Shown piece by piece: positions 1-64,000 of a DNA stretch of 64,000 nt. The translations under genes were made by a program, and so were the position numbers. The first letter of the stretch is position 1. The number at the start of each line of letters is the position of its first letter. Location: positions 6,327,098-6,391,097 of the forward strand of contig CAIIXF020000001.1 of assembly GCA_903813345.2 (NCBI GenBank). Reading direction: 5' to 3'. The notes under the pieces were generated by a model. It was not told the origin of the DNA. It made no database searches and saw only the letters and a program-made list of their open reading frames with translations. This DNA is from Owenia fusiformis. Its lineage: Eukaryota > Annelida > Polychaeta > Sabellida > Oweniidae.

Positions 1-4
1 AAAA

Positions 5-806
5 ATATTTGGTATAACAGAAAAATTAAATAAGTAATGGTTGCCATAGTAACCGGAAATCAAGGCACCCGGGGCAAATAAAAATAATTGAGAAAATGAG
101 CTTAATTAACCATGTTTACAAACATAATAAACTTTCATAAATTATCAAACACATTAAAATGTTATGTTAAATATGTTGTTAAATGCTTTTACTATAAAAT
201 AAATTGATCATGTGAATTATGTGCTGTCTTAGGGGATGTTTACATGCTTCATTAGATGTGATACCAGACTCTGAGAATCAAAGCTTAATGATCAGAAATG
301 ACAGAGTAAGTTAATGCATAGATGCAGAGATCATCAGAAAAATAAAATTCATACTGACAAAAAGTTTGGTTAAGTTCGAAAAGTTCTTTGATCATACTAA
401 AGATGATCTAAAACAAATATGTTATTTGTTCTTCAAATATGTATCAACAAAATTACCCCCTATTTGTGGTCTAAACATATTTAAGATAAACTAAAGGGGG
501 AAATCGACTTTCCTTGGAATATTTGACAAAACAGTTGCAGTACCTAACAACACTTCTAATGAAGCATTACAATCATCCATTATGAGATCACACAATTCAC
601 ATGACCATTATAATTGTTCAAAACAGTCAAGAACTCATGGCATTTAACAATTTAATGTATTTCATAGCTTATTTGATAACTTATTATGCATTTAAACATG
701 GTTAGTTGGGGCTATTCTTGCACAATTTTTTATTTGCCCCGGGTGCCTTGATTTCGGGTTACTATGGCAACCATTTCTTAAATAATATTTCTTATATACC
801 AAATAT
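5..806. mobile_element. Long fold-back element, arms ~260 bp
   Basis: The left arm (5 to ~270) pairs with the inverted right arm (~545-806). The outermost part is the most similar, with ggttgccatagtaacc and aaggcacccggggcaaata in the left arm recurring inverted in the right. The short middle is not repeated and no protein is encoded. The left end sits at the window edge, so the border and target duplication cannot be fixed. Confidence 0.85.
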
Positions 807-1553
807 GTTTTGATAGATTAATACAGCATTCTATACTACACATTCTGTGAAAAAGTCATCAGAATATATTGAAAAAAAAAATTAGAGAGATATTATGAGA
901 ACTTTATGATATATCCTCGTAAATATAAGAAAACGTAAGAAAATATATTTTGTCTGATATGATTGAAACTGGATATTTTATTTGGCTCATTGAATTGTTT
1001 TCGCCATTATTGAAAATTCATAGTTCGTCTTTGAGAATGTTTATTTCGATTGTGTGTATGTTATCAATGTTTATGTTTACAAATTAATAGTCAAAACATG
1101 TCTAATATAAAGTGAGAAGATATCCTTGTTTGCATGGCCCTGCTTGCAAACTTATTGTCGATGTTAACAAGTACAATTGATAAGGACAACAACGACTAAT
1201 CTTTCTTAATAGCATTAACCTCATCAAGAAGTCAAATACAAAGAGCCAAAACAGAACTCTTGGCCAAAATATTTGAAACTTTGACAATATTCTACCAATT
1301 TATACAAATTACAAACCTTTTGTTTTGTCAATGTCATAAAGCTTGCCACTCTTATTTTTTGTTGTAAAGCCATTTTGAACTGACTAATGACTGTATAATT
1401 AATCAATGAGTAACTTAATGTATGGTATAGATGAATATATCATGAATATGTTTTGAAATATCGTCTAATTACTTTTACATTGAACTATTGCAATTTAATT
1501 TTTCAGTATGTTTGTAAGTATGTCACGGTTTATAAACATTCAATGATCATTAC
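807..1553. other. Non-coding, presumably LLTP intron 3
   Basis: AT-rich, with only short chance frames on either strand. No LLTP exon 4 with family-like residues was seen. Confidence 0.5.
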
Positions 1554-1714
1554 CTTCAATACCATCTCGCATGGTTCAATGACCTCAATGTTTGCAGTTG
1601 CCCGGATGTGTAAGCTGGAATGTTCCTCAGATGCTCCTTGTACACTTGTGACAGTGTCGGCCTCATACCTGTAGCTATATGTAGTACCAGGTTGATACCG
1701 GAACTTCACACTCT
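1554..1714 (-). CDS. LLTP gene exon 3: start of Vitellogenin_N domain
   Basis: A 161 nt exon with acceptor ctttgtgtttcag and donor AAG|GTAATG. It reads E-SVKFRYQPGTTYSYRYEA, then a Thr/Ser-rich loop, then SLHIRATANIEVIEPCEMVLK. The last segment has the beta-strand and Cys pattern of the N-sheet in lipovitellin, apolipoprotein B and apolipophorin. The exon ends in phase 0. No exon 4 was recognised between position 1 and 1553, so it is probably off the window. Confidence 0.85.
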
Positions 1715-4700
1715 CTGAAACACAAAGAGAAGCCTCTATGTCTATCTACCGGTCTACAGACTGCATATATTCTCTCGTCCTGTCGGGCGTCCTGTCCGAC
1801 CAATGTCACCATCAATGACATTTTAATTTACTAAATTATTTTAAGGTTGCCTGAAGCAGATTTACAAGATCGTATTGGCATTGGATGAATTGGGGATTTC
1901 CATGGACGTCTATCCGAGATGGCATTCCCTGATTTGAGTGAAGGTGCAAGATTGCTGTCCAGGGGATAGAGGTCCGTGGGACGTTTCTAAGATAGGTCCA
2001 GGATCGACACGAAAACAGATTCCATGAAAAAATTGCTGATCCAATAATAGGAATATGGCAATCAATAATTTATTGCAAATATGGGTTTAATTAAATAGGT
2101 CAAATTCTCATGCATAGCTGTAGGTTTGGGGTGATAGAAGATGACAGTGTTGTGAAGGGGTTTGTTTATTCATTTATATAGAGACAAACCTTGGCTGCCA
2201 CTTTATATCGGCCTGTGTTTTCACGATTGAATGATATCGACACACTAAAAATTGGGCCTTAAATTGTGAAAAGTAAGTTTATATGTTATTACATGTTGAA
2301 AAAAATAAGTAAGAACATTTATTTGTTGAGAAATTTCTTAATGTGCCATCAATGTACATACACATTATCTATAAACCTAACTGATCATCCAATGAACTCG
2401 ATTCAAGATCAATTGGTTTGCTCATTAATTATAAGAGTATCGAAAATGTTGAATGATAATGTGTGGTAAAAACATAAACACATCACGGTCATTGGGAATG
2501 ATACCTTTGAACAGCAAAATCTATTTTTGAGCAAAAACGGATGCGCAATCGTGTTTCAAAGAAACCAGATTTTTAACTCAACATCCTGTTTTCTGTTTAT
2601 ATGCAAAATGTTGCTGATCGGTTAGTATCATATCAGCAGGGTCGTTGGATGTAAATGTAAGGCCGAAGAATATAATATGACCGATAATGAGAACGCAATG
2701 CAATGAACAAGAGTTATGTGGCCTGACAACAACATGGATGTGTTGACTATGAGCTAGATTTCTGTGATTTTCTGATTTCTTTCTCATCAAAATCTCAATT
2801 GATTTAGCCAATGTAACATTTATTGCATTGAATTGTCCAAGGTCTGATTGTTACTTGCCCAATTTACAATGATTAATGTATACTTCAAAAAATTACTGAT
2901 GTTGTGAAACAAATAGAATACACTTGTTTGTGAATGTTTTATCAAACTTTGTCACCAATTTGAAGTATTTACGTAGTGATGTCAGCTGTGTGTCTTATAA
3001 TATGGTTGAAATTATGATAAATGCAGGCTCTTTAAGAGGTTTTCTGACGAAAGAGGGACAAACTGACATGAATTTAGCTGATGTCAGACATTCTAAGGTC
3101 TGATGTAAGTGTCCTTTATCCTTTGGGAATCCAAGGTCTTTATGACCGACGAACCGAATATAAGCAGACGACAGTTGGTTGATTTGTATAGAGCTGTCGG
3201 TCTTGCATCAACCGGCGTCAATGACAAACAACCGGTAATCAGGCAGGCAGTAGTAGTCAATGTTCGGGCCCGTAGCCATACCAAGGGGTGCGGTTTTACG
3301 AAGGGGGAGCCTTTGCCAAGGAGGGGGAGCTTTTTGTCAGTTTTGGCTACAAAATCATGTAAAGTACTCAGAATAGAGAAAAACTGAATGGTTTTGAAAG
3401 AATACCCCCCCCCCCCCGGCTACGGGCCTGATGCTGCGTGTTTTATTTCGAAAGTATTGTTCAAAATTGAATCAAAAGTGCAATGTAATTCTGATCCTAA
3501 ATAACCTATTTATTTTTCATTCATCTTATTTGCATTTTGATTATCGATTTTAAAAGATGCTGAGAGTGATCGGGTGGTGTAGGTCTACCCCGGGAGGAAT
3601 GAGAGACCTACTTGTCATTTTGTCGTCGGTTTAACTGTTGTTGCACAATCTCGTTCAACTCTCTTATCTGTCGTTTGCGAGAGGTACTTTGGAATAAAGA
3701 TCAAGACAAATGGGATGCAGTTATCATGATGATTGTTGCAGATTTGTATCTGATGTGGGCTTACGTTCTATCGAGGTATACACATACAGGTAAATGACCA
3801 CCACTGAGTAGGCTTACATCAATCATTTTCTTTTAATCTCGATCATCAATTTATTTTGTTATATACATTATTCAATGTTTAGGTCAGAGGTGTAAAAATT
3901 AAATTGCAAAATGATTTATTGATTAATCGTGGCCCTAAAATCAGACCATAGATTTGAACTCAGCTGTTGTATTGAGAACACGATGATAAACGATCATATT
4001 TTTATCAGTTTCTTTTGCACTTAATATGCGATGATCAAAATGTGTTGCCTGTTGTACACGGTAAGCAACCATATTGCACCGGGGATTGTATGATTGTGGT
4101 ATTGGTAAATAGAACATGTTTATAGTTTTTGTTCATTCGCTCATTGAAACGAAGGATGAGTTTTGCCTCGCTCGCAATGATTAGACAATGGAAATGCTAA
4201 TGAAAATGGACCTGACGCCAATACAAAAATAAAACGCCATTGGCTTTGTCAATTTCGTAAAATAAGAATGAAATATTAGATTCTTACCTTTACAATGACT
4301 CGAACATTTGGATTCATCTAACAGATCTAATGATACTGGAACTGAAAATAAAGAAAAACGGTTTAATCGGAATGAAAAACAATAAATACTGCCAAAAAAC
4401 ACCTTAATTGACAAGGTTTCATTTGTTTGAAACTGAACTTGAGAAACGTATGAGCACCCTTTGCAATTTAACTACAACTAAGTTTTCTTATACAAATCGA
4501 AAAAACAAGATTTCCCCCTCCCTTATTATTTAATATTTTATTTCGTCCAAGGGATGAAGAGGGTTAAGATCCGTAAACTGTAATGCAACTAAAGCACTCA
4601 AAGTGCCACACAGTTGTAACTGAAACAGGATCATTTCGATGTAAACAGAACTTTTGCGCACCAAGAGGCTACCCTGGAGGACCTTCGATTTACAAGTATC

Positions 4701-5846
4701 CTCCTCCAGGTGCATCAATTGTTTCGAGGCGAAGCCTTCCATAATGCACTTTATGGACTTTAATGTGATGGAGAGTGTAATTTTTGGAACTCTACCAAAA
4801 GAACAGCTGATTGCTGCCAAAATACTGGAACAAGTTTCTGGTACAAGGGGTCGCCATGACCTCACTGCGCAGTTTAAAACTTAGGCTTTGTTTAGTTTTA
4901 GGTCCCAAGCAATTTATCAAGAATTTGTTCCTTGATTCTCAAGGTCAGAGACAATGCAAACATTATATACAGAGTCCAAGAACCAAACAAAGCAGCCAAC
5001 CATAGCAGTAAAGTAATCACGAAAAACAGAAAATCTGAAATGTATCACCACACCGACTCCACATTGACAGTTCTTATGTTCCTAGAAAAGGATTCTACTG
5101 CGGGAAATAAGTGGATATAATTTCAACGACATACTCGCTATCTTATATGACGACTTACATCAGATAACTCGAAAAATTGTTGTTGTCGTTTGTTAAGTCC
5201 TGAACTACACCATAACTCAGTAGAGCATAACCTCCATGCAGAAAACAACGTACAATCAAAAATGCAAATCAAACGAAGAATAAGCAAATGAAAGGGAAAT
5301 ATTACTCGGTGTTGGGAACTGACAAAATCTCCAAATTGAAATGTTCTGGACAAAGTACTCTTTGATAGAATCTAATTTATATTTTCCGTTTGCACTTACA
5401 TGTATGGTTGCACAAAGTTTCGATTTTTATTTTTTAAATTTCTGATAGCTACCATTCCAAATCCCATTCAAAAACCAATATGAGAAAATGAGGCCGTTCA
5501 GCAGGCTTATGTGTCAGTTTGGATGCACCACAAATGATAAATGCATTCAAAAATAGTTATATCACTGATAACTTGATATCAGTTTTTAAATAAAACATAA
5601 GTACTACACAGTAATAACCTTGAATGATCTGAACTAAATTTGATTTCATATGACATATCAAAATTACGACATTTGCTATGTAAACACATTAACTGTCATC
5701 AATAAAAAAGTTAAACATTTTAGAACATTTGCTTATAAAAGATAAAGTTTTTAAAATAAAATAAAGTAACAAAATAGTATTTTTGTCCTACCTGCTAAAG
5801 TTCCTGCCACTAAAGCGGCTAGGAGAATAACTCCTTTAGTTGCCAT
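1554..5846 (-). CDS. Large lipid transfer protein (vitellogenin/apoB/apolipophorin-like), 5' part, three exons
   Basis: Partial secreted lipoprotein gene; the visible coding parts are 5792-5846, 4288-4341 and 1554-1714, 270 nt or 90 codons, all with GT-AG borders and phases that join (1, 1, 0). The product begins with signal peptide MATKGVILLAALVAGTLA. A short linker with a C-x3-C pair (CSSHC) follows, then a segment reading FRYQPGTTYSYRYEA, then IRATANIEVIEPCEMVLK. The pattern F-x-Y-x-x-G-x-x-Y-x-Y-x-Y-E followed by an I/V-rich strand and a conserved Cys is the start of the Vitellogenin_N lipovitellin beta-barrel. Members of this family bind lipid and are secreted as circulating lipoproteins or yolk precursors. 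They usually run to thousands of residues, so most of the gene lies beyond the left edge. Which subfamily it belongs to cannot be decided from 90 residues. Confidence 0.85.
1715..4287. other. LLTP intron 2
   Basis: Non-coding apart from the short G/C-tract inverted-repeat element at 3265-3430. No further phase-compatible exon was recognised; exons 2 and 3 join directly in phase 1. Confidence 0.6.
3265..3430. mobile_element. Short inverted-repeat element (GGGCCCGTAGCC family) with C tract
   Basis: A 166 bp unit with ends cgggcccgtagcc and ggctacgggcctg (13 bp, one mismatch) and a 13-base C run next to the right end. Similar ends (caggcctgtagc) bound 23131-23282. No clear target duplication. 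Confidence 0.65.
4288..4341 (-). CDS. LLTP gene exon 2
   Basis: A 54 nt exon. Its acceptor is strong (ttttctttattttcag on the minus strand) and its donor is AAAG|GTAAGA. Joined to exon 1 in phase 1 it reads V-PVSLDLLDESKCSSHCK, a mature N-terminus with two closely spaced cysteines. It leaves in phase 1, matching exon 3. The intron to exon 1 is 1450 bp and the intron to exon 3 is 2573 bp. Confidence 0.8.
4342..5791. other. LLTP intron 1
   Basis: Non-coding. Minus-strand sequence near 5210 (ctgagttatggtg) recurs near 48495, so part of it is dispersed repeat. Open frames at 4530-5120 on both strands show no family resemblance. Confidence 0.5.
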
Positions 5847-5876
5847 TATGCATCCATGTATTCTCTCCTCTCTCTC
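5792..5876 (-). CDS. LLTP gene exon 1: short 5' leader and signal peptide (coding 5792-5846)
   Basis: On the minus strand ATG is at 5846-5844 and codes for 18 residues, Met-Ala-Thr-Lys followed by a hydrophobic core (VILLAALVAGTLA). The exon ends GCA-G before a GTAGGA donor (phase 1). A TATA box lies about 55 bp upstream of the ATG, so the transcript leader should be only about 25-35 nt; the 5' end given here is an estimate. The leader holds two upstream ATGs (5857 and 5853). Confidence 0.8.
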
Positions 5877-5898
5877 TGTAAAATGAAGCTGCTGCTCG

Positions 5899-5906
5899 CT
5901 TATATA
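5899..5906 (-). promoter_or_regulatory. TATA box of the LLTP gene
   Basis: Minus-strand TATATAAG inside GGGGTATATAAGCG, about 53 bp upstream of the signal-peptide ATG. Transcription would be expected to start 25-30 bp downstream (about 5870-5878), before an AGAGAGAG-rich leader. This is core-promoter inference from sequence only. Confidence 0.6.
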
Positions 5907-8395
5907 CCCCCAGTAGGTATACCCCGCATACAATTAAGTCCAAAAGTCAATTTCTGGCACTAGCTGCTTTAGATAAGTCTCTATGTTCTCTTAATAGATA
6001 AACAACCTTTAGCTGATTTATAATTCAATTAGACATTGATAATCAAAATGATATGATTTGGTCACAGTGTTACCAGATGATTACTAGTGGCATATCTGTG
6101 TTTGTATTGATGTGTACATTTTGATAGGTCAATCTGGTATCAACAACGTTTATGTTGTTGATCTATTTCTTGTTGTTTCGCAATGGAATGGGTTGTAGCC
6201 TGCATGCAACATCTCGTTTTATAAAGTTCATCTTGAGCCCCTTGGTTTGTTTTTTGTGTTCGATCGTGGGTATTTGGTCGTTTCATGCATACTGTGTAGT
6301 ATTTTATTCTATTATGCAATACATTATATTGTATTTTGTTACAAGTTATCGCGGTATTGTATCACAAATAGTTGCCGCCGTTCTCATTGCGTTTTTGTAT
6401 GTCATTTTAACGAGAAGAAAATAACTTCGGTCGTCGAACAACTGTGCACCCAACGCCAAACGCCCCGCGCCCAAAACCCCACAATTTTATGGTACAATTT
6501 CAAACACTCCTCGAAATATGAAAAATCTTTGTCCCCATAGCCCTGCGCTGCATGTTGAATTGCAATTCAAAAAAAATCTTGTATTTCCTTGGTGATTACT
6601 GAGCTTTTTATTTTTGAGAATGGCCCTTGATTAATTTGAAAAACTAAAAGGCGAGGCAAAGAATCACTGAGATAAGAATATTGTAAGTGTATTCGGTGAC
6701 ATGGGAGAATCCTAAGGGGCCGGCGCGGTACATAGGCCAACCACTTATCTACCTAACGGCATGGGAAAGATGTCTTTTTTAGTAGATGGAAAGGACAAAT
6801 GCAATGAATTTAATGTATATGACGGTTGTTTTACATTTATCTAATCTCATTTTGGTCGTTGAATATAATTTATTAAGCTATACATTTACTAAATTGGTGT
6901 CTTATAAGCCGACACGGGCTGGAAGCAATGCCTTTAAAATCTTCAAATTGATTTTATAAATTCTTGTGACACAGAAATAAGTTATATTTATTATACCAAA
7001 CTAAATTACTATCCCTGGACTTCATTTCAATTATAACAAATCATGTTTCTGTAAAATTCAGTGAGGCAGTTACCCTAATTTGCATTCATTCGAGTTCACT
7101 TCTTAAAAGAGAGCTTCGTCTTCGTAGTTGTCTCGTTAGCTTTATCATGCCATGTTCATGAAAAAATAAACGTCGCCTTCAAAATAAAATTAAAGTATCG
7201 ACTGCCATACTGATCAGTGCAAACATGATTAACAAAATCAATTACTTACTCTAAATGTCGTGGAAAATTGAACAATTTGAAACATTTTGGGGTATTTTCT
7301 CCTGGCGACTAAAGTTACCCGCTTTAAGGTAATAGTTATTACATGTATATCGCAAAATAAGCCGATGGACGCCGGTCGTAGAGCAAGAATATTGATGTCA
7401 CTGTATTCACAAGCTTACTGTAGATATAGGCTAGGTAATGTAAAATCTCCCATAGCCTAAATGTGGCTTAGATTTGGGGGTTTCTAATTTTTTACATTTG
7501 CCGGGGAATTGAATCCCGATTTAGATGTTTGGGGACATGAAATGCCGGAAGGCGATTTCCCCAACCCTGTCTTCATCGGTTCCGTAGTAGGTTATATTTG
7601 TTTGTACTTAAATAGACCTTTTGATTAAAAAAATTAGATCTTTTGTGTTAAAATGTCAAAAATAAGAAAAACACCAATCGAAAAAGAATATCAAGTTCTG
7701 GATTTTGAAGCCCTGTGACCCGGGCCCTGTGATCGGATGATGAGGGGGGCTGGAGTGCAAGTATTTTCAGAATCACCGTGTCACCTGTTTTTCTTACAAT
7801 GCAAGTCTAATGTAAATGAATATAAATGTATTATAATACATTAATTATTAGTAAGCACCAGCACACCACCACCTGAAGTTCGGACGCTCATCATAGTACA
7901 GCAGGGGCCCTATGGCGATGTCAAACGTTTTATGCTACTTGGATTGACAACAACCAATCGCTGATATTATTTTAGCGTAACCCAGTAGCTCTTTTCAGAA
8001 AAAGTAGAAATGTGTTGAAATATTATTTTTATCAATATTATACCCCTCACTGCCATCAATGGTCATTAATAACATCGACTGTAAGTATTTTGATATTTAT
8101 TTTAGTACACCAATGGTATTATTTTATCTAAAGCTTCGTCTTTGTCTTGCATTGACGAAATGAAAAAGTAAAAATTCGTCTTCTGTTGAAAATGTTACTT
8201 CCGGGTTCTGAGTGTATGTTTGTGCCTTACCCTAACACTGTTAGATCTTTTTATTCTTGGTTGTTTGAAATATTTAGAAATGTTACTTATTGGGAGGTTC
8301 ATATAATAACAGGAATTATATGTACAGTAACATGTACCAGTGCTGTTGTGAATCTGTATCATTAAATAATGTGCTGGAATACTGTAAGCTTAAAA
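5907..8395. other. Intergenic region upstream of the LLTP promoter
   Basis: No gene recognised. It contains a dispersed repeat at ~7079-7170 (other copies near 39590-39660 inverted and 44665-44770). A shared 22 bp block at ~7694-7715 also occurs inverted at ~24940. Confidence 0.5.
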
Positions 8396-9215
8396 CTTTT
8401 TTCAAGGCCTGACTTCGTCGCTAACATGCTAAATATAAGAGTTAGCTGACGTTTGGGAGTCTGACTTACCTTCTAAAGGTTAGAACCCGAATCTTAATGA
8501 AACCATATCACCTTTGTTCCGTCAACCATGGAGCATTTGCCACAACATCCAAGAGGTAAATCATGGATCGAGAAAATGAATGATTTCCTTGTAAATTCCG
8601 GAAGTTTCAATACGAAAAATTACCGAACATATGTGAAAACCGAATATTTGTTCGTTGTTTTCACGATTTACAGGTTCGTTTGTTCTTCAATGTTTTGGTC
8701 TAAATTATAAAGCATCACCAACAGGTCTTACTCTATTAATCGACTAATACAGCAGACGGCTCATATTTCTACGTAGCATTTCATTCAGACCAATAGTGGG
8801 AGTGTAGATCACGCAGTTTCGTTCGTTGCGTACTTCACTTGAAATTGGTAATTTTAAATATTGACTACTTCACTTAGCTTGGCGGATGTAGAACATTGCT
8901 TAATATTCTTTTAATTTTCACACCAGACATGCTTGGTTGACACGTCAACAAAGTAAAGTTCAAGGGTCAATGCGTTATTTCTTGATAACTACAACGCCTT
9001 CCCGGAAGTCAACATTGATGAAAAATGAAAAAGTCGGAAAAGCATTTACGCTAATTTCTATCAAATGCTATGTTTATGCATCATCATCGACGCAACACAG
9101 GTGATATGGTTTCATTAAGATTCGGGTTCTAACCTTTAGAAGGTAAGTCAGACTCCCAAACGTCAGCTAACTCTTATATTTAGCATGTTAGTGACGCAGT
9201 CAGGCCTTGAAAAAA
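8396..9215. mobile_element. Fold-back element with ~130 bp inverted arms
   Basis: Left arm 8396-8527 and right arm 9088-9215 are near-identical inverted copies. Blocks such as agttagctgacgtttgggag and ggttagaacccgaatcttaa are found in both. The inside shows no transposase. A diverged single arm of the same family lies at ~61338-61450. Confidence 0.85.
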
Positions 9216-9230
9216 GTAGAACATGTGTAG

Positions 9231-9321
9231 CATAGGCCAAGGGAAAAGTAATAGTAAGCTGTATATAGAAGAGACAGTCTCTTCTATATACGGCTTACTA
9301 TTACTTTACTCTTGGCCTATG
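9231..9321. mobile_element. 91 bp hAT-type MITE, palindromic, with 8 bp target duplication
   Basis: Begins cataggccaagg and ends ccttggcctatg pattern (inverted); the two arms meet at gagacag/tctcttc, making a nearly perfect hairpin. It is flanked on both sides by atgtgtag (9223-9230 and 9322-9329), an 8 bp target duplication as made by hAT transposases. Same ends as 55678-56259. Confidence 0.85.
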
Positions 9322-12204
9322 ATGTGTAGGACGTACAGGGTATCCCAGATTTTGAAAAATGGAGTATTGTCTCTCTTTAACTAGCCTTGCTTCGGTCGTA
9401 AGCTAAAGACTCGAGTAAAACTAGCCTATCTCTAAGTTCTAGGCTTGTGCACATAAAGTAGGGACCTGTTATTTTCAAATCGACCAGTATTTCAATATAG
9501 CCTATGGAAAGGGTTTGGTTTACTCACTTCGAGAATCGAGAGCCATGTTAGATTTTGAAACTTATAGCTCTCCAACGGAGAAATGGACAGCTGAATAATA
9601 GTGACCTTTGAAACACGAATTAAGTTGATCACCGGCTTACTTTTGTTCTCTAACCAATACTATGTCATACATCATTATCATCCTTCCGTATCAAGACTTG
9701 TAATTGTTAGTCGAGTGAATGTCTTTCCTGCCAAATTCCAATATGGCGTTTTCTGCTCCGACATTTTTCGTAAATCTCCGGAGGTTGTCCGAGTCTAACT
9801 CGTTCTTAAAATTCATTTCGTTCGTTGCGTATCTTGCTCCTAGCAAACCGCCATATCGGAAATGGGTTGAAAAAAACATTCACTCAATGAACAATTAACA
9901 AGTCTTGATCGAAAAAGAAGAATTTCAGTGCTCCAATACTTGCACGGATTGATGATGGTACTGATGTAAGACACAGTTAGAGACCAAAAGTAAGCTGCCA
10001 ATCTCATCATTCATGTTTTAAAAGTCACTATTATTCAGCTGTCCAAGTGCACTGTGGGAAAGCTATTGTATCAAAATCCACATACATCTGTAGCTCTGGC
10101 TGGAAGTAATGTTTGGCTGGAAGTAATGTTTGTATAATGTTTTAGGGGAGGGGTCAAAATATGAGTGTTCATATGGAAAGGGATGTTTTAGTGGATTTTG
10201 AGTGGGAAAGAAACGTGAAAACAAATTCAGAAGCCACGTGCAGACATTCATGAAGCCTCCCCATGCATCGTGACCTTTATAAACATTACTTTGTGCATTG
10301 TAGTTTTAATTATGGTTCTGCGTGATGCCTTTAAGCATGGGCATTCAACTACTCTAGTTGAATGGCCAAATTTTTTTCCGCGCAAGCTCAGAATGTTTTT
10401 TTCTCAGAATGCCCAACTACTCTAGTTGAATGCCCATGCTTTGAGTTATGTTATTTTGTGAAACGTTATTAGAATAAATCTATAAAACTTAAAACCCCTT
10501 TTAAAACAAACATTTCATGGCGTTCTGAGCATCCCCATATTTCTTCAATTTGACTCAAAGTGACATTTTAGCAATGTAGTAAACTTGAAAAAATGACGCT
10601 ATTTGGATATATCTTCTACTACATAACATTTCAACACTGTTTTCTTTTTCAGAAGTTACTCATTTATTATTGCAGAGAAAAGATTCATATAAAGTTTAAC
10701 CACTTTGGTTTATACTGTTTTATTGTAGTCTTACCCAATGTTATCAAAGTGTCATATGTGAAACATTTTTATTTAATTTCCAAAAGTGGTTTTTGAAGGA
10801 CTTGTGAAAAATCGTGAATTTATTTAAAACTAACTCCTAGAGGTCACACGTATCTTTTAATAAGCAATAATTCATACCAATGCCTAGCATTCATCCTTCA
10901 CCTTTTTTTGCCGAAAAATTAAGAAAATTGGTTCATAACTAAGCGAGAAATAAACTTATCAATGCATGAAAATGGTTATATAGGGAAAATGCATTTCAAA
11001 ATTTTAGTTCTCATAGAAACCAATGGTACAATGATATATTAAACGTAATATATTCTTCCTTTTAACCTGGTTAGACAATCAACATTGCTTTATTTTTGAA
11101 GTTTAGCACATTTAGAAAAGATTGACAGAGAAAAATAAAATCTTGAATTTTTTAAAAAACTTTTGCCACCTGAGTGAGTCATGATGACATCACTTAGGTT
11201 GCAAAATATTTTTGATATGCTAAAACATTGAAGTGGCACATTAGTTATGGCATTTTATTATTCAAATAGTAAGTACTTTGTCCAATCTTTGCATTGGTGT
11301 TAAAAAGATAATCTTTTTTGAAATGTATGGCAGAATGTGTGATGATTAAAAACTTTCAAAGTTTTTTTGAAAAATGGCGGGAAATTTGAATATTTGAGAA
11401 ATGAAAAGCTGACAACTCTTTTTTCTATTTTTTTTCAAAAATCTCTAAAATAACTTTTATTAAAGTCATGACAACTTGAAAATGAATGATAAAAACATAT
11501 TTTTCAAACTTTACACAGGGACTTTAAATATGAAGAAAACATATATTATTTTAAATGAGAAATGTTACATTTGTTATCAGAGTATAGCCATGGTAAAATA
11601 TACTACTGTCTTGAATCATTTGCTTTACTATACCTGTATTTTCTGACATTCCTTTTTACCCTGGGGTAGAGTTTAGTTCTGAACCAACCTCTGAATTATT
11701 CAAACAATTTTACATTCTGCAGCACCACTCCGACCAGGGATGGCCATCACAGATAGGTCATGAATCAGTTCAAATCCACCATGCCAACATCTCACCCAAC
11801 AAGCAAAAACGCATTTCAATAATGTTTTAATGTTAATTTATCCTGAATCAACAATATCAACCTCAAGTCATCTCAACTATAAGTCAACTCAAGCCACTAT
11901 CACGATATCACTCAATCCTGGAAAAATCAACTCAGTAAAAATTTACTCCAGTAAAACTCAATCTAGTAAAATTCAACCCCCATATTTTATTTATACATCA
12001 GGTTTGGAAATATACTTTTAGTAGGAAATGAAAAAAAAATATAATTTTGCCCTTTAATGACAAATTTTGAAAACTATTAATAACAAGATGTATTGAATCT
12101 TCAGAACTCTGCTCCATATTTTTAGTTGTCATTTATCAAAACCAGTTTGATAAAATGCCTCTCAAAAAATAATTTAAGATAATTCTATGCAGCTGTGGAT
12201 AATG
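9322..12204. other. Intergenic, AT-rich
   Basis: No gene recognised. It holds a small fold-back at 10332-10442 and a short palindrome near 11166-11212. Confidence 0.5.
10332..10442. repeat. Small fold-back, ~19 bp arms
   Basis: Begins aagcatgggcattcaacta and ends with its reverse complement. The motif actactctagttgaatg also occurs twice in direct orientation inside. Confidence 0.75.
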
Positions 12205-12206
12205 TA

Positions 12207-13307
12207 CAGGGTGGTCCAAAAAAATTGGAACATTTGATAATTGAACTCAAAATCGTTATTTTTTCTCTGAAATGCACCAACATTTCACTGAGGATAGTTC
12301 AGTCACTTATCTCTCTGATGTAAAGTTTATAGGTGCAAACCACAAAGTTAATGCATTAAACCAGTCAATGTTTGATATGACCCCCTTTTCTTAAATATAC
12401 ACTTGTCAATTTCGCAGCTACTTTTTCAAGTATCCTTTATTTCAAAGCTTTAATGAACATCTTGATTGCTATACACATTTTATAAAATCATGAGGTATTA
12501 AAATCTATGGTTTACTGGAAAACTACTGTGTTACTAGTATTGTCAACTTAAGAATACCCCAAATCATTATTTTTATTTAAGAGAAGGAAAGAAAGAACAT
12601 GTCAGAGGTGAGTGATTGCATAACCCGCACACAGCTACTAAACTGACAAAATTATTGTTTCCACTTTTCAGTAGAGGGGAAACTGACTAGTTATTTACAA
12701 GGCTTTACTAAAGACCATCTCTAAGCACACATAATATAATATAATATATATCATTTGGGTTCTGGGAAACTCCTTTATGATATTGATATACATATATTGA
12801 TATATTCAATGAATATTATTCATATTAGAACAAGAAGGGGGGGGGGTTCATTTACCATTCAAAACAGACTGCCCTGGCCTCTTTCTGGAGAATATTCAAT
12901 CAGTAAGATATCCAACAATAGCCATCAAAATATGCTTGATACCCTTCAATTTTTGTAAAAAAAATGTTGAATATGTTCATATATTTGATCTTCCAAGGCA
13001 AACATATAAGTAGTTTGTTCAAGCTGAATTTCTTATTAAGATGGCTTGGACAAAATCAAATGAACAGCAAAGTGAATGAATCATTTCAAAACTGAGTCGC
13101 AGGCTTCAACTTGTAATTCAGGAGAAAAAGGGTCATATCAAACATTCTCTAGTTTAATGCATTAACTTTGTTGTTTGCACCTATAAACTTTACATCAGAT
13201 AAATAAGTGATTGAACAATACTCACTAAAATTTTGGTGCATTTTAGAGAAAAAATAATGATTTTGAGTTCAATTATCAAACGTTCCAATTTTTTTTGGAC
13301 CACCCTG
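12207..13307. mobile_element. Non-autonomous Tc1/mariner-type element, ~190 bp inverted ends, TA target
   Basis: Ends are cagggtggtccaaaaaaat and its inverse, flanked on both sides by TA (12205-12206, 13308-13309). The arms reach inward ~190 bp to ~12395 and from ~13118. The CAGGGTGG-type ends and TA duplication match the IS630/Tc1/mariner group. No transposase frame is present, so it must depend on a partner in trans. It includes a G run at 12838-12846. Confidence 0.8.
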
Positions 13308-13309
13308 TA

Positions 13310-15347
13310 TAATCTAAAAAGTGAAATCATGTACACATAATTTATGATGATATGATTATGGCCTTATAAAATGCCTTGCAATCACTGCTTATGCATCAAA
13401 GTCTATGCGAACTATTTATATGGTATGAACTTCTACCTTTGACAAAATGGCTACACAGGTACATGTAAGTTACCATTGAATTTTATTTTCCCAAATATTA
13501 TTGTATAAATACTTATTTATTGTTTGGTTTTGGCCTTGTTGTGTCACAGATATCAGACCATTATAAGTTATTGAATAATTTGAAGTGCAATACAGGATAT
13601 ATTCTGCTCGAGAAATTCTGTATTGGAACGAGACGAAGGCGCTTCAAATCATTAAATAACATTTTTATTGTGTGACCCTCTGTATTGCTACTGCTATGTC
13701 CCCTCCGTACCAATATTTTCTGTATTGCGACGGAGATGATCAACAGGGACAATCTCAGGAGCAATACAGTTTGGTACAGCACAAGAACTGACCAATCAGG
13801 GGGCTTCATTTTACAGATCATACGATGGACCTGTGTATTAAAAGATTTTTGTGTCCTAATGGAGAAATTTTAAGTTGTTATTCTCCCAAAGGATCACTTT
13901 CTCATATACAAGATGAAAGAAGGTTGGATTTTAAGATCACTTTCCCCTACATGGAAGATTGGATTTTACAATCCAGCTATCCCTTGCTCTGAAGTCTTGT
14001 TAGATACATGTATTACATAATATAGATGAAGATAGGGCAAAACCTAATGTAAGGCTTGAAAATCCATAGGACAAACTCTGAATACAATTATATATTGGAT
14101 AGATTTTTAATATTTTGTGGCATTTTTAAATGTTCTTAAAATATCCTTTCATTCATCTCTAACTTTAATCAATACATGAGTATAAAAGGGAATGCAAAGG
14201 ATAAGAGTGTTAAAGGTTAGCAAACAATACAAATGGCATGTTCCTAACAATTACCTTAAAACATCTGAGAGAGCAAATCAACATTTTTTTTATCTCAAGA
14301 ACACCAATTTAACTTATTATGACACATACATGTATGGTACACTTTCATGGTCAATGTTTTCCCTTTTCATTTGAGTTTTCATTTATTAACAATGCATCTG
14401 TATTCTGAATGGCCACAGAATGATAATAGAATACCTTATAATACTATATGTGAAGGTCTATTTGATTTTTGAGTTACTTATCAAGAAAGAAATTGTTTAA
14501 AAACTGCCACAGGCTCATATATATTTATATATATATCTATAAAAATGTATACATGAACTTAGTTCCGTGTCTATAGATATGATTATGACGGAGAGGCATT
14601 GACTTCAGAGAACTAAAAGGGTAAATAGGTCAAAAAGAATATTTGTTCAAATTGTGTCCTTGTTGAGATGTTAGTCACCTTTTCTTAACAAATTTGTTCT
14701 CATCAACATTCTACTAGCATTTCTTTAAAGATTGTGTGAAAAACAAATCATTGAAATCCATTGAAAATATTCATTGCTCACAAACATAAATGTATTGACA
14801 TTTGGCAGTTTATTGATAACCTTTATAATCAAATGTATGAAAAGAACAAATATTGTTTGTACATTGGTCAAAAAGTTGTTGGTTGAGAAATTATTGTGTC
14901 AATCTGGTTTGTAAGATCCAATCAAATACTATATGCTGACTGTTAGGATAAATTTGTTTAATTCCTTCGTTGTCAAACATATCTATGTAATAGTGTGTAT
15001 TAGAGCATCTTACTTCAAATAAGAATGGTAAGTGTATATCACCTTAAATAGAACCTGATATGCCTGTTGGAAAGGAAATGGCTTGAAGGAAATTGGCCTT
15101 ACCTTGAACAGAAGATTCAATATGCCATGTACAAAGTCAGCTTTGTTTCATTCAATCTCATATTTGATCATTCAATGTCATATTTGAATTATACGTAAAA
15201 GGTTCGTTTTGAGAGTACTGCATATTGCAAGGTAAGATATTAAGAGGGAATAATTCATTTTTTGAAAATAGTTGTTTTATTTATTATACTAAGATATTTA
15301 TATTTCATGTCTGTGGTAAACTCAATCAACGTTTTTCTCTATTTCAG
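13310..15347. other. Upstream flank of HMGCS, expected to hold promoter and 5' UTR exon
   Basis: A non-coding 5' exon must exist because the ATG follows an acceptor, but no site could be chosen. A CCAAT-type motif (gaccaatcag, ~13788) and another CCAAT near 13707 lie here; NF-Y sites are common in sterol-regulated promoters. No sterol regulatory element was recognised. Confidence 0.35.
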
Positions 15348-15792
15348 ATGCCGAGTCCCAACCACTTAGAGAGGGATGGCTGGCCCCATGATGTTGGTAT
15401 CATTGCCCTGGAGGTCTACTTTCCTTCTCAGTATGTCAGCCAGAGTGCACTCGAGCAATTTGATGGAGTATCAACAGGGAAATATACGATTGGGCTCGGC
15501 CAAACAAATATGGGCTTTTGCACTGATCGAGAGGATATCAACTCTTTGAGTTTAACAGTTGTTCAAAGGCTTCTTGAAAGGAATAATGTGGACTATAAAG
15601 ATATAGGACGCCTGGAAGTGGGCACTGAGACCATCATTGACAAGTCTAAGAGTGTCAAGACATGTCTTATGCAGCTATTTGAGGACAGTGGCAATAGTAA
15701 TATTGAAGGAATTGACACAACTAATGCCTGCTATGGGGGCACTGCAGCTCTCTTTAATGCATTCAACTGGGTCGAGTCAAGCTCATGGGATG
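15348..15792 (+). CDS. HMGCS1: HMGCS coding exon 1
   Basis: Codes for residues 1-148 and the first base of codon 149. The ATG comes directly after acceptor tttttctctatttcag, so one or more non-coding 5' exons must lie upstream. The exon contains both Glu94 and Cys128 of the active site. It ends TGG-GAT-G before donor gtaatatt. Confidence 0.93.
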
Positions 15793-18700
15793 GTAATATT
15801 TAATATTATTTTCTAATAATTTAATCTAAAGGGCAACCAATGTCAGCCTAAACTTCTTAGAATGCATTTTATTTTATCTTCATTTTATAATCACTTGTTG
15901 GACCATCTTGTAGTCTTGCATACTTCAGCAATTTATGAGAATTAAAGATTAAAATAATTGACCCTGACATCACCAAGTTTTGAGCTAATTCTATTATGGC
16001 ATGTGTATTTCAGGTCGGTATGCCTTGGTTGTGACTGGAGACATTGCTGTGTATGCATCAGGAAGTGCCAGACCTACTGGTGGGGCAGGTGCCATTGCAA
16101 TGCTCGTTGGGCCCAATGCCCCAATTGTTCTGGAGAGAGGTAATGTATACACCTCTTCTGGTTATATACTAATGAGAAGGATGAAGAGTGTTAGAGAGTA
16201 ACTATTTTACAGTTTTTGCTCTCATCATTTCATGCCATCTCTCCCTATTTTTTAAAAGGTCCAACATTTCTGACCTTATTTCAGGTTTTTTTAAGGTTTA
16301 ACCTTTTCTGACACCAAATCAAAAACAGGATGTTCTTTTTCAATTCATTAATGAATTTGAATTTAAATCTTCAATGATGCTTGATATCTCAATTCTTTTT
16401 TCAGAATATAAGTTCAGAATAAGTAAGATTACATGTACTTCCAATATTTTACATTCCTTATATATCCCATCTTATTCTTTAAGGGATTTTCCCTATAGGT
16501 TTACAAATTAATAATATTTAATATTTAAGTGTCCTTTTTTTGATAAATGGACATATGAATAAAATCTTGTATATGTGTAGTATGATGCAACATTTTGGCT
16601 AATCTCCTTTCAAAGATCATAAGTTTAAGTAGGTATGGTATTAATGTTTACAATGTGTTGACAATCCCATTCATGTACATGTACATTTTCATATAACAAA
16701 AATTCTAGGCTATTAAAAAACAAAAATTTCTATCTATTTGTAGTACAATCACAAACATTTACATTTATTACCTCATTGTGGACATGATAAATTTATCATT
16801 TTCTCAGGACATTATTGTGTTAATAATTCACTGTAGACAAATTGCTGTTATAACCTAGCTCTCGGAAAGATGCAAGTTCAGAAACCAAGCAGTTCTATAT
16901 TTATCTTTGACAGCTTTAAATATTTTTTCATTGCCTTAATGCCAACTTTACAAGTGTAAAGTCTATTAGTTCAATAGCAAAGCAAATGACAAGGTCTAAA
17001 TTAATGATGTCATTGCTCCTCACTGTCACATGAAACTCTTGTAATACTGTAAATTGCTTTAATTTGTTGGCTGTTTTCATTTGGCGTATTGATAAAAAAT
17101 GTCAAATTGAATTTCCAATTTTTTGAAAAAAAGTGGGGATTTTCATCTAGTGACTTTTCCATGTGTTACCTTGCACAATAAAACTTTTGTGAAAATCTGA
17201 ACAAACAAGGATAAATGTGGATTTTAAACTATTTCTAAGATCTACAGAGTCACTGCTGGTTCAGACAAAACAATCGGATACCAGTGGTGAGCTGTGGAGT
17301 TATACAATTGATTATGATCGGTATGGCAAATGAGGTCGAAGTAACTACAAAAGTTATGATCAGGAGCTGAAAGAGAAAATAAGAAATCACTCAGTGGCAG
17401 ACATTTAAAAGTTCAAGATTTGCCCATCTGCCAAATTAAAAGACATTTACAGTAATGCAATACACTTTAATCATCATGAATACATAATACACTTCAAGGC
17501 AGATCAAGTTATCATTGGTAAGGAACTAATGACAATTAAAATTAGGGAATTGAAATATCGTAAGCTTTTTCCTTCAATTCCCAGTTAAAAATCTCAAAAA
17601 TGAGGTAGACTAAAATCAGGAATCTCCATTAGATCAGGTCCAGGCCTGTCAACTAGGGAGCATCTAACATAAGTGACTGACAAATGTTTAACACCTTTGT
17701 TCAAATTTTGGACACCTTGGTCCAAACCTGAACACCTTGGCCACATTTTCATCACCTTGGTTCAAATTTTATTTCATATAACCAAACTGTGGACACCTCA
17801 AAATTTCTCTCGTTTTCTGTCAACGGGGGGGGGGGGGCGTTCGGTTTTGTGCTGTATCAGTGATCATTTTTTGGAAGTTTTTCCACAGGAATATTTTTTG
17901 CTTTACAATAATCAGGTAAAATATGTATTTGCATGACATATTCTGTCATGCAAAAAAACTTGCGTAACTTGCGTCATGCGTAACTTGCAAAAATGCAAAA
18001 ATCAACAAGCCACATAAAACATTGTCTCCCAAAGATAGGTGTAGCAACTCCATTTAATTAACCTTCATTTAATGTACGTGAATCAGGTAGATTAATTATA
18101 GGATAGTTTTTTGTTATTGAGAGTTGTTTGTTTGTAATTAAAGAAGAAACTTCCATATCATGTTGATGTGATGAAATGTATATGAGCATGTTGACATGTG
18201 TCATCAGAATACCCTAGATGCACGTTGAATGCTGTTCAAAGTACAATTGAAATACATCCAAAGTCCATCAACCTAGAAAGTTGTAGGAGGAAAGATTGCA
18301 AGCTTGCAGAATTTAAACAGTTTGATAACCTATTACATGTAGTTAGAATTCATTAGTCATGTACTTGTTAAGTGCACAGTTAGTGGTAGTACTGGCAACT
18401 GGTAATCGAGTGCTCTCAAATGAATACTTGTCACAGCTGATAGCATACAAGTTATGCTGACACAACTTTTTTACTGAGTTCAATGATAATTTATCTTCTT
18501 AACTGTAAACATCTGAACATGATCATGATGAACTTAATTAAGAAGAATCACTGGTGGTTATTGAAAGGTCACAATGTTGAACATTGTAGCTGATGTAATC
18601 AAGAATTGATTCTTTGTTCTTTATTTTTGTTACAAAGTCAACTTTGAAATACTTGACTTTTTAACATGGATAAGAATACAATCAATCAAAAATGAGTTTC

Positions 18701-21700
18701 CCCTTACCCCCCCCCCCCCCCCATCAGAGGGGTATTTATGTATGAGAAATAAAACCTGAGTGGTTCCATACGAGACCCTTGTGTGAGACATGCATCCCCT
18801 TCATATTTGATGCCTAGCAGCATGAACACATTTATAAACAATGTAAGGAACTACTGACATTGGAGAAGACACAATTGAGTAAAGGTTGAAATTCTTAAGT
18901 TACATAGAATAGTCCTAAAAGTGAAAAGATATCTTTACAAGTAAATCCATTCTGTAAAAAAAAATTGCAAGGAAAAAGTAGAGCTGCAAACAGGAATTTA
19001 TTATAAGACCCTTACAAACACTCGAGTTTTCACATAATGAAAAGACAAATTGTTCAAGAAATGGTTTTGAGATCATTTTAGATAAAATTCAGCTAAAATA
19101 CTGGACAATATCTAGAAAGATAACAAAACTAGTTGTTATACTAATTTCTCTAAAGTGTAAGCCATTATTAATGACATTAAACATATTTAAAGTATTGAGA
19201 AAAGTAATATGTTTTCTCCGCCATGAAATTGAAGTTGAAACTTGGTTTAGTATTCCCAGATTTGAAGTACATCAAGAGTCGAGTGAAATCGAATGAGCAA
19301 AAACAAACCTTCAAATATGACGCCATTTAACATTCGACTTTGTTTTGTCATCCAGGCTTTGTAAGATGAGTGTCAAACTTAAAACATAGAAGCAAGAAAA
19401 GAAATCTAAGATTTCTGTTTTTCTTGCAAAAAGAGATATTATTTGCTCCAAGTCAGTTATTTTTTTAACCCATTGTTTACAACTCATTTGTTTACTTCAG
19501 TCGTTGTTTGCAAGTTGGTTTTTTACTTTAGCCATTGTACGCAATTCACTAATTTACTCTACCCATTGTTTACAAATCTCGTTTTTATTTCCGTCATTGT
19601 TTGTAAGTTGGTTATTTTTTACCCATTGTTTACAACTCATTTGTTTACTTCAGTTGTTGTTTGAAAGTTGGTTGTTTACTTTGACAATTGTACCACTTCA
19701 CTTGTTTGATGTACCCATCTTTTTAAGTCAGTTGTTTGCAAGTTGTCATTGTTTGCAAGTCAGTTGCTTACTTTACGTATTGTTTGCTTTATGCAACATT
19801 AACCACATATTTTACAGCAATTCTTTTTCTATGAATTCTTACATTTGAAAATGAATTTATAAAATATTGAGTTTCCATGTGTGTTGAAATTTTGCTCATT
19901 TCCATATGATGACATTAAAACCTATCTATGGTTGAACATTCCTAGAACCAAGTAAAGGGTGTTAAGGGGTGCTTAAATGATGTACATTATGACTATCAAG
20001 GGCTTAGAAAACAATAAAAATTAGTTTTTTTACATACTGTATTAAAGTAGTAATAAGGACTGCCGAGTCATATCTAACGATCCTGGGCCTATCGTAAAAT
20101 GAAAGCTTTGAATGTGTTATAGCATTTAAATCTTTCAATATTGTTCTGGTTGAGGGGTTTTACTGTGTATCAACTGGTTCTCTTGTGATATCACTGTTCA
20201 ACGTTATCCCTCAAATGACATTTTTGATATTCTGGCAAAATATTGACAGATCCCATATCATTTTTATACATGAGCAGATATTGATATCTTTACGAGTGAG
20301 CGCAGCGAATGAATAAAGATATTGATATTCATGAGTGGATATAATTGATATTTTTGAAAAATTATAGGATTCTCCATTTATCCCATGGGAAATCATAACC
20401 AAGCAAAAAAAATTTGGAAATATTTTTTGGGAATATTGAAAGATTTTGAGCAATATTAAAATATTGTTGAAAAATTAAAAACATTTTTTGAGAAAAAAAC
20501 AAAACCAACGAATATCATTTTTGAAACCATTGAATATCACTTTTTAAGAAGTGATAATTGATGGTTTGGGGATTTTTTGCTAAAATATGATATCTTGATC
20601 CACATATCTTCACATGATATTCGATCAATATCCTTGCAACCATGGGATAAATAAGTATTTATCCCATGATACTACCACTTCCAGGTGAATAACACCTGAG
20701 AATATTTTTGGTATTGAAAGGAAATCCTATTCACCTCCCAATCCCGCTGACGAAAATTGTATTCACCCCCACAATGTTTTTCCAAACAAAGTATGCTATT
20801 ACGTTCAGTTGGCGTTCAGTTTTCCAAACAAAATTAAAATTGAAAATAGAGATTTTGAAACGTAAGAGGTACATGTATGAAGATTGTAAGCCTAATAAAC
20901 AAAGATGAATTGTAATTTCATCATCATGCTCTGTTACGGACAGTCAGAGTCGTAGAGATCTGAGCAACATGCTAATGCCCTGTGATGGACATGTATACGA
21001 CGTATTGTTAATATTTTTATGTTGATGTGTTATTCTATACAATAACATATTTGAAAATGTCATGAAGTTAAGTCATATTTTGTAGACTAAATATATAGTC
21101 TGGTTTTGTTTCATACAAAAATCAGATAATGATTTAATGATAAAAATCTTGTTTACTGGTGGAGATTGAATATGGGTTTTATTCCAAGGGACAATATGAT
21201 ATTTCCCGAGGGCCCTGAGGGCCAAAAGGATATATCATATTGACACTCCAATTAAATAACTTCTATATATAGATATATGAGTCAATACCATTACCTATTT
21301 TGACCAAAAAGCAAACAAAATAGGTGTCTGGGGTCTCATTTTTGAGAACGAGTGGCCTTTTACCTTTGAAAATGGGTTGCTTAAACATTGAGAATATTCA
21401 GAGGGAAAATGAAAAAGCAACTCCCCCTTCTATGAGCTTTAGCTTGCATGATGTATGTTTTTGTTGTTAATTAGGCCATGTATGCCACATAACAGTAGTA
21501 TCCTTCATGTACGCTTGAAGAAAATTTACCAGTTTTCACCCAGAAAAAATGTTGACTCTCCTTTTCTTGAAAATTGTGCTTTTGGATCATTCTTGAGCAT
21601 TATTGGCATATTTCAACGTTATAAATGTGGCCATAAAATTTATATATTTTTATGTCTTGTAGATTTAAATGTCTTCTTTTGTATACTTTAGTTTTAATGA

Positions 21701-24700
21701 TGGTAATATTTTAAATTTTTTTATAAAAAAAATATTAGCGAATTCCCCTACGTCGTTTTCATGATTTGTACCAACTTTTGAACAACATGTATTGCATAAT
21801 TCTGTTATAAGGATGCAAAAAAATTAACACATAATGAACCTTGACATGTCATAAACATATCATGAAAAAATCATTCGAATATGCTTATTAAAAATATTAT
21901 AAACAATAAATTCTTAAATCGTGTCTAGCAGAATTATGCAATACATGTTGTAAGAATCATGAAAAAGACATCGGGGGTTCGCTAATATCTTTTTATGAAG
22001 AAATTAAAACTATTACCAACATTAAAACTTAAATATACAAAAGAGGACATTTAAATCTAAAATACGTAAAAATATGAATATCTTTGGCGACATTGATAAT
22101 GTAGAAATATGCAGATGAATTTGGTTCTCCAAACCGAAAATCATTCTTTGGTGAAATGTGCATAAACATTGAAATACATGTAACATTTAGTATGTATTAG
22201 CAAAAATTGAAATAACATTTGAGCTGCAGCATGGATTACTGAATACTGATCACTTGATGAAACCTGGCTATGGGCCTGAATAGTTATCATGATAAACCAT
22301 GACATCTCATTTCTTCTCAGCCCTGAGGTGTTTCAGGTGATGTTTCAGAATGCTGAAAGGGGGAGAATTAACCTGTTAACAACTGACTAGGGTCATGTAT
22401 TTATGTCATTGTTTACTTGGATGTTTCTAGGTGAGCAGGAAGTTCAAATCTCAAGGATATTACTATTGGCACAAGAGGCTTTTCAACATGTTGAGAATGT
22501 GTTAAAATGAAATATGTACTATAATCTGTGTTCTATAAATGTTTTACTTTATGGTTACAAGTTATTTTGAGGGCCTAGTTCTTTATTGTTTGTTAGTATC
22601 AAAGGTCGTGGGGGAAGGCCTGGTTATTAGACTTTGAGCTGCAATTAAAGATGCTCAAAGTTCAGATGTTATATTCAGGACAAGCTATTGTTATTACAAT
22701 CTTTTGTCCAAAGTTTATTATGAACATAAAAAAGAATCTGGTTGAGAGGGGGAGAATAAGGAATGCATTGTTTTGTACACGTGCAAACAACCAATCAACC
22801 AATCAACCAAGTTAACTGCTCAGACAAATAGACAAAATACATGGAATTTATTGGCATCAAATTTATATATGTTCCTCTTGTTGTCACTTCCATGGTATTT
22901 TTATTAATTTTTAAGCTTCTGTGAAATGTATTTCTCCTCAATATGAGAAACCAATTCGATACATTGCTTTTTGAAAATATAAGCTTGTAAAACAGGTTTT
23001 AATATTTTTCAAACCCTTGAAAGAGATAGATTTCCATATTTTGATGATATCATCATAATGAAATGGTTTTAACAGAATTGCATGAAGGCTCTGTAAAATT
23101 CATTTTAAGTTTAACTCAATTTCCTGTTTCCAGGCCTGTAGCCCTCCACCCCCTTCCCCTGGCCAAATGTTTTTCACCATTCTGAGCACTTTTCAAGTAA
23201 TTTGGACCCAAAGTTGTCAAATGTAAACCCCCCCTCCCAGAATTCATTGAAAAACTTTTAACAAAAGATTGCTACAGGCCTGTCTGCAGCTTTGTACTTA
23301 TACATTTTCAAACCCTGGGTATATCATTTCCAAACTTCAGCTCACAGTTGCACTTGATTAGCATTTGAAATCAATTAAAACTTGCACTGACTTATCCATC
23401 CAAATGAAATGCCATATCCTTAAATATCAAAGTCTCTGAACAAACCACTTGACAGCTTGCTTGACATGTCATGTTTTGGTGGTTTCTTTCTAGTAGAACC
23501 AGAACCTCCATAATTCAGAGTCACAATGATCATAATTTAAAGCCTATATACCAAAAATAATCAATATTCCAAATTTCTTTTTTGGGGTTCTGCACCTTTA
23601 TCAAGCAATCTTTGATGACAAAACATCAGTGAAGCATTCCTTATCGAGAACATAATAATGGGGACACTGTTTTTACGTTGCTGTTTCTGACTCATTACCT
23701 GGTGATAATTAAAGTGGGATGAACTGGCTAGATGCTTTAAATGACTACAAAGAACACATAAGGAATAGTTTAAATTGTTGCAAAATACAAACCATCAGAA
23801 ACTTTATTGAACAGTAAAGAAGATGCATTTTATGCTTTTTGTCTTTATTTTATTCATTTTTTCAGCAGATTAAGTATGTTTTCAAGGACACCATGTACTA
23901 TAGGCTGAATGGTAAAAAACTGTGCTACTCAGCTTTTCATGATTGAGTTGGCAAGTTATCAGAAGTTCAGTTGTGGGCTAATAAGTTAACCACTTGCCTC
24001 TTGAGTTAAGAATATATGTAGAGTTTCAGAAATAAAAGACTCTCTAACTATTCATATATGCAGTACACTGTATGAGAATAAAGTTTCTGTATTTTTGGCT
24101 CACACATTGAGCCTATGGGATCGACTAAGTGTCTGTCCGTTGCTCTATTGTTCCATCTGTACATCAATATAGGCTGCACAAATTAAAACTGCTTTTCACA
24201 TCCATTGTCATTTTATGCATATTCATAATTCCTATTTGACCTGTCATCCCCATTTCCCAAGTTCACACGGTTTCTGAGAATTTGCTGATTTTTACAACAA
24301 AAAGTCAAATTTTCTTTAAATACCAGACACTTTGTAGGACTTTCAAATAAGTGGTAGTAGTTGCTGTATATGCAACTTATGTCCTCTGAAGATTCCAAAG
24401 CTCTTGAAATTACAGTTTTTGGTGTTTACTCTATAACATTTGACAAAAAGTAGGACCTGGTCATTTTCAGGGAACTTTGTCATGGCAGGTTTTGTGATTG
24501 ACAAGCTTTTCAAAGTTTGTCACTATACTTCATTATTTCTTGCAATGAATTAAATTGTAACTAGATTTAAGCATTCTTATCTCTACAAATTGCTCAATAC
24601 ATGTCGGCATTACCGTTTTTGAGATATGTCAGACATCAGAAAACGGTAAAAATTACCAGTTATATTTCAACTTGCTTCAATTTGACCTATTGTTTTTTTC

Positions 24701-27700
24701 AAATCTACAAGTTTCCAGGAGTTCCTATCTGACCTTAGTTTTGAAATTTGACCTTCAGTGACCTTACGAAAAGTCAAATATTGATTTCTTGGATTCATTA
24801 ATCACAAGAGACCTACTGAGCTCTGTAAAAGTAAAGTTTTCAATGTCAAGGTCATCAAACTAGGTCACAAACTGTGCTGATTGTGCAAATCAATATTTTG
24901 GGTTGAAAGTCAGGATATACATTTCTCTATCCTCCGATCACAGGGCTTCAAAATCCAGAATATATTCTTTCTTTTTACCCCCTGCGATAAGCAGTTAGCC
25001 TTTCCCCGATTAAGAACTCACAATCTGATTGGCTGTCGCAACACCGCGACAGAAATCATGTATAAGTCATTGCACATAATAAGATCACGTGATTCAGTTT
25101 AATCGGGCGCTTCCAAATTGGTTATAGCAGGGGGAAGAAGGAGGTATGGATTCTGGATACCTGCTTAGGAGGATGACATTTCTCTAATAATAAAGGTTCT
25201 ACACTCTGTGAACACAGGTCCATGGGTCCTTCATGAAATGACCAATGAGGTATTGTTTACCAAAATCTGGCAGTAAACAAAATACAATACAATTCAACAA
25301 TTGACTATCTGCTACTAGATTTATCTAGCAAAGTTTTTTTTCAGATCAAAGTCAACATGTTGATTCGACACATGTGTTAAGCATGTCAAGCGACATCCTT
25401 CTTTGTGTAATGTTAATGCATAACGGCATGTATCTGCGAACAATATGTTGATGCAATTTTATTAAAGATAAGATTATACATGTACATGCTCTTCCTTCAT
25501 GACTTGAAAATGCCATTCTTTACCCCAAACCTTAGCAGTACTTAGAGATTGCGTTCAATTATCAGCAATATTGTGGGAAAACAAATTTTTCAATGTGGTT
25601 TGACTCCCCCCCCCCTCCCCTCATCTAAAGAAGTTTTAAATACTGATTTGTCTTTCACTTGAATATTTATAAAATCAACACTATTCGCTAACGAAACCAT
25701 CATTTACCCCTTCCCCTGACGAAACTAACTGCGATCTGATGGTAATAGGACACCATTCCTTCTACAACGTTGTACATCAATTTCAGTATTGCATTCATAC
25801 CTTTGCAAAGTCGGAAAGAAGACAGAAGAATCAATGAAAACTGAGTTGACTACTTTAATAGCCATTTACTCTCTCTCGCCCTAAATTGAATCATGAGGTG
25901 CACATTGATTGATTTGTGTGATTCCTGTCAGTTGGATTGATTGGGTGATTGATTGATTAATTCATTTGGTTGATTGATTGATTGATTGATAATTGATTGA
26001 TTGATGTATTGACATTGTGTATTTGCAGGACTAAGAGGCACACATATGCAGCACGCCTATGACTTCTATAAACCAGATATGGCTTCAGAATATCCTGTAG
26101 TTGATGGGAAACTCTCAATACAGTGCTACCTGGGTGCATTAGATAAATGTTATAGTTACTACAAGGATAAATGGAGGGCAAAGAATAAAGGTATGAGACC
26201 CCTAAAATGGTTATGACCCATCTCAATTTGGAAGAACTTTGTTCTGGGCCCTTACCCTTGAAACACTCAGATGAATGTGTAGTAATTTGTATAATGGAAT
26301 ATCTTGAAAATTTGGATATTTTGAGCATTTGTCCATTTGTCAACAAAATACATTGTCAGATAAGAAAAATGAAACTTTGCAACACAGTTTAATATCCTGG
26401 AGAACACTGCTATATAAACAAATAGACTATGAATTCGAGTAATTTGTTTTTTGTAAAATAAAACCAGGCTCAAAACTTAGTTTACAGGGACTAAAGTACA
26501 TTCTGTATGTACAAGTTTAGGGTCCAGGTCAAGCCAACATTCTTTAACGCAATTATTTAAATTATTTGTAATTTATTCTACTTAATTCAATATCAATGTA
26601 TTTAAAAATAAATTGATTTAAGTTTAGAAAATCATTTGACATTTTGATCAGGTCTTCTATTAAATCTTCTATCATATTTATTAATAGTAAAGAATTACAG
26701 CCACTTAAAGTTCATAATGATATGATAAAACAGTGTCACTCTAGTCTCAGTCCTCTAATCTCTAACAACAAATTATGTTTTTAAAGGTACACTATCTTTT
26801 TTATTTCATGTAATCTTATAAAAACCAATACATTGCATGTAATTAACACTCAAGTAAAGCAAGGATCTCTCTAAATCTCAGAGCTTGTTGAGTGTAAGAG
26901 CAAATCAGTTGCTTCAGCAATATTTTGCAATTTTTTTTTTAAAGAACAAAACAGAGATGCATAAAGTTGAAATGATAAATGCTCAAATCTATATTAAGAG
27001 TATCCAATATATTTATTAGATGCCCTTATGTAAATGTGGTAAAATGTTACATAATTAAAAATATTGTTTCTAGTTTAGGACACCTGTATCATTTTCAATA
27101 AGTTCAAAAATTGGATTAGAACTGAGTTCCAACAAAGTTTCTGCAGAAGAGTGATTGACAGCTGTAGCTGTAGTTTATTTTGTGTGAGATTAAGCAGATT
27201 TTTTAAGTCAAAAAGTAAATTGTACGAAATTCTTGATATGCCTTGGTAAAATGCCATGCTCCTTGCATTACCAAAATCAAACATTCCCATGATTATATGT
27301 GATTGAAACAATGCGTTTGACGTCATTATGGCTGCAAATTGAGTATGAACATAATTTTGCAATTGTATACTATGGTCTATTCAGATTTATTCAAATCCCA
27401 GACATAACTGAGTATTATTGTAAACTTAAACATATGTTCACTACTTATTTTTCAGACAGTCAAACATTTAGTCTGTCAGACACTGATGCCATTGTGTTTC
27501 ACTCCCCCTACTGTAAGCTAGTTCAGAAGTCCCTCGCACGTCTGTTCATGAATGACTTCCTTAGTGACCCTAGCCCTGACTACCAACACAAGTACCCTGG
27601 CCTGGAGGCATTCAGGTAAGATGCATCCTCATGTATGCTATTGTCTAAAGGGATAGGTGGGCATTCACCGGGACTTTGAACAGCTCTATCCCTTGGGTGA

Positions 27701-30700
27701 GAGGTGGATAAGTTGCTTTTTCAAACAAACATGTAAATATTTTTATTTTATGAGTTCAATGGTTTTAATACACATTACAAATTAGTATACAATTGATATA
27801 CATTTCATGAAGTTATGCATAAAGTAATAATTTTGAGGAAAATATTAGGCCAAGGATTTACTTGTGATTCTCAAAGATGGCAGGCTAGTATAAGAGCTTA
27901 AGCTAGATGTAGAGTAAAAATGATACCTTATACTTGTTGAAGTTGTACATTCTGTCTGAGTTGATTATAAGCCAAAGTATATAAAATCCAGAATCTGTTC
28001 TTCACCGCCCGATGCAAAGTCGGAAATACTTTTGTGTTATTCAATTGTTGTTTCTCATAACTAAAAAAGTTGTTGAAACATATTTTGAAAAAGATTGAAA
28101 GGAGTTGGGTAAACTAGCAACAGAGAGTGCCCCAATTGAAGTGTGAAAAAACTTTTTTTAAGAATAGGAGAAAAAAAACATCAGAAATGCATAGATTGAA
28201 GTCTATATTTTTGGGTAGTATTTTTTAAAAAATTTAGAAAAAATTGTTACGGTGTCTGGAGACCTTCAAAGAGGGTGGGGGCCAGAAGGAAAAAAATTCA
28301 CATATTTTGCAACCCTCTTGATGAATTCCAATTTACTCAGCTATAAATGAATGTTTTTGATTTATCTGTCCAGGATTATGTAAATATATATTTATTTGAT
28401 CCATACATACAATTGATTTAAACAATATGTACAGTTTAGAGGTAAGTAAAGCTTTGAAAGGACATTTCATGCTTAGTCTGGGTGACATTTTTATTCACTG
28501 GAGGTAGTAATCCTTTGAGTGTTTTCACATAGAGCATAACAAGTCTCCACTCTAATAAGTGCTTCTTTAGTTACATAAATGTTATATTGTTGCATACAAA
28601 GAATAATTTTGATGGAGACTTATTATGCTCGATGTGAATTTTAGAACTTTATAGAAAATTTTGCCTGCCATTTTTGTTGATTATTCAAAATGGCCAAATG
28701 CTATTCATATAGGCTTCGCTAGGCACGAGGGTTACAAAGCCAAAGAAAAACCCCTGCAAGGGCATTATAAAATTTTAGATGCTAAAATACCTGAAACATC
28801 AAGTGGTTATATGTGCACAACATCATAATCAGGTAGTTTAAGTGATGATGAGTAAAACTAATCAGAAAATGTTTCATTGTTATTTCATTAACAAGCCAAT
28901 GATGAAATGTGTTGAGATTTTAGATGTTTTTCACCTTTTAGGTGATCTCCAAGAAGTGATTATCTCCATTATCTGTACTCACTGTTTCCTAGACATTATC
29001 AGAATGATTGATAATAAACTTAATAGTTGCTTTAAAATTATGTTGAATAATATCATTATGTTGAATTATAATATATACAGTGTGTGTGTTTAGTGTGTGG
29101 TTTTTAGCATACCCTATGTCGCTAACAGGAAGCAGGACATATTTCTCATAAAAAATAAACATTACTTTACGAGTCAAATCATGAAATGTACACTCTGAAT
29201 TTAAATGAATTAAAAATAATAAAGTATTTTCATTATTTTAGGTACTTTTGTTCTCTTTCAGTGTTGCGTGGGAAGGGCGGAATATATTAATATAAATATC
29301 TCATTATTGGCAAATTGCCAATTTACTATATATTGTAATTCCAACCTCTATGAGACTAAATTCCTACAGATATTTGTGATATTTTAACCAAAAAGGTATA
29401 TTTTGGTAGAAAATAATGAATTTTTTAATTTGACCTTGACCTGGGGAATATGACCTTGACCTAAATTTTCATACATTTTTGAAACACATATATCACATAG
29501 ATTAATAAAATAAAGAGAAAACTTGAAAATCAGGTGGGGCTTAAAATGGCCTTGTTTACCCAACTCCTTAGAGAAAAAGTTACTGCATGTGCTTTCATAG
29601 TTTGAAACTCGTCTTTGACATGTACCTTGGGAATACCATTTACTGGAGTGTGCCAACTCATGTAGAAATACTTTCATTTGCAAAAATGTGAAGTCATGTG
29701 ACGACTTCTTTTTCTTTTACCCAAATAAACGTGTCCACTTTATTATATAATGTCATTTCTTTTTTCAGAGATGTGAAGCTTTGTGACACTTACTTTGACC
29801 GTGATGTTGAGAAAGCATTCATGGCAGCCAGTAAGGGTTCATTTGAGGCAAAGACCAAACCATCTCTCCTGCTTGCCACCAATGTAGGCAACATGTACAC
29901 TCCTTCACTCTACGGAGGTCTAGTCTCATTCCTGGCAAGGTTAGTGCACTACGCTTAATAATGATGGTTAGGCAGGTAGAGTGTGTAAGCAAATGGGATT
30001 GGCCTCAGGTTATTTTCTTATTATCCTACACTTAGTGTACTAAATGTTTAATAACATGAAAAAATAAATTTGATATTTATTGGCAAAATGAATATCCGGA
30101 GGATATCGTAACGATATACTCCGGGCGGAGGATATCGTGACGATATACTCCGGAAAACCCAGTATGCGGAGGATATTGTGACGATATACTCCGCTTGTTG
30201 ATTTCCCGCCAAATTGACTCTATTTGGCACAAATTCATTTTACAATGATATTATACATTCAGTACACTCCTTGTAAGTGTAGGATAATAAGAACATCCTA
30301 TGATTTTTTTCAGAATATCATTTTAATCTACTCGGTGATATTGATATATGCACTCGTTCGTTTCGCTCTCTCGTGCAGATATCAATATCACCTCGTAGAT
30401 AAAAATGATATTCCTATAATTATTTAATGAGCAAGATCATGTATCAAGAATAAAACTCATGAAAGAAAAGTAGAACTCGTTGTGAGTTTTGGAAGTTTTG
30501 TTAATGTATATTCTGTTATGTACTAAACTCATGGGGTTTCTGCAAAGTAATTGATTAATTTAAGAGGTGTTGTTACTCCAAAGAACGTCTTTCACTCATC
30601 CTAGCTCCCTAGATCCCTAGCAAATAAACCGCTATAAAAAGAAGTTTCTCTGACTTTGGAAATATTGTTTCAGTCGTCCAATAGAGGGCCTAGTTAAAAA

Positions 30701-32104
30701 GAGGGTGCTGCTGTTCTCCTATGGTTCTGGCCTGGCCTCATCCATGTATTCACTGAGGATCACATCTGACAGGTTTGTTTGCCTGTTTGCATGATCAATA
30801 TTTTGTTTGTTTTCTCAATATTGCCTCCTGATGCCATTGCATCTTTATTATGAATTTAAAATTTTTCTTTTAATATGATATTTTTGCATTTGAAATCATT
30901 ATTACAATAAGAGGAAAATATAACAAGGAAAATATGATGGTTGTGTCTATTGTGACCAAAGCATTCCAAGTGTGACATTCACAGGCCTACTATGAATTAT
31001 GGACCATATCCTTATTTATATCGCAATACCATGATATTTTACTTTCATAAATATAAAATATTCTGCCTCATAAATCCAGTAAATAAATAAATGAACATAT
31101 ATATGCAATATGCAACATGTATATGCAAAATGTTGGCAATGATAATCTAGTTGGTTGGTTTGTTTGTTTTGACTATGCCACATCTACATGCTTCAGGGCT
31201 CCAGGGTCAGCTCTAGAAAGATTGGTGACAAGTTTAGAAGATCTACAGGCCAGGCTGGAAAGTAGAGAACAGGTGGAGCCACGAGTCTTTGAGAAAACTA
31301 TGAAACTTAGAGAGGAGACACACCATTTAGGTATTTTTGGAAATTGCAGAATATGATATTTAATTCAGTATTAGAAATGACTGAAATTATAATGTATTAA
31401 GTATGGCTGCTTATTCAAAATAATTGCAACTTTTTTATAAAAAACATAATTTTGATAACTTAAATACTTGCTGTCTGGTTTGGTTCTGATTTTATGTACT
31501 GATGTCTTTTAAAATGATGTCATGGCGTGTCATTGGTGAAGATTTTGCCCAAAGAAGACAATACTACTGCCTGGTTAATTTCTATCATGTTATGTTCAAA
31601 GTGACTAATTATTTGATAAAATATCACAGTTTTGTTCCTTGGGATTTGCTACTCCAAGTGTTGTTTTTTTACTGAAAGATGGCAGTGGTTTATTTATGTC
31701 TTCTCTTTCACATAGGAGAATGATTCTGAAATTACATTTATCGCAAAAAGAACTCTTATAACCATAATTAGAATTTGAACAAAAATTATTGAAACAACTG
31801 TTCTTTGCTCAGTTAATAGCTACATTTATCATTTCAAATTGTCACATTGCCTGCATTTATTATGGCCTTCATAACCTCATACATCTTTCTAATTGCAGCC
31901 CCATATAACCCAGTAGGTTCAATTGAAGGCCTTTTCCCATGTACTTGGTACATCACAGCTATAGATGAAAAACATAGAAGACAGTATGAAAGAAAACCAG
32001 CCATCTCTCCCACAGATGGAAGGCAGCTAAAAGCTACTGAATCAAAAGTTGGTGAACTAAGTTTGAATATTGAAATTCAAATCAAGTCCAAATTATCATT
32101 ATAA
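15348..32104 (+). CDS. HMGCS1: Hydroxymethylglutaryl-CoA synthase, complete, eight coding exons
   Basis: Condenses acetyl-CoA with acetoacetyl-CoA to HMG-CoA, the step before HMG-CoA reductase in the mevalonate pathway. Coding exons are 15348-15792, 16014-16139, 26029-26190, 27456-27615, 29769-29939, 30674-30772, 31197-31330 and 31899-32104. They total 1503 nt, exactly 500 codons plus TAA, all with GT-AG borders and agreeing phases. Signature parts are [29 protein letters not shown] with catalytic Glu94, [11 protein letters not shown] with nucleophile Cys128, and [12 protein letters not shown] with His260. There is no mitochondrial presequence, so it matches the cytosolic form (symbol by similarity). 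Vertebrate HMGCS1 is about 20 residues longer at the C-terminus. Intron 2 is unusually long at 9889 bp. The last exon may have an alternative ending (see the 62 bp array). Confidence 0.95.
16014..16139 (+). CDS. HMGCS1: HMGCS coding exon 2
   Basis: Residues 149-190, reading [17 protein letters not shown] and then [20 protein letters not shown], a highly conserved thiolase-fold stretch. Acceptor atgtgtatttcag, donor gtaatg, phase 1 at both ends. Confidence 0.93.
17641..18012. mobile_element. Partial copy of the CAGGCCTGTCAAC inverted-repeat element
   Basis: Begins caggcctgtcaac like 54643-55505. It shares the repeated caccttggtccaaa blocks, a 12-base G run and the segment around gtatttgcatgacatattctgtcatgcaa. 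The right end is decayed, so its border is approximate. Confidence 0.7.
19465..19780. repeat. Degenerate minisatellite, ~40 bp sub-unit, ~151 bp higher order
   Basis: Repeats of cattgtttacaactcatttg and gttgtttgcaagttggtt. The block at 19468 recurs at ~19619 with few changes. Open frames across it on the plus strand are by-products of the repeat. Confidence 0.75.
20250..20680. repeat. AT-rich fold-back with gatattgatat motifs
   Basis: Contains gatattgatat on both sides of gagtgagcgcagcgaatga, plus inverted tttatcccatggg-type blocks near 20378 and 20641. Similar motifs occur at 30325-30420. Confidence 0.5.
21590..22130. mobile_element. Fold-back element, arms ~250 bp
   Basis: The arms meet near 21860. 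Matching inverted blocks include cagaattatgcaatacatgt (right) against its inverse at ~21789-21808 (left), and agatttaaatgtcttctttt (left) against its inverse at ~22040-22060. No transposase. Confidence 0.8.
23131..23282. mobile_element. 152 bp MITE with CAGGCCTGTAGC ends
   Basis: Perfect 12 bp inverted ends (caggcctgtagc and gctacaggcctg) with C-rich inner flanks. It resembles 3265-3430. Confidence 0.75.
24951..25159. mobile_element. ~210 bp inverted-repeat element
   Basis: Imperfect ends around atccagaat and attctggat, with inverted ccccctgc blocks inside. Its left flank (cacagggcttcaaaatccag) recurs inverted at ~7694-7715, so it is dispersed. Confidence 0.6.
25900..26012. repeat. TTGA/GATT microsatellite before HMGCS exon 3
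   Basis: Runs of gattgattgatt just upstream of the exon 3 acceptor at 26028. Confidence 0.9.
26029..26190 (+). CDS. HMGCS1: HMGCS coding exon 3
   Basis: Residues 191-244, with [15 protein letters not shown] and [17 protein letters not shown], the conserved CoA-pocket region. Acceptor gtgtatttgcag lies next to a TTGA microsatellite; donor is gtatga. Phase 1 at both ends. It follows the 9.9 kb intron. Confidence 0.93.
27456..27615 (+). CDS. HMGCS1: HMGCS coding exon 4
   Basis: Residues 245-297, with [15 protein letters not shown] containing active-site His260. The loop before it is a few residues shorter than in vertebrates. Acceptor acttatttttcag, donor gtaaga; enters phase 1, leaves phase 2. 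Confidence 0.93.
28525..28637. repeat. Small fold-back with ~24 bp arms
   Basis: cacatagagcataacaagtc (left) pairs with gacttattatgctcgatgtg (right), with a few mismatches. Confidence 0.7.
29769..29939 (+). CDS. HMGCS1: HMGCS coding exon 5
   Basis: Residues 298-354, with [18 protein letters not shown] and [14 protein letters not shown], typical of the HMG-CoA synthase C-terminal domain. Acceptor cattcttttttcag, donor gttagt, phase 2 at both ends. Confidence 0.92.
30012..30296. mobile_element. Fold-back element carrying three 27 bp quasi-palindromes
   Basis: The outer arms are cttattatcctacactta (30017) and its inverse (30274-30291). Inside, a 27 bp block beginning cggaggatat and ending gatatactccg occurs at 30097-30123, 30126-30152 and 30167-30193. 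Each block is itself nearly palindromic. Confidence 0.8.
30325..30420. repeat. Fold-back with gaatatcatttt ends
   Basis: gaatatcattttaatctac pairs with the inverted gtagataaaaatgatattc, with inner gatattgatat pairing too. Confidence 0.7.
30674..30772 (+). CDS. HMGCS1: HMGCS coding exon 6 (too short for an ORF scan)
   Basis: A 99 nt exon reading [19 protein letters not shown] followed by [13 protein letters not shown]. This corresponds to the family motif around FSYGSGLA-x2-YS. Acceptor aatattgtttcag, donor gtttgt, phase 2 at both ends. Without it the frame of the gene would not close. Confidence 0.92.
31197..31330 (+). CDS. HMGCS1: HMGCS coding exon 7
   Basis: Reads [20 protein letters not shown], then a Glu-rich turn, then [14 protein letters not shown]; the MKLRE-x-THH motif is diagnostic of eukaryotic HMG-CoA synthase. 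Acceptor ctacatgcttcag, donor gtattt; enters phase 2, leaves phase 1. Confidence 0.92.
31899..32104 (+). CDS. HMGCS1: HMGCS coding exon 8, terminal
   Basis: Reads [19 protein letters not shown], then [13 protein letters not shown], then a variable tail ending in TAA at 32102-32104. The conserved core stops at about RRQYERKP; the tail after it does not resemble the family. Inside the tail, GTT-G|GTGAAC at 32051/32052 is a possible phase-1 donor. It could splice the gene into the downstream repeat units instead of ending here. Confidence 0.88.
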
Positions 32105-32289
32105 TTTTATAACATTCTGAATTGTATAAAGCATTGTATTATATCGAGAACAATGTTCAAATATTTCAATAATCAGGTGCACATTTTTCCTCTGCAAATA
32201 CCAACTAAACCTAAACAAAAATAATACATATTACTATTCTAAATAAGTGTGTTCATGTTTTAGTCTCTTTCAGTAATATTCTCATATTT

Positions 32290-32925
32290 TGTTTCTTTAT
32301 GTATTTCAGTCCCTTACTCAAAAAGGGAACACAGACAGTAATGTTCATATTCATTTCTTTATGCATTTCAGTCCCTTACTCAAAATGAGAACACAGACAG
32401 TAATGTTCATATTCATTTCTTTATGCATTTCAGTCCCTTACTCAAAAAGAGAACACAGACAGTAATGTTCATATTCATTTCTTTATGCATTTCAGTCCCT
32501 TACTCAAAAAGAGAACACAGACAGTAATGTTCATATTCATTTCTTTATGCATTTCAGTCCCTTACTCAAAAAGAGAACACAGACAGTAATGTTCATATTC
32601 ATTTCTTTATGCATTTTAGTCTCTTACTCAAGACAAGAACACAGATAGTAATGTTCATATTCATTTCTTTATGCATTTCAGTTCCTTACTCAAAAAGAGA
32701 ACAAAACTCAAAAAGAGAACACAGACAGTAATGTTCATATTCATTTCTTTATGCATTTCAGTCTCTTACTCAAAAAGAGAACACAGACAGTAATGTTCAT
32801 ATTCATTTCTTTATGCATTTTAGTCCCTTACTCAAAAAGAGAACACAGACAGTAATGTTCATATTCATTTCTTTATGCATTTCAGTTCCCTACTCAAGAC
32901 AAGAGCACAGACAGTAATGTACAAC
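32290..32925 (+). repeat. 62 bp tandem array, ten units each with an acceptor-like site and a mini reading frame
   Basis: Ten units, with AG ends at 32309, 32371, 32433, 32495, 32557, 32619, 32681, 32761, 32823 and 32885. The spacing is exactly 62 bp, except one unit of 80 bp with an 18 bp internal duplication. Each unit has a pyrimidine-rich run ending in ttctttatgcatttcag (two units have tag). In phase 1 it then reads (V)PYSKREHRQ and a TAA stop. Units 2 and 6 stop early through TGA and TAG. The last unit reads VPYSRQEHRQ and runs into unique sequence. The array begins ~200 bp after the HMGCS stop. Confidence 0.95.
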
Positions 32926-33030
32926 AGGCAGCCATATGAAGCCTCCAGCTGAAATGTAATCTCTACCTAGGATGTATTCATTATGATAGAAGCTCATAAC
33001 AATTAAATAAACACAAAATCGGATTTACCT
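32886..33030 (+). other. Candidate alternative last exon of HMGCS
   Basis: The last array unit, followed by unique sequence and the first clear AATAAA after the gene. Joined to the cryptic donor at 32051/32052 it would give a 493-residue protein ending KVVPYSRQEHRQ. The KVP stretch resembles the position of a conserved KVP in the tail of vertebrate HMGCS1. Splicing here is inference; the site layout and phase are seen. The 3' border is an estimate. Confidence 0.35.
33006..33011 (+). terminator. Polyadenylation signal AATAAA for HMGCS
   Basis: First AATAAA downstream of the HMGCS stop, ~900 bp past it and ~90 bp past the stop of the last 62 bp unit. It suits a last exon in the array better than one ending at 32104, although a long 3' UTR is possible. 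Confidence 0.5.
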
Positions 33031-34324
33031 CATATACATATTTGAGGCAGAGGTACAACTGGACTCAAAGTTTTATATGTTTATGTCCTGTTTGCCTGTG
33101 TAGTAGTTTGCAGTCCAATATACAGTTAATTTTAGTTGCCTGTGGTTGATACAGAATTAAGTGCGTGTGATACATCATTGGGACCTAGTCGGGGTGTTAT
33201 ATAAATAGGAGTAACATAAATCAGGAATTGTTATCTTCTGCACCATGGATATAGATCTATTTCCCAAAAATGTTTCCAAGAATTTACATTTATCATGATT
33301 CTGAATATGTTTGTTTCCCCTTCCAAAGTCTCAGTGGTAAAGCTGTACAATATTTAACTTAATGAATACTTTTGAACCTATACCCCTTGTTTAAAGAGAC
33401 TCTATACCATAGGATAGATACCTATGTTATACTGCATCTTTAACTACTTTATGGGAGCCTAAAATGACTTCTCTAACATTCTTTATATCCGATCCCAAAA
33501 TTGAAAAAATGTTTCCTGTCCCAATTTTTGGGTACTGTGACACCCTAGTATTTCATGTTTTTTTATTGTTAAAGTATAATCTTAAGAATTATAGACTTGT
33601 TTTATTTATGATACATTCTCATTAAATATTTTCATTGTGACATAATCTCGTTTTATATGACAATGTTCTAAATAAGAACCATTAATATACAACTTGTATA
33701 TCCATGATATGGACCACTGTGTTTGCAATGCAAAAGCTAGTGATAGTATAGAGATATGTTTTAGTATGAGAGTGATTGGTTGTGTTTTTTATTCCCCCTC
33801 AAAATATAATATTTCCAGAAGAGATAAGGGGATCCTGGAGAAATTTGATACTTTGCAAGAAATAAAAGTAATTTGAAATGCTGAAATAAATTGTTTGTTC
33901 TTCCCAGTGAATTCCTCATATTCTGGTAATTCAAAATGGATAACGCATGTATATCTAATTTAATAGTATTTTCAGATTTATTTCAATAATAAAGTAAGAT
34001 CATTGTGTCTAAGAAATGGGGAATGGGATTTTTGGAAAACTTGTCTTCATGAATTAATTACTCGGAATTTATTGTGGGGAATGAATAAAGACAAATAAAT
34101 CAATAAATTATTCACTCATCATATGGAGAATTCAGATCTAAAGTAGAGTAACGATGTGCATGAGGAATAAAATGACACTTGTTAAATACAATAGCGAATT
34201 GTTTAGTTAGTTATGCACATACATATGTTTTTTCATTCCTAAAAAATAATTGAGCAAAAATATTATACATATGCCATTCTGATAATATACTACTGTTTGA
34301 ACAAAAAAGCTAAAGAATCAATAT
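33031..34324. other. 3' flank of HMGCS, no gene seen
   Basis: AT-rich with several AATAAA hexamers. The only notable frame (33694-33876, plus) has no recognisable features. Confidence 0.5.
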
Positions 34325-34338
34325 TATGTTTATGTATC

Positions 34339-34344
34339 TTTATT
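34339..34344 (-). terminator. AATAAA near the 3' end of the truncated LINE
   Basis: Minus-strand AATAAA ~110 bp beyond the RT stop, marking the likely 3' end of the element near 34325. The 3' UTR is AT-rich. Confidence 0.4.
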
Positions 34345-34454
34345 TCCACCTATGCAGATGAGTACATAATAATTATAAAGTTAATGTGGCAATATTAAAA
34401 ATATAAAAATAAAAAAATATATATTTACAACGCAAACTGTGTTGATTTAATAGT

Positions 34455-35845
34455 TTATAGAGCTATAGCTGCAGCTCTTGTTTTTAACATGTGTTTGACA
34501 CTTAACATTATCTTCACATACATTCTGTAGTCTAATGCTTCATTTTTTCCTAGTAAGACCTCCATTTTTTCAACCATATTATATCCATCAAATATTCTGT
34601 CACTTAAAACTGCCAACAAGTCACACCTACTTTCATGAAGTTCAAGGCAATCTAAGAGAAAATGCCTTGTCGTTTCATTTGTCATCCCACACAGAGGACA
34701 AATAGTGTCATAGTTGAGTGGGAAAGCACCTGTTAGCTGTTTTACCATATCCCTACACATCCCTATATATTTACAATTCGATTGACAGATTCTCCACCAT
34801 ACGCAAGGTTTTATCGTAACTTGTATCGTTCTATAAACGCTAAGTCTGTAAGATATGTTACATAACAAGTGCCATCTGTCTTCTTCATACTGCATTATGC
34901 GTGCTTTAACAATCCGTTTCCACGCACATTTGGGCATCAGGTCATAATTCAAAAAATATTCATCAATATATCGCCATAAATTGTATCTTGTCACAAGGTT
35001 CAAAACTGCATTTATTACTGAATAGTTGCTATACAACTTTGAATGTTCAGAAATTGACTTCCATCTAAAGAACTCAATTATAAAAATCATTTTATACACA
35101 CATGTGGTTGGTAGATTTAGGATACACCACAGAAACATTAACTTTTTTGTATCTATGACCGCACGAATCCTCGACCAGCCCAGTTGTGCCAAGGAAGCTT
35201 CGTTATGCACATTACATGGCAATTGTTGAATACGTTTTGCTATTTGTCTATGTGTCAATTCAAGGGTATCATAATCACATTGTTTCAATGGCAGGATATC
35301 CATACCGTATGTCATGGATGGTACCGATATGGACCAATATAAAATAGAGGCCGTCAATGGATTGTATTCGAAGGAGTCACTGCTGAGAAGCCCCACTCCC
35401 GCGTTGATAGCCCTTCTAGCCTTTCCCATTGCATTATCAATATGTTGTTTCAAGTTACCATTTGTATTTAAAATGAGACCCACATGTGTACATTCTCTGA
35501 CATGATCCATTTTATCTGGTCCAAGGTAAAAACACAAGTCTTTGCGGCCCTGTCTCTCTTTAGTGCAAACCATCAACGTTTTTGACTTCCCAGGGTGGAA
35601 GGTGAAACGCCATCGTGTACTGAAACGATATGCTATGTCCAGTAATGTTTGTAAGTACCTTGGGAACACAGCCATGAGGATCAGGTCATCGGCGTATGTG
35701 GGTGAGGTTACATTAATATTGCCGATTCTGCATCCAGCATTGCTTTGTTCGAGTTCCTTTAAGAGGCTATTTGTGAAACGCATATAGAGCATCAAACTAC
35801 AGACACCCCCCTGATGGACTCCCTGGTTAAAGGGGCAATAAGGAC
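34455..35845 (-). pseudogene. 5'-truncated non-LTR retrotransposon reverse transcriptase (LINE)
   Basis: The open frame covers 35873-34455 on the minus strand, 472 codons with TAA, but recognisable RT starts near residue 17. Seen: GVHQGGV (RT motif B, residues 18-24), YADD (motif C, residues 60-63), FHPGKSKTLMV, then a long C-terminal domain with a CCHC knuckle at C392, C395, H404 and C409. RT motif A and everything before it (fingers, endonuclease) are missing, so it cannot be active as it stands. This is the usual 5' truncation from incomplete target-primed reverse transcription. The first ~16 residues are probably flanking DNA, so the Met is not a real start. The frame has no internal stop, so the insertion is fairly recent. 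A CR1/L2-like clade is likely but not proven. Confidence 0.85.
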
Positions 35846-35873
35846 TGTAGAGAAAATAGGAAAGTTTTTTCAT

Positions 35874-37134
35874 TTTTTCTGAGCTATCAAGGCAACATTT
35901 GGTTTAACATCTTCTTTGACATACCTATTTTCTTAAAATGTATGGATAAATTATCAATTTCAGCATTAAAAGTGTAAATTCAGTTCAAAGCTTCAAAAAG
36001 GGGACTTCCACTTTTATATTTTTAAGATCCACCATGTTTCAAGAGGAATATGAGCTAAAATAATGTTTATCTAGGGGGTTTCTTTGTAGATAATAAAAAT
36101 AGATGTTAGTCTTGATGAAATATCCAAACTTAAATATATTTTGACACTGGTCCATTATCGTTGAATGACCCCTCTGCTCTAATTATTGCACCTTTAACGA
36201 AGAAAGGATCAGACATAGATTTTCCCACTCTAACCGGCCCTGCATTGATAATCCGAATACCAAATTTTCAAAATTCTCCATATTTTCCCCTTGAAACCTT
36301 GGTTAAAGAGTATTCTTAAACTACAGCATATATTTATGATTGATAAAAATGCATGTCGATAATGATTGATATTTTGAACACATTTTTGTGATTTGAACTA
36401 AGAGATTTTTGTTTGGTTATATATTTACTCTCTAATATGAATTTGCACACCTCAAATGTGTCTCAGTGGAACGCCCATGATCCAAGTTGCTTAATTGAAC
36501 TTAAAACATCAGAACAATTAGCACTTTTTGTACAGCAAATGGGAGTTAAGAAGCGATGGATATAAGACTGTGTAATCTAATATTAAGTATGGTCAGCTTA
36601 AAATGTGTGAATGGAAAAATCCTGTGAAAAGTCAATTGTGAGACACATTTTCAGACTAATGCAATGTTAATATTAACCAAATGTAATGATTTACGTTAAA
36701 CTATCTTTGCATAATGCAACGTCCACATCCACTTGTCGCCAGGTTAAATAACTCTTGCAAATATAGAACAATGTTATAATGAGTGGAAATCGCAGCTGAA
36801 AAGCTCACTTTTGCTTTCATTGTTTAATCTGTATGCGGCATGTATTGTATTTCACATAGAAGTGTTTGTGAGTGTCAACACTAGCTCATCAAACATTAAC
36901 TGGCGAAGGAGATTAAAGGAATTACGTAATCCTTAAACTAATTTTAACCAACATTGTTCAACACCTAGAATTCTCTAGGTATGGAGGAATATTATGTGCA
37001 ATGTATTTCCATCTTCATATGACAAATAGAACTCATGTTGTCCTATTTTTGTTAGGAACAGTGTGGTATGGCTGACCAGAGGCACATAATAATTTTATAT
37101 CTCTGAGTTGACAAACAAATGTGTGCAGACCCTA
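35874..37134. other. Intergenic, nothing recognised
   Basis: AT-rich sequence between the LINE fragment and the minisatellite. No coding or repeat structure was seen. Confidence 0.5.
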
Positions 37135-38222
37135 GTCACAATCATTTACCACACACAATTTTAAGTGGACACTATAGTCACAATCAGTTGCTACACTCAA
37201 GCGTAGCCATACCCTTGTCACAATCATTCACCACACATAATTGTAAGTGGACACTATAGTCACAATCAGTTTCTGCACTCAAGCGTAGTCAGACCCTTGT
37301 CACAATCATTTACCACACATAATTGTAAGTGGACACTATAGTCACAATCAGTTGCTGCACTCAAGCATAGCCATACCCTTGTCACAATCAGTTGCTACAT
37401 TCAAATGTAGCCATATCCCTGTCATAATCATTTGCCACACACACTTGTAATTGGACACTAAAGTCACAATCAGTTGCTACACTCAAGTGTAGTCAGACCC
37501 TAGTCACAATCATTTACCACACATAATTATAAGTAGACACTAAAGTCACAATCAGTTGCTACACTCAAGCGTAGCCATACCCTAGTCACAATCATTTACC
37601 ACACATAATTATAAGTAGACACTATAGTCACAATCAGTTGCTACACTCAAGCGTAGCCATACCCCTGTCACAATCATTTGCCACACACAATTGTATGTGG
37701 ACACTATAGTCACAATCAGTTGCTACACTCAAGCGTAGCCATACCCCTGTCACAATCATTTGCCACACACAATTGTATGTGGACACTATAGTCACAATCA
37801 GTTGCTGCACTCAAGCAAACCTATATCCTCGTCACAATCATTTATCACACACAATTGGAAGTGGATACTATAGTCACAATCAGTTGCTGCACTCACTGCA
37901 CTCAAGCGTAGTCATACCCTAGTCACAATCATTTATCACACACAATTGTAAGTGGATACTATAGTCACAATCAGTTGATGCACTCAAGCGTAGCCATACC
38001 CTTGTCACAATCATTTATCACACACACTTGTAAGTGGACACTGTAGTCATAATCAATTGCTGCACTCAAGCGTAGCCATACCATTGTCACGATCATTTAT
38101 TACACACAATTGTAAGTGGACACTATAGTCACAATCAATTGCTACACTCAAGCGTAGCCATACCATTGTCACGATCATTTATCACACACACTTGTAAGTG
38201 GACACTGTAGTCACAATCAGTT
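37135..38222. repeat. 82 bp minisatellite, about 13 units, built from two ~41 bp halves
   Basis: Each unit has gtcacaatcatttaccacac..gtggacactata and then gtcacaatcagttgct..caagcgtagccatacc. Both halves begin gtcacaatca, so the unit is an old dimer. Unit starts at 37135, 37217 and 37299 show the 82 bp spacing; one unit near 37380-37500 is rearranged. Confidence 0.92.
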
Positions 38223-41200
38223 GGCACCTAATGGCTATATTCATTGAAAGTAGATTCATGTCACATTCAGTTTACGACAGACTACAGTTGCGACTAGCAC
38301 CATCAATTCAATGGTTGGCAGACTCTGCTCACTTTCAGTCTTAAAATGTTGGAGTCTTAAATGCAATTAATAGTAGTTTTTGAATTTAGATCATTAAATA
38401 TAAAATATTATTTTCGTCCTCAAAAATAACTTGAACGTAACAGATGTCTAATAAACGTTCTAAAAGGATAGATTTGTTCTTATTAATACTGAACATTTTT
38501 ATGTCATTTATAGCTACTTTTTATTTTATTTTGTCAATGTAGTGAGATGGACGTCCTTGGTTTCGGCTAACTGTTTTTGTCCCAGACACTAATTCACTAT
38601 ACAGTATACCACAAAGTATAATATCCATGTGGGATTATGCATTTTTGGTCCAAGGGTATTTCACATCTTTCCATTATCTGGGCGTAAAGATACAGATCGC
38701 ATTTGGGGCGGATGAGAAGTGATAAGTTAAATTGGTGCAATCGGAAAATACAATGTAAAAACACGACAGCTTTAATTTTAAAAAAACAATCGTAATAAAT
38801 AAAATATTAAAGGCTAACGTAATTATTAGATTCATGTTACAATATGTAAGTATTTCGAATACATGAAACATGAAAATGTTCCAGTAAAATTACAATCGCA
38901 TCATGTTCTTATATTTACCGACGAATTAGTAAATCATACTGCATGTATTTACACAGGTTGTTGTATTGTATGAAAACAGTTTGAACAATTTTCACAAAAT
39001 TCGAACTACTCTATTCAAAGTGAACAAAGGTTCCAATATGCAGGAACGTTTTAAATTCAGTATCTGCAACATTGACAGTGCTTTTGTAACAAAATGTTGA
39101 AAATGTATGTAGTAAAACCTGCTTTTATTGAATAGTTTTGGCTGAGAAAAAAACGTCTTGGTAGGTGTTCACTACAGGCCAATTTATTCAGAAGTCAGTA
39201 GAGTGTGTCCACTAGAGACAGCTGTTCACTAGAGAGAGGTGTTCACTTCGACGGGTTTTACTGTATAAATCACATTTGGCTACAATTTTTAGTTTAGTTC
39301 AATTAGCTAAATTAGCTCTAAGCCACAATAAAATGGTATATCTTCATAAATAAACTTAAATATAAACGACAGTACGGAATATTCAAATACTGTTGGGTCG
39401 TACAAGTTCTAAAATTAATTATTTTTCTACCATTTTGAGAACATATTGGCCATTTGTTACTGAATTTACGTAAAATCAATGTTTTACATCACAGTTTAGT
39501 AATTAAGTAGTTAATGCATGGATACTTTACTCATGATCAATATAGTATGAGGATAAAACCTGGATTTAATTCCCCTCTACTCTGACACTACCCTCTGCGC
39601 AGAGTCTAGTTACAAGACGATGCTTTCTTTTAAGAAACGAAGTCGAACGAATGCAAATGCTCAGAACAACCCATTTGTCCAAATCACTTCTGTGATGAAG
39701 ATCTGAGTGGTCAAATCAAATGTATATTTCTCGCATTAAGTGCCATTGACTTGTTCCACGTTTAAGTTTTACTTTTTGTGATATAATGTTATTGTAATGT
39801 ATATTTCTAAAATAAATCAATCACTATATTTATTAAAGCAATAGCATGAACAATGAAGGTATTTGTTTATTTATTTAGAGACAGTTTCGAACGTCCATAA
39901 GTTAATATTTTATATAAAGTATATCATTTTGTTTAGAGAAAAGATATTATAAATCCAGCAATGCAGTGCGATTCATTTTAGAAGTTTACTCACAACGAGA
40001 AACACTATATAATAAACATCAATACGACGAGATAATAGATTTATTATCCAAATTGAATAATAACTGATAAGATCAAGTACTGTTGAATAACATTCTGTCC
40101 GGGATTTGTTATTAATCATATAGAAATGTCTTATCCGAACAGCAGCTTACGTATTATCCGTTGCGGCCATTAACAATTTTACATATCTAATTAGCTAAGT
40201 AAATAAACATGCGTCGACACAGTCGCAGTTGACTATGAAAAGTTCAATCATCAATCTTATTTTTATTTTCTTGATTTAAAGATTTATTATGTTTAAAAAA
40301 GAAAATGTTTGATTTTTAAGTTCAACCTTTAATTCTTATTATCAAGAACGCGCCAACCATGTACATTGTTTGCAGTCTGCGCAAGTTAATGTAAATTATT
40401 GTATATTTTTCGATATACTGTAATACTATTCATTATTTGTAAAATTGAACCGAATATAATCTAAAATTAATCAGCTTTAAATACATTATATGTCATAAAA
40501 GTTGCCTTAAAACAATACATTTCGTGCGTTTGTAAATGCTCTAAAGCCCCTCTAGTATATGAACGAATCCTAAATAGAAATGAGTAAAATTCGTTCTCAT
40601 TAGTGTGTACACGTCCTACATCGAGACTTCTCCTTTAAATCAAATCAGTCCACAAGTATGAGTTAAGAATGGACAGAGGGACGGATGGCTTCATTCATTC
40701 ATTCAATGGGATAATTAAGATATTTCAAAACCAGTGTCATTCTTCTGTCTATGCGAGGATATAGGTCCATGATCACTCCAATCATAACATAAAACAAGCT
40801 GTTTATTTTAAAACTATTCTTTACGAATTAATGATAAGTGTATAATGTTCAATCATACAAATCGCAGTCAGTGATTGTTCTCCACACTCACCCCTCCCCC
40901 TTCCTGACATGAACTATTTTGTAAAACCATTGACAGTGTGGAAAGGATTCTTACACTCGAGTGTCAAGGGGGGGGGGGCAGTTACAGAAATATACAAGGC
41001 GATGGTTCAAATTGGACAATTTTCAAAACTGCTCAACATGGTGAAAACTTCACGTTTTTAAAGAATGCTTGCCCGGCGAGTGGTTTGCTCTGGACTGCGA
41101 AAGAACAAAAACTTTGAGTTAGGATTTTTCCTAATACTATCATTAATCTAAACAACTTTTTAAACCGTCTCTGACTACATATCATGCCAATTAATACCAT

Positions 41201-41282
41201 TATTGTGTTGACAGGATTAAATATGATATTTATGGAATTATAATTTAATGAACTCAATAGTCTAAATGATAATAAGTTCATA
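38223..41282. other. Intergenic, AT-rich
   Basis: No gene recognised. It holds an inverted copy of the 7079/44665 dispersed repeat (~39590-39660), short gtgttcacta repeats (~39165-39250) and an 11-base G run (~40968-40978). Confidence 0.5.
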
Positions 41283-41625
41283 ATTTTATTTAGTCTTGGC
41301 TGACTAGTCTTGCATCATCAGAGTTTGATTGCAAATACCTTCCTAAATCAAATATTTAAAATTTACAAATTTACTTGTGTACGGGGTGGGGAAACAAGTC
41401 TCCATCCAACCACTAAAGTTTAAAAGGAAGACTATAGTGTCCCGTGAATTCATTATAATTATCTTAGACAATAGTGAAGCGGTACAATCATTGGAGTGTT
41501 AATTAATCGGAATGCAAGTTTGATTTAAAATAACTCCTTTGGATCAAATATTTAAATTCTACTAGAATGCGGGAGGTGGAAACAAGTCTCCATTCAAGCA
41601 CTAAATATCAAAAGAAAGATTTCAG
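41283..41625. repeat. Imperfect tandem duplication, ~90-100 bp shared
   Basis: atcaaatatttaaa...ggaaacaagtctccatccaa...cactaaa at ~41348-41450 recurs at ~41538-41625 with about 20 percent difference by eye. Confidence 0.6.
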
Positions 41626-42954
41626 TACCCCTTAACTTCACTCCCGGACTTCACTATTCACCACCACCCCTCCCCCTTCCCCAAGTATCCCTTATGACCC
41701 CAGAATGTTCGTTTCTGTGCCCCCCCCCTGTCCATGGCCAGTAAGTAATCTATGTGTATATTGGCTCCCTCCCAAATGTGGGAAAACCAGATGCAGGCAT
41801 AGACATTGACAAGGTGAGGGGATTTAAATATAAAAATAGTCTTGTTTTTGGCTCCGACTTATATATTTTGGCACTGTTTAACGAAGCCGGTTTAAGCAAT
41901 GAGAGGCAGAAATAATTCCTAGAAATAAGATGGCCTCATCACGATAGCCGCCACCCCTTTGTCTTTATCCTTCCACAAGCTTGAATAACAAATAAAAGGC
42001 ATGTTCTTATTTCTGTATTCTGTCCTTTGATTGTGTATTAAGTTGAGCTGCACGCCAAACGTTAAGTTTGTTAAAACGCTTAAAATAAAACTTTATTCCT
42101 CTCAATTTACATAAAAATGAAACAGATTAGATTCGAATCTCAGTCACACCAGCACCACTGGTCAAAGGAAGTACAAATATCTATATTAATCAAATGTCTG
42201 AGAATTTGATAACTGTCTAGGATCCAATGTTAATTTTATGAAGCAAACTAAGAAAAGTATAAAGATGAATTTAAACGTTTAGAGGGAAAAGTCAAATATG
42301 CATTGTAACCCTAAAAATAATTCATTAAAGTGTCGTACACATTTTATAACATTTATATAAATAAAACAAATAAAGCACAACCCTAATGCCCTATAATGAA
42401 TTCATATCGGCGCTAAACGGCCCTTGCAATAAAAACGCATCGAAGCAGGGAATGCTTGGAAAATTCTTCCGAGACTGACTTTTGTTATTTCAAAATTGAA
42501 ATATGCCTAATTTCTATGAACACGCGATCTTTTTCCCTGGGTTTTACTCTATTTTAGATTTACTAGAAAAATGTTTATCTGATGATTGCGTTTGCTTCTC
42601 ACGAGTTCATTGAAACGTTCAGTCGTAAAACTTTAGAGATCAAAAGACTAATTAGGCACCTGATTGCGAAAGTTTGATTGCATTTCGATCGCCGGGATTC
42701 TACAAACGTATTGTTTAAGTAGCGATCGTGTTCTTGGGATCTTGATAACTTCCTATTTTAAGTTTTGGGTTGAAAGCAATGAGTATGTCGGACTTTCTCA
42801 AGTCCACATAATGAAACAATATCCCTTTATATTAGTCCAATCGGAATTTGCATAAACATACCAGTTTTATATTGCAAAAAGAACTGTAATTAATAGGCTA
42901 CATAGAAGCATCATGATAAATAAAACATTAAAGCATATATAAAGCCTATTGTTA
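41626..42954. other. Intergenic, C-rich stretch then AT-rich
   Basis: 41640-41770 is C-rich (ccaccacccctccccc and a ccccccccc run). The rest is AT-rich with no gene recognised. Confidence 0.4.
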
Positions 42955-43001
42955 TCGCACCCATCGCACCCCCCCCCCCTCCTGGCTACGCCTATGGATA
43001 T
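42955..43001. mobile_element. Right-end fragment of the GGCGTAGCCAG MITE family
   Basis: cgcacccatcgcacccccc...ctggctacgcctatgg matches the right end of 45853-46105; the left part is not found here. Confidence 0.6.
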
Positions 43002-43699
43002 TTTGGCAACTTTCACATTTACCCCGTCCCCTAATAATTCTTGCGCCCCCTCTAAATATCAGACCCGCCAGGCGTTGAGGCATGGATCAGGATACCCTGA
43101 CTCCCAAGCTGTGCGACTTCTGGCAACCGCTACACGATATTCCCGGGGAAAACGCTTTTAGAAAAATTGTCAAATATAGTCGTGTGTGGGCCAACACGGA
43201 GGAGGAGGAGAGGGGTGTGTGCATTGTGTGGGACCCTTCATCAGTTGTGTACCTTATTTTTTGTATGAATTTCTTCCGAATAGTTATGCTAGAGGGGTTC
43301 TGATATTTATTTCTGTTTTCAAATGAAATAATTTCACCCTTGCCCGACTGACTTGTAGATAATGCACGAATCAAATAGCATGGAGATCAGATAATCAGAT
43401 TGATTCGTATTTTCGCAATCAGATGAATTAACTTATTGTTTTCTCTGATTAAAAGGCGGTTTGAAGCTACTTTTACAGGATTTGTAAATTCGCAATCAGA
43501 CTGGCTTATTTTAATATTTAGTCAGTGCAAGAGGAGGGGACTATAATGTAGAAAATTGTTTTGATTTCGACACTAACTGAATAATTTATCACAATTGTTA
43601 AATAAGCAAACAGAAACAGGTTTAAAAATGAGAATAGAGGCAAAAAAGTCTATACATAAAATGTAATTAAAACCCCGGATTAAAACCCGGGAATTAAAA

Positions 43700-44371
43700 G
43701 CAATTTTAGACTGTTAGATGATCTCTTCTGTAATCAAGGTGATGTTGGTACACTTCCGCCGTTAGAAAAACAAAGACTAAGACAAAGACTATATAGTAAT
43801 CAATCCTTTTGTAATCATTAAATGTTAGATTCTTATTATTTTGTTGGACAATGTTCAGACTTCTGACCAAGATTAAATCATTTATGTTTGTATTTAAAAA
43901 ATAGAATTTCAATCAGACAGACGTTCTAATGAGTTAGAAAAATACATTTGTCCATTTCCTCTCAAGAAGTTTTCAAAGGTAATCAAGTCGATTTGTTTGA
44001 GTGTTTAGCATTGTTTTTCATAACTTGACGCTCCCATAAACAGAATGACTTTGAAATGAGTTTTTATAATTTTAGCTTTTATACGGACATGCTTATTGTA
44101 TATTTCTATATGAACGTTGTAGTTATGTGATGTAACATCGCCCCCCCCCCCAAATTACAGGTATACAAATTTTGGTCGGAATGCATTAACTTGCAATTAA
44201 AAGCAATTTTAGACTGTTAGATGATCTCTTATGTAATCTAGGTTATGTTGGTACACTTCCGCATTTAAGAAAACAAAGACTAAAACAAAGAGAACTAAGC
44301 AATTAATCCTTTTGTTATCATTAAATGTTAGATTCTTATTTTTTTATTGGACAATATTAAGACTTCTGTCT
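43700..44371. repeat. Direct duplication of a ~170 bp block, 500 bp apart
   Basis: 43700-43868 and 44201-44371 share agcaattttagactgttaga, tgttggtacacttccgc, aatccttttg and cattaaatgttagattctta. They differ at scattered bases. The stretch between holds a 10-base C run. Confidence 0.85.
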
Positions 44372-44664
44372 CCGATTGTTATGCAGGTATGTGTATAAAA
44401 TTATGTGAACAACATTATCGTGGAAACTCCCATATTCATTCTCATAATGTCTTACAGCTATTTCGCAAATGACATAATCCTAAACAACATACGGACATAA
44501 TATTGCAGAACTGAGCGAAAAGAAAGGTGGAACAAATCAGATTGAGATATTTTATTTTTGAAATGCACAAAGGGCAACAGTTGAAGAACAAAAGTTAAAG
44601 GCGTTGTGAAATAGATCGTGCTTTTATATGATCCCCTTCTATAGTACCCTACCCTTTGCATTTG

Positions 44665-44770
44665 TTCAACTTCACTTCTTAAATGAGAGTTTCGTCTTCT
44701 CGTAGTTTATAATTAGACTCTGCACGCAGCGTGATAGTGCCCCTATTATCCATGTTCATGTTCTCATTTG
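44665..44770. repeat. Dispersed repeat, one of three copies
   Basis: cacttcttaaatgagagttt..gtcttctcgtag..agactctgc..catgttcatg is related to ~7079-7170 (same strand) and ~39590-39660 (inverted). Confidence 0.6.
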
Positions 44771-44791
44771 ATTTTTCATCAGTTATGACTT

Positions 44792-44919
44792 GGTAACATT
44801 TGCTCCGATTTTCATTACGGCGCCCGGCCGATTGAGTATTTTGTTCAGAATTGAATACAATTTTGAACAAAATACTCATCGGCCGGGCGCCGGTGCTGAA
44901 AATCTGAGCAAATGTGACC
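44792..44919. repeat. 128 bp palindrome with a GC-rich block
   Basis: ggtaacatttgctccgattttca pairs with the inverted end. The inner ggcgcccggccgatgagtattttgt-type block is nearly perfect around a short loop at gaattgaatac. It could form a long hairpin. Confidence 0.85.
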
Positions 44920-45852
44920 ACGGCATTATAAAAGCATACTCTTTAATACACGAACAGATTCAAAATGAGACTTTATCTATCAGAGAAATGAAAATGGAAA
45001 ATTTGTATTCTGAAAATATTAACTGATGCATTGGTCGGAAACCTCAAGGGGCGGGAAATTTGATTAAACAAAACGCCGGATTAATATGTGGACAACTTGC
45101 AAATGAAATGTAAGTAACATGACAGAACGAGTATGTACGCCCAATAGTCATCATCATATCAGTGCGAAAAATTAGCTATATTTTTTTTCTATGCGATATA
45201 CACCTGATATTGATAGCCTTCCACGATCATGGTCCGTTGACATCATCAACCTTGTGATTTGCCATAAGTGATTAACCAACATTTTTTAATTAAAAGTCGG
45301 GGTTGACGTTTCTTGACTTTTCACACTGACATCAAAACAAAACATAATTTGAAAATAAAAGGCATAAAATAGCCATTAAAAGTACATTTTTGAACAAAAG
45401 TATCAACTTATATTACACTGCACGCAAATACAAAGTGAAAAGAACGTCATCCCGGAGATTGAAATACGGATCGGTAAGTCAACAAATCTAACTGGTAAAT
45501 AAACAAGCTTAGCCTATGTCTGCGATTGTTTGTCTGAGTGGCTAGATGTTATCCGTTTCGGATAATAAATTTCTGAGAATACTACTGATATCTAGAATAC
45601 ATCTTCCGTGATATTTTTCATAAAACAGGCATCTTAGCTGCAATTTTGAATAAAAGCGTAATTCATAGCACAATATAAATTAACCCGCCTCTGTTTAATT
45701 CAAATATGCATTACCCTTAAGATTTATATACTTAGACACCTTTTCATTCTTGATTCGAATTTTTATCTTGTCGTCATCTAAATTTGTGGATTAATAACAG
45801 TTTTTAGTATACAAATTGAACATAGAAAATGTAGGGTATTGATTACACGTTA

Positions 45853-46105
45853 CAGTGGCGTAGCCAGCTTTCAGTCGGGGGGAGGGGGGGGGGGGCTTGG
45901 TGCGATCGTGGCATAAAAAATGTTTTTGAAGATTTGTTTTGAATTTTACAAAAATTGGTGCAACTTCGTTCAAAATTGAGCTAGAAGCTTCAAATAAAAA
46001 GCATTTTAAGACTTTTTTCTTCTATCTAATGGTTCTATTTTCATTGGTTATGGAGGGGGGGGGGGGTGCGATCGCACCCATCGCATCCCCCTGGCTACGC
46101 CTATG
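45853..46105. mobile_element. 253 bp MITE with GGCGTAGCCAG ends and G tracts
   Basis: Left end cagtggcgtagccag, right end ctggctacgcctatg (11 bp perfect core ggcgtagccag). G runs of 10 or more sit near both ends, with gtgcgatcg blocks next to them. A right-end fragment lies at 42955. Confidence 0.75.
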
Positions 46106-48940
46106 CGCTATATTAATATAACAAGGTTATCATATCATGCCAATAGTTAGATGGTTAACTAATATCAACACAAAATAATAATACACGATAATTAAAAAAA
46201 TAAACCTCGGTATTCGGGCCTAAAATCCAAGGATACGTGTACCATTACTTAAGTGTAAGCTGCAATACCATATCGAATACCTGTACCATTACTCAATAAT
46301 AACCACTAGTAAGACCATAATAACAAGCTTAATAACTAGCTTATCCGAAGTTATTCCATACGATTTTGTCTTGTGACTTGAAATCAATGATACGTGATTT
46401 TGGGCTTGTATTCTTACATGATATGTATAAAAATGGCGAGAACATTATACATGACATGGCTGGAAATTAAAACGTTTAAAAAGATATTGAGACACACAAT
46501 CAACTAATCTGTCAACAATTGCGTGTCAAATAACTTATTTCCTAAATCAAGCCTGCTTTGAAAAGAACTTATGAGACATGATAATAAAAATATGGATGAT
46601 AAATAATGATAAAAATATGGATGATAAATTCTCAAATTTTGGGCAAGTTTACCAATCTAGATTTTCAGGAGGCATGTGAGAATCAAAGTTTGCTGCTTGT
46701 CAGTATTACTGATACAAGTGCCTGTTGGTGAAGGGTGTTTTAGGTGCATAAATCAATGAAAATTCGTTGATAAATTACATACAAAATACATTATAATTAC
46801 TCGATGAGTTGTCTATTCCATAATTATGTACACCATGCAAAATGTTATACAAACAGAACAAAATAACTCTGTGTGAGTTATCAGTGCAATTATGGAACCT
46901 TTGTTAAATTCTCAAACACATCGTCTGCCCCACCCACCCAAGCTTCGCATTTCGAGGGGCCTGTCAGTCACCCAAGCTACATAGTAGGTCAACTTGCCGC
47001 CATTGAGACGGCATTTTCACCTAAGAAAATATTTACATTACTAAATCAATACGACTCAATAGATTCTTTTGTACCAACGTCTTCAGATATATTCAACATT
47101 ATAATGAAGAGTGTTTTACTTTGCTTCACAATTGGGAGGATTATATGTCAAAATTAACGTGCAGAATCAATTGTTAAATAGAAATGAATGCGTCGAAAAG
47201 CAAATCCCTTGTGGCTGTTATTCCCCACAATGTAATGTTGTGGTAAAGCAGGTAGGACAAAATGCAGATTAAGGTATCGAGGGGTGTGCTGTGACGTGGC
47301 AATCAATTGATATGGGTGCTGAGCCATAGCTCGACAATATGTCCAATAGAGACCACACTGATCAATGGATATCTAAACATGGGCATTTGCTCGTAATCTA
47401 AATATTCCATTCTTTCCGAACACAAAAGTATTTGTTCCCTAGGGACAATGTGCAACCTGTTTTGTATGGCGATCCCAAGCCAGGGGTCGTAATGTGGTGG
47501 ACTCTGTTGCAACTTACCATACCATGCCATCGAAGATGGGACAATCGAACGTTACAACGTTTTTCTTCGGGTCCCAAAAAAGATATTTTATATGAAACAC
47601 CAGCCTGAGACAAAAGTCTAAAAGATAACATGATAGTGCATAAAAACAACGATTAACCACATTCAATGCAAAAATGAACGTTAACGTCTGATCTTTGCAT
47701 CTACTTTCTAAAGAATGAATTGTGATTTGTACTTTGAACTATTGCATTCATGAAAGTACCGGCGTTTAGTTTACAGATCTCTCTCACATGGATTTGTTCC
47801 TCTATGCTATTCATTTGTTCAATAAGGGACGTATCATGTTTCTCATTCATGGACATACACCGTGTATTGACTCACCATCGGTTTGTTTGCTAGCTTCTTA
47901 CATAGCTCTTTCACTATGAATCTCACGTTATCCTGTCGATGTTGTCCAACTCAGCATACATTGGCAATCTACTTTGCCATGTAAGAGCATATTTGAAATA
48001 GTTTGAATTACTCCAGAGCCGTTACTCAGCTGAGATAATCCCTTTTCAACTGACCAATGTGCCAACAAATTAAAGTCCCACCAATTCTATGCCATAGTTT
48101 AGTTGTGTAATATGGAATAAATTATTTGGCACCATTTATCATACGTAATAGTCCATGGTACTATAGCAGAAAAGATCTTTGGTATACCTACCTTCTTATG
48201 GTAACGTTGAAAGAACGCTGAAGATGACGCTTGGGTGTATCAATCATACATTTCTTTATTTAGCTAAATGCAGTGCTTATCTGCCCCCTCTCTAATGCCG
48301 TTCACTCTCCAGAGGTTCGTTATACACATTTTGCCGTTTTTGAAAAAGTCATTTTCCAAAGGTTGTCAATTAAAATAAGAACAAACTGAACCAGTGTGGT
48401 CCCGTTCAAACTTTGCAGCACCAGTATCTTCCAAAACATCCCCTTCTGTTGATTAAGATACCCATAAATTGGCAACATATAGCGTAGCTGAGATTGCACC
48501 ATAACTCAGCTATGCCAACATCTTGCCTAGTTTGGGACCGTTTTGGAAGTATTTTGTTTATCAGTTCCATCAAATTTATATTTTAGGAGAGTTCAATCTG
48601 CAAATTAAAGAAAACAGTCATGCACGTTTCAGTTGAGGTTTATAGAAAACGAACCGAAAAGACCAGGATAAAATGGTATGAATCAGTACCACGAACTCAT
48701 GATTATGAATCAGTCTAATAATGACTTACCATAATATCCTATTATTCTATCTTTTTTCAATTAAATTCACGAAAACCTCGACCAAACACAGTCCTTTGCG
48801 TTGTTAAAGGTTTACACTGACTTTCTTTAAAATATAGTAGAACTTCTTCGGTAAACTTTCGGGTTATCTCACAGTCGAGCCTCAAAGGAGGTACTTCAGT
48901 TCTATTTTACAATAAACACATGTTTTTTCTCTGCACTTAG
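46106..48940. other. Intergenic, no supported gene
   Basis: AT-rich. Frames at 46873-47157 (plus), 47303-47649 (minus) and 48320-48502 (minus) were read and show no known family or clean exon borders. The sequence near 48495 shares ctgagttatggtg with 5210. Confidence 0.4.
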
Positions 48941-49057
48941 GCTGCATACCATTGGCCACTACACCTTATCAAAGGATATGACAACACAAAGATGGATTAC
49001 AATCTAGAAGATCTTGTTAAATACAGTGATGCATCTACACTCAATTTATTGTCATAG
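48941..49057 (+). other. Possible terminal exon of an unknown gene
   Basis: Follows a strong acceptor (gttttttctctgcacttag). It reads AAYHWPLHLIKGYDNTKMDY and 18 further residues to TAG, phase 0. Unrecognised; no upstream partner exon or AATAAA within 100 bp was identified. A chance open frame of 39 codons is possible. Confidence 0.2.
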
Positions 49058-52000
49058 GGTTGGGTATGAACTCACATTTAGCGTCAGTGGAGGTCATGTA
49101 ATTTTGAATCAGTTGTATATTTAAATCTATTTTAAACAAAGATTCGTGTAGTTTTGAAGGCTATTTAATCGGGGACATGTTTTAGCATAGTGTCAAATGC
49201 TGTTTTTGGTGCAAAGCATCATATCCTAATATGTGTCATTCATGCTTTGAGTATCAATATTAAAAAGGAATTCTGAACCTACTCCTTGGTTTAAGCCACT
49301 GTTTAAGCAGTCGTTCAAAGTTCATGTTTCTCGTGACAGCAGTCCCTCCATCGCTGGCTTGATAAGCAACAATTCCTGTAACTTGTGTAATCTAGTTTTG
49401 AAGAATTCTTAGATCTTGGAAATTAGAAATACTTGGAATGAAACAGTTAATTCGTCAGTCGAAAGTATTATATTAAGAACAAAAATCACTTACTTCTTTT
49501 AATTTCATTGAGTCTTCATATGTGTAAACGCAACCCTTTTAAATTCTAGAGTAATATGCTTCCAAACTATAGCCGAAACTTAGTAGTATTGCCAACAATC
49601 CTTATTAAGTATATATTTACAAATTTACTTATTGATTTATCTAAATATTCTAAGGTCTAATGCAAAATTATCAACTACACAGGTGTAAAATTATTAATTT
49701 GCAAGTAAACAAATTATATTTGTTTTAATTCGATTCGGTTTCTCTGAAACTCCACATTCATTGACATGGGTGGGGTATTAATCTGCTAACAAACAACTAA
49801 ATGTTGATGAAACACTTCAACTATAATGGAAAATGTTCATAATTATTTCAGCTGTGTACTTGGAAAAGCTTTGCAAAACTGTGTCTAACACTTTGATATT
49901 GACCAGGCTAACGCCACTGATATTTTCAACATTTTTGGTTTTTTCTCCCTCCGTGGATCTTGGATTTACAATCTGAATGGTTTATTTTAAAAGAAGACCT
50001 TCCTAATAAATTGCAGTAACATTCACTAAATATCTAATTCTACCTTCTGGTACTATTTTGCATCCGCTGGACTTACATTATGCAGGGTTTTCACAATGCC
50101 TTCTACAGATTCGTTGTTATAAGGAATTTACTCTCATTCAGGTATAGTGTATTATTATACATTGCGGGTTACTTAACCCGTAGCTTGTTTTGATTTTGGA
50201 TTTGGACAGGCTTTATAGTTCTTTATATGATTTAATAAAATATATCAATAATTATAATATGAAAATGGGACATTATACAGGTCTTTTAGAATAAGCATTT
50301 GGTAGAATGTAAAGGTCTTCTTGATATGTGAAGCTCATTGCACTCTATAGAAGTAAAAATTCTCGAAGTCAAAAGATAACGTACAAAAACGCCTATGGGC
50401 AAATATTATTGAATATGTTTGCCGATTGTTTCCAAAAGCTGTTGTGAACGACCCCTGTATGGGGAATAGAAGTTTCTCACTTTTCTCATGAATTGTTTAG
50501 ACAGAGAAAGTATATTCATCTTCTCCTTTCTTTCATGCACAAAGTGGGCTTTCTTCAATTAATCTTAAAGAAAATGTTAGTTTGCATACTTTGTTTGCTT
50601 TAAACCTCCTGCTGAATGTGAAAATATATTACTATTTGCCGGCTTGTACGAGGATAAATAGTAAATGGAGCATTAAACTGATTGAACATTTATTAACTCT
50701 GTTTCAACTGAAACAGACTGCATCCAAAAATACATATATTCTAAAAATGTAATGATTCAATTTTGAACTCAAATTCGATGGCGTCATGAAAATATTTGAT
50801 TGCTTAACTTTTGTTGATTAAAAATGTTTAATCGAAGAGAAATAATTAGTAATATTTTGAATATATCTGATCCACCTATATCGATTCAGATATATATTGC
50901 GCAGAAACGAGCGCTGTTGATAATTATAGAAAATAACAGACGCCATTTTGAATATTTCTAATTATCCTTACATAATTTTTTCTTAATTCATATGTTGCTT
51001 ATGTGAGTTTTTATTTGCTATTTTTGAAAAATAAGTTAAACCTTCCCTGAAATCGTGTAAGATAGAACACATTATTAGATACGCCTATTATTAGATTCAT
51101 AATTACATTTCGAATCGAAACCAAAATACTTTTGCATTATTTTCACATGAATTAATTTACAACTAGCGTATGTTACACTTCTTTCCATGTTTCACGGGGA
51201 TAACTTACCGTTTTGTCTGTTGAAGGTCTTGAAATGTAAGTTATCGGTTTCTAAAAAACGAAATATTTAAATCGCCATTACGTTTTTGATCGAACTCAAG
51301 ATTTTACCTTCACCATCGATGCATCCCTTGCTGTATCTGTTGAGTGAAGTTCTTCACGATGCATTAAGTTGTTCTACACATGTTCACTCCTAATGTACTC
51401 TGGCTTACTTCAACAATATATGCTTCCTTTCACCAGAAGTTATTGTTAATGTTTAATGTACAATTGTGCGTCCTCAATGAAAGTCTTATAATAATGTATG
51501 CCCATTCGTTGGTATGTACATAAGGGTGTATGCATTATTTAAGAACCTCCAGGTTTAAATAAACTCGGGGGTGGTGCGATCCAAAAGGGGTGGGTGGCCT
51601 CCGAGCACGAACACCAAACTTTGAGAATCAAGTTATGTCTTATGTTTGTACTGTATCCAAATTAATTGATGTGACTAACTATGTTCATCGTTTTATAACA
51701 GAATAAATTGCCATACCAACATAAGCAAAAATCAATGGACATGTTTGAGTAAAGATATCAAATCTCACCACGTCAAGTTTGCACTACTGATACGCCTTGA
51801 AAGACGCGAATCCCTAGACAATCTTTGAAAAAGATGCCAATATTATCATCTGATGTATCAAAGGGCCCCTCATATTCAAAATGTTTCAAATGATTGTATA
51901 AATATTTTCTAAAATAATTTCCAAAACTGTTGCTGAACCGGTCTATACTCCAAATGAAGCATAAATTTAGACATATTTTCCTTGTTTAATTTATCAATTG

Positions 52001-52497
52001 TGAAGAATGATGCTTGCATCAATTTAAGAAAACGACCAAGATAAGAGAGCATTCATAAGTATGATTAGTCCCCGGGGATTAGTAATGGACCTCTATCCTC
52101 ATTATTGATTCTACGTACAGACTGTATCTCTGAGTTCTTTATGATGAATTTCGGGATTTATTATAGCTATGTCAAGCGTCTCTGATCAAAAAATCGACAT
52201 ACAGACAACCAAATTCAGAGTTGAACCGCAAATTCAGTCAACATCCTTCCACCCCTCGTTTTCATACGATGCGATACATTTCGCGCCAAATCCACAATTT
52301 AATCCTTGGCTGTATTTGCAATGTATGCCATATATGTACCACGCGAAATATGGTGGTTTAATAATGTTTGCAGAACTTTGTCAGTTTTAACAACATATTC
52401 AACAATAGTAATGTGTTCGTACACTAAAGTTAAATGACTTAATCAAGGTGAGGTTTGAATCCCACTGTGTTCTACCACATTGAATATATTCCCCCTC
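49058..52497. other. Intergenic, AT-rich
   Basis: No gene or clear repeat was recognised. The frame at 52169-52390 (plus, 73 codons) has a less AT-biased composition but no known motif. Confidence 0.4.
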
Positions 52498-52598
52498 AGA
52501 ATATATAGTCCGGGGACCATATATCTTAGTTCCCATGTCGGAGTACCTTGGTTCCTTTTGCCTTACCCGGAACGTGGGACCCGACTATATTATAAAAA
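52498..52598. repeat. Weak fold-back around a C/G-rich core
   Basis: tatatagtccggggacc pairs imperfectly with gggacccgactatatta. Confidence 0.45.
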
Positions 52599-54636
52599 AT
52601 GTTTTTAAAATCCATCTCGAACTATGTATAAAGACGGACAATAGTTCGTTGACGGCCATCTTGGGTTCTAGTTCTTAAATGTATTGAGATATCGTTAGAA
52701 TTATTCAAAGTATTTAGTTGAGACAAGTTATTAAAGAGAGAATCAGATCTAGTGAGCAGCCTAACAAAAAAATTGTTTCAATTTTAGAATATTACTGGCT
52801 CGTGTCTTCCTTTTCATGTCTATTTTCTAAAAACACCCAAAGTGCACAGTTTATTTCAGGAAAACTTTAGATTTTTACAATAATGTATTACTTTTCTATA
52901 AGAATGGTTACCATTCTTATTATTTGGGAGAATTTAAACATTTTTCACCCATTTTTGCACTTAGAATCCCTTATAACTTCACCAATTCATAACATATCGT
53001 GAATCTTTTGGGATGTTGCTTGTAATTTTGTCACCCCCATAGATCTGATTCGCCTTTAGTTTGGAGGCAGAAACAGATGTAGGTGCATTAATGCGTCTCT
53101 GGGCCTTTATTCATTTCTGAGATTTGTCACTGCCCTAGAGGCGCATTCCTGCCATGTTAATTTTCCAAAAGTTGAGAACCTGAAAAACTCCAAATCTGGC
53201 ATAACATTTTGGGTCCAAAAGATGTGGACCCCAAATCTTTATGGGGCTCAACTAGTGGGCCTTTTTGGGCATTACTTAGCCTTTTTGGGCCTTTTAGGCC
53301 AATTGTCATTTTTGGACTTAGGGGCCCGGAATTCTTTTCCAAAGTTTGAAATTTTAAGAATAGTTTCCTCGGATGGGTAACTGAATTAAAATGTGTATCA
53401 AAAGAGCATCTTGATTCACAAGGTTTCAGTTGCTCCAAATTATTAACACAGCTTGGAAGTCGAAGATGTCGTCAAGTGGGCATAATTGTCTGTTCAAGTT
53501 GACCCTGGATCCATTTCTCAAGTTCTATTCTAGTATTTTGGATTATTTCTCTTGGATATTGTCTCAATTGTCTCTGGTGCTGCTATGATTAATACTGAAG
53601 ATGATTTTAGGAGTTTACTAATATCTTAAAGAAACAGCCACTTGCCTAATGCACATCCTTTAGAGAACATGGACTATCCATTGGTAAGCACGTCATGACA
53701 CTGTAAATGAATAAAGGGATAGATCCATGGGTAATGGACCGGGTAAATGAACTAAGGCACGATCGTAAATCGAAATCTTTCATGAGAACTTGAGATGCTT
53801 TATTTTTGCATGGGTCAACAGTTAAGAGAATGTTAACAATAAATCGCTTAATGAATAGGTGCAGGGCTGAGGCCCGGGTATACAGTCATTAATAAAAAAG
53901 CAGTCTTATTCTTATTCAATGTAAGTAATATAGTAAAAGAATTAATATACTATATTAGTATTAATATACATGTATACACCACGCATTACCAACTCAGTGC
54001 ACAAGGGGACTTTTTAAACATTTTTAACGTATTCCTGGGCCTCTGGTGCAGGGTATGGTGGTCTTCTGTGTTTTTTACTGATGCGATGATTCTTAGGTAT
54101 ATGTGATCTGTTTAAATAGGCGCAATGCCAAAGCGTCCAAAAGTCAATCGTTTTGCTAAACATCAAGCAGGTGAAGTCTACACAAATATAAGCATGTCAG
54201 TTAAAAATGGTGATGTATGCGCTTTCATTCAATATAAAAAGCTCTCGAAAATAATTTCCCTAAGTTTGCGTGTTTTTGGAAGAAACGGGTGTCAACATGC
54301 ATGTTTCATAATTCACTGTTCATATTTTGCTTTTATCGTTAAAATAAAGACAATTAATACGATTTACATTATATATATAATGGATAATGATTCATTGTGA
54401 TCTGTATAGATGAGTTACTGTACAATTACACCTAGCGTGGGGGTCGAAATACATCAATTAAGGTGCCCGCTGAAAATATGAGGAGATCCCGCTTAAAACA
54501 CGAGCAGATTTCACGAGTACCCACTTCGATCACGAGCAAGTCTTAACATTAGTAATATATATATAATATATAGTGATATGTTAAGCAACATATGTGTAGC
54601 AACATCGCAAATATTTTTCTCTGCAAATCATCATCC
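52599..54636. other. Intergenic, no supported gene
   Basis: Contains short gcctttttgggc repeats (~53258-53300). A 15-codon lead at 54125 (MPKRPKVNRFAKHQA) precedes a possible donor cag|gtgaag. No protein could be assigned. Confidence 0.35.
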
Positions 54637-54642
54637 ATTTCA

Positions 54643-55505
54643 CAGGCCTGTCAACTTGGGAACACCTAACATGAGTGACTTGGAAATGTTGAACACCTCT
54701 CCTCAAAATGTGGACACCAGAGGGGGAGAAACACCAGGGTTCAAAGATGACATACGCTTATAATGTAAATCTGTATTGAGATGACATCGTCGCTGATTGG
54801 TCAAAAGTCGACAAACAAATGACGTCATCAATGGCGGTTTTAACATTTTCGAAATACGCTTCGAGTAATATTATGTTCATTTCTGGCGTGTTAATCAATA
54901 TCATAGCTTCTCATCTCACATCAAGATAAAGAAAGGCGTACGGAATATGCCTATATCAATCAAAACATCCCATCGAAGTGTAGTATTTGATAACTAGCCG
55001 ATGAAAATTCGAACGAACGAAGGTGGTAAGCAAGGGAGGTAACTATGTCTGTCATCTTTAAACTCTGGGGCTTTCCCTCCTCTTTGTGGACACCTTGGTC
55101 CAAATCTGAACACCTTGATCCAAATTTTGAACACCTTGGTTTAAATACTTATTACATCTTGCCAAATTTTGAACACCTCAAATTTTTCGCTACGCTCGCG
55201 TTTCAAACATCCATCAACGGGGGGGGGGGTAGGTACGTGAAATTTCGAACGGAATGCGTGACATATACGTAATTCGCGTGAAAAGTCCGAACGAAATGCG
55301 TACATTTTTTTCCGGCGTTCGTATTTTTGCTGTGTAGACGATCTTTTTTTATAAACTTTCTACAGAAATATTTTTGCTTGACAATTACCAGGTAAAATGC
55401 GTATTTGCGTGACATTTTCTGTCACGCAAAAATAACTGGCGTGACTTCAAATTCTTCAGCAAATGCGTGACAAATACGCAAATTGCGGGACAGTTGACAG
55501 GCCTG
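54643..55505. mobile_element. 863 bp inverted-repeat DNA element, 6 bp target duplication
   Basis: Ends caggcctgtcaact and agttgacaggcctg are perfect 14 bp inverted repeats. It is flanked by atttca (54637-54642 and 55506-55511). Inside are repeated caccttggtccaaat blocks, a 9-base G run, and gtgacattttctgtcacgcaa palindromes. No transposase; related to 17641. Confidence 0.85.
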
Positions 55506-55677
55506 ATTTCAGGTAGATTTATCCATCTGTTAGCATTATGATAAAAAAATTAAATATGTATTTGTAAATAGATTTTGTACATTTCGGAGCTAAACGTATA
55601 TCATACATAATTCGTGCATGCATGAGTTCGTTCGTTCGTTTGCAAATGCGTTCCTTCTTTCGTTCGTGCGTTCGTCC

Positions 55678-56259
55678 CATAGGCTAAGGGTTAAGTAATA
55701 GTAAGCTGTATATATAAGAGACAGGTGAACAACTCTGACTTAGACCACTTGTTAAGATGGAGATTTCAACCATATTTAGTGTATTATTTTCAAAAAGCCA
55801 TGGGGAGTTGATATAAAATTGATAGTTTGTAGCTCTTACCTAAGATTGAAACTCAGTCAGATGATATAGAGTGAATAATGCTGTCTAAAAGAGAGAATTT
55901 CTGAAAACCTACAATTGCCTGGCAAGTTCATTAGTAAACAAGTGATCTGATTGGTCACTGCTGACCTCCCTGACCTCCACCAGTGACAATCAGTTTCAGC
56001 TTGCCAGGCAATTGTAGGTTTCCATAGTTGTTGTTTTATATGCAGTATAATATGCAGTTTTTAGATAAAGATTTGAAAAAAACAATGATATAAGTTTGAA
56101 AAACACTTTGAAGAAGATTTTGGAGAAATTTTGGAATAAAATTTGATACCAGTAAGGAGAACTAGTGCCAAGACTAAAAAAATTTGAATAATTTTCAATC
56201 TTACTTGTGGACCTGTCTCTTATATATACAGCTTACTATTACTTAACCCTTAGCCTATG
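55678..56259. mobile_element. 582 bp hAT-type MITE, 8 bp target duplication, nested hairpin
   Basis: The ~48 bp inverted ends start cataggctaaggg and run to agagacag. The flanks are gttcgtcc on both sides (55670-55677, 56260-56267). Inside, 55912-56018 forms a second hairpin from cctacaattgcctggcaag and its inverse. No transposase; same family as 9231-9321. Confidence 0.88.
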
Positions 56260-56459
56260 GTTCGTCCATACATCTGTCCGTTTAATCACACGCTATTTTT
56301 TCATTCGTCCGTCCGTCCATCAGTCTGTCCGTTCCTCTTTTGTTTGTTTGTTTGCAGGTTTTCGTTCTACCGTTTTGTTTGGTGAGTTTAATTAATTAAG
56401 TACCACAGAGAGAACATAAATGAAGAGTTTAATTAATTAAGTACCACAGAGAGAACATG
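56260..56459. repeat. Short repeats: gtcc-rich run and a 35 bp direct duplication
   Basis: The block gagtttaattaattaagtac..agagagaacat occurs twice in a row at ~56383-56458. The preceding stretch is rich in gtccgtcc. Confidence 0.7.
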
Positions 56460-57315
56460 TAAGCAAGCAAGGAAATAAGTAATCAATCAAGTAGGGAGGC
56501 AATAGAGGAAGTAATCAAGGAAGTTATATTGGAAGTAATAAAGACAATAAGAAGAAAATTGGAAAGTAAGTAAGCAAGAAGGAAGGAAAGAAAGAAGGGA
56601 GGAAGGAAAGAGTTGAGGAAGTAAGTGGGAAGGAAGGAACAAATGAGAAGGAAGACGGGAAAGAAAAAAGGAAGAAGGTAAGAAAGTAATTAGGAAGGAG
56701 GGAAAGGGAAAAAATAAGGAAGAAGGTAGGAGAGTAAGTAAGAAGGGAAGAGGACGGAAGAATGAAGAATGGGCACGCTCGTCGGGGAGCTGTAGTGTAC
56801 CGACCCAGATACTAGACTCGAAAGAGAAACTTAAGGTAGGAGAGTAAGTAAGAAGAGAAGAGGGCGGAAGAATGAAGAAAGGAAGTAGGTGAGGGAGTGA
56901 GGAAGGAAGAATTGAAGGAGGGAAGGAATGGAACAGGGAAGGAAAAGTGTAAGGAAGTAAGACCAAGGGAAGGACGAATTGAAGGAAGAAAGGAAGTAAG
57001 CGAGAAAGGAAGGAAGAATGTTGGGAAGTAATAGGAAGTAAATAAGAAAGAATGGGAGGAAGGAAAGAAAAAGGAAGGAAGTGATTAAGTAATGGAGGGA
57101 AGGAGGAAAAGAAGTTAATTAATAAGAAAGGAAAGAAGGTAATTAGGGGGATATAAAGAGGGAAGAAAGGAATCCGAGAAATAGGAGGGAGGGAGGGAGG
57201 GAAGAAAGGAATACGAGGAGTAGGAGGAAGGGAGGGAGGGAGGGAGGAAGGAAGGGAGGAAGGTAGGAAGGGAGGAAGGTAGGAAGGAAGGAAGGAAGGA
57301 AGGAATGAAGGAATA
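56460..57315. repeat. ~850 bp GA-rich (polypurine) tract
   Basis: Nearly all purine on the plus strand (ggaagg, gaagtaag, aggaagga runs), broken by a short mixed insert near 56770-56830. The minus-strand frames of Ser/Pro/Leu/Phe are low-complexity by-products. Confidence 0.95.
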
Positions 57316-57675
57316 GGACTGTTTCCCCAGATCTATTTTTGTATGATAAGGTCAACATTATATTTCTATTCAAATTCTATCATTGTTAAACTATATATCT
57401 GCTTTAAATAGCCTGGACTATTAGCCCGTTGCAGATTATTGATGTCACGAAATTGCAGGAATTCAAATTTCGTGACATATTAGACGTAATCTTTAAGTGT
57501 AAAAGCCGGAAGTTGGAGAATTTTAAACAGATATCAACATTTTCCTTCGAAATCCTCATAACACCAGTTTCTGATGATAAATGACAGTCTAGCGTATCAA
57601 GGTGAGTGACAAATAAAGATGAGATGAGGTGGTAGACTGGAAAAATCAATTTTCCGCGAAATTCCGTGCGAAAAA

Positions 57676-60600
57676 TCCACAGGAAGTTGTATTAAGTCCT
57701 TTTTGGGCCCTAACTGCCTTCTGCCCTCCCCCAATCTCACACAACAGACGAATCTATAAGGATGCCAACAAACATCTAGACCTGAAAAAAAATGAAATCA
57801 AAACAAAGTTTTTTACAAGATCCTTGTTCAAAAAGCCCCCAAACTCGCTCAATATGGAGTAAAAATACTTCTCAATTGAAAAGAAACAAAAAAAGCACGA
57901 GCTGACAGATGCTTAATGACGATATAAGCCCTGCAAAACATCTACCCATCAAAACTCGACGAAATGGAATGAAATGAAAAATTCAAATATTTACCGACTC
58001 TGTAGCTCCCTTCCTGCTGTAATGTTGCTTTTCAAATTTCCTCTTCTTTTTCCTTTTACGTATTTGACTAGAAATACTGTTATGATTTACCAATATATAA
58101 TGAAAATCATGCCGTATTGATAGTTATTTAAAATTTGAATTTTTTTAGAAACTTTTCTTTCAGCGCCCATGACACGTTTACGGATCTAATAATCTTTTGC
58201 GATTGGATTGGCCAGCCTAAAAGTAGGTCATGATCATTTTTACAATTAAACCGTATTTGAGCATTGAATAACATAAATCAAACCAAGGTAATTCTTAAAG
58301 ATATGCTATACAGATATGTAGGTCAGTATTACATAATCGTGAAATGAATAAGTCTGAATATATCATTGGTCAGAAAACACTAAAACCTGCTTGAAACGGT
58401 AAAAGTTTATACACTCTATTCCACACTGTATAGAAATAAAATAACTTACACTATAAGTAACTGTGAGCCAATCATTGCATAGAAAAACCTTTATGCACTG
58501 TTTATAAGATTCACTGAGACAAGTGGGTCAATACTTCGTGTACTTTATGTGCTCTCATACAATTACCTTCCCTTGCATAAAGTTGCTGTACAGTTATATA
58601 TAACTGAATATTATATATTCATCACAATCAACCTTAGCAAAATGATGGTTCGACGAAATGGACGGTTCGCTAAAACCAATAAACCAGGCAATTCAGGCCA
58701 ATTTGGAAAGAAACTAGATAGCGTGATAGCGAATGAGGATAGTAAGTGAAATATATTTTGCAAAGGTCAGCTTGTAAACTACTGGGTAATCCTAAATGAT
58801 GAGAAATATGTACAAAATATGTTTTGCATGATTTATTCATATCCCAATGATTTAACTCCTTCACTGCATCTAATAAGATATAATTACGGGACATTTAGGA
58901 ATTAAGTGACTAGACCAAAGCAAGCATGTTTGAGATTTTAATGATTTTAAATAAATTACCACTTCATTATTTGCTTTTAGACATTCAATCAGTTTTATTT
59001 GTCCAACAAACCATATTCACAATTGTTCAATCCAACGAAGATTAGGGGATAAGCTATAGAGACCCCTCCATTTGTCCGTCCATCCATCCTTCAACTAGAC
59101 AACATCAACACCAAAGTGTAGCAAATCCCATCGAATAGCAATGGCTGGCATTTTTTTTACAAACAAAGCATGCAGCAAAAATGGCAGCCATTTTTCAAAA
59201 TGGCCACCTTCTACCAAAAGTGTCATTAGACAGTGTGCCACGCTTATAGTATTCACGCATCAAATATGAACAAAATCGCTCTACTACTTTTCGAGTTATA
59301 GTAAAATACGTTAAAATGACGGCCATTTTTTCAAAATGGCTGCCTTCTACCAAAAGTGTCATTAGACAGTGTGCCATGCCTATAGTATTCACATACCAAA
59401 TATGAACAAAATCGCTCCACTACTTTTCGTGTTATAGTAAAATACGTTAAAATGGCCGCCTTCTACCAGAAGAGTCATTAGACAGTGTGCCATGCTTATA
59501 GTATTCATATACCAAATATGAACAAAATCGCTTGACTACTTTTCGAGTTACAGCAAAAATCGTAAAATAATGAGTAAAGGCGGCCATAGTTCAAGTCTTT
59601 GAAGCAAATGATTCTAAAAGTACAACATATCTTTGAAAAAATATCATTCTGTTAAGTGAAATCGTAAAAAATATTTTGCAATGTGTGAAATTGAATTAAA
59701 GCACATGATTCAATGAATAGTGGATGCTTCAATTCACTTATGTCTTCTAGTCTAGGCTTTGAATTCGGACTACCACCCTCGTTCATAGTCTAGAATCAGG
59801 ACATATGTTAAATTTAATCATCTACAATGCATTGAGTCATTGGCTTAAATCCTATAATATAATATGCCTATCAATATAATATGTAATTATTTAAGTATCA
59901 TCTCAATGCTTTAATTTTAATAGAATTATTTTAATATTTTACTAATATTAATATGTAGTTTGCATTACTGTTGATAAATAAATAAATGATTGCACTGTTC
60001 AGTAAAGAAATATAGCAATTGTATTATTTAAACTGACTATACACTATAGAAATGATTTTCATTGAAAAATCAAATCAGTACCAAAATTATGGTTACCCTG
60101 TAGTAGTGAAAGGCACATTAGAAATGAATATCACCCCCTTCAATCTATTTTTACAGGTTTTTATGATTATTTCAGATTTTTCTATAGTTTGCGTAACCAG
60201 GACGGTGAATTTTCTTCATTTTTCATCAAACATTTCGTCTTACCAATATTTATTATATCTGTCAATTTTATCAAAATCGCGCCGCTACGTTTGAAAATAA
60301 TTCAAATTATGTAGTTTTTCCCATTGAGCTCCATTATAAAAATGAAATTTTCAAACTTAATGTTTTAAAATTCTACGTGGTGAAAAGTTGCATATTGAGT
60401 AGTTAGTTAATGTTATGGTGTTAAAAATTCAAAACAAAAAGGAATAAAGAAAAAATGCCACAGAGAAGTCTCAATAGAGTCTCTTTAAATGTAATTTTAG
60501 GAGACAGAAATTATTATTTTATTAATACATTACTTGTTTAATTTGATCATGAAATTTTTTTGGGGTGTCCATCGGCCATATTGGCATTTCCGAAAAGTTT

Positions 60601-61070
60601 GAAAAATAAAGTCTAGAAAGATTTGAGATTTTAAGGTATGTACGCTAAATCAGCTAAGTATTTGCAAAAATATACAAAGCTTATAGTATAAGGTTTATCA
60701 GATTTAACATTTTTTGTAGTACCTTGTGTCATTGAAGAGTTACAGAGTCGGTAAATATTTGAATTTTTCATTTCATTCCATTTCGTCGAGTTTTGATGGG
60801 TAGATGTTTTGCAGGGCTTATATCGTCATTAAGCATCTGTCAGCTCGTGCTTTTTTTGTTTCTTTTCAATTGAGAAGTATTTTTACTCCATATTGAGCGA
60901 GTTTGGGGGCTTTTTGAACAAGGATCTTGTAAAAAACTTTGTTTTGATTTCATTTTTTTTTCAGGTCTAGATGTTTGTTGGCATCCTTATAGATTCGTCT
61001 GTTGTGTGAGATTGGGGGAGGGCCGAAGGTCGTTAGGGCCCAAAAAGGACTTAATACAACTTCCTGTGGA
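57676..61070. mobile_element. ~3.4 kb element bounded by ~330 bp inverted repeats
   Basis: Left arm 57676-58005 and right arm 60740-61070 are almost identical in inverted orientation, starting at tccacaggaagttgtattaa. The middle 2.7 kb has no transposase-size frame. It contains a short frame with a possible donor (58642-58749, RRNGRFAKTNKPGNSGQFG) and a three-unit tandem repeat. Target duplication not seen. It could be a non-autonomous DNA transposon or an inverted duplication. Confidence 0.8.
59190..59580. repeat. Three tandem units of 116-136 bp
   Basis: ccttctaccaaaagtgtcat starts at 59207, 59343 and 59459. Each unit continues with gacagtgtgcca..atagtattca..aaatatgaacaaaatcgct..actacttttcg. 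aaaatggc motifs lie between units. Confidence 0.9.
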
Positions 61071-62059
61071 AAAATCATGGCCAGGGTGCACTTTGGATTC
61101 TTTTTGCAAATTTAAAAAGTAAGCCACTGGATATTCTAGTTATTCAAACATTCTGAAGAATTATCAACCCTCAATTTATAGTCTAGGTAGACTGATGCAT
61201 CTGTTGTGCAAGAATGAAATATGTTGATGATGTTTGGAATGAGTTATGTTTATCTGAAAATAGCACATGGTCATGAAATTTCATCAAAGTGCACCCTGAC
61301 CTTAATCTAGTATGCTACTGCTAGACTGTCTACTACTTTTTTCATGGCCTGACTGCGTTGGTAGAATTTGAAAGAGCTACCTGAAGATTGGGAATCTTAT
61401 TTACCTCATTTAGAAGGAAACCCGATCACCTTTGTTGCGTCAACCATTGAGCATTTAGCACTATTAATATTATGTAAGTATAAGTATGATGTACTTATCA
61501 TACTTCACATCATCATACATATCATATTAATTGTATGACTTGAACGAGACCAATGTTACTGCTACCGGGTGGAATCAGACCTACATGCTTTACTATTTAT
61601 ACATGTTATTTCTGTTTTGAAAAATTCAATATGAGATTATAGTATTTGCGATTTTATCTTTACATCGTCATTTCAATCACCGTCAACAGTTTTCGAATAA
61701 GTTACCTTGAAATATCAAGACGGCATGCTATTCTCATACTTATAGAACTTAATATTACTGTCATTCATCATTTATCAAGCAGTAAAAAATTAACTTGCAT
61801 CATGAGTGACAAAATGTTTCTACTTTCCTGGTGAATGCGTGAGGTGTATCAACAAAAAATTTGCTTTGGAGAGAAAATCTAAGTTTTAGGCCGTTTTAGG
61901 TCACCTTACAAATCAAAAGCAATAGTAGATCATATATTAGGCTATTTAGAACACATTCATTCAAAATTTAGCCATAGTGCAGTGGCAAAAATAGTACAAT
62001 TTGACTCTGAAAACCCAAAAATTTTGGCGGACATTTTTCAAATTTCAAGGTCATCCACT
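61071..62059. other. Spacer before the LINE, with a fold-back arm fragment
   Basis: 61338-61450 is a diverged single arm of the 8396-9215 family. From 61883 the LINE frame is already open, so the LINE 5' UTR probably starts near 61860-61880. Otherwise nothing was recognised. Confidence 0.5.
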
Positions 62060-64000
62060 ATGCTTACCGGCAGCATCATCTTGACCATCTTCCTTTGGAG
62101 ATTCGTGTACTCAGACCATCATGTACTTACATCTGATCCAATAGATTATAACCTACTTTCACCTAATTTCATTGGTTTTGTACCACATAGTGAAGTTCCT
62201 TCGTGGTGCCAACTTTGTATCCGTCAAAATACAAGTGCTGCCCCTTTTCCTAGAGCCACTGGCTTCATCTACTATATATTGCTTGCCCTCTCAGGAGACA
62301 CCCATCAAAATCCAGGCCCAGTCAAATACCCTTGCGGCTCGTGCTCAAAAGCAGTACGCTGGAATTCGAAGGGAGTCTGTTGCGACCACTGCGATCAATG
62401 GTTTCATACTAAGTGTATCGGTATGGGTGATGAAATGTATAACCAGGCGGCAAATCACTCGTTTCAATGCGGTACATGCGGTCTCCCTAGCTTTAATTCT
62501 TCTTTATTCTCAAACTCATTTAATGGTATTGATACAGAATCCCTCAATTCCTCATCTACTTCCATACCAGGATCTCCCCTAAATGCATCTTCCCCCACTA
62601 CAGCCAGGCCTCAACATCGAAAATATTCTCCACCCAATTGCTTACGAGTAATTAACATAAATTTCCAAAGCCTCACCGCCAAAAAGGCGTCTTTTCTCAA
62701 TGTCGTTGATTCAATCAAACCTGATATCATCATAGGTACAGAGACATGGCTCAAACCTCAAATACTGAGCAGCGAAGCTATTCCACCAAACTTCGAAACA
62801 TTTCGGAAAGACCGCCCGGATGGCCATGGGGGAGTGCTTGTTTCAATATCCAAGGCACTCATTAGCTCACAGATTCCCCTGCAAACCACAAGTGAGCTTG
62901 TTGCAGTCAAGGTGAAACAGCATAAGGCCAAACAACCCCTAATCATAGTTGGTGCTTATCGACCAACCAACAATGACATAGATAATTCCCAGGAGATGTG
63001 TCGTTGTTTAAGTACCCTAGCGTCTGCCCATCCGAACGCTACACTTTGGGTTGCTGGTGATTTCAATCTCCCAGATATAAATTGGCCTACAAACACCATT
63101 GAAGGCAACCAATATCTTAAGTCCATCAATGAGATTTTTCTTGGGCTTTTTCCGGACATTGGTGTCGAACAGCTAGTCGATTTTCCAACTCGTATGGCAA
63201 ATACATTAGATCTCTTTGCCACTAATCGACCAAGTTTGGTTCACAGCTGTAAGACCATCCCAGGCATAAGTGACCATGACATTGTCCAGATTGACACCAA
63301 CACACAAGCAACACGTCAACGTCCGGTAAAGCGCCTGATATATCTCTGGAAGAGAGCAGACATGGACACCCTTAAAACCGATGTAGCAACTTTTGCCAAA
63401 AGCTTTTGTGAGAAGTGTGACATCTCCACTCCCATACAAGACCTTTGGGATGAACTTTCAAAAGCTTGTAACCGCTTTATGGCAAAGAGCGTACCATCTA
63501 AGATGACGTCGTCACGCTTTGACCAGCCCTGGATAACAACAACTGTGAAACAGCTATCACATCGGAAGAAGCGTGCATACAACCGTGCCCGGAAATCCAA
63601 ACGCTCGCAGGACTGGAACTATTATCGTTCAGTGAAGAACAAGTCCCAGCGAGAATGCAAAAAAGCATATAACACCTATTTGGATGGCTTGGTGGGTGAC
63701 GGTTGTAACAAACGCTTCTTTAGCTTTATTAAGTCCAAGAAATGTGACAACTCAGGTGTGGCCCCTTTGAAGCGTGATGGCACAACATTCAGCTCAAGTA
63801 AAGCCAAGGCAGAGGTGCTCAATGACCAATTTGTGTCAGTTTTTACTCATGAGCCAGAAGGTGCCATTCCCAACAAAGGCCCTTCTCCCCATCCTAGAAT
63901 GCCGAATATCAGTATTCATGTTGATGGAGTGCTCAAACAACTTAAGACCTTAAAACCACACAAAGCCACCGGACCGGACAACATATCAGCACAATTCCTG
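62060..64000 (+). CDS. Non-LTR retrotransposon ORF2: 2A-like peptide, PHD finger, APE endonuclease, start of RT (cut by window end)
   Basis: An open frame with no stop from 61883; the first ATG is 62060, giving 647 codons to the window edge. In order: a hydrophobic lead with LLALSGDTHQNPGP ending at residue 87; a Cys/His-rich PHD-type zinc finger at about residues 92-142 (CGSC, CDHCDQWFH, CGTC); a Ser/Thr/Pro linker; an EEP/APE endonuclease at 194-412 with INFQSL, GTETWL (Glu228), GDFNLPD (Asp334, Asn336) and SDHD (Asp405, His406). A basic linker follows, then LKPHKATGPDNISAQFL, the start of a reverse transcriptase domain. This architecture belongs to CR1/L2-type LINEs, which nick target DNA and reverse-transcribe their RNA. 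The RT catalytic part is off the window, so activity cannot be judged. Confidence 0.92.
   Translation, partial: MLTGSIILTIFLWRFVYSDHHVLTSDPIDYNLLSPNFIGFVPHSEVPSWCQLCIRQNTSAAPFPRATGFIYYILLALSGDTHQNPGPVKYPCGSCSKAVRWNSKGVCCDHCDQWFHTKCIGMGDEMYNQAANHSFQCGTCGLPSFNSSLFSNSFNGIDTESLNSSSTSIPGSPLNASSPTTARPQHRKYSPPNCLRVININFQSLTAKKASFLNVVDSIKPDIIIGTETWLKPQILSSEAIPPNFETFRKDRPDGHGGVLVSISKALISSQIPLQTTSELVAVKVKQHKAKQPLIIVGAYRPTNNDIDNSQEMCRCLSTLASAHPNATLWVAGDFNLPDINWPTNTIEGNQYLKSINEIFLGLFPDIGVEQLVDFPTRMANTLDLFATNRPSLVHSCKTIPGISDHDIVQIDTNTQATRQRPVKRLIYLWKRADMDTLKTDVATFAKSFCEKCDISTPIQDLWDELSKACNRFMAKSVPSKMTSSRFDQPWITTTVKQLSHRKKRAYNRARKSKRSQDWNYYRSVKNKSQRECKKAYNTYLDGLVGDGCNKRFFSFIKSKKCDNSGVAPLKRDGTTFSSSKAKAEVLNDQFVSVFTHEPEGAIPNKGPSPHPRMPNISIHVDGVLKQLKTLKPHKATGPDNISAQFL
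62264..62320 (+). other. 2A-like ribosome-skipping motif in the LINE ORF
   Basis: Codes for FIYYILLALSGDTHQNPGP, directly before the zinc finger. 2A consensus is D-(V/I)-E-x-N-P-G-P with skipping between the last Gly and Pro (here Gly86/Pro87). The NPGP core and the hydrophobic lead are present, but Val-Glu is replaced by Thr-His. 2A-like peptides at this place in APE-type LINEs are known from sea urchin and other invertebrates. Confidence 0.6.

Follow-up and report, generated by a model that had tools for sequence, protein, structure and literature searches.

Competition of several acceptors for a single donor near the 3' end of a gene is known from alternative last exons and from tandem alternative acceptors. 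Tandem arrays lying within genes may also bear on splicing, as described for the VNTR of ABCA7 in the available text of PMC5954066, and a short exon of an invertebrate gene may be duplicated in tandem, as indicated for exon 4 of an earthworm metallothionein gene, which also contains minisatellite-like repeats, in the available part of PMC12783039. In the accessible portion of a lacewing venom paper (PMC12758981), exon duplications are mentioned for a wasp serpin gene only. Among the matches listed, drawn from a literature covered in part, there was no report of a last-exon array in the HMG-CoA synthase gene (HMGCS) or of a terminal-exon minisatellite. Here we analysed a 64,000-nt stretch of the Owenia fusiformis genome (the window) in which, judging from the sequence, the 3' end of HMGCS is probably an amplified last exon, the transcript splicing from 32051 to one unit of a tandem array and ending after 33006.

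The gene immediately 5' of the array, with eight coding exons at 15348-32051 (Table 1), is an animal HMGCS gene encoding a eukaryotic HMG-CoA synthase, an enzyme of the sterol pathway. Specifically, the whole protein scored 761 bits against TIGR01833 (equivalog cut-off 286.2), matching profile positions 1-457 of 457, and covered the full PF01154 and PF08540 profiles. The conserved family match stops at residue 465-466 of 493, at about base 31996-31999, confirming the statement in the first-pass annotation that the conserved part of the enzyme ends upstream of a donor in exon 8; the last residue of the solved chain of the human cytosolic enzyme aligns to residue 466 of the O. fusiformis protein, short of the point at which the first-pass annotation had likened KVVPYS of the spliced form to KVP of the vertebrate tail. 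The tail of human HMGCS is KKVPRLP. Goat HMGCS1 has 11 exons, and the place of its last intron is not given in the available portion of that text (PMC12062802). Searches with the HMGCS protein found one stretch matching the pattern in viral contigs and 12 in genome contigs, none confirmed as a relative, and a DNA-pattern search of viral contigs gave no match; these misses carry little weight because the collections are viral or prokaryotic.

Table 1. Coordinates of HMGCS, the downstream array and associated signals in the window
Feature	Start	End	Strand	Basis or remark
HMGCS coding exon 1 (from ATG)	15348	15792	+	exon model
HMGCS coding exon 2, donor GAG/GTAATG	16014	16139	+	exon model
HMGCS coding exon 3	26029	26190	+	exon model
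HMGCS coding exon 4	27456	27615	+	exon model
HMGCS coding exon 5	29769	29939	+	exon model
HMGCS coding exon 6	30674	30772	+	exon model
HMGCS coding exon 7	31197	31330	+	exon model
HMGCS exon 8 to proposed donor TTG/GTGAAC (phase 1)	31899	32051	+	exon model, family match
Read-through tail to stop, intron-like composition	32052	32104	+	17 codons scored, GC 0.25
Alternative intron from CAG/GTGCAC, entirely 3' of the read-through stop	32177	32309	+	donor score 5.69
CAGTAAT 5' of unit 1, left border of array (its AG at 32273)	32271	32277	+	
Ten-unit array, each unit with acceptor and terminal frame (mostly 32 nt with stop)	32292	32920	+	Tandem Repeats Finder, unit listing
Unit 1 terminal frame through stop, tail VPYSKREHRQ	32310	32341	+	
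Unit 2 frame, early stop, VPYSK-stop	32372	32388	+	
Unit 6 frame, VSYSRQEHR-stop, stop one residue early, acceptor TTTTAG	32620	32648	+	
Unit 7 frame, VPYSKREQNSKREHRQ-stop, in-frame 18-bp insertion	32682	32731	+	
Unit 10 frame, VPYSRQEHRQ-stop, adjoins unique downstream sequence	32886	32917	+	
Overlapping ATTAAA (33002) and AATAAA (33006)	33002	33011	+	hexamer scan

The donor proposed within exon 8, leaving in phase 1 at 32051/32052, is present as TTG/GTGAAC. Its score of 3.49 is the second lowest of the eight donors in the gene model (the other seven score 3.24-11.46), and among all GTs of the window (3474), 12% score at least as high; the donor, acceptor and tract weights are generic animal values, so that ranks within the window are meaningful and absolute scores are not. 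The frame stays open for 17 codons beyond the donor, to a stop at 32102-32104. The protein might end by read-through of exon 8, leaving the array as an ordinary minisatellite, in the 3'UTR or directly 3' of the gene, with acceptor-like sequence by chance and no splicing into it. The weakness of the donor and the open frame itself speak for such an ending, as do other arrays in the window (for example, an 82-bp array at 37129-38223), and the family models, which run out at residue 465, are blind to the choice between alternative tails. However, we consider it unlikely, and the composition of the tail is one point against it. The 17 codons 5' of the donor scored +2.4 bits and the 17 codons 3' of it (32051-32101) scored -9.2 bits; none of 355 held-out overlapping coding windows scored as low as the latter, 14% of 4715 open intron windows scored as low or lower, and the GC content of the tail is below the coding minimum of 0.27. 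The composition model is rough, for it also gives a poor score to the conserved part of exon 8 (33 codons, -5.6 bits). The observation that coding character ends at the proposed donor is supported by these data.

Tandem Repeats Finder reported the array with a period of 62 bp and 9.9 copies (score 886), that is, head-to-tail units of tens of bases as in a minisatellite. As sequence motifs, an acceptor and a compatible phase are present in all ten copies, as in tandemly duplicated exons. The 21-mer TTCTTTATGCATTTCAGTCCC (at most three mismatches) occurs ten times in the window, every time inside the array, and not once in 100 shuffles. The acceptor G of units 1 to 10 lies at 32309, 32371, 32433, 32495, 32557, 32619, 32681, 32761, 32823 and 32885, respectively. 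Repeats of uniform length had been described in the first-pass annotation, but the spacing is 62 bp in eight of nine intervals and 80 bp in the remaining one, where unit 7 carries its insertion. The same annotation had quoted one good acceptor for all ten units; the ten units hold, but the quoted sequence, ttctttatgcatttcag, is exact in only seven of them, with unit 1 ending in TATGTATTTCAG and units 6 and 9 in TAG. A phase-1 frame closed by a stop occurs in every unit, two of them stopping early, as had been noted, although in unit 6 by a single residue. The tail VPYSKREHRQ is encoded by units 1, 3, 4, 5 and 9 and VSYSKREHRQ by unit 8, so that with the variants in Table 1 the ten units specify six distinct tails. 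The choice of unit would alter the protein little, because with seven of the ten units the predicted product has 493 residues and an identical or almost identical tail, and the others differ by at most six residues (unit 7, six longer; unit 6, one shorter; unit 2, five shorter).

Eight of the ten unit acceptors are in the top 2.1% of all AGs in the window and the other two are in the top 4.4%, which speaks against accidental acceptors in an unspliced array; only one of the seven accepted HMGCS acceptors ranks as high as the best eight. A further good acceptor of the same phase, the AG at 32273, lies 5' of the array and would prefix VIFSYFVSLCIS to VPYSKREHRQ. Good unit acceptors would also serve an arrangement in which the protein ends by read-through and an intron lies wholly in the 3'UTR, running from the donor with exon end at 32176 to a unit (133 nt to unit 1), the units being alternative 3'UTR acceptors. 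That donor, CAG/GTGCAC, outscores the in-frame donor and two of the seven others. Even so, we regard this arrangement as quite improbable: it requires the intron-like tail to be coding, and its junction, 72 nt 3' of the stop, could expose the transcript to nonsense-mediated decay, a position in which a 3'UTR intron is unusual for a gene encoding a housekeeping enzyme. The units could also be imagined as 28-nt micro-exons inside the transcript, with ACA/GTAATG at their end, but this is not favoured, their donor scoring 1.77, lower than all eight donors of the model. The hexamer GTAATG of this donor is identical to that of the exon 2 donor.

Between the read-through stop and 33060, AATAAA and ATTAAA occur only at 33006 and 33002, both 3' of the last unit, in agreement with the earlier placing of the first clear AATAAA. 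Their absence from the stop to 33002 is a further difficulty for an unspliced read-through transcript, although a scan for 12 hexamers revealed the weaker TATAAA (32125), ACTAAA (32204) and AATACA (32223) between that stop and the array. None of the 12 types was found between units, so the putative terminal exons do not each have a polyadenylation signal and the units would be alternative acceptors with a common 3' end. The lack of such signals also bears on whether the units are regulated alternatives, with full, truncated and extended tails that differ in stability or location and act as a functional switch. The six distinct tails and the unequal acceptor scores of the units are compatible with a switch, but the variants resemble ordinary drift within an array, and we judge this reading to be very improbable.

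Several properties of the frame were examined and not used as evidence. When first-order Markov sequence was generated from 26191-31898, 20% of random 103-nt segments contained an in-phase donor at least equal to the proposed one, and a stop arose by chance within 11 codons with a frequency of 56%; at these chance levels phase agreement and the short frame were dropped. The coding likeness of the units was also put aside: an in-sample codon model was favourable (open intron windows scored as high as unit 1 in 5.4% and as high as unit 10 in 3.1% of cases), but this is a less fair test, and the held-out test was unclear: 23-48% of coding windows scored no higher than the unit frame, 11-21% of open intron windows scored no lower, and phase 1 was not the top-scoring of the three frames in unit 1. 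The evidence other than the frame nevertheless favours splicing into the array.

The borders of the array suggest how it may have arisen. CAGTAAT lies in the putative intron 5' of unit 1 and recurs at the stop in nine of the ten units (TAGTAAT in unit 6), as expected if the end of an intron and the last exon had been duplicated between short matches. Units 2-5 and 7-9, with the insertion in unit 7 omitted, differ from each other at 0-2 of 62 sites, whereas unit 6 differs from the others at 5-15 sites, unit 1 at 9-15 (ungapped) and unit 10 at 5-15. Apart from unit 6 the interior is nearly uniform, and divergence is mostly at the edges, where unit 1 has diverged in its intron half and unit 10 in its exon half; homogenisation from within would be expected to leave such a pattern. 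In the exon half, units 1, 2, 6, 7, 8 and 10 can each be recognised by their bases, whereas units 3, 4, 5 and 9 are indistinguishable there. Free local alignment gave no significant flank likeness (p 0.09 on the left, p 0.13 on the right). The stop of unit 10 is retained, and of the six changes in its exon, three are clearly silent (p 0.21; four of six with an ambiguous one, p 0.05); the counts were four of seven (p 0.10) or five of seven (p 0.02) for units 10 and 1 together and five of ten (p 0.11) for all units. With five ways of counting and p from 0.02 to 0.21, silent changes give no firm signal and were dropped as evidence. Distinct substitutions numbered ten in the exon half (units 1-10) and one in the intron half (units 2-10; binomial p 0.016), or seven against one (p 0.08) when the exon count was restricted to units 2-9; this excess was set aside, since the strongly diverged intron half of unit 1 is omitted and edge effects explain the pattern.

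We therefore read the array best as an ancestral last exon amplified in tandem with its acceptor. This origin had been proposed in the first-pass annotation; the CAGTAAT borders, the end of coding character at the donor and the position of the AATAAA/ATTAAA site speak for it, but the argument from phase is weak. The caveat attached to it, that ordinary minisatellite growth would look the same, was right, and such growth is compatible with an amplified last exon as the unit. In our reading, the array is a minisatellite derived from a real last exon, ordinary in mechanism and unusual in content. In the ancestral HMGCS, codon 483 was probably followed by a short intron and then by a tiny last coding exon of ten codons and a stop. 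A segment from within this intron to just 3' of the stop would have been duplicated between two CAGTAAT matches, and unequal exchange would then have expanded the array to ten units. Duplication from intron end to stop would explain why each unit has TTCAT (branch-point-like as judged by eye) and a T-rich tract, followed by an AG and, always in one phase, a terminal frame. Splicing usually prefers the nearest good AG, and the transcript would most likely join 32051 to an early unit; reading would end at the stop of that unit, the remaining units would become 3'UTR, and cleavage would follow 33006.

An extension of the amplified-exon reading, possible but on balance doubtful, is that the ten terminal exons are functionally redundant, with equivalent acceptors and, in nearly all cases, the same protein end, the array being a frame-tolerant terminator. 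For consensus units, 62 being 2 modulo 3, any entering frame reaches the stop after ...VPYSKREHRQ. If the units were redundant, copy number would be free to vary and single units free to decay. In the real array, the early-stop units or the 80-bp unit may break the frame-tolerant ending.

If confirmed, splicing into the amplified exon would provide a natural series of ten nearly identical acceptors against one donor with little consequence for the protein, and so a clean setting for studying how the spliceosome chooses by distance among equal sites. It would also show the turnover of an array of coding last exons, and a housekeeping gene tolerating minisatellite growth over its stop codon. The locus is also a caution for annotation, in which automatic gene models may run past the donor or assign the last exon arbitrarily.

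Like alternative last exons, the HMGCS units present several acceptors to one proposed donor near the 3' end, but they have one common polyadenylation cluster and mostly near-identical predicted products. The ABCA7 VNTR, likewise a tandem array in a gene, is intronic according to the available text (PMC5954066), whereas the HMGCS units appear to hold a whole acceptor, a terminal coding frame and a stop. Compared with the exon 4 duplications of earthworm metallothionein, as far as these are described in the available part of PMC12783039, HMGCS has ten copies, a nearly strict 62-bp period and a putative last exon as the repeated unit.

The eight coding exons of the HMG-CoA synthase gene (HMGCS) keep the reading frame when joined, and their borders carry AG acceptors and GT donors. 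The encoded protein gave a full-length match to the eukaryotic HMG-CoA synthase model (761 bits; cut-off, 286) and also matched both Pfam halves of the enzyme and, across residues 14-466, the solved human cytosolic enzyme. A good acceptor (TTTTTCTCTATTTCAG) at 15328-15350 ends on the base immediately preceding the start codon, suggesting that the gene probably has an untranslated first exon upstream of 15348.

Coordinates of HMGCS, the array behind it and other features in the window
Feature	Positions	Strand	Basis
HMGCS coding exons 1-8	15348-15792, 16014-16139, 26029-26190, 27456-27615, 29769-29939, 30674-30772, 31197-31330, 31899-32051	+	exon model
Array directly behind exon 8	32292-32920		Tandem Repeats Finder
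482-codon open stretch	34458-35903	-	
Second long minisatellite	37129-38223		Tandem Repeats Finder
Tandem duplication	59178-59558		
Long open frame	61883-64000	+	

The array has a period of 62 bp and 9.9 copies, and its ten acceptors, from 32309 to 32885, are spaced by 62 bp in eight of nine intervals and by 80 bp in one. The acceptor motif described in the first-pass annotation is exact in seven units but differs by one base in the other three, and with its next bases it has no copy elsewhere in the window at up to three mismatches. Among all AGs of the window, eight of those in the array fall within the top 2.1%, outranking six of the seven accepted HMGCS acceptors, and the other two within the top 4.4%. 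On entry in phase 1, five units encode VPYSKREHRQ followed by a stop, and the other five encode VPYSK, VSYSRQEHR, VPYSKREQNSKREHRQ, VSYSKREHRQ and VPYSRQEHRQ. Within 32271-32309, a further acceptor, located at 32273 (TCTCTTTCAG) in the left border, is also good and in phase with unit 1; entry there would lengthen the tail by 12 residues, adding VIFSYFVSLCIS.

The donor proposed at 32051 is indeed present in phase 1. It is weak, scoring 3.49 against 3.24 to 11.46 for the seven other HMGCS donors, and a donor at 32176 is stronger, as would suit a 3'UTR intron spliced from that site, the second rival, which we nevertheless regard as improbable. The argument from frame held in part: the donor exists in phase 1, but such agreement is not rare by chance. 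In random sequence built from the gene's own base-pair steps, 20% of equal-length segments had an in-phase donor as good or better and 56% gave a stop within 11 codons, so the frame coincidence is not strong evidence. Coding likeness of the unit itself was favoured by an in-sample model, but a held-out test did not reproduce clear support.

The main rival, read-through of exon 8 with the array unspliced, is rather unlikely. Base composition, sequence signals and the borders of the array give better evidence than the frames. Under a position-specific base model, from which the exon of each coding window was excluded when that window was scored, the score falls from +2.4 bits over the 17 codons before 32051 to -9.2 over the 17 that follow, compared with a minimum of -5.7 among 355 overlapping held-out coding windows; 14% of 4715 open intron windows scored as low or lower. 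The conserved part of exon 8 also scores low (-5.6 over 33 codons), which calls for caution with this model. GC of the read-through tail is 0.25, and the coding-window minimum is 0.27. The score drop and a GC below that of every coding window both argue for intron beyond 32051.

Under the preferred reading, splicing from 32051 into the array, the transcript would enter one unit, probably an early one, the units after it would become 3'UTR, and cleavage would follow after 33006. As first noted, AATAAA lies behind the last unit; it overlaps ATTAAA at 33002-33011, these being the only ones between the read-through stop and 33060. A scan for 12 hexamers found three weaker variants before the array and none inside it. 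The predicted protein has 493 residues from seven of the ten units, whose tails are identical or almost so, and 499, 492 and 488 from units 7, 6 and 2, respectively; regulated alternative tails, the third rival, seem very improbable. Because the 62-bp period shifts the frame from one unit to the next, consensus units read on from any frame all end at the same stop.

The borders suggest how the array arose. CAGTAAT at 32271, ahead of unit 1, is in register with the frame-end CAG-TAA-T of nine units, and downstream of unit 10 likeness runs out shortly after the stop codon, within a few bases; on this basis, the duplicated segment appears to span from inside the intron to the last-exon stop codon, with short matches at its two ends. 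Free local alignment gave no significant likeness of the flanks (left, p 0.09; right, p 0.13), and the weight of this likeness comes from register, not alignment score. Over the 62 positions compared, units 3, 4 and 5 are identical, and a single change separates each of units 2, 7, 8 and 9 from them (the insertion in unit 7 left out). The main differences lie in the intron half of unit 1 and the exon half of unit 10, three of whose changes also occur in unit 6, a pattern that is the usual sign of array growth and homogenisation from within. Unit 10 retains its stop, and three of its six exon changes are clearly silent; tests for an excess of silent changes, counted in five ways, gave p values from 0.02 to 0.21 and were given no weight. 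That units 2 and 6 stop early shows that constraint does not act on every unit.

The window holds other repeats and open frames. The second minisatellite, about 4 kb behind HMGCS, has an 82-bp unit and is listed by the finder as two adjoining rows, of 3.2 and 10.2 copies. The tandem duplication appears as two overlapping rows, one with a 136-bp and the other with a 116-bp period, and 90-91% matches. The 482-codon stretch matches a reverse transcriptase (PF00078, 41.8 bits) and is probably part of a non-LTR retrotransposon. The long frame reaching the window end matches endonuclease (PF14529, PF03372) as well as PHD-finger (PF00628) families and contains the peptide GDTHQNPGP, which resembles a 2A-like motif.

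Among the matches listed in a limited open-literature search, none was an array in which the repeated unit comprises an entire coding last exon together with its acceptor and stop; tandem exon duplications and arrays bearing on splicing are already known kinds.
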